Shown: in pieces, positions 1 to 49,119 of the stretch | Numbering within the stretch: the first letter of the stretch is position 1 | Layout: each line of letters starts with the position of its first letter | The notes under the pieces: generated by a model | The model's database searches: none | What the model was told of the DNA's origin: nothing | The model's input: the letters and a program-made list of their open reading frames with translations, nothing else | NCBI GenBank assembly: GCA_003233115.1 | Contig: QIKV01000053.1 | Coordinates: 1-49,119 of the forward strand | Direction of reading: 5' to 3' | Length of the DNA: 49,119 nt | Source of the DNA: Oceanospirillales bacterium | GTDB taxonomy: Bacteria; Pseudomonadota; Gammaproteobacteria; Xanthomonadales; SZUA-36 | Program-made: the position numbers and the translations under genes

Positions 1-213
1 TACCTGATGCCAGTGGATTTGGGCTATTCCCCTGCGGCCTTCTGGTACCGTCCCTCTCGCCTCCTTGCTTATTACGTGAACTTCCATTTCCTGAAAGTCA
101 GGTTGGGATATTAACGCAGCCAGGCAATCATGCAGCAGCGCTGCACCGTTAAACGAAATCACCACAACTGACAGAGCCAGAGTTGCTTCACTGGCAGATT
201 TCTGCTTACTCAT
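1..213 (-). CDS. Glycosyltransferase family 2, N-terminal 71 codons (runs off the left edge)
   Basis: The frame opens with ATG at 213 (MSKQKSASEATL...) and stays open to base 1, exactly 71 codons. Residues 13-30 have the GT2 (GT-A fold) opening strand: LSVVVISFNGAALL followed by a helix with DCLAALISQ, the usual nucleotide-sugar-binding start. The ATG overlaps the stop of the upstream GT2 gene by one base (TGATG), so translation is probably coupled and this gene continues the polysaccharide operon. Donor, acceptor and the metal-binding DXD region lie outside the window. The call rests on the N-terminal motif and the context. Confidence 0.75.
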   Translation of the reverse strand, partial: MSKQKSASEATLALSVVVISFNGAALLHDCLAALISQPDFQEMEVHVISKEARGTVPEGRRGIAQIHWHQV

Positions 214-1118
214 CAGTAATAGAGCTTCGTGCAAGATTTACCGGGTCCAGTCAGGTAACCCGTGAACTCCCCCAGCGACCAGCATGAAAACAGTATGAAT
301 TGAAGTGCCAGGGTCTGCAAAAATTTACGCCTGTGACGCTTTTTCCGCCAAATTTGTCTGCTCCACCGGTACTGGAGCAAAAATGGCAGGAAAGGTGTTG
401 ACAGCACGCGCAGAAAACGTATTGGCAGGCCGGACTCCACACACCGCATGCCCGCATAGCAACGGCCGTGTGTGAAGCGAGTCCAAAGGAAACCACCAAA
501 CCCGATCGGTTTCCACAGGGCAATGCTGACCGATGATGACTGCCACAGCTGTTTACCTGAGCGCCGAATGCCCGCATTTACAAACGTTTTCCAGAAATCC
601 TTGCAGCGTGGCGAATCCCCTGCATACAGGACATTTCTTTTATATGAGATATTGCTGCCCGGCAGTATCCCGGTGGGGCCCTCTTCAACCGGTGGCATAA
701 ACATACCGTATTCATTGAAATATTGCGCCCAGGTGAGCACTCCCTGGTAATCTGCCTGGTATAGATCCACGGTACCACCAATCACGGGATGGTCATGTTC
801 AGTATGAGCCCTTATCAGTTGTTTCAACCAGTCCCGGCCTACCATGGAGTAAGGATCCAGAAAGGCGATAATCTGCCCCGTTGCCACTGCAATACCACGC
901 CCCCTCAGCACCGGCACGGAGGTTGGGCTGGTGAAATGAAGTAATCGCACCTGCGGAAATCGCATTCTGACCAGTTGCGCTGTCGCGTCGGTTGAGCTGT
1001 CCGCTACAATGATTTCCAGCTTTGAGTGTTCACCCTGCTGTAACAGCCGTGTTAAACATTCAACGATTACAGCCTCAGCATTGTTAGATGCAATAATCAC
1101 CGAAGTCGCCGCGTTCAT
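213..1118 (-). CDS. Glycosyltransferase family 2 (paralogue with C-terminal membrane segment)
   Basis: Protein of 301 residues beginning MNAATSVIIASNN, the GT2 opening strand. ADSSTDAT at 39-46 is the nucleotide-binding acidic loop. Where most GT2 enzymes have a DXD metal site this one reads FLDPYS (87-91), so only one Asp is kept. ILPGSNISYKR in the middle matches the acceptor-side motif of two other GT2 genes in this locus (3042-3932 and 10768-11706), as does the C-terminal W-x-x-GE-x-x-GYLTGPG after a hydrophobic stretch that probably anchors it to the inner membrane. It presumably adds a sugar to a lipid-linked polysaccharide precursor on the cytoplasmic side. It lies 72 bases downstream of the methyltransferase gene. 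Confidence 0.85.
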   Translation of the reverse strand: MNAATSVIIASNNAEAVIVECLTRLLQQGEHSKLEIIVADSSTDATAQLVRMRFPQVRLLHFTSPTSVPVLRGRGIAVATGQIIAFLDPYSMVGRDWLKQLIRAHTEHDHPVIGGTVDLYQADYQGVLTWAQYFNEYGMFMPPVEEGPTGILPGSNISYKRNVLYAGDSPRCKDFWKTFVNAGIRRSGKQLWQSSSVSIALWKPIGFGGFLWTRFTHGRCYAGMRCVESGLPIRFLRVLSTPFLPFLLQYRWSRQIWRKKRHRRKFLQTLALQFILFSCWSLGEFTGYLTGPGKSCTKLYY

Positions 1119-1190
1119 ACCAGATAATTACCTCTATGTTGATCCAGCATTGCAAGTACGTAACACCAATATTTCACTGTTGGTACGAGC

Positions 1191-2024
1191 CTAACGGGTT
1201 GGCTTAATGCCGGCTATTATCGCGGCACCCGTTTGATAAACCAGTCTGCCGTTTTTCTTCAATACCTGCTCACTGCGCTGGTAAAACTCTGTTTTCAAGC
1301 GTTCGAGAATACCATCATCTGCCTGTTGAACCCGTTTACGCGCAGTGCTTGAAAAAGTCATCTGCAATAACCAGAAATCATCTACGTCATTGAGGGTCGA
1401 GTACTGTCCTTTCCAATCGTGACGAATATTCGTGAACCCTGCCGCAGTCACCATATTTTTTACGGAGCCTGTAAAAGTATGGAGTTGCTCAGCCCATTCA
1501 GTAACGTCACGATCGGTTTTTTTCGGGATGTGTTTCTCGATCAGGGCGTCGATCAGGTCACATGCCGATAATTCGCGCCCCATCGACCGACGCCAGTTCG
1601 ATCCGAACCTTCTGGCAACGGCTTTGACACCAGCCATCGACAAAACCGGGGGTGAGCTTCCCACGGCGACAATAACACTCGCACCCGGTTTCAACACACG
1701 ATATATCTCGCTCAGGGCCTTACCGGGGCTCGGAAAATGGTGCAATGCATACAGTGAAATCGCAGCATCGAAACTGTTGTCTGGAAACGCCAGGTTTTCC
1801 GCATCCATTTTGAGGAATTCGGTTCGACCCTGCAGGCCTTTGAGTAGCGCCTTTTTACGCACCATCGCCAGCAACGGGGCAGGCAGATGTGCGGTAAAGC
1901 GTTGCGTATATCGATCAAAATGCTTGATGACTGCGTTATAACTATCTGCGTCATCGGTCTTAAATCGCCGCTTATCCTGATCTGTAGAAACTCTTTTTTT
2001 TGTGTCTCGTTTACTATCCTGCAT
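1191..2024 (-). CDS. SAM-dependent methyltransferase-like protein lacking motif I
   Basis: Protein of 277 residues of the UbiE/Methyltransf_11 type. Motif II and III regions are clear: FLKMDAENLAFPDNSFDAAIS (split here as FLKMDAENLAF, then PDNSFDAAIS), ALHHFPSP and EIYRVLKPGASVIVAVG, and the family C-terminal half is intact (FTGSVKNMV, FSSTARKRV, GRLVYQTGA). The glycine-rich SAM-binding motif (consensus LDxGxGxG) and the following acidic strand should lie between about residues 48 and 60. Instead the text goes from FTAHLPAPLLAM straight to VRKKALLKGL, as if some 45 codons were removed in frame. It overlaps the upstream GT2 gene by 11 bases. It may be an inactive remnant or a non-catalytic partner; if intact it would methylate a sugar or lipid of the polysaccharide pathway. 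Confidence 0.75.
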   Translation of the reverse strand: MQDSKRDTKKRVSTDQDKRRFKTDDADSYNAVIKHFDRYTQRFTAHLPAPLLAMVRKKALLKGLQGRTEFLKMDAENLAFPDNSFDAAISLYALHHFPSPGKALSEIYRVLKPGASVIVAVGSSPPVLSMAGVKAVARRFGSNWRRSMGRELSACDLIDALIEKHIPKKTDRDVTEWAEQLHTFTGSVKNMVTAAGFTNIRHDWKGQYSTLNDVDDFWLLQMTFSSTARKRVQQADDGILERLKTEFYQRSEQVLKKNGRLVYQTGAAIIAGIKPTR

Positions 2025-3045
2025 GGATTACCTTCTTAATTCGGGTTTCCAGCCAGCTATATACAAATGCGAAACTGCTGTAAAGATAATAAAGTTGATG
2101 GAACCCCAAGCCCTTGATCGCAAACGACAGACCTTTGCTGCGGTAAAACAAAGTCAGCAAACTGTGATTGGCCCATGCCACACTTCCTGCCAACAGGATG
2201 GCCGCCCACCAGGGCAACCCACCGGATGCTACCATGAGCAAGGTGAAAAAAAAGACGCCAGCCAGGCCTGCGCGCAAGCGCTCCGGCCAACTGGCATTCA
2301 GATCATCAACCATGCCTGTGTGCTCCAGCATCAAGCGGGACCATGGGATCGCCCGGCAGAAAACTTCGGTATGGATCAGGTTTACAAACCTCCACACTTT
2401 CAGGTGGGTGCTCTTAAGTCCCGGAATCAACATTATTCTTCCACCGGCCTCACGCAGACGGTAGCCCAGTTCGATATCCTCGATGGATGGGCGCTGGTAC
2501 TTTTCGATGTCAAAACCGCCTACTTCCAGAAATGCCAGCTTTTTGACTACACCACACCCGGCCCAGAACGTTGATGCCTCACTGCGGCCGCGGCTGTGAT
2601 AAAAATGGTGCACCAGGTTTTTGTACTGGGACAAAAAATTCTGGGCTGCAGGCTGGTCGTCATATGAGCCAAATACCGCTACCACTTCCGGCGAGGCAAA
2701 GCCTTGTTTAATATAAGCGATGGCATCGTCGTGGACCACTACATCCGCATCAACAAACCACAGACCAGCACCTTCGATCATCCGCGCAGCCAGGTTGCGT
2801 GCGGCACCAGGACCAACCCTGCCACCTGTAGGAATCACTTTCGCACCAAGTTTCGCTGCAATTTCGGGGCTGGCGTCTGTGGAGGAATCATCAACCACGA
2901 TAACTTCCCGTACTTCACCCCGCCGCTGCATTTCAATCAGTGGCGGCAGGCTTTTAACAATAAAATCCTCACCGTTATAGACTGGCATGATGACACTGAT
3001 GTCCAGGGTTGCAGGTTCGTTCTGTCCAGGTCTTTTAGCAATCAC
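2014..3045 (-). CDS. Glycosyltransferase family 2 with C-terminal membrane helices
   Basis: Protein of 343 residues. LDISVIMPVYNGEDFI (14-29) is the GT2 opening; VVDDSSTDAS is the nucleotide loop; VGPGAARNLAA and WFVDADVVVHDDA contain a complete DAD metal site, unlike three neighbours in this locus. SIEDIELGYRLREAGG matches the ED acceptor motif. Two or three hydrophobic segments after residue 245 suggest membrane attachment. The start is GTG at 3045, in a GTGA overlap with the preceding gene, and AGGAG lies 10 bases upstream. It probably transfers a sugar onto the growing lipid-linked repeat. It overlaps the methyltransferase gene downstream by 11 bases. Confidence 0.88.
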   Translation of the reverse strand: MIAKRPGQNEPATLDISVIMPVYNGEDFIVKSLPPLIEMQRRGEVREVIVVDDSSTDASPEIAAKLGAKVIPTGGRVGPGAARNLAARMIEGAGLWFVDADVVVHDDAIAYIKQGFASPEVVAVFGSYDDQPAAQNFLSQYKNLVHHFYHSRGRSEASTFWAGCGVVKKLAFLEVGGFDIEKYQRPSIEDIELGYRLREAGGRIMLIPGLKSTHLKVWRFVNLIHTEVFCRAIPWSRLMLEHTGMVDDLNASWPERLRAGLAGVFFFTLLMVASGGLPWWAAILLAGSVAWANHSLLTLFYRSKGLSFAIKGLGFHQLYYLYSSFAFVYSWLETRIKKVIHAG

Positions 3046-3932
3046 TTCTTACGAACTCCTGATCCCGCCGACAGATATCCCCGTACTTCACCCAATCCCC
3101 AGGCGAACAGAAACACCAACAACCAGGGCGAAGCCGACAACAGCTTTGATGTATACCTGCCATTGTGCACAACAGCACTTACGGTTTTTGCCAAAAACAA
3201 TACCGGCAGCAGTGGAGACAGTGTGATCAGCAACACTCTCCTGGCGGTGGATATTTCCCTGGCCCTGGCGAGACCAAATGCCTTACCGTGAGCCAGTCTT
3301 TGGGCAAAAAATTGCCTGGTCGTGTACTGGTTGTGGTGTATCACGCGTAGTTCAGGATGCAATTCCAGCACCATCCCCGCTTGACGAAAACGGCTGTGGA
3401 ATGAAGGTTCCCAAAAGCCTTGTTCGAGTAAGTCAGCATGCTCCAAAATATCCCTACGGCGGTAAATTGCGTTATCGGCTGCGATTTCGGTAACTTGCCT
3501 TTTCTGCTGCGGTGGTGAAAACGATATATAGCGCAAAAGATATATCGCCCAGGCCCTGGCATCGGCTGCATCATCATTTACGATGACCCCGCCGATACCC
3601 GGGCGCATTGTCATATCGGTGGCCATCAACCGGTCAACCCAGCCGGATTCCGGCACACAATGGGCGGTTGAAAGTGCCACCTTATCTGCCCGGGCCGCCA
3701 CGATTCCCACGCGCCACAATTGTGGGATCAGGCTGTTTACAGGCCCAGGTAAAGCGTTCACATTTTCATATTCACCAAGCTGTACGGCCGTGTCTGGATC
3801 CATGGTCGTGCTGCAAAACAGGAATTCAACGTCTGGGTGTGCAGCTGGGTCCAGTTCACGCAGTATTGCGGGCAGGTTTTCCTGCGCATATTGCACAGCA
3901 ATGACCACAGTCAGTTGGTATGCAGGTTTCAC
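3042..3932 (-). CDS. Glycosyltransferase family 2 paralogue with degenerate metal motif
   Basis: I place the start at GTG 3932, giving 296 residues (VKPAYQLTVVIAVQ...). It lies in a GTGA overlap with the deacetylase stop, and AGAGG precedes it. A frame open further upstream would run deep into the deacetylase gene. GT2 fold features are the opening LTVVIAVQYAQENL and a central FWEPSFHSRFRQAG. The position of the DXD site reads STAHCVPESGW, with no acidic residue. The C-terminus has a hydrophobic stretch ending AWGLGEVRGYLSAGSG, shared with the GT2 genes at 213-1118 and 10768-11706. The missing acid suggests altered metal dependence or loss of activity. The role in polysaccharide assembly is inferred from context. 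Confidence 0.85.
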   Translation of the reverse strand: MKPAYQLTVVIAVQYAQENLPAILRELDPAAHPDVEFLFCSTTMDPDTAVQLGEYENVNALPGPVNSLIPQLWRVGIVAARADKVALSTAHCVPESGWVDRLMATDMTMRPGIGGVIVNDDAADARAWAIYLLRYISFSPPQQKRQVTEIAADNAIYRRRDILEHADLLEQGFWEPSFHSRFRQAGMVLELHPELRVIHHNQYTTRQFFAQRLAHGKAFGLARAREISTARRVLLITLSPLLPVLFLAKTVSAVVHNGRYTSKLLSASPWLLVFLFAWGLGEVRGYLSAGSGVRKK

Positions 3933-4651
3933 TGCGTACCTCTGAGTGTACGTACAACACCGCGCACTGACAGGTACATTCTGGATAAGGAAGAATCCAG
4001 GTTCCGCTGCAACCAATGGTTCTTGAGGTAATAACTATCCAGGCGCGGCAATTGCGCGTGGTCCTCACGACTGCTCAAGGTTCGAAGTTCTGTGCTTACC
4101 GCCCCTTTGTATCTATTGCGTATGTAGTTGCAGACAGCATCATTCCTGTAACCGTAGGGGTAAGCAAAATATTGTGGGCGTCGGCCCAATCTTTTTTCAA
4201 TTAAGTCGTCAGCCAATTCACACTCATGGAACATTTCATCATCACTCAGCTCGCGCATATCAGGGTGGCTGTGTGTATGTGAATCTATAAAAATGCCTGC
4301 CTCATGCAGCCGCTCAATTTCATCCCAGGTCAACATGTCGAATTCAGGGGCGTTGCGGGGTTGGCCAGGCCACTGATTGTTCTTCTCAATCGCGCATGTT
4401 GTCAGGAAAAGGTGTGCTGCAGCGGCGTGATCCCTGAGTGCGGGTAAGGCGGCGGTAAACACGGAATGCATACCGTCATCAAATGTGATTGCAATGCCTG
4501 CTTCTGTTTCTTGCAGCAACAGTTCATCCAGGCCAAGCACCGGCAGCCCGGATTTTCCCAATGCGTCCAGCAGATTGGCGAATGCCTCCGGCGCGCAAGA
4601 CAGCACCGAGCCGGATGTATCAATACTGTGAAAGGTAAGAATTGCCTTCAT
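3929..4651 (-). CDS. Polysaccharide deacetylase (NodB / carbohydrate esterase 4)
   Basis: Protein of 240 residues with the CE4 signature motifs: TFDDG at 56-60 (catalytic Asp plus metal Asp), HTHSHP at 125-130 (two metal His residues) and YPYG at 164-167. These enzymes hydrolyse N-acetyl groups from amino sugars in a polymer or lipid-linked precursor using a divalent metal. No signal peptide is visible (MKAILTFHSID), so it probably acts in the cytoplasm on a precursor, like deacetylases in capsule or sugar-modification loci. It overlaps the GT4 gene upstream (4648-4651) and the GT2 gene downstream (GTGA), placing it firmly in the operon. Confidence 0.9.
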   Translation of the reverse strand: MKAILTFHSIDTSGSVLSCAPEAFANLLDALGKSGLPVLGLDELLLQETEAGIAITFDDGMHSVFTAALPALRDHAAAAHLFLTTCAIEKNNQWPGQPRNAPEFDMLTWDEIERLHEAGIFIDSHTHSHPDMRELSDDEMFHECELADDLIEKRLGRRPQYFAYPYGYRNDAVCNYIRNRYKGAVSTELRTLSSREDHAQLPRLDSYYLKNHWLQRNLDSSLSRMYLSVRGVVRTLRGTQ

Positions 4652-5871
4652 GGTCCGTGCACAATCACGCCTTTTTTGCGCTGAATATCTGCAATATGAC
4701 TAAAATACCCCTGCAGGTGATGGTTTGCGGTATACCATCGGGTAAACCCCAATCTGGCCTTTTTACCGAGGTCCGCGCGCAAGGTGGTATCCGCAGCTAT
4801 GCGTTTCACCAGCAATGCCAATTCGTCATCTGCCTGGTATACAAAACCAGCGCCAGTTGCATCAATCAGATCCCTGCTGCCACCTGCATCGCGCACGATT
4901 GCAGGTGTCGCACAGGCAAAGGCTTCTGCCACAGTAAGGCCAAAGGTTTCAGGCGCCAGTGAAGGTAATATTACCGCACATGCGTTTTGATAGAACTGTA
5001 CCAACTGATGTTGCCTTACCGGCCCCTTGAAACAGATATTCCCGCAATCCGCAAACTCACGTCGAAGTCCGGTTAACAAATCGCCATCTCCAAGCACTTG
5101 CAGGTCCACATCTTTGAGACCGGAAAATGTTCTCAACATCGACAGGATACCCTTTGCAGCAGTTATCCTGCCTGCATACACAAACCTGGGTCTTGATGCT
5201 GGTTTAAAATTAGGAGGCTTACCCGGATCAAGGCTCGAAAACAGTGGCAATATGTGGATATCTTCCCCGAGTCCGGCTTCCTGATGCTTCTTTGCAGTAT
5301 ATTTACTGGGTGCCAGTAATGTATCGACCGCAGCCAGAGAGCGTCTGATCAGACCCGTATAGCGCCAAACCTGGGGTGGAACCCCGGAACGTAGTGAACA
5401 ACTGAAACATTGCTGACGGTCACAGGCATGGTTTCTGTTTTTCCAGAAGATATGGGTTGGGCACAACAACCAGTGCTCATGCAATGTATACAAGGTCACC
5501 GGAGCGTTGCTCAGCCTTAATATCGAAGGCCCACCCAGCAGGGAAATATTGTGAAAATTCACCACGTCGAAGTCTCGGGCCAGTATTTTCTTTAATGCAC
5601 CATATTTGAATCCCGGGTGCCCGGTTTGTTGCGTGAACAGTGGCGACAAAACCCCGAACCGGCTGGTCAAACGGTGCACAACTATCCCTTCATCATCAAC
5701 GACATCATTTGCAGGCGGTGACTTACTGACTGCACCGTAAGCATCTGTGCAATGGACAACTTCTACGTCATGTCCTACGGCCACCAGTGCGCGCGACAGG
5801 GCGCGCACGTAGGTCGCGTCACCGCCAAAGTGGTGGGGCGGATAGAAGGTGCTCAGCATACAAAAACGCAT
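4648..5871 (-). CDS. Glycosyltransferase family 4 with Cys-rich insert
   Basis: I choose ATG 5871 (MRFCMLSTFYPPHHFGG, 407 residues), two bases after the preceding stop; a start seven codons earlier would overlap that gene. GT-B fold: an N-terminal GG-x-x-x-YV acceptor domain, then FVYAGRITAAKGI and the donor-binding E-x7-E region APETFGLTVAEAFA. A CDRQQCFSC motif near residue 150, after HEHWLLCPTH, gives a cluster of cysteines seen in a subset of GT4 enzymes and could bind a metal; that is inference. It retains the sugar configuration during transfer and acts on the cytoplasmic face. The downstream deacetylase overlaps it by four bases. Confidence 0.88.
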   Translation of the reverse strand: MRFCMLSTFYPPHHFGGDATYVRALSRALVAVGHDVEVVHCTDAYGAVSKSPPANDVVDDEGIVVHRLTSRFGVLSPLFTQQTGHPGFKYGALKKILARDFDVVNFHNISLLGGPSILRLSNAPVTLYTLHEHWLLCPTHIFWKNRNHACDRQQCFSCSLRSGVPPQVWRYTGLIRRSLAAVDTLLAPSKYTAKKHQEAGLGEDIHILPLFSSLDPGKPPNFKPASRPRFVYAGRITAAKGILSMLRTFSGLKDVDLQVLGDGDLLTGLRREFADCGNICFKGPVRQHQLVQFYQNACAVILPSLAPETFGLTVAEAFACATPAIVRDAGGSRDLIDATGAGFVYQADDELALLVKRIAADTTLRADLGKKARLGFTRWYTANHHLQGYFSHIADIQRKKGVIVHGP

Positions 5872-5873
5872 AC

Positions 5874-7052
5874 TTATTGGCCCGCAGCACACTCAAGGCT
5901 GGCCAGCGCCAGCCTCGCTGCCCTGTTCCAGGTAAACCGGGCGGCCTGCTGGGTTGCCTTTATCCTGAGCCGTTCAAGTGTGTCCGTTTTTGTTGCGATC
6001 GCGTGAATAGCGTCAGCTATCTGCCCGGCATTATGCGGATCAAAATACAACCCGGCATCGCCGACCACCTCGGGAAGTGAACCTTCCGAACTGGCCAGTA
6101 CCGGAATGCCGCAGGCCATGGCTTCGATTGCCGGCAATCCAAAGCCTTCGGAGAAGGATGGCAAGCTCAAGCTCAGCGCATCCGAATACAGCGCCACCAA
6201 ATCATCATCCGACACAAACCCGGTAAAATGCACCCGCGTGCGAAGCCGTTTGTCAGCCTGTACTATTTCCAGAAGCTGCTGGTAATGGGTATGGAAACCA
6301 TCACCGTCAATGTCGCCAATCAATGCTAAATGCACATCTTCGACCCCACCTCTACCCACGGCCTGGGCGAAGCCGTTTAAAAGACCGGGGATATTCTTGT
6401 GTGGGGCCAGTCCCCCGACGTAAACAATCATGCGGGCATCATCTGGCAAGCCGGAACGTTTACGCGCAGCGGCGCGCCGGTCTGCATCAAGTAACGGCTT
6501 GAAACGTGCATCTGCAGCTTCACTCACAACATCAATGACTTCCGGTTTTATCCCCAAATATTCGATAATCTCTTCTTTTGCAGCATTGGATACGGTCATA
6601 ATGCGGCTCGCCTGCCAGCGGGCTAATCGCATTTTCAATGACCATAACAAGCGTCCCCTGGTATCCGGAAAGACCAGCGCGGGGAAATGCTCTGCGATTG
6701 CATCATGAAGCGTTACGACGGTTGGCAGCTTTACCGGTGCCGGAAACCAAGAATAAACGGCAGGGTAAAACATGACATCCAGGGATTGTCCCGCTGCCGC
6801 CCGCGTAAACGAGAACACATCGCGCACAGTGCGGTTGCCCTTCGCGACGGCAGCTTCTGTCACCGCCTGTGAAATACTGACCTGAATAACGTTGACACCC
6901 GGTCTCATCATTTCCGGCTCCTGTGGCCGGTCCACAAACAAAACAAACTCGTGCCCGCATGGCTCCTCGAACATGGCCGTAAGAAGTTCCCGGGTAAACC
7001 TTCCAAAGCCGCGCCGGGACCACCAACAGGAAGCATCAATGCCGATGCGCAT
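5874..7052 (-). CDS. Glycosyltransferase family 4 (mannosyltransferase-like)
   Basis: From ATG 7052 (MRIGIDASCWW) the protein has 392 residues; a GTG at 7061 is also possible. GID-x-S-x-W and RRGFGRFTREL are the N-terminal acceptor domain, IVYVGGLAPHKNI starts the C-terminal domain, and LPSFSEGFGLPAIEAMACGIPVLAS (shown here as the two Glu residues in SEGFGLPAIEAM) is the classical E-x7-E donor site. Domain order and length are normal for GT4 enzymes of O-antigen and exopolysaccharide loci. It overlaps the end of the preceding dehydrogenase gene and ends two bases before the next GT4. The sugar specificity cannot be told from the sequence. Confidence 0.88.
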   Translation of the reverse strand: MRIGIDASCWWSRRGFGRFTRELLTAMFEEPCGHEFVLFVDRPQEPEMMRPGVNVIQVSISQAVTEAAVAKGNRTVRDVFSFTRAAAGQSLDVMFYPAVYSWFPAPVKLPTVVTLHDAIAEHFPALVFPDTRGRLLWSLKMRLARWQASRIMTVSNAAKEEIIEYLGIKPEVIDVVSEAADARFKPLLDADRRAAARKRSGLPDDARMIVYVGGLAPHKNIPGLLNGFAQAVGRGGVEDVHLALIGDIDGDGFHTHYQQLLEIVQADKRLRTRVHFTGFVSDDDLVALYSDALSLSLPSFSEGFGLPAIEAMACGIPVLASSEGSLPEVVGDAGLYFDPHNAGQIADAIHAIATKTDTLERLRIKATQQAARFTWNRAARLALASLECAAGQ

Positions 7053-8085
7053 CAGTGCCACATGTGGAGTTATCGGATAGAAACCGCGTGGCTAAATCAT
7101 CACGGGCGATGGCGATGGCGAGTGTATCTTCGGTTGATATGGGAGGTTCAACACCCCTGACAACGGACTGATAAAAACAATCCAGCAGCCCGGTAAGTCC
7201 CGGATAAGCGAACTGCCCACGCAAACCACGTTTAGCAATATTGCTCCCCGCAAAAGTGAGTTCCTTTAAGGCATATTTGAAAGGCTGGAGCACTTTTTGC
7301 AGGCGAGATTCACGCCCTTTCTCGACAATCGCATAACCATGAAAAAAGTTCAGGTATACGCGCCCCTGGCTGCAAAACAATTCCATTTCACAACGCGTAG
7401 GTCTGGCATTCATACTGATGTAAAAATCGATTGCAATGCCGTCGGCGCAACCAATAAGCTGCAACTCCCCTGCACGTAAATGCAGGCCATGCCATTGGCT
7501 GGTATCCAGACTGATACCTGTGCGCAGTCGCTGTAATACAGAAAAAGGATGCGGGATGATATCAGCAACGATTTCATTTAACGCACGCACGCTTTGCGTC
7601 TCACCCCCGGCCGATCCCGTGGTAAATCGAACACTCAATAGCTCACCCAGCGAATCCAGTGCCGCTATTGCATTTTGCACACCATCCTGAAAACCGAACT
7701 GGTGCACCGGACACAGTTTCACATCTTGCTTGCGAGCGGCATGCAATAGCGTTCGCGTTTCATCAACGGCAATCGTTAGAGGTTTTTCAACCAGTAGGTG
7801 GATGCCCGCATTAATTAATTGCCTGGCAAGTTGAAAATGGCTATTCACCGGGGTGCAAATATGGACGATGTCCAGCTTTGAACTATCCAGCATGTCATTT
7901 GGATTGGTGAATATTTCAGCTTCGCCACCCAGTTCACCTGACAGGCTTTTGGCACGCGACAAGTCTTGATCCAAAACCGAGACCAGCTTAGCCCCGATCC
8001 GACTGACTGTCTTTGCATGCCAGCGCCCCATCAGACCGGCCCCCACAATACCCACCCGAAGTCTGGAATAGTCAGTATCAGGCAT
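7036..8085 (-). CDS. Gfo/Idh/MocA family NAD(P)-dependent dehydrogenase
   Basis: Protein of 349 residues. VGIVGAGLMG at 11-20 is the Rossmann NAD(P) site, CTPVNSHF at 77-84 is the second nucleotide contact, and EKPL at 100-103 carries the family's catalytic lysine. The C-terminal alpha/beta domain follows. Members oxidise or epimerise sugar hydroxyls, commonly making unusual nucleotide sugars in surface-polysaccharide loci. The context fits: two GT4 genes lie immediately downstream and an FAD oxidoreductase upstream, with a 96-base gap that shows nothing else. A second, divergent family member sits at 11743-12795, so the locus may carry out two separate sugar redox steps. Confidence 0.85.
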   Translation of the reverse strand: MPDTDYSRLRVGIVGAGLMGRWHAKTVSRIGAKLVSVLDQDLSRAKSLSGELGGEAEIFTNPNDMLDSSKLDIVHICTPVNSHFQLARQLINAGIHLLVEKPLTIAVDETRTLLHAARKQDVKLCPVHQFGFQDGVQNAIAALDSLGELLSVRFTTGSAGGETQSVRALNEIVADIIPHPFSVLQRLRTGISLDTSQWHGLHLRAGELQLIGCADGIAIDFYISMNARPTRCEMELFCSQGRVYLNFFHGYAIVEKGRESRLQKVLQPFKYALKELTFAGSNIAKRGLRGQFAYPGLTGLLDCFYQSVVRGVEPPISTEDTLAIAIARDDLATRFLSDNSTCGTDAHRH

Positions 8086-8181
8086 ATACTTGAGCCTGGC
8101 GGAACCGGCGCACGGTTATACAGGTTGTGCAGACCCTATGTGGAATCCAGCCAACTGTCATCTGCTCGTCCCGGATACCAC

Positions 8182-9693
8182 TTACGCTTTGGCCTCCCGT
8201 GCTGATTCCTCAGCGCTGGCGGCGAATGCTGGTGGCGGATGAAAAATATATTTATCCCGTTGTGCCTCATGCCCGACGATTACCTCCTGGTAGTCGTCTT
8301 CGGTATTGACCGCCATGTGATCAATGTCATAGCCCAGTAGTTTCTGTCCCAGCATCAGACCCATTTCGATTGAGTGATCCGCGTTGTTGTAGCGGAAAAT
8401 ACCGCCACGACCGGAAATATTCAAACCTTCGAAACCAGCAAGGTACGCATTGATGATAGCTATTTTTCTGGCGTAATCCAGGTCATAGACCGGGTAGGCG
8501 TACCGGGTGCGAATGATTTTTGCGCCCTCATATTCGTCCTGTTTGATAAATTGCAACTTGTTGACCAAATCACTTACACAGCGCGCAGCGATTTGATCGT
8601 CTGACATGCTCCAGATTTCATCTCCTGCCGTACAGAAACACTCGAGTACCAGCGAGGTATGTTCATCATCCGGAACCATGTCAGAACTCCAGTTCTTTGG
8701 TTCGTGAAAACGACCAAACAGAATGTCAGAGTCCTGGATATACAGCCACGTATCCGGCGAAACCTGTTTTCGCCTGATCTGCACATTGACGGTAATCAGG
8801 TCCCTGAATTCCAGCGCATTTGCGGCTGCCGTGACTTCATCACTGCACGCAGGTGTTAATATCCGGGCAAGGAACCCTAATGGTATGGTTGAGACGACTG
8901 CATCCCCCCGCAAACTTTGCTGCTGCTGGTCTTTGACGTAAAACACTTGGAAATCATGCGGCCCGTGATAGTGAATTTTGCTGACTGCAGCACCCAACGA
9001 AATGGTATTACCACTGGTCTGGATATCTTCTGCCATGCGCTCAGGAATGCGCATATAGCCGTTCCGGGGGTACATGAATTCATCGATGAGACTGGTTACC
9101 TTATTATCGCTGCCAATCAATGCATCACGCACTGCGGTCCAGACTGACAACCCTTTGCTGCGCTGTGAAACCCAGTCTGCCGATAGCTCCTCACAGGGCC
9201 TGCCCCAGACTTTCTCGGAATACATTCGAAAGAACATGTCGTATAGTTTGGTGCCAAATTGTGATACATAAGCCTGTTTCATGGTCACCACGGCCTGGTT
9301 ACGCACAGATTGCCTAAAAACTGACCATAAAAATGCAAAACCCGCATGCAGGATCGTGACCAGACCCGTGTTTTTCAGAATATCGGTAAAGCGTATTGGA
9401 TAAAAAAAGAACTTTCCCTGGTAGTAGATCCGGCTGACTCGTTCGACCAGCACGAGTTCGTCACGCATTAAATGGCGAAACCAGTCATTCAGATCTTCAT
9501 TTTTTGAAAACCACCGGTGTCCGCCAAGATCAAATCGATAGCCTTTATCTTCAATCGTTCTGCACAGACCGCCCACATACTGATTCTTTTCGAGTACCGT
9601 GACCTTGCCGCCCTTGGTACCGACTTCATGACCGGTTGCCAGGCCGCCAGGACCTCCTCCCAGGATGATCACGTGTTCGGGTTTGTACGTCAC
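8182..9693 (-). CDS. FAD-dependent amine-oxidoreductase-like / UDP-galactopyranose-mutase-like protein
   Basis: Protein of 503 residues. The N-terminal ILGGGPGGLATGHE (10-23) is a dinucleotide-binding GxGxxG loop, followed by VLEKNQYVGGLCRT (the E binds the FAD ribose) and FDLGGHRWFS, a stretch typical of the UGM/protoporphyrinogen-oxidase-like group. Near the C-terminus, LNISGRGGIFRYNNADHS is the second FAD contact. Such proteins recur in polysaccharide and lipid loci, but few have known reactions; sugar ring rearrangement or oxidation is a reasonable guess. Its start overlaps the upstream membrane protein gene by four bases. Confidence 0.8.
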   Translation of the reverse strand: MTYKPEHVIILGGGPGGLATGHEVGTKGGKVTVLEKNQYVGGLCRTIEDKGYRFDLGGHRWFSKNEDLNDWFRHLMRDELVLVERVSRIYYQGKFFFYPIRFTDILKNTGLVTILHAGFAFLWSVFRQSVRNQAVVTMKQAYVSQFGTKLYDMFFRMYSEKVWGRPCEELSADWVSQRSKGLSVWTAVRDALIGSDNKVTSLIDEFMYPRNGYMRIPERMAEDIQTSGNTISLGAAVSKIHYHGPHDFQVFYVKDQQQQSLRGDAVVSTIPLGFLARILTPACSDEVTAAANALEFRDLITVNVQIRRKQVSPDTWLYIQDSDILFGRFHEPKNWSSDMVPDDEHTSLVLECFCTAGDEIWSMSDDQIAARCVSDLVNKLQFIKQDEYEGAKIIRTRYAYPVYDLDYARKIAIINAYLAGFEGLNISGRGGIFRYNNADHSIEMGLMLGQKLLGYDIDHMAVNTEDDYQEVIVGHEAQRDKYIFHPPPAFAASAEESAREAKA

Positions 9694-10346
9694 TGTGAGG
9701 CGCTATGCCTTGCTGACGCCAGCCCATTGTAAATCCTGCTGAACAAGCAGCTCAACGCATAGATAAGAATGAATAGTTCCAGGGCGCCGACAATACTGCC
9801 TGAAAAATTGATTGCATAGCCAGGAAGATAATTCACCAGCAGCAAAGCATGGACGCTTTCATCTGCCGTACCCCGGAAAACCAACCAGTTGGTTGAGACA
9901 ATCAGCCCCCCGGCAACAACGGAACCCAGTGCCAGGCCCATTGACTTGCCATCAAAATACATGGTCGCACCCGTCAGTTGATCAGCATTTGCACCAGGGT
10001 CCATGAGGCGCTGTATCTCGGCTTCTATGCTGCGCACGTATATTTTGTAGAATAAGACAGCAAAGAACGCACCCAGCGTCGCTCCCCAAAACAAACCTAT
10101 CCATGCACCGGTTTGACTGACTTGATAGCCCGGCAAAAAAACACCCAGCAAGTTTAAATACTGCCCCGCATCAGGCAAGCCGCGAAATAGTGACCAGTAA
10201 GTCAAACCAAACAAAGACAGTCCAAACACACCGGCGAAGACCGTGGCGAGCAACCAGGTATTGAGTTTTATTGCGGCCCGCAGAAGCTTTTCATTCAGCT
10301 GTTCTGCGGTGAAAATATCCTTGTCCGTCGGTAGATTCATTGGCAT
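9690..10346 (-). CDS. Membrane protein with two YLPGY modules
   Basis: Protein of 218 residues with about four membrane helices arranged as two similar halves. Each half has a helix, a short loop, then an LPGY box followed by a second helix: FLPGYQVSQTGAWIG at 70-84 and YLPGYAINFSGSIVG at 173-187. The neighbouring gene at 10359-10721 encodes one more copy of the same module. I recognise no named family. Its overlap with the FAD oxidoreductase gene (ATGA) suggests the two proteins work together, perhaps as a membrane partner of the redox enzyme, but that is inference. A central soluble loop (about 105-130) is probably cytoplasmic. Confidence 0.75.
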   Translation of the reverse strand: MPMNLPTDKDIFTAEQLNEKLLRAAIKLNTWLLATVFAGVFGLSLFGLTYWSLFRGLPDAGQYLNLLGVFLPGYQVSQTGAWIGLFWGATLGAFFAVLFYKIYVRSIEAEIQRLMDPGANADQLTGATMYFDGKSMGLALGSVVAGGLIVSTNWLVFRGTADESVHALLLVNYLPGYAINFSGSIVGALELFILIYALSCLFSRIYNGLASARHSASQ

Positions 10347-10358
10347 CGTTATTCCCCC

Positions 10359-10721
10359 CTAGTCAGCCATCATTTTCCACCACATTGCACGTACGAGTAT
10401 CACTGCAACATAGAGATGATGTGTCATGTTCCACAATGCCGCCAAAACAAATCCAACCACAGCACCGATCACCCAGAAGTATGCGCCCCCCAGAATCGCA
10501 CCCGGCCAGCTAACTTCATAGCCGGGCAGGTAAAAGCCGATCTGGGACAGGTGGGGTCCTGGGTCACCACCATCCAACAGACTCTTTACCAGTAGCACTG
10601 CTGTTGCGATGAATAGTATTATTCCACTGACACTGCCCAACGCGACAGCCAGCGCAACCGGATCAATCCTTGCAAACGCAGCCAGTAAAATGGCTTTCTC
10701 CTTCGCTGTTGTCTTTACCAT
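10359..10721 (-). CDS. Small membrane protein with one YLPGY module
   Basis: Protein of 120 residues with helices at about 22-48 and 72-98. FYLPGYEVSWPGAILG at 63-78 matches both boxes of the downstream 218-residue protein, and the preceding helix (ALGSVSGIILF) matches the start of that protein's second half (ALGSVVAGGLIV). It therefore looks like a single-module relative created by tandem gene duplication. The genes are 12 bases apart. Function is unknown; the link to the FAD oxidoreductase and polysaccharide genes is by position only. Confidence 0.7.
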   Translation of the reverse strand: MVKTTAKEKAILLAAFARIDPVALAVALGSVSGIILFIATAVLLVKSLLDGGDPGPHLSQIGFYLPGYEVSWPGAILGGAYFWVIGAVVGFVLAALWNMTHHLYVAVILVRAMWWKMMAD

Positions 10722-10767
10722 TTGTTAGCTCTTCCATTGGCGCAAAAAACACCGTTGCCGTTTAGAC

Positions 10768-11706
10768 TTATTCAATCCTGGCCAGGGCAGTGCCGGGCCC
10801 ACGGGCATAACCGACTGCCTCGCCGAACGCCCAGATAGTGTAAAACACAATCAATATCGGCACGGCTGACCAGAATTCGCCCTGTAGTCGTTTTTTAGAC
10901 CGAATTTGCATAGAACTTCGGTAAAGAAGTAATGGTGGCAGCAGCAACGTTGCTCCGCACGCAAGTATACGTTTCACAATCTGCATATGCGAAAAACGCC
11001 GGCCAGCGTAGTAACGGGAATATAAAAAGCGCTGTTTGGCAAATAAAGCAAAACTGAACTTTTTGCAGTGATACAGCCGAATTTTGTTGGTCGAATACAA
11101 TTTAAGCCCCTTGTCGATGAGCACCGGATGCAAGGTGGTTTCCCAGAAACCGCTGGTTAAAAGCCCAGCGTCAAGATTCTCAAAGGCAGCGTGGTGATAG
11201 GCGATATTCATACCCGGCAAAATGGGCGTGATGCCCTCCTTGACAGATGCCAGAAAATAGCTGTATTCACAAAAAAATGTCGCCCAGTCCAGTGCTGTTT
11301 CGTATACGCCATTTTCAATGCAGCCTCCGACCGCAACCGTACCAACGGGGGCCTCTTCAAAAGCCTGAACGATACTCATCAGCCAGTTGTCGGAAGGGAC
11401 ACAATGGTCCTCTGTCACGACGATATAATGACCGCTTGCCCGGTCCAGCGCCAGTGCGCGCAGTTCTGGCAACGACATTTCTGCAGGACATGGAATACGT
11501 TGTGCTTCGGGATAGCTGGCGTCAATGCGCGAACCCGTATCGCCATGACGCCGGTCAGCAATGATAACTTCATAACGATGCAGTCCCTGTTGATTTCTTA
11601 GTGATGCCAGCGTCTCCAGGATGCGATCACCGTCTGCAGTACTGACCCGGCCAATGATTATGGAAAATTCTGGCGAAGAACCGTCCTTCTGATGCTCTTT
11701 TTCCAT
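10768..11706 (-). CDS. Glycosyltransferase family 2 paralogue
   Basis: I prefer ATG 11706 (MEKEHQKDG..., 312 residues), because GGAG lies seven bases upstream; an ATG at 11742, directly after the previous stop, has no such site. FSIIIGRVSTADGDRILETL is an atypical GT2 opening, written here only in part. The metal region reads TEDHCVPSDNW, an EDH variant of DXD, and ILPGMNIAYHH and FWETTLHPVL are shared with the GT2 gene at 3042-3932. The C-terminus has hydrophobic helices ending WAFGEAVGYARGPG, the tail shared by three GT2 genes in this locus. Likely function is sugar transfer at the cytoplasmic membrane face. Confidence 0.82.
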   Translation of the reverse strand: MEKEHQKDGSSPEFSIIIGRVSTADGDRILETLASLRNQQGLHRYEVIIADRRHGDTGSRIDASYPEAQRIPCPAEMSLPELRALALDRASGHYIVVTEDHCVPSDNWLMSIVQAFEEAPVGTVAVGGCIENGVYETALDWATFFCEYSYFLASVKEGITPILPGMNIAYHHAAFENLDAGLLTSGFWETTLHPVLIDKGLKLYSTNKIRLYHCKKFSFALFAKQRFLYSRYYAGRRFSHMQIVKRILACGATLLLPPLLLYRSSMQIRSKKRLQGEFWSAVPILIVFYTIWAFGEAVGYARGPGTALARIE

Positions 11707-11742
11707 ATTAAAACTCCAATCATATTGGATCCGATTGGCCAT

Positions 11743-12795
11743 CTATCGATAATGCATGATGATGGGCTGATTCTTCTCACTGGACTCGTAAGCAGCATAC
11801 ATCAACGCCAATGTACGTATATTTTCCGTTGCATGACAGGGTGGCGCTGTGTCTGTTTCCAGCGCCTGGATAAACGCAGCCATCAATTTGCCTGTTGCGT
11901 GCGCAAACAGGTCGAGAGGGTCGGAAGCAATTTTTTTGAACTGTTCTCCATGGTACAGGCGCGCACGCCCACCCATGGAAATATCCATCTCCAGGTAGGG
12001 TTTTCTGGTGCCACCTTTGATACCCGCATGGAACTCCACATTTCCGCCAATGCTGGTTTCAATAATTCCTCTGCTACCATCCAGCCTGATGTCGAGGTAG
12101 CGGTGCGGACCCCTGGATAATCTGTCCAGTGTAATGTGTGCGACGCGGTCGCCGGAGAACTCAAGCTGAATCAGGTTAAGATAATCGGGGCCCGCCGGGT
12201 TTTTCCCCTTCGGCATACGTGCGGTAACAGAAACGGGGTCTTCATCAAAGTAGTATCGGGCCAGATCCAAAACATGGATACCAAATTCCTTACAGGTTCG
12301 TTGAGTATCGCTGCCCCTCCAGCCATCTTCGGTATGTTCTGAAACGTAAAAGGTCTGGTTTGCCGACATAAAAAGCAGGTCGCCAAATTCCGCTGTATTG
12401 ATGCTGTTGCGTGCAGCCTGATGAATATTCATGAAACGGTATTGGTTGTTGATAACGACAGACTTACCTAACTGCCCCGCGAGTTCTGCGATCTCGTTGG
12501 CCTCCTCCAGGCTGGGCATAAAAGGCTTCTCACAGAACACATGGCAACCTGCCTGCAATGCCGTTTTTGCCAACTCAAAGTGGCTGGTGACCGGTGTTGC
12601 TATGGTGAGAATGTCCAGCTCTGAGTGCGCAAGCATTTCGGTCACGGAGGTGAATACTGGAAAGGCAAAATCACTTGCATTAACTGCGGGATCACACCCA
12701 CCAACAACTTCGATGGCAGGCAATCTTTGATAGGCAGGCAGGTGAATCTGGCGTGCTGCCGCACCGAGGCCACAAATTGCTATTTTCCACTTCAT
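11743..12795 (-). CDS. Gfo/Idh/MocA family dehydrogenase, first gene of the polysaccharide operon
   Basis: Protein of 350 residues. IAICGLGAAARQIHLPAY holds a GxGxxx Rossmann loop at 9-14, TIATPVTSHF is the second nucleotide motif, and CEKPF at 88-92 carries the catalytic Lys. It differs clearly from the family member at 7036-8085. Likely it oxidises or reduces a nucleotide-sugar ring carbon for the polymer. It is the promoter-proximal gene: a sigma70-like promoter at 12831-12859 puts transcription start about 29 bases before the ATG. Its stop TAG is directly followed by an ATG of the GT2 frame, although a better site-supported GT2 start lies 36 bases further on. Confidence 0.87.
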   Translation of the reverse strand: MKWKIAICGLGAAARQIHLPAYQRLPAIEVVGGCDPAVNASDFAFPVFTSVTEMLAHSELDILTIATPVTSHFELAKTALQAGCHVFCEKPFMPSLEEANEIAELAGQLGKSVVINNQYRFMNIHQAARNSINTAEFGDLLFMSANQTFYVSEHTEDGWRGSDTQRTCKEFGIHVLDLARYYFDEDPVSVTARMPKGKNPAGPDYLNLIQLEFSGDRVAHITLDRLSRGPHRYLDIRLDGSRGIIETSIGGNVEFHAGIKGGTRKPYLEMDISMGGRARLYHGEQFKKIASDPLDLFAHATGKLMAAFIQALETDTAPPCHATENIRTLALMYAAYESSEKNQPIIMHYR

Positions 12796-12830
12796 GGTTT
12801 CTTTGATATTTAATAGTGGTTTGATTGGCT

Positions 12831-12859
12831 ATAGTAGAAGAAGCCTGAATGAGCGGCAA
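12831..12859 (-). promoter_or_regulatory. Sigma70-like promoter of the polysaccharide operon
   Basis: Read on the minus strand, TTGCCG (12859-12854) and TACTAT (12836-12831) are separated by exactly 17 bases. They match TTGACA and TATAAT at 4/6 and 5/6 positions. The predicted start near 12824 leaves a leader of about 29 bases before the dehydrogenase ATG. The opposite strand leads to the GT87-like gene at 12982; I found no convincing promoter for it in this gap. Confidence 0.5.
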
Positions 12860-12981
12860 CATAATAGCTGCAGGACGCAAAACTTGAGCGAATATCCATT
12901 CACTGACCGACATCCCACCTTTCCGGGAGTTGTAAATGATAACATCTGGTGAATTCTGAAGCCCCCCAAGGATCTACACCC

Positions 12982-14325
12982 ATGAAAGTATCAGCCCATC
13001 ACTCAAGAGACCCCTTAACCTTCATACTCTCGATCCTGATATTTTTATCCGTGCTGGGCGCCTGGCAGTATACCCAGCAGGCTGTGGGTATCGACTACTA
13101 TGTTGCCTGGGTCGCAGCCGATGCAGTCAAGCAGGACAACCCGCTTAATATCTATGACGAGTCATCACGAATCAGCCTGTCTTCGGAATATAGAAAAAAG
13201 GCACTTGCTGCAGATGCGGCTTCACGTGAGAACATGGTTACGAAGTATGTATCCAAACTCTACATGACGGCATCGCCTTTCCTGTACTGGGTGATCGGGC
13301 TGCTCAGTAGCGGTGACTACGAAACAGACTTATCCGTCTGGAACTTCCTGTCCCTGTTCTCGTTGCTGGTCTCGGTTCTGGTGATGTGTCGCCTGCTGGC
13401 TTATTCCCTGGCCTCCAGTCTGGCCATGCTTCTCCCCTTGGTGGTGTGGTTCGTGCCGCTGCTTGCCGACTTGCGGGTGGCCAACGTTAACAGTTTCCAG
13501 CTTGGCCTGATCGGGCTTATCCTGTGGCTGCACAGCCGGGACTCAAATACGCGCTATCTGTTTGCTGCCGGACTGGTGACAGGGTTAACAGTGATGTTCA
13601 AACCCAACCTGGCGCCAGTCGCCTTGCTGTTGGCCGGCGGCTGGGTGGTTCGTCGGCAGTATGCCAGGTTGAGGGTTGCCATAGCCGGGATACTGACAGG
13701 CGTGGCGGGCGCGGTCCTGGTTTCATCATGGTGGATGGGTGATAGCAGGGCCTGGATCGACTGGCTGTTGATACTTGACAAAACCATGGGTTCGACCCCC
13801 AGGGAGGCAAGTGGGAATATCTCCATCATGACGCAATTTATTGGGGCGTTGGGCCCGCTGGGTCAGTTGGGACTGGCATTGTCGCTCAGCTTTCTGGTCC
13901 TGGTGTTCCTCTGGTGGGGACGCAGGGCCAATGCCCCGGCAGCAGGTGAAGGGTTGAATCAAAATCGGGAGTTTATAGAAAACACCCTCCTGGTAGCCAT
14001 GGGTGCTCTGGTACAGATGCTGGCATCGGCACTGGTCTGGACCCACTATTACCTGCTGACCGTACCCATGCTGATCGTAGCGTTCCGGCCATGGCTGGGT
14101 TTGAGTCGCAATACTGCGGTCTTGATTCTGATGAAACGTGTGTTACCGGGCATTGCCTTGTTAGGCCTGCTGGATACAGTGATACGTTACCTGTTTAATA
14201 TTGAAGGTACGGTTTACTGGATGACGGTCTCAGCTATCAGCGTTTTAGCCCTGTTTGTAGTTGGCCTGTGGCAGCTCAGGTTTCCGGATTGGCCTGCTAA
14301 GACGGGCGAGAGCCCGGTTATATGA
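12982..14325 (+). CDS. Polytopic GT87/DUF2029-like glycosyltransferase
   Basis: I choose ATG 12982 (447 residues) because AAGGA lies about nine bases upstream; a GTG at 12949 is open but unsupported. The protein has roughly ten membrane helices. After the first, GVDYYVAWVAADAV and NPLNIYD (D-Y and the Asn-Pro-x-x-Tyr-Asp turn) resemble the periplasmic catalytic loop of GT-C enzymes that use polyprenyl-phosphate mannose (GT87/DUF2029). VMFKPNLAPVALLLAGG and the WTHYYLLTVPML stretch also fit this group. It would add a sugar on the periplasmic side. It is transcribed away from the polysaccharide operon but adjacent to it, so it may act on the same polymer. Confidence 0.72.
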   Translation: MKVSAHHSRDPLTFILSILIFLSVLGAWQYTQQAVGIDYYVAWVAADAVKQDNPLNIYDESSRISLSSEYRKKALAADAASRENMVTKYVSKLYMTASPFLYWVIGLLSSGDYETDLSVWNFLSLFSLLVSVLVMCRLLAYSLASSLAMLLPLVVWFVPLLADLRVANVNSFQLGLIGLILWLHSRDSNTRYLFAAGLVTGLTVMFKPNLAPVALLLAGGWVVRRQYARLRVAIAGILTGVAGAVLVSSWWMGDSRAWIDWLLILDKTMGSTPREASGNISIMTQFIGALGPLGQLGLALSLSFLVLVFLWWGRRANAPAAGEGLNQNREFIENTLLVAMGALVQMLASALVWTHYYLLTVPMLIVAFRPWLGLSRNTAVLILMKRVLPGIALLGLLDTVIRYLFNIEGTVYWMTVSAISVLALFVVGLWQLRFPDWPAKTGESPVI

Positions 14326-14386
14326 GTGCCGGGCACGATGAGGCCATGCCGGCAGATTCGCTGGGTTCAATGATTAATCAGGCGTA

Positions 14387-16639
14387 TTAGTCAGGCGCAA
14401 CTTCTATCCGGGTAACGCGCTGAAAACCGCGCGGCAATTTGTGTCCACGTTTGGCTCGTTCACCCTTGAAGTGTTGCAGGTCTTTCCTGCCGATGCGCAT
14501 ATAGCGCTGGCCGGCCCAGACCAGGATTTCTTCACCTTTCGCAACTACGACCATGCCGATCATGTGTTCCTCGCCCGCCTTCAGGCGTTGGGGCGGGATA
14601 TTGATCAGCTTGTTGCCTTTGCCTTTGGAAAGCTCTGGCAAGTCAGCCAGCGGGAAGGCCAGCAGGTAGCCGTCTGATGTAACACACACAGCGGTATCTG
14701 CGTCATCTGAATCAATCATGGCCGGTTCAACCGGGCTGGAATCACCCGGCAGGGAAAGCATGGCCTTGCCGGCCTTCATGCGACTGTGCAGGTTGACAGT
14801 TTCGGTTACAAAACCGTAGCCCCAGGAACTGGCAAGCACCATTTTCCGCTGAGTGTCACCAGCAATGGCGTACAGGAATTGCGCACCGTCAGGTAGTGTG
14901 AATTTGCTGGTCAGCGGCTCGCCGAGGCTACGGGCAGACGGCAATGTATGTGCGGTCAGCGCATAAGCCCGACCGGCTGAATCGAGGAATACCACCTGTT
15001 GGTTGCTGCGGCCCCGGGCGGCGTGAAGGTATTCGTCACCGGCCTTGTAGTTTAGCGTGCTGGCGTCGATATCATGGCCCTTGGCCGCCCTGACCCAGCC
15101 GGATTTCGAGAGCACAATGGTGCAGGGTTCAGAGGGTACCAGGTCTTCTTCTTTCAGTGCCTGGGCAGCTTCACGTTCAGTTAACTGCGAACGTCTTGCG
15201 TCACCGTATTTTTCGGCATCTTCCAGCAATTCCTTTTTGACCAGTGTTTTCATACGTTGCTCTGAACTGAGCGTTGTTTCCAGTTTCACACGTTCTTCGC
15301 CGAGCGCTTCCTGTTCGGCGCGGATCTTCATTTCTTCCAGCTTGGCCAGGTTGCGTAACTTCAGGTCAAGAATGGCTTCTGCCTGGGTACCGGTAATATC
15401 GAAATGGTTCATTAACACCGGTTTTGGCTTGTCTTCGGTACGGATGATGTGGATGACTTCATCAATATTCAAAAAGGCGACCAGCAGTCCTTCGAGGATA
15501 TGCAAGCGGTCCACCACGTGGTCAAGCCGGTGCTCCAGTCGGCGATGTACCGTCTCAAGCCGAAACGTCAGCCATTGTTTTAATAGTTCCCGCAGGTTGA
15601 GCACTTGCGGTTTACCGTTATTGCCGATGATGTTCAGATTAACCCGGTAACTGCGTTCGAGATCAGTGGTGGCGAACAAATGATTCAGCAATTGTTCAGT
15701 ATCAACACGGTTCGAGCGCGGAACTATGATCAGGCGCGTGGGGTTCTCGTGGTCTGACTCATCTCTGAGGTCTTCAACCATGGGTAACTTTTTAGCCCGC
15801 ATCTGGTGGGCAATCTGCTCCAGGATTTTGGCCGGCGAAGCCTGGTGCGGCAGAGCTGTTATGACAATGTCACCGTTTTCCTTTTCCCATACCGCGCGCA
15901 TACGCACCGAACCGTGGCCGGTCGCATAGATGTTCAACAGGTCTCCACGCGGTGTGATGATTTCGGCATCAGTCGGGTAATCGGGGGCCAGCACATGCTC
16001 GCATAGCTCGGCGACCGTTGCTTTCGGCTCTTCCAGCAGGCGGATGCAGGCACTGACAACCTCTCGCAGGTTATGCGGTGGGATATCCGTGGCCATGCCG
16101 ACGGCAATGCCGGTGCTACCGTTGAGCAGGATGTTCGGTAAGCGTGCAGGCAACAGCGTCGGTTCTTTCAGGGTGCCGTCAAAATTCGGTTCCCATGCGA
16201 CCGTACCCATCCCCAGTTCTGCCAGCAGGGTTTTGGCATAAGGTGACATGCGGGATTCTGTGTAACGCATCGCAGCGAATGACTTTGGATCGTCCGGTGA
16301 GCCGAAATTGCCCTGGCCGTCGATCAATGGGTAACGGTATGAGAACGGCTGTGCCATCAGGACCATGGCCTCATAGCAGGCAGAATCACCATGCGGGTGA
16401 AATTTTCCGAGTACGTCACCCACTGTGCGGGCAGATTTTTTGTGTTTTGAGCCTGCACTCAAGCCAAGTTCACTCATGGCGTAAATAATGCGTCGTTGCA
16501 CTGGTTTCAGGCCGTCACCGATATGCGGCAGCGCACGGTCCAGCACGACATACATGGAGTAGTCCAGGTAGGCCTTTTCTGCATATTTCCGTAGCGGGAT
16601 CTGTTCGTGTTCGGAGAAGCTCTGTGTGATTTCGTTCAT
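14387..16639 (-). CDS. parC: DNA topoisomerase IV subunit A
   Basis: Protein of 750 residues (E. coli ParC has 752). With ParE it forms the A2B2 enzyme that decatenates daughter chromosomes. The winged-helix/breakage domain holds the quinolone-determining stretch [17 protein letters not shown] with the wild-type Ser and Glu at the positions equivalent to E. coli 80 and 84, and AAMRYTESR with the catalytic Tyr. The C-terminal beta-pinwheel is present ([25 protein letters not shown]). The family's [19 protein letters not shown] is complete. It lies downstream of parE on the same strand, 56 bases away. The start codon sits in a 14-base tandem duplication that adds a decoy upstream ATG. Confidence 0.98.
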
Positions 16640-16655
16640 CTGATTTCGTTCATCT
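16628..16655 (-). repeat. 14-base tandem duplication over the parC start
   Basis: The plus-strand unit GATTTCGTTCATCT occurs twice without a gap (16628-16641 and 16642-16655), followed by a partial third GATTT. Each copy carries one ATGAACGAAATC on the minus strand, so the parC start context exists twice. Only the downstream copy is in frame with parC. Confidence 0.9.
16636..16653 (-). other. Five-codon upstream reading frame coupled to parC
   Basis: On the minus strand the upstream repeat copy gives ATG AAC GAA ATC AGA TGA (MNEIR, stop). Its TGA overlaps the parC ATG as ATGA. If ribosomes start at the first copy they would end exactly on the parC start and could reinitiate. No strong ribosome-binding site precedes either ATG, so which is used cannot be decided from the sequence. 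It may be an accident of the duplication. Confidence 0.35.
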
Positions 16656-16695
16656 GATTTAGCTGATCGATACTAGCAAGAGGGAATAACCGGTT

Positions 16696-18582
16696 TTAGG
16701 TGCTGGCAAGGTCGCCTTTGTCTTCAAGCCAGGCCTTGCGGTCCGAGGCGCGCTTTTTGCCCAGCAACATGTCCATCATTTTCGTGGTTCTGGCCTCACT
16801 GTCAATGGTCAGTTGCACCAGCCGGCGCGTATCCGGGTCGATCGTGCTTTCACGCAATTGCAGCGGGTTCATTTCACCCAGCCCTTTAAAACGGGTTTCC
16901 ACCAGTTTACCTTTCTTTTTTTCGGCAGCAACAACATCCAGGATGGCCTGGCGCTCTTCGGCATCAAGCGCGTAGTGGGTTTCTTTGCCGACATCAATAC
17001 GATACAGCGGCGGCATGGCCACAAAAATGTGGCCGGTTTCTACCAGTGCGTGGAAATGCTGCAGGAACAATGCGCTCAGCAAAGTGGCGATATGCAGGCC
17101 GTCGGAATCAGCATCTGCGAGGATGATGACCTTACCATAGCGCAGTTCTGAAATTTTATCCGAGCCCGGATCAACCCCGATGGCCACAGATATATCATGG
17201 ACTTCCTGGTTGGCAAGCACCGCGTCCGATTCGATCTCCCAGGTATTCAGGATTTTTCCGCGCAGAGGCAGTATCGCCTGGTATTCCCGGTTGCGAGCCT
17301 GTTTTGCAGAACCGCCGGCGGAATCCCCCTCCACCAGGAATAGTTCCGTCAGTGACAAATCCTGGCTGCTGCAGTCGGCCAGCTTGCCGGGCAGGGCGGG
17401 GCCGGAAGTGACCTTTTTGCGCACCACCTGGCGATTTTTCTTCATGCGCTTTTGCGCATTGGCAATAGCCAGTGCGGCGATCGCCTCACCATCGGTGACA
17501 TTGCGGTTCAGCCACAGGCTGAAGGCATCCTTGATCACCCCGGATACAAAGGTTGCACAGGCACGCGAGGACAAGCGTTCCTTGGTCTGGCCACTGAATT
17601 GCGGATCGGTCATTTTGACCGCCAGGATGTAGGCAATACGGTCCCAGATATCATCCGGCGCCAGACGTAAACCGCGTGGCAGCAGGTTGTGCATTTCACA
17701 AAACTCGCGCAAGGCGTCAACCATGCCGGTTCGCAGTCCGTTAACGTGTGTGCCGCCCTGTGGGGTTGGGATCAGGTTGACATAGCTTTCCTGTAACTGG
17801 CCGCCCTCGGGTAACCAGCAAACCGCCCAGGCGACTTCCGAGTCGGCACCCTTCATCTCGCCGGTAAAAGGCTGATCCGGCAACTGGGTGATCCCTGCCA
17901 GTTCATTGCTCAGGTAGTCCTCAACACCCTGGTCAAATTGCCATTCTTCTTTTTCTCCGGTCTTCGCGGTACACAAGGACACGTGCAGACCGGGGCACAG
18001 CACCGCCTTGGCGCGGAGCAAATGCCGTAACCGTTTGTAGGAGATTTTTGCTGTATCGAAATACTTGGGATCCGGCCAGAAGCGTATCCGGGTGCCGGTG
18101 TTGCGCTGGCCCACTGTGCCGATTTCTTCCAGTTCTCCGGCTTTGTCGCCGTCCTGGAATTTCATCAGGTGTTCTTTTCCGTCGCGCTTGATCCACACGT
18201 CAAGGTCGGTAGACAAGGCGTTCACCACCGATACGCCCACACCGTGCAGGCCGCCGGCAAACTGGTAGTTTTCATTGCTGAATTTACCACCAGCGTGCAA
18301 GCGTGTGAGGATTAACTCAACACCCGGAATACCGTGTTCAGGATGGTTGTCTACCGGCATGCCACGGCCGTTGTCGGCTACTTCAACCGAGCCGTCTTCG
18401 TGCAAGGTGACGTCAATATGGTTGCAATAACCGGCCAGTGCTTCGTCAACACTGTTGTCAATGACTTCCTGGATGAGGTGATTGGGCTGACTGGTGTCGG
18501 TGTACATGCCGGGTCGGCGCTGTACCGGCTCAAGGCCTGTCAGGACTTCAATATCCCGAGCCTGGTATTTTTTAGTCATCAT
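16696..18582 (-). CDS. parE: DNA topoisomerase IV subunit B
   Basis: Protein of 628 residues (E. coli 630). The GHKL ATPase domain has NSVDEALAGY, VADNGRGMPV and GGLHGVGVSVVNALS. The Toprim metal-binding domain has LFLVEGDSAGGSAKQ and LADADSDGLHI (E, DxD). The C-terminal FKGLGEMNPLQL is the family end motif. It provides ATP-driven strand passage with ParC. The first two codons are both ATG (MMTKK), so the start may be 18582 or 18579. It precedes parC in the same direction and follows the exported-protein gene by 20 bases. Confidence 0.98.
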   Translation of the reverse strand: MMTKKYQARDIEVLTGLEPVQRRPGMYTDTSQPNHLIQEVIDNSVDEALAGYCNHIDVTLHEDGSVEVADNGRGMPVDNHPEHGIPGVELILTRLHAGGKFSNENYQFAGGLHGVGVSVVNALSTDLDVWIKRDGKEHLMKFQDGDKAGELEEIGTVGQRNTGTRIRFWPDPKYFDTAKISYKRLRHLLRAKAVLCPGLHVSLCTAKTGEKEEWQFDQGVEDYLSNELAGITQLPDQPFTGEMKGADSEVAWAVCWLPEGGQLQESYVNLIPTPQGGTHVNGLRTGMVDALREFCEMHNLLPRGLRLAPDDIWDRIAYILAVKMTDPQFSGQTKERLSSRACATFVSGVIKDAFSLWLNRNVTDGEAIAALAIANAQKRMKKNRQVVRKKVTSGPALPGKLADCSSQDLSLTELFLVEGDSAGGSAKQARNREYQAILPLRGKILNTWEIESDAVLANQEVHDISVAIGVDPGSDKISELRYGKVIILADADSDGLHIATLLSALFLQHFHALVETGHIFVAMPPLYRIDVGKETHYALDAEERQAILDVVAAEKKKGKLVETRFKGLGEMNPLQLRESTIDPDTRRLVQLTIDSEARTTKMMDMLLGKKRASDRKAWLEDKGDLAST

Positions 18583-18602
18583 CCTGAATTATAGACTGTA
18601 TT

Positions 18603-19142
18603 TCAATCCGATTTACGGCCGAAACTGAAACCGGCAGTCACGGTGAATGCGGCCGTGCCCAGTATCTGGACTTCACCGAACACCCGTTTGTACCTGACCC
18701 CGAAGGAGGGGACAGCGGCAGGTGCGATGCCATAACCATTGAACGGTATCTTGTTCTCGTAAGGTTTCTTATAACCGTGCAGTAAGCCGCCGGTCAACTT
18801 GAAATAGGCCCAGTCCGTGCTGAACAGCTTCCATGAATAGCCGGCATACAGGTACTGACTGGGCTGGCCGAATGAATTGTCAAACCAGGCAAAGCCATAC
18901 AGCCACTTGCTTGTGGTTTCCAGCTCCAGATTGATCAGTTTGGTTTTATTGACGTGTTCCGGTTGGGGATTCCAGTGCCTGGTATATAATGATGTCTGGA
19001 AATGCCACTCCTTGATATCAAGGGCAGAAGCCGTACCCGCCGTGATCAATAAGTACAAGCCCAACATCATCAACCCGGCTGTTTTTACAGGCAGGGCTGG
19101 CCGGTGCAGACAACTTTCTGCTGTTGAGCTTTGAGCTTTCAT
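18603..19142 (-). CDS. Conserved exported protein, probable small outer-membrane beta-barrel
   Basis: Protein of 179 residues with a signal peptide ending near residue 40 (hydrophobic LMMLGLYLLITAG, then TASA before LD). The mature part is rich in aromatic residues and alternating strands: HFQTSLYTRHWNP, YGFAWFDNSFGQPSQYLYAGYSW, KLTGGLLHGYK and a final AAFTVTAGFSFGRK. That pattern fits a short barrel of the PagP/OmpW size class, but the enzyme motifs of PagP are not clear. I have seen related proteins next to parE in other Gammaproteobacteria under uncertain names. The N-terminal stretch before the hydrophobic core is long, so the real start may lie a few codons downstream. Confidence 0.65.
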   Translation of the reverse strand: MKAQSSTAESCLHRPALPVKTAGLMMLGLYLLITAGTASALDIKEWHFQTSLYTRHWNPQPEHVNKTKLINLELETTSKWLYGFAWFDNSFGQPSQYLYAGYSWKLFSTDWAYFKLTGGLLHGYKKPYENKIPFNGYGIAPAAVPSFGVRYKRVFGEVQILGTAAFTVTAGFSFGRKSD

Positions 19143-19203
19143 TTGGTGTTTTCATTATGTGCGGACAAGTTGCACTTTTTAACATAGATTGGATTTCGCA
19201 TAA

Positions 19204-20967
<1,764 letters not shown>

Positions 20968-20977
20968 AGCCCGGCGC

Positions 20978-21814
20978 ATGAAGCTTTGCGGTTTCGAAGC
21001 CAGCCTGGATCAGCCATTTTTTCTGATTGCCGGCCCGTGTGTGATTGAATCCGAGCAAATGGCGCTTGAAACGGCCTGTCGCTTAAAGGAGATTACCAAC
21101 CGCCTCGGCATAAATTTTATTTACAAATCATCTTTCGATAAGGCCAATCGCACATCCATCGACAGTTTTCGCGGCCCCGGGATGGAAGAGGGTTTGCGTA
21201 TTTTACAATTGGTTAAAGAAACCGCCGGTGTGCCAATTTTGACGGATGTGCATGAAGACACGGATGTCCGGGCCGTGGCGGAAGTCGCAGATGTGCTGCA
21301 GACACCGGCATTTTTGTGCCGCCAGACGAATTACATTACCCGGGTTGCCGGGACCGGTCTGCCGGTGAATATCAAGAAGGGCCAGTTCCTGTCCCCATGG
21401 GAAATGAAAAATGTTACGGACAAGGCCAAAAGCACGGGCAATGAGCAAATCATGGTTTGTGAACGGGGCACTTCGTTCGGTTACAACAACCTGGTCTCGG
21501 ACATGCGCTCACTGGCCATCATGCGCGCAACCGGCTGTCCGGTTGTATTCGATGGCACTCATTCTGTGCAATTGCCGGGCGGGCAGGGTGCGTCATCGGG
21601 TGGTCAGCGTGAATTTATACCGGTACTGGCGCGCGCTGCGGTTGCGGTGGGGATTTCCGGCTTATTTCTGGAAACCCATCCTGACCCCCGGAATGCGAAA
21701 AGCGACGGACCCAATGCCTGGCCGCTGGAGCGGATGGAAGCACTGCTGCGGACACTCAAGCACATTGATGAAGTCACCAAGGCCGGCCAGATGCTGGAAC
21801 AGGATTTTCAGTAA
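20978..21814 (+). CDS. kdsA: 3-deoxy-8-phosphooctulonate (KDO-8-P) synthase, apparently metal-dependent type
   Basis: Protein of 278 residues that condenses phosphoenolpyruvate with arabinose-5-phosphate to make the KDO precursor of lipopolysaccharide. Family motifs are [33 protein letters not shown] and FLETHPDP. The N-terminal motif reads [10 protein letters not shown]: the Cys is at the position where metal-dependent (class II, Aquifex-type) enzymes have their ligand, while E. coli and Pseudomonas have Asn (GGMNVLES). NAKSDGP replaces the CDGP of the E. coli type. This predicts a divalent-metal enzyme. Its presence indicates an LPS outer membrane. It sits 10 bases after pyrG and 33 before eno. 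Confidence 0.95.
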
Positions 21815-21847
21815 CCATTAACCCAATCATCACAGAGAGCCTTTCTT

Positions 21848-23128
21848 ATGACCCGCATCAAATCGGTACACGCCCGGCAAATTCTGGACTCCAGGGGCAA
21901 CCCCACACTGGAGGCGGAAATAACACTCGAGTCCGGTGCATTTGGTCGCGCTGCTATTCCTTCCGGCGCTTCTACCGGCACCCGCGAAGCGATTGAGCTG
22001 CGCGACAAGGACCCCTCAAAATATGGCGGCAAGGGCGTGCTCAATGCGGTCGCCAACGTCAACGGTGAGATCGCCTCAAGCCTCTATGATGTCGATGCAG
22101 GCAACCAGAGGGTGATTGATGAATTACTGCTGCGGCTGGACGGAACTGACAATAAATCCCGCCTCGGCGCCAATGCCATGCTGGGCGCTTCATTGGCAAG
22201 CGCGCATGCCATGGCGGCCCACCACAAACAACCCCTGTGGTACTGGCTGAGCAACGGTGCAGCCACAGAACTGCCCGTGCCGACGATGAATATCGTCAAT
22301 GGTGGTGCGCATGCTGATAATAGTGTTGATGTCCAGGAATTCATGATATTACCCGTTGGCATGGGTAGTTTTTCTGAAGCACTGCGTTGTGGCGCCGAGG
22401 TGTTCCACGCACTGAAGCGTATTTTGAGCAGGCGCGGGCTGGCAACGGCGGTCGGCGATGAAGGGGGTTTCGCGTCAGATTTTCCGTCCAACAGCGCGGC
22501 AATTGAAGCAATACTTGAGGCGGTTGAACTGGCAGGATACGTCATTGGCAAAGAAGTTTATCTGGGCCTGGATGCTGCAGCCTCCGAGTTCTATCGTGAT
22601 GGTCGTTATCATTTTGCTTCGGAAAAACGTTCTTTTTCATCGGAAGAATTTGCCGAGTACCTGGACAACTGGTTGCGCCAGTACCCCATTATTTTCATGG
22701 AAGATGGCATGGCCGAAGATGACTGGCAGGGCTGGGAGGTGCATACGCAATTGTCGGCTGGTAAATGTCAGTTGGTGGCCGATGATATATTTGTGACCAA
22801 CACCGAGATATTCGCGCGTGGCATTGAGCGGAATATTGCCAATGCCATCCTGATCAAGCTGAACCAGATTGGCACACTGACCGAAACGCTGGATACCATT
22901 AAAATGGCCGCCGATGCCGGTTACGCGGCCGTTATCTCACACCGTTCCGGTGAAACTGAAGATACCACCATTGCAGACCTGGCGGTCGCGACCTCGGCTA
23001 CCCAGATCAAGACCGGTTCATTGTGCCGTTCAGACCGGGTTGCCAAGTACAACCAGTTGCTGCGTATTGAAGAGGCGCTGGGAAGCAGTGCCCGTTATGC
23101 GGGTGCTGGCGCCTTCAAGCATTTGTAG
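21848..23128 (+). CDS. eno: Enolase
   Basis: Protein of 426 residues (E. coli 432) that interconverts 2-phosphoglycerate and phosphoenolpyruvate in glycolysis. [14 protein letters not shown] and [11 protein letters not shown] form the mobile active-site loops, VGDEGGF carries the catalytic Glu pair, and the Mg ligands lie in [19 protein letters not shown] and [20 protein letters not shown] and [11 protein letters not shown] complete the site; the lysine of LIKLNQIG is present. A few usually fixed residues differ (MEDGMAED for IEDGLAED), but none that is catalytic. It is a housekeeping gene, co-directional with kdsA and ftsB. Confidence 0.98.
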
Positions 23129-23145
23129 TGGGCAATTAATCCAGG

Positions 23146-23463
23146 ATGCGCATTGTTACCCTGATCCTGCTGGTTGTTTTGATCCTGCTGCAGTTTAAAT
23201 TGTGGCTCGGGGAGGGTGGTTTCAGGGAAGTGACACGATTGCAGCAGCGGGTCGAGACTCAGCGCCAGAAAAACGACGAATTATTGCACCGCAATGCAAG
23301 GTTGCAGGCCGAGGTTGAAGATTTGCGCGAACGGCTGGATGCGGTGGAAGAGCGGGCCCGCAACGAACTGGGCCTGATCAAACCTGCTGAAGAGTTTTAC
23401 CAGGTTGTGCCGCCACCGGTTGAGAGCAACCAGAGTGGCAAGGCCAAGGGAGACGGCGCGTGA
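23146..23463 (+). CDS. ftsB: Cell division protein FtsB
   Basis: Protein of 105 residues (E. coli 103). It has one N-terminal membrane helix (VTLILLVVLILLQFKLW), then a leucine-zipper coiled coil at about 28-70 (QQRVETQRQKNDELLHRN and so on) and the diagnostic ARNELGLIKPAEEFYQVV. FtsB forms the FtsQLB complex that activates septal peptidoglycan synthesis. It stands between eno and ispD as in most Gammaproteobacteria. Its TGA overlaps the GTG start of ispD. AGG touches the ATG, closer than the ideal ribosome-binding spacing. Confidence 0.97.
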   Translation: MRIVTLILLVVLILLQFKLWLGEGGFREVTRLQQRVETQRQKNDELLHRNARLQAEVEDLRERLDAVEERARNELGLIKPAEEFYQVVPPPVESNQSGKAKGDGA

Positions 23464-24176
23464 ATACCGGTAAAGTCCACGCGTTAATCCCTGCCGCCGG
23501 CCGTGGCACACGTTATGGTGGCACAGTGTTAAAGCAATATCTGCCAGTCTGCGGCCAGGCCGTGCTGGCGCATGCTATCCGGGCGTTTCAGTTTCACCCA
23601 ATGATTAGTGGGATAACGGTCGTCCTGGCAGCAGACGACCAGTGGTTTGATGCGGCAGTCGGCCGACTGGCGACCGCCGTGGAAACGGTTAGCGGCGGCG
23701 AAACCCGTGCACAGTCAGTACGTAATGGCCTGCGGTTCATTGCTGAGAAGCACCCCCAAACTGACTGGGTGCTGATACACGATGCCGCACGGCCCTGTTT
23801 GTCAGCGGAGTCTCTCGACCGGTTGCTGGAGCAGGGACTGCAGTGTGAGGATGGCGCCATACTTGCAATGCCGGTTAGCGACACCCTGAAGCGAGCGGGC
23901 ACAGCACAGGAGATTACCGCCACGCTGGACAGGCACGGCCTGTGGGCAGCGCAGACTCCGCAACTGTTCCGTCTGGGTGCGTTGTCGGATGCCATCGATG
24001 CTGCGCAACGGGACGGGCGCGAATTAACCGATGAGGCGTCGGCGATGGAATTCGCAGGCGCCCGGCCCAAACTGGTGATGGGATCCGTTGCGAATATTAA
24101 GATCACACGTCCAAGTGATCTGGCCGTTGTTGAAGCCTGGCTTAAACGTACCGAGATGACAAATCAGGCACCATGA
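23460..24176 (+). CDS. ispD: 2-C-methyl-D-erythritol 4-phosphate cytidylyltransferase
   Basis: Protein of 238 residues starting at GTG 23460, in a GTGA overlap with ftsB. It joins CTP and MEP in the non-mevalonate isoprenoid pathway. LIPAAGRGTRYGG is the nucleotide-binding loop, with the catalytic Arg and the Lys of LKQYLP (most homologues have PKQYLP). GGETRAQSVRNGL, VLIHDAARP and GLWAAQTPQLFR are conserved, and ITRPSDLAV closes the active site. The downstream ispF overlaps by ATGA, so the two consecutive pathway steps are co-translated. Confidence 0.97.
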   Translation: MNTGKVHALIPAAGRGTRYGGTVLKQYLPVCGQAVLAHAIRAFQFHPMISGITVVLAADDQWFDAAVGRLATAVETVSGGETRAQSVRNGLRFIAEKHPQTDWVLIHDAARPCLSAESLDRLLEQGLQCEDGAILAMPVSDTLKRAGTAQEITATLDRHGLWAAQTPQLFRLGALSDAIDAAQRDGRELTDEASAMEFAGARPKLVMGSVANIKITRPSDLAVVEAWLKRTEMTNQAP

Positions 24177-24652
24177 AAATTCGCGTAGGGCAGGGAATCG
24201 ATGTACATGCTTTTTGCACAGGCAGGCATGTCATGCTGGGTGGGGTACGAATACCCCACAATCAGGCCCTCGCGGCACACTCTGATGGTGATGTTGCATT
24301 GCATGCATTGTGCGATGCCATGCTGGGTGCGGCTGCACTGGGGGACATCGGCCGTCACTTCCCACCAACCGACCCCGAATGGGCGGCTGCTGACAGCCGG
24401 GAGTTGTTGCGCAGAGTTGATGTGCTGTTGAAACAGGAAGGCTGGTCGGTCGGCAATGTGGATATCACGCTGGTATGCGAGCAGCCTGCAATTGCACCTC
24501 ATGCAAGCCAGATGCAGGCCAATATTGGCGCCGATCTGGGCCTCGACACCCAGGACATCTCGATCAAGGCTACCACCACCGAAGGGCTGGGTTTTTGTGG
24601 CAGGGGCGAGGGTATAGCGGCACTGGCCATCGTGCTGATACAGAGCTGGTAG
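24173..24652 (+). CDS. ispF: 2-C-methyl-D-erythritol 2,4-cyclodiphosphate synthase
   Basis: Protein of 159 residues, the family length. It cyclises CDP-ME-2-phosphate with release of CMP. The zinc ligands are visible as D10 and H12 in GIDVHAF and H44 in VALHALCDA. AAHSDGDV and the substrate loop TTTEGLGFCGRGEG are present, with Gly where most have Lys (TTTEKLGF). It overlaps ispD by four bases. The usual next genes (truD, surE, pcm) are missing, and an FHA gene follows instead. Confidence 0.97.
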   Translation: MKIRVGQGIDVHAFCTGRHVMLGGVRIPHNQALAAHSDGDVALHALCDAMLGAAALGDIGRHFPPTDPEWAAADSRELLRRVDVLLKQEGWSVGNVDITLVCEQPAIAPHASQMQANIGADLGLDTQDISIKATTTEGLGFCGRGEGIAALAIVLIQSW

Positions 24653-24668
24653 GTGTTTGAAAATTAGT

Positions 24669-25121
24669 ATGGGCCCATACAGACTCAAAGGTACTTCCGG
24701 TCGTGTCATCAACCAGTCATTTGCACTCGGCGAGTCGTTCGTGCTCGGGTCATCTGCAGATTGTGAAGTACAAATAGACGAACCAGGTGTTGCCCCCCAT
24801 CATGCTGAAATAACCCTGGTTGATGGTAAATTATTGTTGCTGAAGGACCTGGGATCAGCAACCGGCACCTTGCTTAACGGGGCGCCTGTGACCGAAGCAA
24901 TATTGGGCTCAGGTGATGAAATTCACATTGGTAGCTGCCGTTGGATGCTGCAGGCACCCGGGCTGCGACCGGACCGGGTGCTGACGGCTGCTACACTCAG
25001 GCAGCCCACCCGCATTTGGCCGCGTGTGCTGGTCTGGACGGTTCTGTCGGTTGCTGCAGGCGTGGTGGCCGTGCTCAGCTGGAAACCGGAGTGGCTGGCT
25101 GGCTGGCTGCCTTTTTCCTGA
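24669..25121 (+). CDS. FHA-domain protein with one membrane helix
   Basis: I choose ATG 24669 (150 residues); a TTG at 24657 would add four codons. Residues 1-92 form an FHA phosphothreonine-binding domain: FVLGSSADCEVQID (GR/S-x-x-x-C-x-I motif), APHHAEITL (conserved H) and LGSATGTLLNGAPV (the NG turn). A membrane helix lies at about 118-136 and the last few residues are probably periplasmic. It would tether a phospho-dependent interaction to the inner membrane. No kinase or phosphatase gene is in view. It is co-directional with ispF, 16 bases after its stop, and may share the operon. Confidence 0.8.
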   Translation: MGPYRLKGTSGRVINQSFALGESFVLGSSADCEVQIDEPGVAPHHAEITLVDGKLLLLKDLGSATGTLLNGAPVTEAILGSGDEIHIGSCRWMLQAPGLRPDRVLTAATLRQPTRIWPRVLVWTVLSVAAGVVAVLSWKPEWLAGWLPFS

Positions 25122-25204
25122 GTACAGGACCATTTAAGTGCTGTTTCCCACAGTCAGGATCGACTATTTTATCGAGCCCACCGTTCTGGCCCACCTACCG
25201 GTTA

Positions 25205-26437
25205 CTAATATCTGGGCAACAGCAACGTTAAGACAGAAGACACAAGCATCAAAACAACACTGACAATCAGCATCCAGATATACGAACCCAATGATTCATA
25301 CCCAATCCCGTAGGCCAGCGGCCCGGCAGAAGTACCGATCAGAAACGAGGTAAACAAAAGGCCGTAAACCTGACCGAAGTTATCCACCCCAAAATAACGA
25401 CTGGTCAGAAAAGCCAGCATGTCGAACTCCGCGCCCATGCTGAATCCGATAAATATGGCGGCGAGAAAGGCCAGTGACCCCACCGCACCGGTCGCTAACA
25501 GGCTGATGCCTGTTACGGCAATCAAAAAACTGATGACGGCAATGTACGGTGCAAAGAAACGATCAATAATATAACCGATGAGCATCCGTGCCGTGACGAT
25601 TGATAGACCCATGGTGGACATCACAAGGGCGGCATCTGCCGTTGACATGCCACGATCAGAGAGCATGGGCACCAGGTGCGACAGAACACCATAGAGACTG
25701 AAGGACAACAAGGAAAAAATAACAAATAATTGCCACAACAAGGGCTGCTTGAGCAGGGTTAATAATGGAATACTTGCAGCAAGCTGCTGCTTGATGGTTC
25801 CGTGACGAAGTTCATCATAGTCCTCGATTTCGGATTTTGACGGTGCCTCACGTAAAACGAAATAAACCAGGGGGACGGCGACGACCAGGGACACGGCGGC
25901 GAGCATGAAGTATCCCGAACGCCAGCCGTAGGAATCGATCATGTATTGCACCATTGGCGGAACATACACGAAACCCATGCCGCTGCCGCCCATGGCGATC
26001 CCCAGGGCCAGTCCGCGGTGCCGGTCAAACCAGGCGGAAATGGACCGTAGATAGGGTAGGGCATTGGCACCTGCAGCCAGTGAACCGATCAATATGAAGA
26101 GTAAATAAAAAATCCACAGCTTGTGTGCAAAGATTGGAATTAAAGCCAGCAAAACAGAGAATACTACATAGGATGGCAGTAAAATTTTCCGGCTACCAAA
26201 ACGGTCAACCAATCTGCCGATATAAGGAATCGACAGAGCAAGCGCTCCGGTGAAGCACATTAATGCCAGGCTGATTTCCGCTCGGTTCCAGCCAAATTCT
26301 TCACCCAGCGGTATCATAAATAAACCGAGTGAAGCAAAGGCAAACTGGCCCGGTCCGGTGGACATACCCACTGCGGCAGTAGCGACGATCCACCAGCCGT
26401 AATAGATCGGTTTGGAGTTTTTGGCCCGCTCAGCCAT
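25205..26437 (-). CDS. MFS transporter, oxalate/formate-antiporter-like (OFA/MCT)
   Basis: I choose ATG 26437 (410 residues), with AGGGA six bases upstream. It has twelve predicted membrane helices, beginning YYGWWIVATAAVGMSTGPGQ, the OFA/monocarboxylate opening. GRLVDRFGSRKILL between helices 2 and 3 is the MFS loop motif, and WFDRHRGLALGIAMGGSGMG is the OFA signature after helix 4. These carriers exchange or import monocarboxylates and similar organic acids. It is the last gene of the minus-strand island and adjoins the UbiD decarboxylase gene, which suggests import of the acid to be decarboxylated. The convergent gap 25122-25204 holds no clear terminator. Confidence 0.85.
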   Translation of the reverse strand: MAERAKNSKPIYYGWWIVATAAVGMSTGPGQFAFASLGLFMIPLGEEFGWNRAEISLALMCFTGALALSIPYIGRLVDRFGSRKILLPSYVVFSVLLALIPIFAHKLWIFYLLFILIGSLAAGANALPYLRSISAWFDRHRGLALGIAMGGSGMGFVYVPPMVQYMIDSYGWRSGYFMLAAVSLVVAVPLVYFVLREAPSKSEIEDYDELRHGTIKQQLAASIPLLTLLKQPLLWQLFVIFSLLSFSLYGVLSHLVPMLSDRGMSTADAALVMSTMGLSIVTARMLIGYIIDRFFAPYIAVISFLIAVTGISLLATGAVGSLAFLAAIFIGFSMGAEFDMLAFLTSRYFGVDNFGQVYGLLFTSFLIGTSAGPLAYGIGYESLGSYIWMLIVSVVLMLVSSVLTLLLPRY

Positions 26438-26502
26438 GCCAGTCCCTGGCGGCAAATATCATAGCGTCAATTCTGGTTCCTTTGCCCGGAAAGCAGGCGG
26501 CA

Positions 26503-27822
26503 TTATTTGAAGTAGTCATTCAGATCGATATCCGCCTCACCGGGTACGAGTTTTCGTTCAAACTCTGCTTCCCTGCCAAACGGCATCGTGGCGTCAATAC
26601 CCAGTCTTCCCCAGTGGTCCTTGTGCGGGTCACGATAAAAGCCTGGTACCTCATCGATTATCATTGTGCGCCGGTCGACACGACCACGGCTCAGAAACGC
26701 CCACATCACTTCGTTCATGTCCGTAATATCAATATCCTCATCCACTACGAACACGGCCTTGTTGAAATCCAGGTCCGCACCAAACGCAGCCATGATGACT
26801 TGCCGGGCATGGCCTTCATACTGCTGCCGGATTTTGATGGTAGTGTTCATGAATGCGGGAGAACAACTGACGTCGATAATGCCCGGCAATACAGCGTTTA
26901 AGTGCCGATAGATCTTTGCTGCTGTAACCGTTTCAAGCAGGGTGAGGTCCTCACTGGAGCCGCACAGGATGCTGTGAAATACCGCCTCTTTGCGCCAGTA
27001 CACGCTGGTAATGTCCACTACGTGATTTTTCGCTTCCGGCACATAGTAGCCAAGAAATTCACCAAACGGTCCTTCCGGGCGTCTTTCATTAGCCCGTATT
27101 CTGCCTTCCACAACGATCTGGGCAGCCTGGGGGATTTCCAGGTCGATAGTTCTTGCCGGGTAGCTCCAGATCGCCTCACCTGAAATCCTGGATGCCAGGG
27201 CTAACTCGCTCCAGTCCAACGGAATGGAGGCCGAGGCAGCCAGAAACAACGCGGGTGATACGCCTATCAACAAGGCCACCTCCAGTGCTTCATTTTTCGT
27301 TTCTGCCCTTCGCTGATAATCAGTCAGATCATGCGTGCTGCCTAAACGGATGCGCAACTCGTCGTCACTGACATACATGGCCCGGTGAAACGACAAATTG
27401 GGGATTTTTGTGTCGGGATCCTTTGCCAGAAAGATGGCAGAGGTAAAGTATGGGCCCGCATCTTTTTCATGGTAGCGTATCAGCGGTAGGTTGCTTAATT
27501 TGCCAGTGACCAGATCCGCAGGCGCATCGCTTGTGCTGATGCCATCCCACGACATTGACGCTGTTTCGTCCAGTAGCCTGTTCCAGGCCGGACAAAAATT
27601 TCCATCCTCGGCATGAATCAGTTCACACAAGCGGCGGCGGCTACTGAAAAGATTGGTCACTACGGGAAAGGCAGTCCCTTTTACCTGACTGAATAAAACG
27701 GCATCGTCATTCTGTCGCTGTGATTTTTTGGTAACGGCGGCAAGTTCGTATTGCGGGTCAACTGCCACAGCAACAGTTCTCAGTTCACCATCTATTTTCA
27801 ACTTATTGATATAGTTACGCAT
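26503..27822 (-). CDS. UbiD-family prenyl-FMN decarboxylase
   Basis: Protein of 439 residues. UbiD enzymes reversibly (de)carboxylate aromatic or unsaturated acids using prenylated FMN. The catalytic Glu pair is visible in RPEGPFGEFLGYY (the E-x4-E of PEGPFGE), the Arg/His cofactor region in NLSFHRAMYV, and the C-terminal FVVDEDIDITDMNEVMWA gives the metal and dimer part. The length is nearer short members (VdcC/YclC-type, about 450-475) than UbiD (about 497). No ubiX prenyltransferase gene, needed for the cofactor, lies in the window. It is flanked by a carboxylate carrier and a luciferase-like oxidoreductase gene, so a catabolic role is more likely than ubiquinone synthesis. Confidence 0.87.
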   Translation of the reverse strand: MRNYINKLKIDGELRTVAVAVDPQYELAAVTKKSQRQNDDAVLFSQVKGTAFPVVTNLFSSRRRLCELIHAEDGNFCPAWNRLLDETASMSWDGISTSDAPADLVTGKLSNLPLIRYHEKDAGPYFTSAIFLAKDPDTKIPNLSFHRAMYVSDDELRIRLGSTHDLTDYQRRAETKNEALEVALLIGVSPALFLAASASIPLDWSELALASRISGEAIWSYPARTIDLEIPQAAQIVVEGRIRANERRPEGPFGEFLGYYVPEAKNHVVDITSVYWRKEAVFHSILCGSSEDLTLLETVTAAKIYRHLNAVLPGIIDVSCSPAFMNTTIKIRQQYEGHARQVIMAAFGADLDFNKAVFVVDEDIDITDMNEVMWAFLSRGRVDRRTMIIDEVPGFYRDPHKDHWGRLGIDATMPFGREAEFERKLVPGEADIDLNDYFK

Positions 27823-27871
27823 AATAAATCCGCAGGCCTGTTGCTACGAACCACATTAGCAACAATAAGTG

Positions 27872-28870
27872 CTAGCGGAAATAGGGAATGACCTGTTCGC
27901 CGAATAAACGGATCGTTTCGCGCGGGTCGGGGCCAAGCGGGCCGCCTACCGAAACCTGTGTGACACCGGCTTGTGCCAACATCTCGATTTTTGCAATCGC
28001 GTCTTTCGGGCTACCCACCACAGCAAGCTGCATCATCTCTGGCGTTACCGCAGCCCGGGCTCCGGCGTAATCGCCCGCAGTCACCAGGCGTTGTGTTTCG
28101 GAAAAATGGGCCTGACTCAAACCGACGGTGCCCAGAGCTTCCTCGTCCAGGTAATTGCCGAAATAGGCAATGATATCTTTCAGCGTATCGGTTTTTGTGC
28201 CCTTACCGTTTTCCGAAATGGAAAACCAGGCACAACCGCAAATATCGAAGTCATTGGGGCTTTTATCGGCTTTATGCACTCCTTTCAGAATCCGTGCGGC
28301 CATCAATTTCGCCGACTCCGGTGGTGTTACCATCGGCAGGCTACCATCCCCTAGTTCGCCGCTGAGTTCCAGATCATCATGGGCAAAACCTGAGATATAG
28401 ATCGGAATTTGTTCGCGAAATGCCTTGAAACGCAAGTAACACTGATCGGACCAGTGATACACTTCGCCGTCAAATTCCGCATTTTCGCCACGCCATACCC
28501 GGCGCATTAATTTGACAGCTTCCCGGATGCGCTGCAATCGATCCGAGGTATCCAGACCCAGCCAGTTCACCATCAACTCCGTATGCATTCCAAAGCCAAT
28601 GGCAACACGGCCCTGACTGAGGTGGTCCAGTGTCGCCATAAACACCGCAATCTCACCCGGAGAAACGGCGTAAGGTTCGGTGCCGTTGGGGCCTACTACA
28701 ATGTGTTTGGTGTGCTCGGCCAAAGCTGAAATAATGGGCCAGGCGTGGTACATGAATTTATCACTTGGAAACCAGGCCTGATCAAAACCAGCCTGGTCGG
28801 CAAGTATTCCCAATTCGACAATCTCTCTCGGACTGCCCAGATGCTGAATGAGCCGGACGCTGAAACGCAT
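27872..28870 (-). CDS. Luciferase-like (LLM) oxidoreductase, Mer/F420-type
   Basis: Protein of 332 residues with a TIM-barrel LLM fold. GFDQAWFPSD, VVGPNGTEPYAVSPGEIAVF and LDHLSQGRVAIGFG resemble the group around methylene-tetrahydromethanopterin reductase, F420-dependent dehydrogenases and some FMN monooxygenases. AGVTQVSVGGPLGPDPRETI and FGEQVIPYFR at the end are also of that group. It may therefore use F420 rather than FMN, but sequence alone does not settle this. ATG 28870 has GGAG eight bases upstream. It precedes the UbiD gene in the same direction and probably acts on the same substrate. Confidence 0.83.
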   Translation of the reverse strand: MRFSVRLIQHLGSPREIVELGILADQAGFDQAWFPSDKFMYHAWPIISALAEHTKHIVVGPNGTEPYAVSPGEIAVFMATLDHLSQGRVAIGFGMHTELMVNWLGLDTSDRLQRIREAVKLMRRVWRGENAEFDGEVYHWSDQCYLRFKAFREQIPIYISGFAHDDLELSGELGDGSLPMVTPPESAKLMAARILKGVHKADKSPNDFDICGCAWFSISENGKGTKTDTLKDIIAYFGNYLDEEALGTVGLSQAHFSETQRLVTAGDYAGARAAVTPEMMQLAVVGSPKDAIAKIEMLAQAGVTQVSVGGPLGPDPRETIRLFGEQVIPYFR

Positions 28871-28909
28871 TTAGCTTGCTCCACTAAGTAGGGGGTATTG
28901 ATTTCCAGT

Positions 28910-28931
28910 TAATCATACCGTGCTAATCATA
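28910..28931. repeat. Direct repeat TAATCATA upstream of the luciferase-like gene
   Basis: TAATCATA occurs at 28910-28917 and 28924-28931, 14 bases apart start to start, about 40-60 bases before the oxidoreductase ATG. Close direct repeats at this place can bind a regulator, but no known operator is recognised. Confidence 0.3.
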
Positions 28932-29005
28932 ACTCTGATAGGCCTGGTGCACAGTTATCTGGGCAGCGCCAGGCAAGCTTCAAAACAGATGGGTTTTTGG
29001 CCCGT

Positions 29006-29500
29006 TTATTTGTTGTTGCGGGAATCAGGAGGAAGCGGCCAGTCACCCGCTTGAAAGAGGATGCGGGTCACAGTCTCCATGGTATCCTCCTTGGTCCGTA
29101 TCATGGATGAAACCTGTTCAGAATTTATTCCAAATGCGTAGCCATAGCTCAACAGTTCAGCGAATTCCTCAAATTCATAAGCCGGGTTAAAGCCTTTAGC
29201 GCGTATGGCGTGATATTCATCCAGAATTTCCGGAAATTTGTACATCACCCACCACATTACCCTGTTCTCTTCCTTTATCTCTTCGTTCTCTTCCAGCCAG
29301 AGAAAGAGCTTCAACTCGTCTGCAATTCGTTCCGCCTCGTTTTTCAAAATGTAATAGTCTTGCGGATAAAAAGGCGGACTGAAGGCGCATTTTTTGGCCT
29401 CCCCCGCAACGCATTCGCCAAATGCCGTCATCATACCGAGCATAAATGACTTACGCTCTATCATCCTGGCCGGATCTACACTTTCGCTATAGGGATTCAT
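29006..29500 (-). CDS. Hypothetical protein, acidic and alpha-helical
   Basis: Protein of 164 residues, unrecognised. It has no signal peptide or membrane helix. The middle is highly charged (ELKLFLWLEENEEIKEENR) and probably helical; aromatic residues are frequent (FYPQDYYILK, YEFEEFAELLSYGYAF). Two cysteines lie near residues 30-38. An AGG lies about nine bases before the ATG. It sits between the TonB receptor gene and the luciferase-like gene on the same strand, so a role in the same substrate pathway is possible. A cytoplasmic accessory or regulatory protein is a guess only. Confidence 0.6.
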   Translation of the reverse strand: MNPYSESVDPARMIERKSFMLGMMTAFGECVAGEAKKCAFSPPFYPQDYYILKNEAERIADELKLFLWLEENEEIKEENRVMWWVMYKFPEILDEYHAIRAKGFNPAYEFEEFAELLSYGYAFGINSEQVSSMIRTKEDTMETVTRILFQAGDWPLPPDSRNNK

Positions 29501-29553
29501 TGTTCAAGCCTGTTCCAGAAAACCTGGCTGTTGGCGGGTTTTGGCTCAGAGGA

Positions 29554-29573
29554 GTCAGGCCCGGAGGCCTGAC
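29554..29573 (-). terminator. Hairpin after the TonB receptor gene
   Basis: GTCAGGCC (29554-29561) and GGCCTGAC (29566-29573) form a perfect eight-base-pair stem with a four-base loop, 14 bases beyond the receptor stop. There is no T-run after it on the minus strand, so it is a weak intrinsic terminator at best and may instead stabilise or process the mRNA end. Confidence 0.4.
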
Positions 29574-29587
29574 CCACTGGGATTGCT

Positions 29588-32056
29588 CTAGAAGCGATAG
29601 CTGACGCTGAGCCCCAGCACACGCGGGTGCGGGCGCAGGCGAAAACCACTGACACCAAAGTTTTCCTGAGTGCCGGTGAAGTAATTTTCTTCCAACAGGT
29701 TCTGCACGTAGGCGATGAAACTGAATTTCTCCATATCGAAGCCGGCGCGCAGGTTCACGATGTTGTAATTCGGCGTACGGAAAGGGAAGCTACCGTAGGT
29801 GGCAACAGAATTACGGGGCGGAGCGCCATTGGGTGAAGGCCCGTCTGTTTGCAGGTAGGTCAAGGCCTCGATATCGGAATACTGACCATCGCGATGGATA
29901 AATCCCAATTGTGTCCAAGCGCTATTCTGGCCGATTTGCCAGTGATATTCACCATTGATATTGAAGGTGAGAGAGGGCGCCTTGGGGATGTCCAGGCCTT
30001 TCAGCGCGACCTCGAAACCGCCGGTTATCTGGGCAATGGTGTCGCTGGTAATTTCAGAGTTCAGGTAACCGATGCTGGAAGTCAGCAAAAAGTTGTCTGT
30101 GAAGGCAACCACCAGCTCCAATTCGGCGCCTGAGGCTTTAGCGGATTTAACGCTGGTAACCTGCTCAAAGTTGGATGACAGATCACCCGGTGTCAGAAAG
30201 CGAAAAGCTTCTACCTGAAGATTCGACCAGTCGAGGAAAAATACTGAACCGTTCAGCCGGATGCGGTGGTTCCATAATTCACTCTTGAATCCAAATTCAT
30301 AGTTCCAAAGGGTTTCTGCTTTGTAGGGGACACCGAATGCCGGTTGACCGGGTGCATTGGTATTATTACCCACCGCAACACCGCCGGCCTTGTAGCCTTT
30401 GGAAATGGTGCCGTAGACACTGACATCGTCGTTGACCAGATAGCGTGCCACAAAGCGGGGAGAAACATCCGAGAAATTGCCGTTTTTGCTTACCGGAGGC
30501 CGTGCGAAGTTGGTAAAGCTCTGGAAGAAATCAAAACCGGGCGGGCCGGGATAGCCGGGGGAACCCGGGAAGCAACAGGTTGGCGCAATACCCCAGGCCT
30601 TCAATTCATTGGTCACATCGTCTTTGGTATAACGCGCGCCGGCGGTCAGGTCCCATTTGTCATTCATATGCCATGTGTAGTCGGCGAAAAACGCCAAACT
30701 TGTCACGTCCCAGTTTTTATGATTCAGTGCGAGCCCCAATCCATCCGGAAAGGGTGGCAACCAACCCACGCCGCCTATGGTGGCGTATGCCTTGGTTGAA
30801 ATCGCTACGTTGTTATCCTGCTTCTGGTTATCGCTGGCATACAGAATACCGGTAGTAAAATCATAGCTGTCTTGTGAGACTTCCAGGCGCAGTTCGCTGC
30901 TCCAGGAGTTGCCCCGATAGGCGTTGGTGCGGCTCAATGTATCCGCACCACCGACGAGATCGTTATCAAATAAACGATTCAAATCCGCGTTGATGAAACC
31001 GGTGATGGATTTAATGACCATGTTGTCATTCAGGTGGTAAGCGACATTGAGGATGCCCACCAGTGAATTGTTATCCGTACGCTCGGGCAGATCGTGGCTC
31101 AGTCTGTTCTGGTTCTGTGGCCAGAAGCCGGTGCCTGGATCAATTGCCTGCGACAGGCCGAAACTATCGATGGAGTCAATGTCCAGGATACCTGAAGGTA
31201 CGTTTTCATCGGTTCCCTGTTTTTCATCACTGTAGTACAAGGAGCCCAGTATTGACAAATCATCCGTTGCATCCCACGCAGCGTGAAGCCTGAAATTCAG
31301 CATGCTGTGACCACTGTTTTTCGAACCATTGGGTGTGAAATTGTTCTCCACAGCTCCGGGGCAGGAGGCCGCACTGGCACCTTTTGCACAGGCATTTTTG
31401 ACCCAGCCACTGCTGTCTTCATAATAGAACATGCCACGCAAGCGGAAGGTGTCGGATACGGGCACGTTGAGGATGACAGTCGCATTGGATTGGTTTCCGG
31501 CGTTCGCATAGGTTTCTCCGCCGAGTCTGACCTCACCCCCGAACTCATCAGTAGGCTTCCGGGTGGTCAGGTTGAGTGCGCCACCCAATGCGTTGCGGCC
31601 GAAAAAGGTTCCCTGCGGGCCGCGCAACACTTCTACGCGCTCCATATCCGCCAAGTTGGGATTCGCGACCTGGTTGGGCACTGAGGCAACGCTGAATTCA
31701 TCCAGGTAGATGCCCACCGAATTTACGAAAGCATTTTCACCGGAGACCAGGTTGTTAATACCACGGATGGCGATACCCAGTCCGCGGCTACCCGTCTGGC
31801 CATCCTCAGTAAAACTGACATTGGGTGTGAGCGCCAGATAATCGATGGAGGATCTGATGTTTTGCCTATCCAGTGTAGCGCCGGTGAACACGGACACACT
31901 GATTGGCACTTCCTGCAGGTTCTGCTCCCGTCGTTGGGCGGTCACGGTGACTTCTTCAAGCACTGTGTCGGATTCCTCTGCAATGACAGGCGTGGAATTG
32001 AATATAAATACAGTGAGAAGAGTTAAAGGAAAGAGTGTTCTTAGTTGATTCTGCAT
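29588..32056 (-). CDS. TonB-dependent outer-membrane receptor
   Basis: I choose ATG 32056 (822 residues), with AAGGGA about six bases upstream. A signal peptide precedes VIAEESDTVLEEVTVTAQRRE, a TonB-box/plug start. The plug has NVSFTEDGQ, IAIRGINN and VEVLRGPQGTFFGRNALGGALNL, and the barrel ends in aromatic strands with a final VSYRF. This is the broad group that brings organic molecules or iron chelates through the outer membrane, close to receptors seen in Sphingomonad-type catabolic loci. One extracellular loop has a CC followed by Gly-Pro repeats (FPGSPGYPGPPGF). With the two inner-membrane carriers it suggests active uptake of one compound. Confidence 0.92.
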   Translation of the reverse strand: MQNQLRTLFPLTLLTVFIFNSTPVIAEESDTVLEEVTVTAQRREQNLQEVPISVSVFTGATLDRQNIRSSIDYLALTPNVSFTEDGQTGSRGLGIAIRGINNLVSGENAFVNSVGIYLDEFSVASVPNQVANPNLADMERVEVLRGPQGTFFGRNALGGALNLTTRKPTDEFGGEVRLGGETYANAGNQSNATVILNVPVSDTFRLRGMFYYEDSSGWVKNACAKGASAASCPGAVENNFTPNGSKNSGHSMLNFRLHAAWDATDDLSILGSLYYSDEKQGTDENVPSGILDIDSIDSFGLSQAIDPGTGFWPQNQNRLSHDLPERTDNNSLVGILNVAYHLNDNMVIKSITGFINADLNRLFDNDLVGGADTLSRTNAYRGNSWSSELRLEVSQDSYDFTTGILYASDNQKQDNNVAISTKAYATIGGVGWLPPFPDGLGLALNHKNWDVTSLAFFADYTWHMNDKWDLTAGARYTKDDVTNELKAWGIAPTCCFPGSPGYPGPPGFDFFQSFTNFARPPVSKNGNFSDVSPRFVARYLVNDDVSVYGTISKGYKAGGVAVGNNTNAPGQPAFGVPYKAETLWNYEFGFKSELWNHRIRLNGSVFFLDWSNLQVEAFRFLTPGDLSSNFEQVTSVKSAKASGAELELVVAFTDNFLLTSSIGYLNSEITSDTIAQITGGFEVALKGLDIPKAPSLTFNINGEYHWQIGQNSAWTQLGFIHRDGQYSDIEALTYLQTDGPSPNGAPPRNSVATYGSFPFRTPNYNIVNLRAGFDMEKFSFIAYVQNLLEENYFTGTQENFGVSGFRLRPHPRVLGLSVSYRF

Positions 32057-32240
32057 AGATATTCCCTTGGGTGAAATGAGCCCGATCACGGTGAGTGGAG
32101 TGTCTGAATTTAAAAAAATATGAAACCGGATTGATTGAATTAATATTGTTGCACAAGCTCCCTTTTTGGCTAGGCTGTCGTATTCAAAAGAAGTTTGCGA
32201 TTATCCGTCCGGTATATGCCGTACCTGCTTACTGCAATTT

Positions 32241-32262
32241 ATTAGTTTAAGTATATACTAAT
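32241..32262. promoter_or_regulatory. AT-rich palindrome, candidate operator
   Basis: AGTATATACT (32250-32259) is a perfect palindrome, enclosed by ATTAGT (32241-32246) and its inverse ACTAAT (32257-32262). It lies in the 284-base gap between the NSS symporter gene and the TonB receptor gene, about 185 bases before the receptor ATG. Palindromes of this size often bind dimeric regulators, but no regulator gene is adjacent. The rest of the gap is AT-rich and shows no other clear element. Confidence 0.4.
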
Positions 32263-32340
32263 TTTAAAAAACCATAGAAGCCTTTTTCCCCCTTTTGCGA
32301 CTACCGCAGCCTGCCGGATAGAGCGCAGGAGCTCGGTGGC

Positions 32341-33717
32341 TTACAGATTGACGATAAACACCCCTGCGATCGCGGCCGGCACAATAAATCGTACCAGTAC
32401 CCGCCAGCTTCGGTACCAGCGGCCATCGTTCACTTGCAGTTCGTCCAAGGTTGAAGATTTCGTCAGGCTCCAACCTGCCAGTACGGCGACCAATACCCCA
32501 CCGGCCGGCATTATGAAGTTTGACACCATAAAATCCAGCGATTGAAAAATATTGCGTTCCGCAAAGGCAGACAAAAAGTTAAGCGGATAAAATTCTTTAA
32601 GCGTGCTGAAGGAGAAGACCGTTCCGAGTCCGACGACCCACAACAGGAATATCAACAGGGCGACGATCCGGGGTCGGGATATCCCAGAGTAGTCTTCGAC
32701 TGTGGCAACAACACATTCCAGAATGGTGATCGCAGAGGTAAGCGCGGCGAAGGCCATCAGGACAAAAAACAGCGGACCCAAAATCGCGCCGCCCGGCATT
32801 TGGCCAAAAGCGATCGGCAGCGTTTTAAAAATCAGCCCCGGCCCCCCGGCGGGCGACAGTCCGTGTGCAAAAACAATCGGAAATATCGCCAGGCCGGCGA
32901 CCAGGGCGACACCACCGTCGGCGACGGCAACGATGACCGCCGCCTTGACGATGGATGATTTCCGATCCATATAGGCACCGATCGTCATCAGCACACCCAG
33001 GCCGATGCCCAGCGAGAAGAATGCCTGGCCTATGGCCAGCAGAACGGTCTGTGCGTTCAGTTTGGAAAAATCCGGAACAAATAAAAAGGCTGCACCGGCG
33101 GCAAAATCACCAGCGATCATCGCGTATATCAGGAGTACGAACAAAATGGCGAAAAGGGCGGGTGTTAACCAGCGCAGCACATTTTCGAGGCCGTTTCGTA
33201 TGCCGGCTGCCACGGTGATGGCGGTCAAGCCCAGGAAAATCAGTTGCGACACCATCATTCGGCCCGGACTGTTCATGAGCCGCCCGAGGGCTGCCGACGA
33301 CTGTTCCGGGGTGATACCGGAAAACCCGGTCGTCAGTGCTTGGTAAAAGTAGTCAATAGTCCACCCGGCTACAACACTGTAAAAACTGAGCGCCATAAAA
33401 GCACCGAAGGCCGCCATCTGGCCGTAATAGCGCCAGAGGGGGCTGATGCCCTCTCGTCCCGCCAGATTGTCCATGGACTTGACGACGCTGGCGCCGCCGC
33501 GGCGACCGATAAGGAATTCTGCAATGAGAGCGGGTATGGCAATCAGGGCAATAGCTACGACGTAGACCAGAACAAAGGCACCGCCGCCGTTTTCCCCAGC
33601 CACGTAAGTGAACTTCCAGACATTGGAGATGCCGACCGCGCTGCCTATTGCTGCGGCTAAAAACATCAGGTTGGATGACCACTTTCGTTCGCCGGCGACC
33701 TTGCTATTGCGGGTCAT
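32341..33717 (-). CDS. Sodium-dependent symporter, NSS/SNF family
   Basis: Protein of 458 residues with about eleven membrane helices, as in bacterial MhsT-like members. The N-terminal FLAAAIGSAVGISNVWKFTYVAGENGGGAF (split helix 1: GSAVG, NVWKF; and GENGGGAF) is the sodium- and substrate-binding signature; Lys replaces the usual Arg after the Trp. FSLGIGLGVLMTIGAYM is the helix 6 region. Known members move amino acids or amines with sodium. It stands between the aldo/keto reductase gene and the TonB receptor gene on the same strand. The substrate is unknown and may be the compound handled by this island. Confidence 0.87.
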   Translation of the reverse strand: MTRNSKVAGERKWSSNLMFLAAAIGSAVGISNVWKFTYVAGENGGGAFVLVYVVAIALIAIPALIAEFLIGRRGGASVVKSMDNLAGREGISPLWRYYGQMAAFGAFMALSFYSVVAGWTIDYFYQALTTGFSGITPEQSSAALGRLMNSPGRMMVSQLIFLGLTAITVAAGIRNGLENVLRWLTPALFAILFVLLIYAMIAGDFAAGAAFLFVPDFSKLNAQTVLLAIGQAFFSLGIGLGVLMTIGAYMDRKSSIVKAAVIVAVADGGVALVAGLAIFPIVFAHGLSPAGGPGLIFKTLPIAFGQMPGGAILGPLFFVLMAFAALTSAITILECVVATVEDYSGISRPRIVALLIFLLWVVGLGTVFSFSTLKEFYPLNFLSAFAERNIFQSLDFMVSNFIMPAGGVLVAVLAGWSLTKSSTLDELQVNDGRWYRSWRVLVRFIVPAAIAGVFIVNL

Positions 33718-33794
33718 GGATAAGCTGGCAATCTGTGTGGGCTATTCATTTTCAACATTGTGATTTGGGTTCATGCCTGTTCTGATCTTCTTGG

Positions 33795-34826
33795 TCAAGC
33801 GTGTAAGTTCGTTTTGATAATGCCCGCATGCGGACTGCTGGAATCCCGTTCCAAATCGTACATATCACCCGGCGGGACTGACTGAGATTGGATCAGATCC
33901 GTGAGCGCCTGTCGATCCTCCGTGTCGAGATTCAGCGTACTCAGTCCGACATTTTCTCTGGCCCGGGATTTGCTGCCGATACCGAGTATGACTGCAGCGA
34001 CAGCAGGCTGATCGAGCACCCAACGCGCGGCAATTGCCCCGATCGACGTCTGGTGTCTGGCAGCGATCCGGGCGAGCAATTTCAGCAGCTTCTGAAATGC
34101 ACCCCAGCCCCCGTATTCATCGATGATGAGCCGGTATTTCTGCAACGAGCGGTTCATGCTGGCAGGACAGGCGATGCCAAGATATTTTTCGGTCAGGAAG
34201 CCGCCAGCCAGTGCTCCGTACGGCAGCAAGGCAATGCCAGATTTTGCAGCGAAGCCAGACATTTGTTTCTCGGGGCGCCGGTCAAGCAGAGAATACTGTG
34301 CCTGTATGGATATGATACTGGCGCCACTCGCCACTATTTCGCGTACATGCGCCGTGTCGAAATTGGTTAGGCCCAGCAAATGAATTTTCCCCACCTCCTG
34401 TGCCCTCACCAGGCGCTCTGTCACACGCTCCAGTCCCGGCGTCTCGTAGTTCCACCAGTGGTATTGCAACAGGTCAAGCCGCTCGACCCCCAGGCGGGTC
34501 AGTGAGCGGTCAACTGCGGCATCAATGTCTTTGCTGGTCAATTCATGCAGGCTATCCCGGTCCGGTGCGTACTTGGTGTGGATCTGAATGCTGTGCGGAT
34601 CGCTGAGGCTACGACGAAAATTGCCCAGGGTCTCCTCGACCCCGATATAAATGTCGGCGCAGTCAAAAGTCGTGAAACCATGATCAACTAACTCGGCGAA
34701 AATCCGGTGAGTTTTCTTTTCAGAGTCCGGTCCGCCACCGTGATCCGGTGTCAACTGCCAGCAACCGTTGATGACTTGCGCTATCGAATAAGCCGGTGTG
34801 AGCTTAAATCGCCTGATCTTACTCAT
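33795..34826 (-). CDS. Aldo/keto reductase
   Basis: I choose ATG 34826 (MSKIRRFKLTPAYSI..., 343 residues), which overlaps the TIGR04076 stop by eight bases; an ORF start at 34943 lies inside that gene. It is an NADPH-dependent carbonyl reductase fold: FTTFDCADIYIG contains the Asp and Tyr, HTKYAP the Lys, and QYHWWN the His of the catalytic tetrad. GLTNFDTAHV, LLPYGALAGGFL and ILGIGSKSRARENV give the C-terminal cofactor site. It probably reduces an aldehyde or ketone in the island's pathway. The tight pairing with the TIGR04076 gene is a recurring arrangement. Confidence 0.87.
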   Translation of the reverse strand: MSKIRRFKLTPAYSIAQVINGCWQLTPDHGGGPDSEKKTHRIFAELVDHGFTTFDCADIYIGVEETLGNFRRSLSDPHSIQIHTKYAPDRDSLHELTSKDIDAAVDRSLTRLGVERLDLLQYHWWNYETPGLERVTERLVRAQEVGKIHLLGLTNFDTAHVREIVASGASIISIQAQYSLLDRRPEKQMSGFAAKSGIALLPYGALAGGFLTEKYLGIACPASMNRSLQKYRLIIDEYGGWGAFQKLLKLLARIAARHQTSIGAIAARWVLDQPAVAAVILGIGSKSRARENVGLSTLNLDTEDRQALTDLIQSQSVPPGDMYDLERDSSSPHAGIIKTNLHA

Positions 34827-35172
34827 TGCCTGCCTCGCCCGGTGGTAAACCGGTCGTCTCATGGTGTCGAAACGTCGTTTTGCCGGTACGTATAATGCGG
34901 AAGCGGGCGGTGCAATACGGATCGGGGCAGGCGACTTCCGCATCCGTCGTCATCCAGTCGTTCATGTCTGTCATGCGTTGTTTTGCCGGCAACAAGGGCA
35001 AAAGTGCAGCCAGCGCGTAGATGGAAAAGGGCTGCCCGTCCGGGAAATTCAGGTTTTCACCCGATAACTCGAAGTAGTCCCCAACCTTGTGGTTGCAAAC
35101 CATCCCGTCCTGGTCACCGACAACTTCGATGCGCAGATCCCAGAGTTCGAATTCATCACAAATGCCAGTCAT
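34819..35172 (-). CDS. TIGR04076 family protein
   Basis: Protein of 117 residues. CNHKVGDYFEL, SIYALAALLPLLPAKQR, DWMTTD and VACPDPYCTARFRI are the conserved blocks of this family. Three cysteines (26, 82, 87) are candidates for metal binding or redox chemistry. The family has no known function to my knowledge, but it commonly lies beside aldo/keto reductase and similar redox genes, as here, where its stop overlaps the reductase start. No signal peptide is seen, so it is probably cytoplasmic. The 161-base gap upstream (35173-35333) holds no recognisable element. Confidence 0.8.
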   Translation of the reverse strand: MTGICDEFELWDLRIEVVGDQDGMVCNHKVGDYFELSGENLNFPDGQPFSIYALAALLPLLPAKQRMTDMNDWMTTDAEVACPDPYCTARFRIIRTGKTTFRHHETTGLPPGEAGNE

Positions 35173-35333
35173 GTCAAGTTTTCCGGTCGCCGTCGATTTT
35201 GATGTGCATCATGATGCAACCTCTACAGCCAAAAGAAAAGGGCTGGCGTGTGCAGGCGAACAGATGACCTTGCGTGAATCACGAAGTGCTGATCATGACG
35301 GCTGGTCCGCGTGTTGGCGGGACACCGCGGACA

Positions 35334-36023
35334 TCAATATTTGATATCGTCCCTGCCCACGGTTTCGCCAATATGTCCAACCCGCTGACCCATGGTATAA
35401 AATTCCCCGCTCCCGGCCGTCATACCGAAAAATGGAACCCTGGGAACGATCAGCCGGCCGTTCTCATCACAAACCCCCTCGAGTACCGTTGTCGCAACGA
35501 CATCTGCAAAGAAAACGGTGCGTCGAGGTGGGACCGAAATCGTATTGAAAACCCTGCATTCGACCTGGATGGGTGCCTCCATTACGGTCGGCGCACTAAC
35601 CACCTGCGCTTTTCCTGCAGTCAATTTTGAAAGCGCATATTTATCGCCTACTTTGCTGGAGTGCATGTCTACGATATCAAAAGCAGTGACCATTTCAGCA
35701 AGCGGAACATTCAAGACAAACTCTTTATGCAGCTTGATCAGATCACCGGCAACGTGGTAATCCGCCACACTGATCCCGATTTGGGGAGGCTCCCCTTCAA
35801 GGACAAAGGTCCATACAACTGAAATTTCGTTTGGGCCCCCGGGTTTTCCATTTACCGTTAACAGGATGGCCGGCACAGGAGGAATCATGGGTCCGTTTTC
35901 AGCGAGCCTGACGCGTTTCTCATGCCTGCGGTCCGCAGCAAACAGATTCGTGATACCGCCCCCGCCGAGGCCGGCCATGATGACCGGAAAAACAGTATTA
36001 TTGATAAAAATACGACGCTTCAT
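35334..36023 (-). CDS. Flavin-reductase-fold protein with Tat-like signal
   Basis: Protein of 229 residues. From about residue 45 it has the flavin reductase (DIM6/NTAB) FMN-binding fold: PAILLTVNG, NEISVVWTFVLEGEPPQIGISV, KEFVLNVPLAE, and VPPRRTVFFADVVAT. The N-terminus is unusual: MKRRIFINNTVF has paired Arg followed by a hydrophobic stretch and LFAA, resembling a twin-arginine export signal. A cofactor-loaded flavoprotein would need Tat for export. GGAG lies ahead of the ATG, which overlaps the upstream metalloprotein stop as ATGA. It may supply reduced flavin or act as a periplasmic reductase; that part is inference. Confidence 0.78.
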   Translation of the reverse strand: MKRRIFINNTVFPVIMAGLGGGGITNLFAADRRHEKRVRLAENGPMIPPVPAILLTVNGKPGGPNEISVVWTFVLEGEPPQIGISVADYHVAGDLIKLHKEFVLNVPLAEMVTAFDIVDMHSSKVGDKYALSKLTAGKAQVVSAPTVMEAPIQVECRVFNTISVPPRRTVFFADVVATTVLEGVCDENGRLIVPRVPFFGMTAGSGEFYTMGQRVGHIGETVGRDDIKY

Positions 36024-36559
36024 GATATTCTCCAGAGATTCATACGTAAGTGCCAGGTCGGCTGTTGCTTTGGGTTAATTAGTTTTTTTTGTAGCAGCCA
36101 GTGCAGGGCATCGTCTGCGTCCTGTTCAAACCAGGCCTGTGCGGAGCCAAGCCTGAAGGTATAGCCCCAGCGATCCATGTCTTCGAACATGCGCTGTCTG
36201 CCACACCCGCCGATCTGGTCTGCCAGCAGGATCTGCAGATAACAAACCGCGTTCTCCTCATCATAGTCACCACCTGCATCGGTATGGATATGTTGGCGCC
36301 GGGCCTGGTCCATACACACGTAGTGGCAGGTTTCGTGGAGAATGGAATGCACGGGCGTATCCGCCCTGGCGAGTAGTTGGTTGCCTACCAGGCCAGCCTC
36401 TTCATCACCCCAGTAGCTCCCGGGTATATCGTCGTGTGGCCCTGTTTTTTGGAGTGACAAACCAAAAGCTGCCAACAGGCCTGAGATGGACTTGAAGTCA
36501 ATATCCTGGAGGCGCAGCACTTTATTGTTGATGTGGGCGTTGGTGGTTGGTTTACTCAC
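36020..36559 (-). CDS. HExxH zinc-metalloprotein, probable small peptidase
   Basis: I choose GTG 36559 (179 residues, VSKPTTNAHI...). A start at 36604 would leave only a few bases to the divergent kinase gene. HSILHETCHYVCMD holds an HExxH zinc motif (75-79), and the DYDEENAVCYLQ stretch about 22 residues later could give the third ligand (Glu 101/102), as in gluzincins. No signal peptide is seen. Cysteines are frequent (78, 82, 106, 119). The function is unknown; it might process a partner protein. Its ATGA overlap with the flavin-reductase gene suggests a joint role. It is the first gene of the minus-strand island. Confidence 0.65.
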   Translation of the reverse strand: MSKPTTNAHINNKVLRLQDIDFKSISGLLAAFGLSLQKTGPHDDIPGSYWGDEEAGLVGNQLLARADTPVHSILHETCHYVCMDQARRQHIHTDAGGDYDEENAVCYLQILLADQIGGCGRQRMFEDMDRWGYTFRLGSAQAWFEQDADDALHWLLQKKLINPKQQPTWHLRMNLWRIS

Positions 36560-36658
36560 GAGCGGGCCCCAAGGTATTACTGACAGAATATGGGAAAATA
36601 GCACGTCTGCGCTATTATGCGGGTGTTGATACAGCCTGCAAGATATTCAGAGAGGAAA

Positions 36659-37813
36659 ATGGACATACTCCAGGGCAAACACCGGCCGATTGAACTGCTC
36701 CGCTTTGCGGGCCTGTTTCTGTGGTTTATTGCCGGCATTCCCCTGCTGTTGATGTACCAGATATTTCCTAAGCCACTGGAACCCACACCCTACACAGCCT
36801 GGTTTCTGTTGCAGGGGCTTTTCGGTATGATGTACTGGAACCTGGTGCAGTACTTGCCGGAGCGCGCCAGTATTAGCCATCGTATACTGTACCTGTCGAT
36901 TCTGACCGGCAGCGCGCTGGGCATATCTGCCGTTTCACAAACCCTGCTGGGTGGCATCCTGCTGCTGATTGTTTCCGTGGTGCTACCGTGGATGTTGAGC
37001 ATTACGCTGGCAGTTTCCTGGTTAATTTTACAAAATATATTGCTCGCAGGCACGGTCATGCGCATACCGGATATGACTTTTTCCGATGCCACGTTGGGCG
37101 CCAGTCTGTTTCTGGGAATTTCCCTGTTCGCCTTCATGAGTTCGGTGGTGGCGCTGCGTCAGAACGCGGCCCGGGACGAGCTGCGCAAGGTCAATTCTGA
37201 GTTGAGGGCAACCCAGGCCCTGCTGGAGGAAAATACCCGCATTGCCGAGCGTGTGCGCATTGCCAGGGAGTTGCACGACCTTGTTGGCCATCATTTAACA
37301 GCCCTGACCTTAAACCTGGAAGTTGTCACCCACCTGGTGGATGGCAAAGTCCTGGGACACGTACAGCAGGCACACTCGCTGGCCAAGTTATTGCTGGCTG
37401 ATGTGCGTGAAGTGGTCAGTGAAATGCGGGAGGGTGACAAGGTCAACCTTGCCGAGGCGCTGCATACGCTGGTTGGCGGGGTGCCCAAGCCCATCATCCA
37501 CCTTGACCTGCCCGCTGAAGAAGTTATGACCGAGCCACAACGGGCCCAGGTATTGCTGCGCTGCGTACAGGAAATGATTACCAACAGTGTACGCCATGCC
37601 AACGCCAGGAATATGTGGATAAGATTGTCGATTACGCGCGGCGGCCTTGCCATGAGCGCACGGGATGACGGCATCGGTACGCGCAAGATTACCGCAGGAA
37701 ACGGCTTGAACGGAATGTCCGAGCGCCTGAAACATTTGGGTGGTAAGCTGGAACTTGAATCAGAACCGGGCGCAGGGTTTGCACTGCATGCGTGGTTGCC
37801 AAGAGAGGCCTGA
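36659..37813 (+). CDS. Membrane histidine kinase (HisKA_3/DesK-NarL type)
   Basis: I choose ATG 36659 (384 residues); AGAGGA lies just before it. Five or six membrane helices (about 12-165) form the sensor, with almost no periplasmic domain, as in DesK or LiaS-type kinases that sense the membrane. A coiled coil precedes the HisKA_3 site ARELHDLVGHHLTAL with His 206. The ATPase has NSVRHANA (N box), ARDDGIG and GNGLNGMSERLKHLGG (G boxes). Autophosphorylation and transfer to the downstream regulator are expected. The regulator ATG is two bases after the kinase stop. Confidence 0.9.
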   Translation: MDILQGKHRPIELLRFAGLFLWFIAGIPLLLMYQIFPKPLEPTPYTAWFLLQGLFGMMYWNLVQYLPERASISHRILYLSILTGSALGISAVSQTLLGGILLLIVSVVLPWMLSITLAVSWLILQNILLAGTVMRIPDMTFSDATLGASLFLGISLFAFMSSVVALRQNAARDELRKVNSELRATQALLEENTRIAERVRIARELHDLVGHHLTALTLNLEVVTHLVDGKVLGHVQQAHSLAKLLLADVREVVSEMREGDKVNLAEALHTLVGGVPKPIIHLDLPAEEVMTEPQRAQVLLRCVQEMITNSVRHANARNMWIRLSITRGGLAMSARDDGIGTRKITAGNGLNGMSERLKHLGGKLELESEPGAGFALHAWLPREA

Positions 37814-37815
37814 AA

Positions 37816-38457
37816 ATGATAAAAGTGATGCTGGTTGATGACCAGAACCTGGTACGCAAAGGGGTCCGCAGCCTGCTGGAACTGTCGGACGAAATTGAAG
37901 TGATCGCCGAAGCTTCTGATGGTATCGAAGCCATTCGTACGATTCCCGGAGTCGATCCGGATGTTGTTTTGCTGGATATGCGCATGCCGGGCAAATCGGG
38001 GCTCGACGTGCTGCAACAATTGTCGGCTGACGGCACCTTGCCGGCCACGATTATCCTCACGACTTTTGATGATGATGACCTGGTTCTGGCTGGCATCAAG
38101 GCTGGTGCCAGGGGTTTCCTGCTCAAGGATGTAAGTCTTGAAGAACTGGTGGGCGCAGTCAAGACAGTTGCCGGGGGCGGGTCGATGGTCAAGCCGGCAG
38201 TATCACAGCGACTGCTCAAGGGCCTGGAAAACCTGCAGACCAATTTCTCCAGCCTGGATCGACCGGATCCGCTGACTGATCGTGAAACCGAGATATTGCG
38301 CCTGATGGCAGGTGGCTACAGCAACAAAGAAATAGCCAATTCATTGGGCGTTGCCGAGGGCACGGTCAAAAACCATGTCTCCAATATCCTGTCAAAAATG
38401 GGTGTGCGCGACCGCACCCGGGCGGTGTTGAAAGCATTCGAGATGAAATTACTCTAG
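37816..38457 (+). CDS. Response regulator, NarL/FixJ (LuxR-HTH) family
   Basis: I choose ATG 37816 (213 residues), two bases after the kinase stop; a frame open from 37792 overlaps the kinase. The receiver domain has the acidic pair D8/D9, phosphoacceptor D54 in VVLLDMRMPG, and K104 in FLLKD. The GerE/LuxR helix-turn-helix starts LTDRETEILRLMAGG and has NKEIANSLGVAEGTVKNHVSNIL. It is the output of the kinase at 36659-37813. Targets are not known; the adjacent PspB-like gene or the divergent island are possibilities. It converges with the PspB-like gene over 28 bases, where no hairpin is seen. Confidence 0.95.
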   Translation: MIKVMLVDDQNLVRKGVRSLLELSDEIEVIAEASDGIEAIRTIPGVDPDVVLLDMRMPGKSGLDVLQQLSADGTLPATIILTTFDDDDLVLAGIKAGARGFLLKDVSLEELVGAVKTVAGGGSMVKPAVSQRLLKGLENLQTNFSSLDRPDPLTDRETEILRLMAGGYSNKEIANSLGVAEGTVKNHVSNILSKMGVRDRTRAVLKAFEMKLL

Positions 38458-38485
38458 AACCCCTTATATCGGTCTGTGTTTCTAT

Positions 38486-38728
38486 TCAGGATGCCTTGTC
38501 GAGATGCTCGAACTGGCGCTTCAAATCTTCCTGTGGGTTGGTAACAATGCGCTCAAGGGTTGCCACCCGGTAGCGCAGATCCTTATCCAACGCATTTACT
38601 TTGACACGAAGTTTCTTGAGCTCTTCAGCGAGTTCTTCGTTATGACGCCTTTTCCCCTTGTCACTAAAAATTCCGGCAATAATGATAGCCAAAGAAACCA
38701 CGACGACTGCTGTCCACATACCCATCAT
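38486..38728 (-). CDS. PspB-like small membrane protein
   Basis: Protein of 80 residues (MMGMWTAVVVVSLAIII...). One N-terminal membrane helix is followed by a basic turn (DKGKRRHNEE) and a long coiled coil with heptad Leu (ELKKLRVKVNALDKDL), then VATLERIVTNPQED. That tail is close to the R-x-x-TLERIV-x-D pattern of PspB, which senses inner-membrane stress with PspC. No pspA, pspC or pspF gene is in the window. Three closely spaced ATG codons (38728, 38725, 38719) are possible starts; AGGAAAG lies just upstream. It is next to a membrane-sensing two-component system but on the other strand. Confidence 0.7.
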   Translation of the reverse strand: MMGMWTAVVVVSLAIIIAGIFSDKGKRRHNEELAEELKKLRVKVNALDKDLRYRVATLERIVTNPQEDLKRQFEHLDKAS

Positions 38729-38820
38729 CTTTCCTCGTTTGACCTGCAGCCACTATAACGAATACCTGCTGCTGAGAACAGTGAGGAAAGTCACAGAGCT
38801 GTGCCGAAGGGCGTAACAAA

Positions 38821-39915
38821 TCAGATGGAAGGCTCGCCAGGCCTGTCGCTCCTTCTGATCCCATCGGGCAGTGGATCGTGGGCGGTGCCTTCAACATGGT
38901 CTTCGAAATGGATACGCTCCATCAGGTAACACAGGCAATCCTGGTGGATCACCCTGCGGTCAAGGGTCAGCATGGATGGCATGATCTCGCGGACGGTTTC
39001 AATTTGCCCCCGGTCAAACCTGAAATAGTGGTCGGTTACATCAATGTCATTGATGTCGGCTACCCGCAGTGGCTTTGGCGGGCCGCCGTTGATATCACCC
39101 AATGAAATTCCGGCCGGCAATTCCTGGAAATTAAGCACATCAAGATTTTCCCTGAACGTGATCTCGGTGGGGACATGGCCAAAGCCGATTAACACGTCGT
39201 CCGGGACCCGGACGGTGGCGACCATGTGGAAAAGGTGTACCTCATCGGCATCCAGTGGTGCAGTGGGTATCGCATTCATATGCATGCAGGTTTCCAGGAA
39301 CCCGATGCTGTGGTCGGTGCCGTGGACTTCCCCGGCCTGCCCGCATTCCAGTGTGGTGGCCGGACAGAACCCCGAAAACGACATGGACTGTGTCCCCAGT
39401 GGCGTGGTGAAGAAAACCACCTTGGAAGAAAAATTCTCAGCGAGACGCAGAAACTCGGGGCGAACCCGGTTGATGGCCGCGTAATGCGGGTTCAGACCGG
39501 TGTTGTTGTGTATATCTATACTGGCGATTGGAGACAGACTGCGCATGCGATCGGTAATCTGTTGGAACAATTTGCCAGGTTCGCTGTCCTCATGTTGACC
39601 ACCCGGCCAACAACGGTTGTAATCAAGTTGATCGTCGAGGCGGCGCAAGCGGTATTTTGCAGCACGGGCGTTAGCAATTAGAATAGATAGAGAGCGGGGC
39701 AGCTCATCAAACTCATAGTGGCTCTTCAACAGGCGGCGGATGGCTTCCCAGCCGGTGACTTCGTTGCCGTGTTGCAAAACGGAAACGAACAGAGGCTGCT
39801 TGTTTCTGCCTTCAAGGTGAATCAGGGTAGGGCCATCGAGTGAGTGATGTAAAGCAGACGCCGGACGTTCGAGCAATCCGTCGGGCAAGTGGTCGAGTTC
39901 AATCAGCTTTACCAT
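38821..39915 (-). CDS. AstE/AspA-family zinc deacylase
   Basis: Protein of 364 residues in the succinylglutamate desuccinylase/aspartoacylase (M14-like) family. The zinc site is visible as HGNE (QHGNEVTG), with a further His in SIDIHNNTGLNP. The substrate Arg region is RRLDDQLDYNRCWPG, and LECGQAG contains the likely catalytic Glu. It hydrolyses an N-acyl amino acid or a similar amide. The length is larger than AstE (about 320), and the family has many uncharacterised members, so the substrate is open. It is divergent from the ABC operon; the 161-base gap 39916-40076 holds only a small GCGCT-CCAA-AGCGC inverted repeat (40008-40021). Confidence 0.82.
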   Translation of the reverse strand: MVKLIELDHLPDGLLERPASALHHSLDGPTLIHLEGRNKQPLFVSVLQHGNEVTGWEAIRRLLKSHYEFDELPRSLSILIANARAAKYRLRRLDDQLDYNRCWPGGQHEDSEPGKLFQQITDRMRSLSPIASIDIHNNTGLNPHYAAINRVRPEFLRLAENFSSKVVFFTTPLGTQSMSFSGFCPATTLECGQAGEVHGTDHSIGFLETCMHMNAIPTAPLDADEVHLFHMVATVRVPDDVLIGFGHVPTEITFRENLDVLNFQELPAGISLGDINGGPPKPLRVADINDIDVTDHYFRFDRGQIETVREIMPSMLTLDRRVIHQDCLCYLMERIHFEDHVEGTAHDPLPDGIRRSDRPGEPSI

Positions 39916-40076
39916 TAAAAATCCTGTCTGCCAGGCGGGTCACAATACAGGCAATTTGCCCGTCAGGAAACAGCAGATTCGAATTATTTCCCGGGGGCTT
40001 GAGAATGGCGCTCCAAAGCGCGTGGGCAGTCTCCCCGAGGGGCACAGATTATAGTGAAAAACCAGTGGACTAAACC

Positions 40077-41000
40077 ATGATCGAAGCGAAATCCTTATGT
40101 AAAAGTTATGGTGGGTTTACCGCCGTTGATAATTTGAGTTTTACCGTTGAAGCCGGTCAGGTGCTGGGTTTTCTCGGCCCGAACGGGGCGGGCAAGTCAA
40201 CCACCATGAAAATGCTGACGGGATTCCTGACGCCAACATCGGGTACTGCGTGGATCAATGGCATCGATGTGGCACAGGACTCCGTGGCGGCACGCAGGCA
40301 AATTGGCTACCTTCCCGAAGGTGCACCGAGCTACGGCGAAATGACCGTGCGGCAGTTTCTGGTGTTTATCGCACGTGCGCGCCTGATCGCCAGTGGCGAG
40401 GTGGCCGGCAGCGTTGCCAAAGCAGTTGAGAAACTGAACCTGTCAACCGTCTTGCACCAACCCATCGAAACCCTTTCCAAAGGCTTCAAGCGGCGGGTCG
40501 GATTGGCACAGGCCATTATCCATGACCCGCAAATTCTTATCCTGGATGAGCCCACTGATGGCCTCGACCCCAACCAGAAACACGAAGTCCGCCATCTTAT
40601 CCAGGACATGTCGCACGACAAGATCATCATTGTCTCGACCCATATCCTGGAGGAAGTTGAAGCCGTGTGTAATCGCATTATGATTATCTCAGACGGCAGG
40701 TTGCTGGCCGATGACTCACCCCAGGGGCTGATCGCCCGCTCGCGTTACCACAATACGGTATCCATGATAGTTGCAGGGGCCGAGAAAGTTGCCAGCGCCC
40801 TCAGTGAGTTGCCGGAGGTGGCCAGAGCTGAGTTGCGTGATGGTGAACTGACTTTGTTTCCGGCCGGTGAAAGCGGTTTGTTCGAGGCAATAATGGCTGC
40901 GATTTCTGAGCATCAATGGGAGGTATCCGCGCTGCGACTGGAAGCTGGCAGGCTGGATGAGGTTTTCCGCAGTATTACCCGTTCGGAGGCAACAGTATGA
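40077..41000 (+). CDS. ABC transporter ATP-binding protein, GldA-like
   Basis: Protein of 307 residues. Walker A is GPNGAGKST (34-42), the Q-loop lies in RRQIGYLPEGAPSYGEMTV, the signature reads LSKGFKRRVGLAQA (a variant common in this export group), and Walker B is ILILDEPTDGLDP with the H-loop in VSTHILEEVEAV. A C-terminal extension follows the ATPase domain. It energises the permease at 40997-41761. The group is named after GldA of Bacteroidetes gliding but is widespread in Gammaproteobacteria that do not glide. It overlaps the permease by four bases. Confidence 0.9.
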   Translation: MIEAKSLCKSYGGFTAVDNLSFTVEAGQVLGFLGPNGAGKSTTMKMLTGFLTPTSGTAWINGIDVAQDSVAARRQIGYLPEGAPSYGEMTVRQFLVFIARARLIASGEVAGSVAKAVEKLNLSTVLHQPIETLSKGFKRRVGLAQAIIHDPQILILDEPTDGLDPNQKHEVRHLIQDMSHDKIIIVSTHILEEVEAVCNRIMIISDGRLLADDSPQGLIARSRYHNTVSMIVAGAEKVASALSELPEVARAELRDGELTLFPAGESGLFEAIMAAISEHQWEVSALRLEAGRLDEVFRSITRSEATV

Positions 41001-41761
41001 GTAATGCAGGCGCTCGCAGTACCGGCAGGAATGGCACCATCAACATTATGCGCAGAGAACTGGCGGGCTACTTTGCCACACCGGTGGCCTATGTATTCCT
41101 TGTTATTTTCCTCGTCATGACCGGGATATTCACCTTTTACCTGGGCAGTTTCTATGAGCGTGGATTTGCTGATCTCGATCCGTTTTTTCGTTTCCACCCC
41201 TGGCTTTACCTGTTCCTGGTACCGGCTATCTCGATGCGCTTATGGGCTGAGGAAAGGCGCTCGGGAACGATAGAACTGCTGTTCACCCTGCCCCTGACTA
41301 CCATTGACGCAGTACTGGGGAAATTTCTTGCCGCATGGCTCTTTATCGGGCTGGCACTGGTGCTGACCGCACCGATGTGGATTACGGTCAATTACCTCGG
41401 CTCGCCGGACAACGGTGTGATCCTGGCAGGATACCTGGGCAGTTGGTTGATGGCGGGTGGGTTCCTGGCGATCGGGTCGTGTATGTCCGCACTGACCCGC
41501 AACCAGGTCGTCGCTTTTATACTGGGCGTGGTGGTCAGTTTCCTGTTCCTGCTGAGCGGCCTGCCGATGGTGATGAACCTCTTCAAAGGCTGGGCGCCGC
41601 AAGTCATCCTTGATGGTATCGCCGGGCTTAGTTTCTTCAAGCATTTTGCTGACATTTCCAAGGGTGTCATCGATCTGCGTGACCTGGTCTATTTTGTTCT
41701 GGTGATTGGTTTCTGGTTACTGGCCAACGTATTAATACTCGAAATGAAGAAGGCTGAATAA
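40997..41761 (+). CDS. ABC transporter permease, GldF-like
   Basis: Protein of 254 residues with six membrane helices, of the ABC-2 type. After a short basic N-terminus, MRRELAGYFATPVAYVFLVIF is the family opening. PAISMRLWAEERRSGTIELLFTLP contains the E-R-R-S-GT-x-E-x-L amphipathic motif that contacts the ATPase. It forms the membrane channel for the ATPase at 40077-41000. The gene overlaps that ATPase (ATGA) and the next gene by one base (TAATG). Confidence 0.88.
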   Translation: MSNAGARSTGRNGTINIMRRELAGYFATPVAYVFLVIFLVMTGIFTFYLGSFYERGFADLDPFFRFHPWLYLFLVPAISMRLWAEERRSGTIELLFTLPLTTIDAVLGKFLAAWLFIGLALVLTAPMWITVNYLGSPDNGVILAGYLGSWLMAGGFLAIGSCMSALTRNQVVAFILGVVVSFLFLLSGLPMVMNLFKGWAPQVILDGIAGLSFFKHFADISKGVIDLRDLVYFVLVIGFWLLANVLILEMKKAE

Positions 41762-43638
41762 TGGAACAGAAAAGCCGTTCGTTGATCTCCGCCGGCACCC
41801 TGGTGTTGCTGGCTGTTTTGTTTATCGCCCTGACCATATTGTCATCGGTGTTTCTCAAAGGCATGCGCCTCGACCTGACTGAAAACAGCCTGTACACGCT
41901 CAGTGACGGGACCCGCGATATTCTGCAGAACATGGATGAACCGGTCACCCTGTACCTGTATTTTTCCGAGGACGTAAGCCGTGATCTGCCGCAATTTCGC
42001 AGTTACGCGCGCTGGGCCGGTGAAATGCTGGAGGACTTTGCGGATCGCAGCGGCGGCAAGCTGACCCTGCGGCGGATTAACCCTGAACCGTTTTCACCAC
42101 AGGAAGACCAGGCCGCCCAGTATGGCTTGCAGGCTGTCCCGGTGGGCAATGCAGGTGAGACACTTTATTTCGGCCTGGTGGGCACCAATTCTCTGGATGG
42201 CCAGCAGGTCATGCCGTTCCTGCAACCGGATAAGGAAAAATTTCTTGAATACGACCTTGCCAGGATGGTCTCATCGCTGTCACATCCAGAGCAAAAAAAG
42301 GTGGGTTTGATTTCCAGCCTGGATATGACCCCCAGGTATGACCCGGCGGTACCACGCATACCTGAGAACTGGGTAATCTATCAACAACTGGACCAGTTAT
42401 TTGATCTTGAGGAAATTCCTGCAGGTACCGAAACATTACCGGATGATCTGGATTTATTGATTCTGGTCCATCCAAAAGATATCAGCAGCAACATGCTTTA
42501 CCAGATTGATCAGTATGTGCTCAAAGGCGGTCACCTGCTGGCCTTCATGGATCCGCTGGCAGAAGCTGACAGGGGGGGTGACCCGAACGACCCCACGGCC
42601 AGACTGAATGCCGGCGGCAGTTCTACGCTGGGGCCATTGCTCAAGGCCTGGGGTGTCGGGTTTGATACCAGCATGGTCATTGGTGATCGTGCCTATGCCT
42701 TGTTGGTAAGCCCGGGTGCCGGGCAGACCCCGATCCGGCACCTGGGAGTCCTGTCTGTCAGGTCTGACGGCATGAATGCCACCGATGTGGCGAGCGCAGA
42801 TCTCGAGGTTGTAAATTTCTCGTCTACCGGTTGGTTGGCGCCGCTTGAAGGCTCCAAGCTGACTTTTGAGCCACTGGTCTCGAGCAGCGACAGCGCGGCG
42901 CCCATCGAAGCCTCGCGACTCAGGTTCCTGGTTAACCCACAGGATCTGGAGAAGGATTTCCACCCCACGGGTGACAAATATGCACTGGCAGCCCGCATTA
43001 CCGGGCAGGCCGGCTCTGCATTCGAGAAGGCACCGGAGGGGTTTTCCCAAGAGGATTTCATCAAAAATTCCGGGTCGGCGGGTATCCAGGTCGTTTTGTT
43101 TGGCGACACGGATTTGCTGACCGACAGGTTGTGGGTTCAAAAACAGAACTTTCTTGGCCAGACCGTGGTGAATTCATTTGCCGATAACGGCACGCTGGTA
43201 GTGAATATTGCAGACCAGATGCTGGGTAGCCCGGACTTAATCGGAATTCGTGCCAGGGCCAGTACCAGTCGACCATTTGAACGGGTTGAAGCGCTGCGTT
43301 TGGCGGCAGAAGCGCAGTTCCGCGATACCGAAGAAAGGCTGCAAAGTGAGCTGGATGAAACCGAGCGTAAGCTGACTGAAATGCAGTCGGTGCGCCAGGA
43401 CGGTGAATTGACCGTCCTGAACACTGAGCAGCAGGAAACATTACAGCGGTTCCTGGACCGGAAACTGGAGATCCGCAGTGAATTGCGCCAGGTCCAGCAC
43501 GATCTCACGCGGGACATTGAGACCCTGGGTATGCGGCTCAAGTTTATTAATATTGTTCTGGTACCGCTGTTGATCATATTCGCGGCACTGCTTTTCGGCC
43601 ACTACCGGCGCAAGCGGCGGGCAGGAGGTGACAAATGA
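41761..43638 (+). CDS. GldG-like ABC auxiliary protein (DUF4350/PF09822 type)
   Basis: Protein of 625 residues. One N-terminal helix (AGTLVLLAVLFIALTIL) is followed by LDLTENSLYTLSDGTRDIL, the typical start of this family, then a large periplasmic domain and a C-terminal helix (FINIVLVPLLIIFAALL) with a short RRKRR tail. A coiled coil (about 515-600, EERLQSELDETERKL and so on) lies before the last helix. The periplasmic part probably binds a polymer or partner protein for the ABC machine. The downstream gene starts in an ATGA overlap with an excellent ribosome-binding site (GGAGGTGAC). Confidence 0.87.
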   Translation: MEQKSRSLISAGTLVLLAVLFIALTILSSVFLKGMRLDLTENSLYTLSDGTRDILQNMDEPVTLYLYFSEDVSRDLPQFRSYARWAGEMLEDFADRSGGKLTLRRINPEPFSPQEDQAAQYGLQAVPVGNAGETLYFGLVGTNSLDGQQVMPFLQPDKEKFLEYDLARMVSSLSHPEQKKVGLISSLDMTPRYDPAVPRIPENWVIYQQLDQLFDLEEIPAGTETLPDDLDLLILVHPKDISSNMLYQIDQYVLKGGHLLAFMDPLAEADRGGDPNDPTARLNAGGSSTLGPLLKAWGVGFDTSMVIGDRAYALLVSPGAGQTPIRHLGVLSVRSDGMNATDVASADLEVVNFSSTGWLAPLEGSKLTFEPLVSSSDSAAPIEASRLRFLVNPQDLEKDFHPTGDKYALAARITGQAGSAFEKAPEGFSQEDFIKNSGSAGIQVVLFGDTDLLTDRLWVQKQNFLGQTVVNSFADNGTLVVNIADQMLGSPDLIGIRARASTSRPFERVEALRLAAEAQFRDTEERLQSELDETERKLTEMQSVRQDGELTVLNTEQQETLQRFLDRKLEIRSELRQVQHDLTRDIETLGMRLKFINIVLVPLLIIFAALLFGHYRRKRRAGGDK

Positions 43639-44732
43639 AACGGGGGATTATATATCTGGCCGCAGCAACGGTCCTGGCACTGATTGCTGTCGCGGTATTC
43701 GTACCGGGGGAGCGTTCTGCTGAAGTCTCTACTGTCAATGCACTGCTGTTGCCGGACCTGGCGAACCGGGTCAATGATGTGAATCGCGTTGATATTATTA
43801 CCGCAGGGGACAACATGGTTGCAACACTCACAAAGGCTACCGACTACTGGCAGTTGGAGCAAATGGATGGGTACCGCGCAGACTGGCCGAAACTGCGGGC
43901 TCTTTTGCTGGCGCTGTCAACCGCGCAGGTGGTTGAGGTAAAAACCGACAAACCGAAGTATTACGCACGCCTGGGTGTGGAGGATATTGCTTCGGATGAT
44001 GCTGCTAGTGTGCTGGTCAGACTCACCGATGGTGATCGCACAACCGGTATCCTGATAGGCCACCAGGCGCAGGGCAGACCAGGCCAGTATGTGCGCTTGC
44101 AGGATTCAGCAGCCAGCGCGCTGTTGGACCGGACACTGAATGTCCCCACCCAATTGCTGGATTGGGTAGATAAAAGAATTATCGATATCAGCGCATCGGA
44201 AGTCGCTGAAGTTGAGATCGTTCACCCTGAAGGCGGCAGGGTATTTGCTACCAGGATCTCTGCAGACCAGACCGATTTTGATCTTGCAGGGTTGCCGCCG
44301 GACAGGGAAATCAAGAGTAGCTGGGCGGTGAATTCGTTGGGTTCAGCATTGTCGTTGCTGGACCTGGAATCTGTCCGTCCGGTCAGTAGCGTGGATTGGC
44401 ACAACGCAGTGAAATTAAGGGTACTGACATTCTCAGGCCTGGAGATCATGGCAGAAATGGTTGCCGTGGAGGGAGACTACCTGGTCCGTCTCAACGCCAG
44501 TTACCCGGCAGCGAAAGTAGTGAATTACAAAAGTAATCCTGATGCTGGCAATCCTGATACGGGTGCAGATAACAATCAGGAAACCGCGCAGCAGGCAGCC
44601 GAAGAGGTGGCAAAAACAGTCAAGGAAATCAACCAGCGGGTCGGCGGTTGGGCCTATGGTATCGCGAAATTCAAGTTTGAGACCATGGTGAAGACGCAGG
44701 AGGATATTTTAAAACCAGTTGAGTCCGCATGA
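43635..44732 (+). CDS. DUF4340 domain protein
   Basis: Protein of 365 residues. One N-terminal helix is followed by repeated alpha/beta segments with the DUF4340 motifs: DYWQLEQMDGYRADWPKLRALL, KPKYYARLGVEDI, ASVLVRLTDGDRTTGILIG and WVDKRIIDISASEV. It is probably periplasmic and anchored in the inner membrane. The domain regularly follows gldAFG-like genes and is thought to belong to the same export apparatus; its biochemical role is unknown. It overlaps the next gene by four bases. A Q/A-rich low-complexity stretch (NNQETAQQAAEEVAKT) occurs near the C-terminus. Confidence 0.87.
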   Translation: MKRGIIYLAAATVLALIAVAVFVPGERSAEVSTVNALLLPDLANRVNDVNRVDIITAGDNMVATLTKATDYWQLEQMDGYRADWPKLRALLLALSTAQVVEVKTDKPKYYARLGVEDIASDDAASVLVRLTDGDRTTGILIGHQAQGRPGQYVRLQDSAASALLDRTLNVPTQLLDWVDKRIIDISASEVAEVEIVHPEGGRVFATRISADQTDFDLAGLPPDREIKSSWAVNSLGSALSLLDLESVRPVSSVDWHNAVKLRVLTFSGLEIMAEMVAVEGDYLVRLNASYPAAKVVNYKSNPDAGNPDTGADNNQETAQQAAEEVAKTVKEINQRVGGWAYGIAKFKFETMVKTQEDILKPVESA

Positions 44733-45355
44733 GCAATACACTCGGCTATAGCCGTAAAGACGCAGTCAGCTTTTTGCTGGCAGCCTGTCCGGGTATTGCC
44801 GCTCTGATCAGGGAGAAGGGGGCCTTCAAGCTTGAGCTCAGCGAGGATCGGGAACTGTTTGTTTCGCTGGCACGATCCATCATCTATCAGCAGTTGTCGG
44901 GTAAGGCGGCGGCAACCATCTATGGCCGGTTTGAAACATTATTTGAAAATAGCAAGCCGCTTGCACGGGTCGCGGCTGACTTGCCTTTGCAGACATTACG
45001 CACTGCCGGGCTGTCCAATAACAAGGCACTTTCAATCATTGATCTCGCCAAACATGTCTGTAGCGGCAGTTTGCCTGGCGCCAGAAAAATGTCTGGAATG
45101 GAGGATAAGGCCATCATTGAGAGCCTCTGCCGCGTTCGCGGAATAGGCCCGTGGACGGCACAAATGCACCTGATATTTACCCTGGGTCGCCAGGACGTGA
45201 TGCCGTCGACAGACCTCGGTATCCAGAAGGGCGTACAAATTACCTTTGCTTTGCCGGAACTGCCGAAACCGGATGAGGTTCTGGATGTAACCGCGCACCT
45301 CGCACCCTACCGCTCCGTTGCCAGTTGGTATCTATGGCGGGTGGTGGATGATTGA
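44729..45355 (+). CDS. DNA-3-methyladenine glycosylase II (AlkA-like)
   Basis: Protein of 208 residues of the HhH-GPD superfamily. SIIYQQLSGKAAATIYGRF is the opening helix, CRVRGIGPWTAQM (134-146) is the helix-hairpin-helix, and D162 in MPSTDLGIQKG is the catalytic Asp. It removes alkylated purines from DNA. It is shorter than E. coli AlkA (282) because the N-terminal domain is missing, as in other short members. Its ATG overlaps the DUF4340 stop, an odd partner for an export operon; this is perhaps chance coupling. It converges with the carboxypeptidase gene over nine bases. Confidence 0.92.
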   Translation: MSNTLGYSRKDAVSFLLAACPGIAALIREKGAFKLELSEDRELFVSLARSIIYQQLSGKAAATIYGRFETLFENSKPLARVAADLPLQTLRTAGLSNNKALSIIDLAKHVCSGSLPGARKMSGMEDKAIIESLCRVRGIGPWTAQMHLIFTLGRQDVMPSTDLGIQKGVQITFALPELPKPDEVLDVTAHLAPYRSVASWYLWRVVDD

Positions 45356-45364
45356 CAGGATCTG

Positions 45365-45916
45365 TCAGTTGCCATGCCAACACCAATGCCACGGTTCATA
45401 AGCCACGCCGTGGGGATTGCCTTGCGGATAGGACAGTCTGAAATCATACTTGCCAGCCCAGTCCGTTAGCCATTTGAAAGCGGGACTGCGGTCAAACGAT
45501 TCCTGCAGGGGTTCGAAGCCCGGCGTCGTAATGTCCAGCGCGCTGCCGCTGTGGTGCTCGCTGTAGCCGGGCGCTGCTGATACTTGCAGTATATGCTCAA
45601 TGCATAGCCCGGCATCCAGTTTGCGCTGGATAATGCGAGCCTGGTAGTCCACGGAGCGGAAAGCCGATACGGCTTGCAGTTCGATGCCGTTGGCGGCAGC
45701 AGCTACCTGCATGTCGAACCAGGCACTGGCTGCTGCGGCTGACATCTTTTGTTCGCGGCCCATGACATCCTTGCCTATCGGGACAGGCTGGCTGCATTCG
45801 GCTTGCAGTGCAAAGTTATGCTGCACAGCATAGTCGGCAGGAATTCCCAGTTGTTTTTGCAGTGCAGCAACTTTGCACTCATAGCTGCTTTGCCGGTTTT
45901 TAGCGCTAAATTTCAA
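45365..45916 (-). CDS. VanY-like D-alanyl-D-alanine carboxypeptidase (M15B)
   Basis: The start is uncertain. I place it at TTG 45916 (183 residues), eight bases beyond the phosphate-transporter stop, because homologous sequence begins near CKVAALQKQLGIP; a frame open to 46078 would overlap the transporter. Zinc and catalytic motifs are SEHHSGSALDI and the final EPWHWCWH. ELQAVSAFRSVDYQ and YEPWHW are typical of the family. It cleaves the terminal D-Ala of peptidoglycan precursors or fragments. No signal peptide follows this start, so it may be cytoplasmic or the true N-terminus may differ. Confidence 0.82.
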   Translation of the reverse strand: MKFSAKNRQSSYECKVAALQKQLGIPADYAVQHNFALQAECSQPVPIGKDVMGREQKMSAAAASAWFDMQVAAAANGIELQAVSAFRSVDYQARIIQRKLDAGLCIEHILQVSAAPGYSEHHSGSALDITTPGFEPLQESFDRSPAFKWLTDWAGKYDFRLSYPQGNPHGVAYEPWHWCWHGN

Positions 45917-45923
45917 CAGTGTT

Positions 45924-47189
45924 TCAAATTGCCGGGCCGGTATAGAAAATACCTTTGAGCAGGTAGAAAAACAGGATGGCGAGTATGCCGCCCGCCGGCA
46001 GCGTAATTGCCCAGGACAACATGATATTACGCACGACCCGCAGATTGAGTGCGCCGATGCCGCGGGCGATACCCACACCCATCACTGCGCCTACCAGTGT
46101 TTGCGTTGTGGAAACCGGTATGCCGGTCCCCGATGCAATGACGACGGTGGATGCAGCGGCGAGTTCGGCCGCGAACCCGCGTGAGGGCGTAAGCTCGGTT
46201 ATATTGCGGCCCACGGTGCGTATAACACGCCAGCCATAGGTTGCCAGGCCCAGCACAATACCAACAGCACCGAGCAACAGAATCCACGTGGAGAGTGCGG
46301 ATGTTTGTAAAACCGCCCCTGTCTTGACGATACTGACGATGGCAGCGACCGGCCCGATTGCATTGGCCACATCATTTGAACCGTGCGCAAACGCCATGCC
46401 GGCAGCCGTGAAGACCATCAAAATACCGAATATTTTTTCAACATTGGTAAAGCGGAAATCCTCGTCCTCTTCCGGTTTGATCTTGATTCTGCTTATCGCC
46501 ACCATGCCAATGGCCATGGTGACGATACCGCTGGCAACAGCAACCATCACGGACTGGCCGGTGGTTAAATCAAGGCCAACATGTTTCAAGCCCTTGAGCA
46601 ACGTTACCAGCGCCAGGATGAAGCCGACTGCAAAAATATAAAATGGTACGTACCGGCGGGCATTTTTCAGCGGGTCATCGGTGCCCAGGATTAGTTTTTG
46701 CACACTCATGAATATGGAGAATGCGAGAAAACCGGACAATATCGGTGAAACCACCCAGGACGCTACGATCGTGCCGATCTTGCTCCAATGCACTGCGTCA
46801 ACACCGATGCCAACAGCGGCAAAACCCACGATGGCACCGACGATGGAGTGGGTCGTTGAGACCGGCCAGCCCTTTCTGGAGGCAATCAGCAACCAGACGG
46901 CGGCAGCCAGCAAGGCTGCCAGCATGCCGTAAACCAGGAGTTCGGGACTGTCTGCCACCTGGCTGGCGTCAATGATGCCTTTGCGGATGGTTGCGGTCAC
47001 CTGTCCACCCGCGAGAAATGCACCGGCAAATTCAAATATGGCTGCCACCAGGATAGCCTGTTTGATGGTCAGCGCCTTTGATCCTACCGAGGTCGCCATT
47101 GCATTGGCAACATCATTGGCGCCGATGCCCCAGGCCATGAACAGGCCAAAAGCGGCTGCCAGGCCCAAATACCAGAGTGAAAATTCCAT
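45924..47189 (-). CDS. Inorganic phosphate transporter, PiT family
   Basis: Protein of 421 residues with about ten membrane helices. The two inverted family signatures are clear: GANDVANAMATSVGSKALT near the N-terminus and HGSNDVANAIGPVAAIVSI in the second half. GRKWP-type and STT(H/Q) motifs are present (PVSTTHSIVGAIVGF and PVSTTQTLVGAVMG). It imports metal-phosphate with protons. A central cytoplasmic loop (KPEEDEDFRFTNVEK) separates the halves. It follows the DUF47 gene by 11 bases, the usual pairing. Confidence 0.95.
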   Translation of the reverse strand: MEFSLWYLGLAAAFGLFMAWGIGANDVANAMATSVGSKALTIKQAILVAAIFEFAGAFLAGGQVTATIRKGIIDASQVADSPELLVYGMLAALLAAAVWLLIASRKGWPVSTTHSIVGAIVGFAAVGIGVDAVHWSKIGTIVASWVVSPILSGFLAFSIFMSVQKLILGTDDPLKNARRYVPFYIFAVGFILALVTLLKGLKHVGLDLTTGQSVMVAVASGIVTMAIGMVAISRIKIKPEEDEDFRFTNVEKIFGILMVFTAAGMAFAHGSNDVANAIGPVAAIVSIVKTGAVLQTSALSTWILLLGAVGIVLGLATYGWRVIRTVGRNITELTPSRGFAAELAAASTVVIASGTGIPVSTTQTLVGAVMGVGIARGIGALNLRVVRNIMLSWAITLPAGGILAILFFYLLKGIFYTGPAI

Positions 47190-47200
47190 TATTCTGTCCC

Positions 47201-47878
47201 CTACCTGGCCAGCATCAGTTGCAGGCGGCTTCCCACGCGTTGTGCCCGGTCGGCAATACCACCGGTATTGTCGATGACCTTGTAAAGGAACATGACATTG
47301 ACCGGGTGGAGTTCATTTTCGAGCTTGAACAGTTCATGGCGCAGCACAACCTGCTGTTCATCGGTATCCTGCTCAATGGTGTCAAGTTCATGCAGTAAAC
47401 CGCCTACGCGTTCACGTTCACTTTTGCCAAAGCCGGTTTCAATCAGTTCGTCCAGTTCCCTGATGGTAGTATGCGCCTGGGTGCAGGCATCGATGCAGCG
47501 TTGCACCAGTGCCAGGTAGTTCGCTGACATCGATTCCGGGATCAGCATGTTGCGCCCGCTGATCAATCCGGCAACGTCCCGGGCACCACCGGCGACCAGA
47601 TCCTGCATGGTCAGCACTTCGAGCACATCACGCCGGTCCACCGGCATAAACAGGCTGCTGGGCAGGCGCAGGCGCAATTCCTTTTTGAGGGCGTCTGCCT
47701 CTTTTTCCATGTCGACGATGTTATGATGGTGGGTGTTGCGGCTCTGCTCATCCTTGGCCAGGACAGCATGGGTAAAAGGTACCAGTTCAGAGACGCAGGA
47801 AACAACCTTTTCCATGTGCTCCTGCAAGGGTCTGACGGGTGATGACCCGAAGATGCCGCTGAGGTAACTGCCTGACAT
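47201..47878 (-). CDS. DUF47/TIGR00153 phosphate-transport accessory protein (PhoU-like)
   Basis: I choose ATG 47878 (225 residues, MSGSYLSGIFG), with GGAG seven bases upstream; an earlier in-frame codon lacks a site. It is a helical-bundle protein of the PhoU-like DUF47 family: PLQEHMEKVVSCVSELVPF, HNIVDMEKEADALKKELRLRLP, FMPVDRRDVLEVLTMQDLV. D/E-rich helices probably bind metal. It regulates or supports the PiT carrier encoded directly downstream. It is divergent from pstC; the 106 bases between hold a candidate Pho box. Confidence 0.93.
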   Translation of the reverse strand: MSGSYLSGIFGSSPVRPLQEHMEKVVSCVSELVPFTHAVLAKDEQSRNTHHHNIVDMEKEADALKKELRLRLPSSLFMPVDRRDVLEVLTMQDLVAGGARDVAGLISGRNMLIPESMSANYLALVQRCIDACTQAHTTIRELDELIETGFGKSERERVGGLLHELDTIEQDTDEQQVVLRHELFKLENELHPVNVMFLYKVIDNTGGIADRAQRVGSRLQLMLAR

Positions 47879-47944
47879 GATTTTCTCCCACAAATTTCCC
47901 GGCAAGACGACTGGTCGCAATTTTACCTCAATAACAGTTTTCTA

Positions 47945-47978
47945 TTGTAACAATATCGTCATATTTGGCACCTAGAAT
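47945..47978 (+). promoter_or_regulatory. Candidate Pho box and -10 of pstC
   Basis: TTGTAAC (47945-47951) and TCGTCAT (47956-47962), four bases apart, copy the CTGTCAT-N4-CTGTCAT layout (9 of 14 matches). A TAGAAT at 47973-47978 follows ten bases after, the distance normal for PhoB-activated promoters. The start point would fall about at the pstC ATG, so the mRNA may have little or no leader. Confidence 0.5.
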
Positions 47979-47984
47979 GCATTC

Positions 47985-49119
47985 ATGAACTCAGCCTTCA
48001 AAGCCGGGCCGGCAGCTATTACCCCGCGTTCGGAAAGGTATCACCGCTGGCGGATGTACAAAGACAAAATGGCCAGGCGGATCATCCGTCTGGGCGGCTT
48101 AGTGGTGATCGCTGCCGTGTTGCTGATCCTGTTCTATCTTCTGTATGTGGTTGTCCCCTTGTTTTTACCTGCGACAATGACGCAGGGCAGCCTCGGTGAG
48201 CGCCCGCAATGGCAAGGCAAGCGTACCGCTTTTCTGGCCCTGGAGGAACAGCAGCAGGTTGCGCTGAGGGTGAATTTTCAGGCCGTGGCAGAATTTTTCA
48301 GACTCGATGACCTGCGTATTCTGGACACGATCAGGCTTTCTGCCAGCCCTCAGGAGGTCGCGGTCATCGCCGCTGACCAGGACCATGACGGGCTGGTGGC
48401 AGTGGCGTTTAAAAACGGCAAGGTCAAATTGTTCCGGCACAGCTACAAAACCGACTTTTCACTCGGTGTTGCGCAACGCCGGATTGTCCCATCGCTTGAT
48501 TTTCCTTATGGCGAAGACGCGCGTGAACTGATGCCGGGCGGTGGTATTACCGGGCTGGCCCTGTCTGATGGAAAATCTGAGTTAGTGCTTGCGGCAGCCG
48601 CCAGCGATGGCAGAGTCAGAATAAACTGGAGTGAAAAACAGGAAAATTTTCTTAGTGGTGAAATCAGCCTGCAGAGCACGGTAAAGAAACTGGATGTGGA
48701 CTTCAGAATTACCGCCATCACGCTCAGCGATAATCACCGTTGGTTGTACCTTGCCGACGATACCGGGGCAGTACATTTCATAAAAATAGACGGCATGCGC
48801 GAAGTTCAGGCGGTGCAGGTTTCCGCTGTCGCCATTAGCAGTATGAGTATGTTGCTGGGTGGCATATCAGTACTTGCCGGTGATGCCGACGGGCGCATCA
48901 CGCAGTTGTTTCCGGTCCGGGATGATAATAACCAGTACAGTCTGGACGTTATCCGCCACTTCAAGGCCCAGCAATTCGCCATTACCCAGATTGTCTCAGA
49001 ACAGCGCCGCAAGGGTTTTATTGCGGTAGATGCCGGGGGCAACCTGGCCATTTATCACAGCACGGCCGAGCGCATGGTATTGCAGCAGAAACTGGCAGGT
49101 GGCGTGCCGGCAGCGCTTG
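47985..49119 (+). CDS. pstC: Phosphate ABC transporter permease, large Pseudomonas-type (5' part)
   Basis: The frame opens at ATG 47985 (MNSAFKAGPA...) and stays open for 378 codons to the right edge. An N-terminal basic stretch and a single helix (LVVIAAVLLILFYLLYVVVPLF, about 39-60) match the start of the about 700-765-residue PstC of Pseudomonas. A large beta-propeller-like domain follows (VALRVNFQ, DGLVAVAFKNGKVKLF, RVRINWSEKQENF, WLYLADDTGAVHFIKI), with WD-like repeats; the permease helices lie beyond the window. It imports phosphate with PstA, PstB and PstS. ATG 48054 is an alternative start if the predicted promoter is right. Confidence 0.87.
   Translation, partial: MNSAFKAGPAAITPRSERYHRWRMYKDKMARRIIRLGGLVVIAAVLLILFYLLYVVVPLFLPATMTQGSLGERPQWQGKRTAFLALEEQQQVALRVNFQAVAEFFRLDDLRILDTIRLSASPQEVAVIAADQDHDGLVAVAFKNGKVKLFRHSYKTDFSLGVAQRRIVPSLDFPYGEDARELMPGGGITGLALSDGKSELVLAAAASDGRVRINWSEKQENFLSGEISLQSTVKKLDVDFRITAITLSDNHRWLYLADDTGAVHFIKIDGMREVQAVQVSAVAISSMSMLLGGISVLAGDADGRITQLFPVRDDNNQYSLDVIRHFKAQQFAITQIVSEQRRKGFIAVDAGGNLAIYHSTAERMVLQQKLAGGVPAAL

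Follow-up and report, generated by a model that had tools for sequence, protein, structure and literature searches.

The 49,119-nucleotide stretch of DNA analysed here, referred to as the window, carries a bounded island of nine neighbouring genes (A to I; Table 1) that recurs, largely or in part, in other genomes and is accompanied there by a second, co-occurring partner locus. Because most of these genes travel together elsewhere, the likeliest reading is that import and decarboxylation belong to one system, as had been proposed from the sequence alone, and the two steps themselves follow from the family membership of the genes. The fuller model, in which the island would serve the breakdown of an aromatic (perhaps an N-heteroaromatic) acid as a horizontally distributed module, we regard as plausible, at slightly less than an even chance. 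Patchwork catabolic islands are already known as a kind.

Table 1 Features of the island and its two flanking genes, with positions in the window
Feature	Coordinates	Strand	Observation
FHA-domain flank gene	24657-25121		Beside J in genomes without the island at this site
Island, genes A-I (nine)	25122..36019	.	About 10.9 kb; bounded by the FHA-domain gene and J, neither of them a member
A, OFA/monocarboxylate-type MFS transporter	25205..26455	-	Pfam MFS_1, 1e-50; conserved beside B
B, UbiD-family prFMN decarboxylase, HmfF-related	26503..27822	-	R147, E250, E255; Asp292 in specificity column
C, LLM oxidoreductase, Mer-like by score	27872..28870	-	Arg replaces Mer catalytic Glu6
D, orphan, 164 aa	29006..29500	-	All-helical in a weak predicted model; matches no family
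E, TonB-dependent receptor	29588..32089	-	Pfam barrel and plug; conserved beside core
F, NSS sodium symporter	32341..33717	-	Pfam SNF, NF037979 above cut-off; 89% at same place in G014
G, aldo/keto reductase	33795..34826	-	Pfam; longest ORF reaches 34943
H, TIGR04076 family protein	34819..35172	-	NCBIfam 66.6 bits, cut-off 33
I, flavin-reductase-fold protein (flavoredoxin-like), twin-arginine start	35334..36023	-	Pfam Flavin_Reduct
J, HExxH protein	36020-36604	-	Backbone gene, outside the island

The limits of the island were set by comparison with genomes that lack it at this site. All ten minus-strand ORFs from which the sequence-only reading had built a ten-gene system (A to J) are present in the ORF listing at 25205-36604, but J had to be excluded from it: the gene is present in 31 of 41 genomes searched, our own counted, and adjoins the FHA-domain gene where the island is missing. 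J gave no match in the island genomes G011, G014 and G024 within that 41-genome search, and is absent from all 15 loci (three of them repeats of others) that were compared with A-J by tblastn. Stretches around J were taken from seven genomes (G002, G004, G005, G006, G007, G018 and G019; loci L083-L089), and none of the seven carries the island there. The FHA-domain gene is the window gene nearest to J in five of them, at a spacing of 96 bp in G005, with 25 bp between the matched segments in G004, about 1.2 kb in G019, and a single short extra gene, a GNAT acetyltransferase by eye, in between in G006 and G007; its position falls beyond the contig end in G002, and the G018 stretch holds no FHA match. 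Since island-free genomes have the FHA gene beside J, the roughly 10.9 kb that separate the two in the window are, on this comparison, an insertion carrying A-I. G006 holds its core genes on a different contig from its island-free J site. Within the island all neighbours lie on one strand and either overlap or are spaced by 47-251 bp, the stop of J overlaps the start of I by 4 bp, and G likelier starts at 34826 than at 34943, which would give an 8-bp overlap with H; we infer that A-I form an operon. Base composition (GC 0.523 for the island, 0.528 and 0.544 for the flanks) was uninformative on whether the island is foreign.

Pfam and NCBIfam searches agree with the family names given earlier to A (MFS), B (UbiD), C (LLM), E (TonB), F (NSS), G (aldo/keto reductase), H (TIGR04076) and I (Flavin_Reduct). 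Curated Pfam cut-offs were passed for MFS, UbiD (three domains), LLM, TonB receptor, NSS, aldo/keto reductase and Flavin_Reduct, and NCBIfam cut-offs for UbiD (TIGR00148), NSS (NF037979) and TIGR04076. The finer names fared unevenly, in that NSS and TIGR04076 stand, whereas the OFA/lactate models (SfMCT and TIGR00890 being the best for A) and the Mer model scored below their NCBIfam cut-offs. The best NCBIfam model for E, a siderophore receptor, also scored below cut-off. D and J match no family in Pfam or NCBIfam.

We then asked how widely the island genes occur in 151 genomes, our own (G000) included. B was found in five of these (E 1e-60) and C in the same five (E 1e-30), namely G000, G006, G011, G014 and G024, whose assemblies comprise about 90 to 300 contigs each; D was found in three of the 151. 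The earlier suggestion to look for the same gene set in other genomes was borne out most fully by G014, which belongs to another genus and carries H-G-F-E-D-C-B-A in collinear order at 80-92% identity; a frame change interrupts its B, of which a 54-residue piece matches at 70%. Smaller sets of island genes occur elsewhere at 52-92% identity. G006 has the core genes twice (52-88%), one copy with breaks and the other cut by a contig end; G024 has A-B-C-E, with an opposite-strand gene (an SDR by eye) in the place expected for D; and G011 has A, B and C, with B at only 53%. The flanks of the block differ between genomes, and chance clustering is unlikely since the block recurs with other flanks. 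A pattern scan of a genome collection returned eight loci with B relatives, three of which are the G006, G014 and G024 contigs. In the other five (L024-L028) the B relative is accompanied by an OFA carrier and a distant NSS symporter in a Halieaceae MAG and by an NSS symporter in the SI037 MAG, stands among other genes in the RYN_607 and Rhodospirillaceae MAGs, and in one further case lies at a contig end; none of these five loci yielded C.

The decarboxylase B is a UbiD-family protein by its three domains (PF20695, PF01977 and PF20696), its family score (TIGR00148, 322 bits against a cut-off of 245) and its R-E-E triad. Its nearest solved structures are HmfF (6h6v, 3e-65), E. coli UbiD (4e-46) and AnInD (7p9q, 2e-45). 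We aligned 19 UbiD rows, 15 of them from the clade of B, including five from plasmid records among the 20 listed of 383 matched. The catalytic R, E and E are kept in 15/15 clade rows, and the clade has stretches of its own, such as LRxRLGSTHD and FYRDPHKDHWGR. Fourteen clade rows extend to the column of the HmfF specificity His (H296 in the 6h6v count, H297 in PMC7976604), which holds Asp in 11 of them and Glu in 3; B has Asp292 in place of the His. In HudA the corresponding residue, N318, contacts the azole nitrogen, and complete decarboxylation of pyrrole-2-carboxylate was obtained, in the data given there, with the wild type and N318D only (PMC7976604); the same source notes that tree position is not always decisive for UbiD specificity. 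AnInD uses Asp169 to bind the indole N-H (PMC8988006), and the alignment places Gly at this position in B. Neither FDCA nor indole-3-carboxylate is favoured as the substrate of B, given that the HmfF His and AnInD Asp169 are not kept. Asp292 would suit a substrate with a ring N-H. The substrate of E. coli UbiD is a hydroxybenzoate. Asp stands at the 292 column in this enzyme (pairwise alignment) and likewise in the second UbiD of G000 (19-row alignment), so the residue could also accommodate a phenolic OH and is not taken as proof of a ring-NH substrate.

The LLM protein C had been described as Mer-like, a likeness that turned out to lie in score only. Mer is its nearest solved structure (1f07, 7e-41), but TIGR03555 gave 182 bits against a cut-off of 349. 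We aligned ten LLM rows with 1f07 (the five C proteins, four of the five second LLMs described below and one Rhodococcus protein), transferring residue numbers from jMer (PMC11094777) by alignment. Mer Glu6 is replaced by Arg in 10/10 rows, Asp96 by Thr or Ser in 10/10 (Thr in C) and Gln178 by Phe or Met in 10/10 (Phe in C), while Val62 is replaced by Gly in 9/10, the Rhodococcus row keeping Val. According to the jMer report, Glu6Gln retains 0.4% turnover and small residues at position 62 fall short of F420 (PMC11094777). With the catalytic residues replaced, C would not be expected to act as a methylene-H4MPT reductase, and we rejected it as a true Mer. The Gly at the Val62 contact position weighs against F420 binding by C, though not decisively.

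A second LLM, 51-53% identical to C, lies on another contig in all five genomes that have C, and neither protein has a match in the other 146 of the 151 genomes (E 1e-30). Such an exact match of the two sets would arise by chance with a probability of 5.9e-6 among 31 same-family genomes, or 1.7e-6 among 39, kinship being ignored in both figures. The surroundings of the second LLM vary and include an NSS symporter, a dehydratase-like PLP enzyme, aminotransferases, a TonB receptor, an indolepyruvate oxidoreductase pair and two amidohydrolases, for which the best score, to Xaa-Pro dipeptidase, was below cut-off. A further recurring group, here called the feeder block, comprises an aldehyde dehydrogenase, an aminotransferase, a CN-hydrolase, a flavin oxidase, a DUF819 protein and a ThDP enzyme; it follows A in G014, lies beside the second LLM in G006 and sits mostly on a short contig in G024. 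In G069, from another family, it adjoins a TonB receptor 39-41% like E. A CN-hydrolase at least 82% identical to that of the block was found in four of the 151 genomes, three of them island genomes; in the same search this close form was missing from G000 (no match) and G011 (a 31% match only).

Plasmid matches to C at E 1e-20 are limited to three records, one from Halobellus and two from Rhodococcus. The Halobellus match is an ordinary Mer locus by annotation and was set aside. The two Rhodococcus plasmids encode an LLM 30% identical to C together with two TIGR04076 genes, a flavin reductase and an SDR; the TIGR04076 proteins are 31-38% like H over 61-83 residues, and the flavin reductase has no match to I.

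The smaller redox-associated genes are less readily placed. I is nearest to the flavoredoxins and occurs in the identical three of 151 genomes that have D; the twin arginines at its start are kept in 3/3 copies, making the start putatively Tat-like, and this flavin-reductase-domain gene is encoded with C in G000 and apart from C in G014 and G006. For the TIGR04076 family of H, a redox or iron-cluster role is suspected in the literature consulted. The structure model of D is all-helical and weak (pLDDT 59.6, from 4 sequences); with this weak model as query Foldseek returned no PDB match at E 0.001 or better, and the sequence gave no PDB match better than E 1.2 and none among plasmids. Among 369 genomes of the class D matched the window itself only, apart from a broken 43-residue match (E 0.005) that was set aside. 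No described function was found for D or for the LLM subgroup of C in the literature searched, nor a description of the gene set A-I, most subscription journals falling outside that search.

Both candidate cofactors were followed beyond the island. The window holds no UbiX, as noted earlier along with the proposal that prenyl-FMN comes from elsewhere, and a search for ubiX agreed with that proposal: the only match in G000 lies outside the window (G000:C44:15330-15869), near another UbiD. UbiX matches were also found in G006, G011 and G014, while the G024 assembly gave none; UbiX adjoins the B homolog in G011 and lies about 6 kb from the B relative in RYN_607. The check for F420 genes, also proposed earlier, gave a divided answer. 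CofE is present in 10 of the 151 genomes, among them all the island genomes but one (four of five); within the family such an association has a chance of 0.011-0.027, kinship ignored. CofD, whose Pfam family also gives matches in E. coli, is present in the same four of the five island genomes probed, and CofH in seven of ten genomes probed, including these four. At locus L036, CofE and CofD are adjacent and are followed by a frame read as a putative CofC. The window's own assembly, which is 94.7% complete, gave no match to CofE, CofD or CofH. In G006, G011 and G024 a single contig holds the F420 genes within a span of 10 kb, and in G014 they are on two contigs; since they cluster in this way, one assembly gap might explain their absence from G000, or G000 may be without F420.

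Taken together, these observations suggest the following scheme; its substrate, the sequence of reactions, the cofactor used by C and the parts played by D, H and I are our inferences. Receptor E would carry a small compound across the outer membrane, and the symporter F and the carrier A would take its amino-type and acid forms across the inner membrane. B, supplied with prenyl-FMN by the UbiX on another contig, would decarboxylate an aromatic acid; a heteroaromatic substrate is the most likely, preferably with a ring N-H as a possible binding partner of Asp292. C, aided by I, H and D, may then oxidize or reduce the product and perhaps open its ring, and G would reduce a carbonyl product. The second LLM locus, with its transport and amino-acid genes, probably feeds or completes the route, as probably does the block of aminotransferase, ThDP enzyme, aldehyde dehydrogenase and CN-hydrolase that three of the five island genomes carry.

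Three other readings have to be weighed against this scheme. The same catabolic island may act on an acid that has no ring nitrogen, whether phenolic, furan or alpha,beta-unsaturated, and the wording of the earlier sequence-only proposal leaves room for this. In its favour are HmfF as the nearest solved relative of B, the Asp column common to the hydroxybenzoate enzyme E. coli UbiD, and the resemblance of A to monocarboxylate carriers. B, however, has Asp for the HmfF His and Thr for HmfF Arg304, and the NSS symporters, aminotransferases and dehydratase-like PLP enzyme nearby or in the partner loci point to amino-type compounds; we consider such a substrate without ring nitrogen somewhat unlikely. 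The system might instead be confined to E-D-C-B-A, with F, G, H and I as separate accessory genes inserted with it by chance. Among the loci examined H-G-F stand beside E-A solely in G000 and G014, and I lies away from the core in G014 and G006; yet G014, where H to A are collinear, belongs to another genus, I and D share their three genomes exactly, and TIGR04076 adjoins a related LLM in Rhodococcus, all of which makes so small a system unlikely.

A reversed, biosynthetic direction, in which the island would carboxylate or tailor a secreted metabolite and E would be the siderophore-type receptor for it, we hold to be highly improbable. UbiD reactions are reversible (PMC8988006), and a siderophore receptor is the best, if sub-threshold, model for E; against this, the island ORFs include no synthetase or synthase gene, its three transporters are of import type, and the UbiD loci on plasmids have catabolic neighbours. 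The main reading, a catabolic module acting on an aromatic acid that may be N-heteroaromatic, has the practical merit of yielding a substrate prediction that can be checked on one purified enzyme. A more specific form of it is quite unlikely: that a prFMN decarboxylase representing a new specificity class, for a ring-NH heteroaromatic acid, works with an Arg6-class Mer-like LLM that uses F420 or FMN to open the ring, the two LLM paralogs always occurring together, as an undescribed pathway. If true, it would assign a definite function to F420 in Gammaproteobacteria. Why Proteobacteria make F420 is posed as an open question in a review of the cofactor (PMC8498797), one that the tendency of island genomes toward F420 genes touches.

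The island can be set beside several known systems, from each of which it departs. B shares the UbiD fold and R-E-E triad with HmfF, AnInD and HudA, but the HmfF His and AnInD Asp169 are Asp and Gly in B, whose clade has its own stretches. Mer, the F420-dependent methylene-H4MPT reductase, is the nearest solved fold to C, but differs from C and the second LLM at Glu6, Asp96, Gln178 and Val62. UbiDs of the same clade, 49-55% identical, occur in plasmid loci of Burkholderiaceae and Rhizobiaceae/Paracoccaceae, five of which we opened from the 383 records matched. UbiX is adjacent and an FAD oxidoreductase present in 5/5, and a ThDP enzyme and aldehyde dehydrogenase lie near in 4/5, as in the G014 feeder block; these ThDP enzymes reach no more than 25-29% likeness to their G014 and G006 counterparts, so the resemblance is one of layout and not of close orthologs. 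The plasmid loci use ABC transport in contrast to the TonB, NSS and OFA genes of the island, and the annotated genes of the stretches seen include no LLM or TIGR04076 protein, both of which the island has. The Rut and trigonelline pathways open rings by a two-component LLM system. In common with them, the wider gene set described here has an LLM with a candidate flavin-reductase-fold partner, a hydrolase, an aldehyde dehydrogenase and transport genes, and the ring opening we propose for C would follow their general manner; the island differs from both by its UbiD step, its TonB/NSS/OFA uptake, its TIGR04076 protein and the orphan D.

The backbone gene J, which flanks the nine-gene island and carries an HExxH motif, returned zero matches in Pfam or NCBIfam. 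Homologues of J were recovered in 31 of the 41 genomes searched, a count that takes in its own genome, and they are spread over several families of the order; J is thus a widely kept protein that is undescribed. The interval between J and the FHA-domain gene, which bounds the island on its other side, contains a short acetyltransferase-like gene (assigned by eye) in two relatives, G007 and G006, and the island's site is therefore variable among relatives.

Coordinates of the features described
Feature	Genome	Locus	Position
J	own (window)		36020-36604
Acetyltransferase-like gene	G007	L084	
Acetyltransferase-like gene	G006	L086	
Core-block copy with breaks	G006	L016 (G006:C66)	485-6715
Feeder-block paralogue	G006	L117 (G006:C48)	1319-15039
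B	G014	L014	17704-19019
Second UbiD and adjoining ThDP-enzyme gene	G024	L019 (G024:C211)	7657-10684
UbiD and neighbours	Rhodospirillaceae MAG	L027	10001-15843

The core block, running from the TonB receptor gene to A, is present twice in G006. One copy is open as far as the contig end; in the other, the LLM oxidoreductase gene (C) and the 164-aa orphan (D) are broken and the TonB gene is shortened, reflecting either an assembly error or decay after duplication. In G014, two reading frames share the gene for the UbiD-family decarboxylase B, splitting near residue 50, and here the frame change lies either in the assembly or in the genome. G006 also holds a paralogue of the feeder block, a partner gene set of three of the five island genomes. 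Its oxidase genes are 54% and 57% identical to their counterparts in the other block, and its CN-hydrolase is divided between two frames.

Further UbiD genes were observed in other settings. G024 encodes a second UbiD, with 33% identity to B, that adjoins a ThDP-enzyme gene. Genes for hydantoinase A, hydantoinase B and a member of the arylmalonate-decarboxylase family come after a UbiD gene (59%) in a Rhodospirillaceae MAG, placing the same UbiD clade in different gene surroundings.
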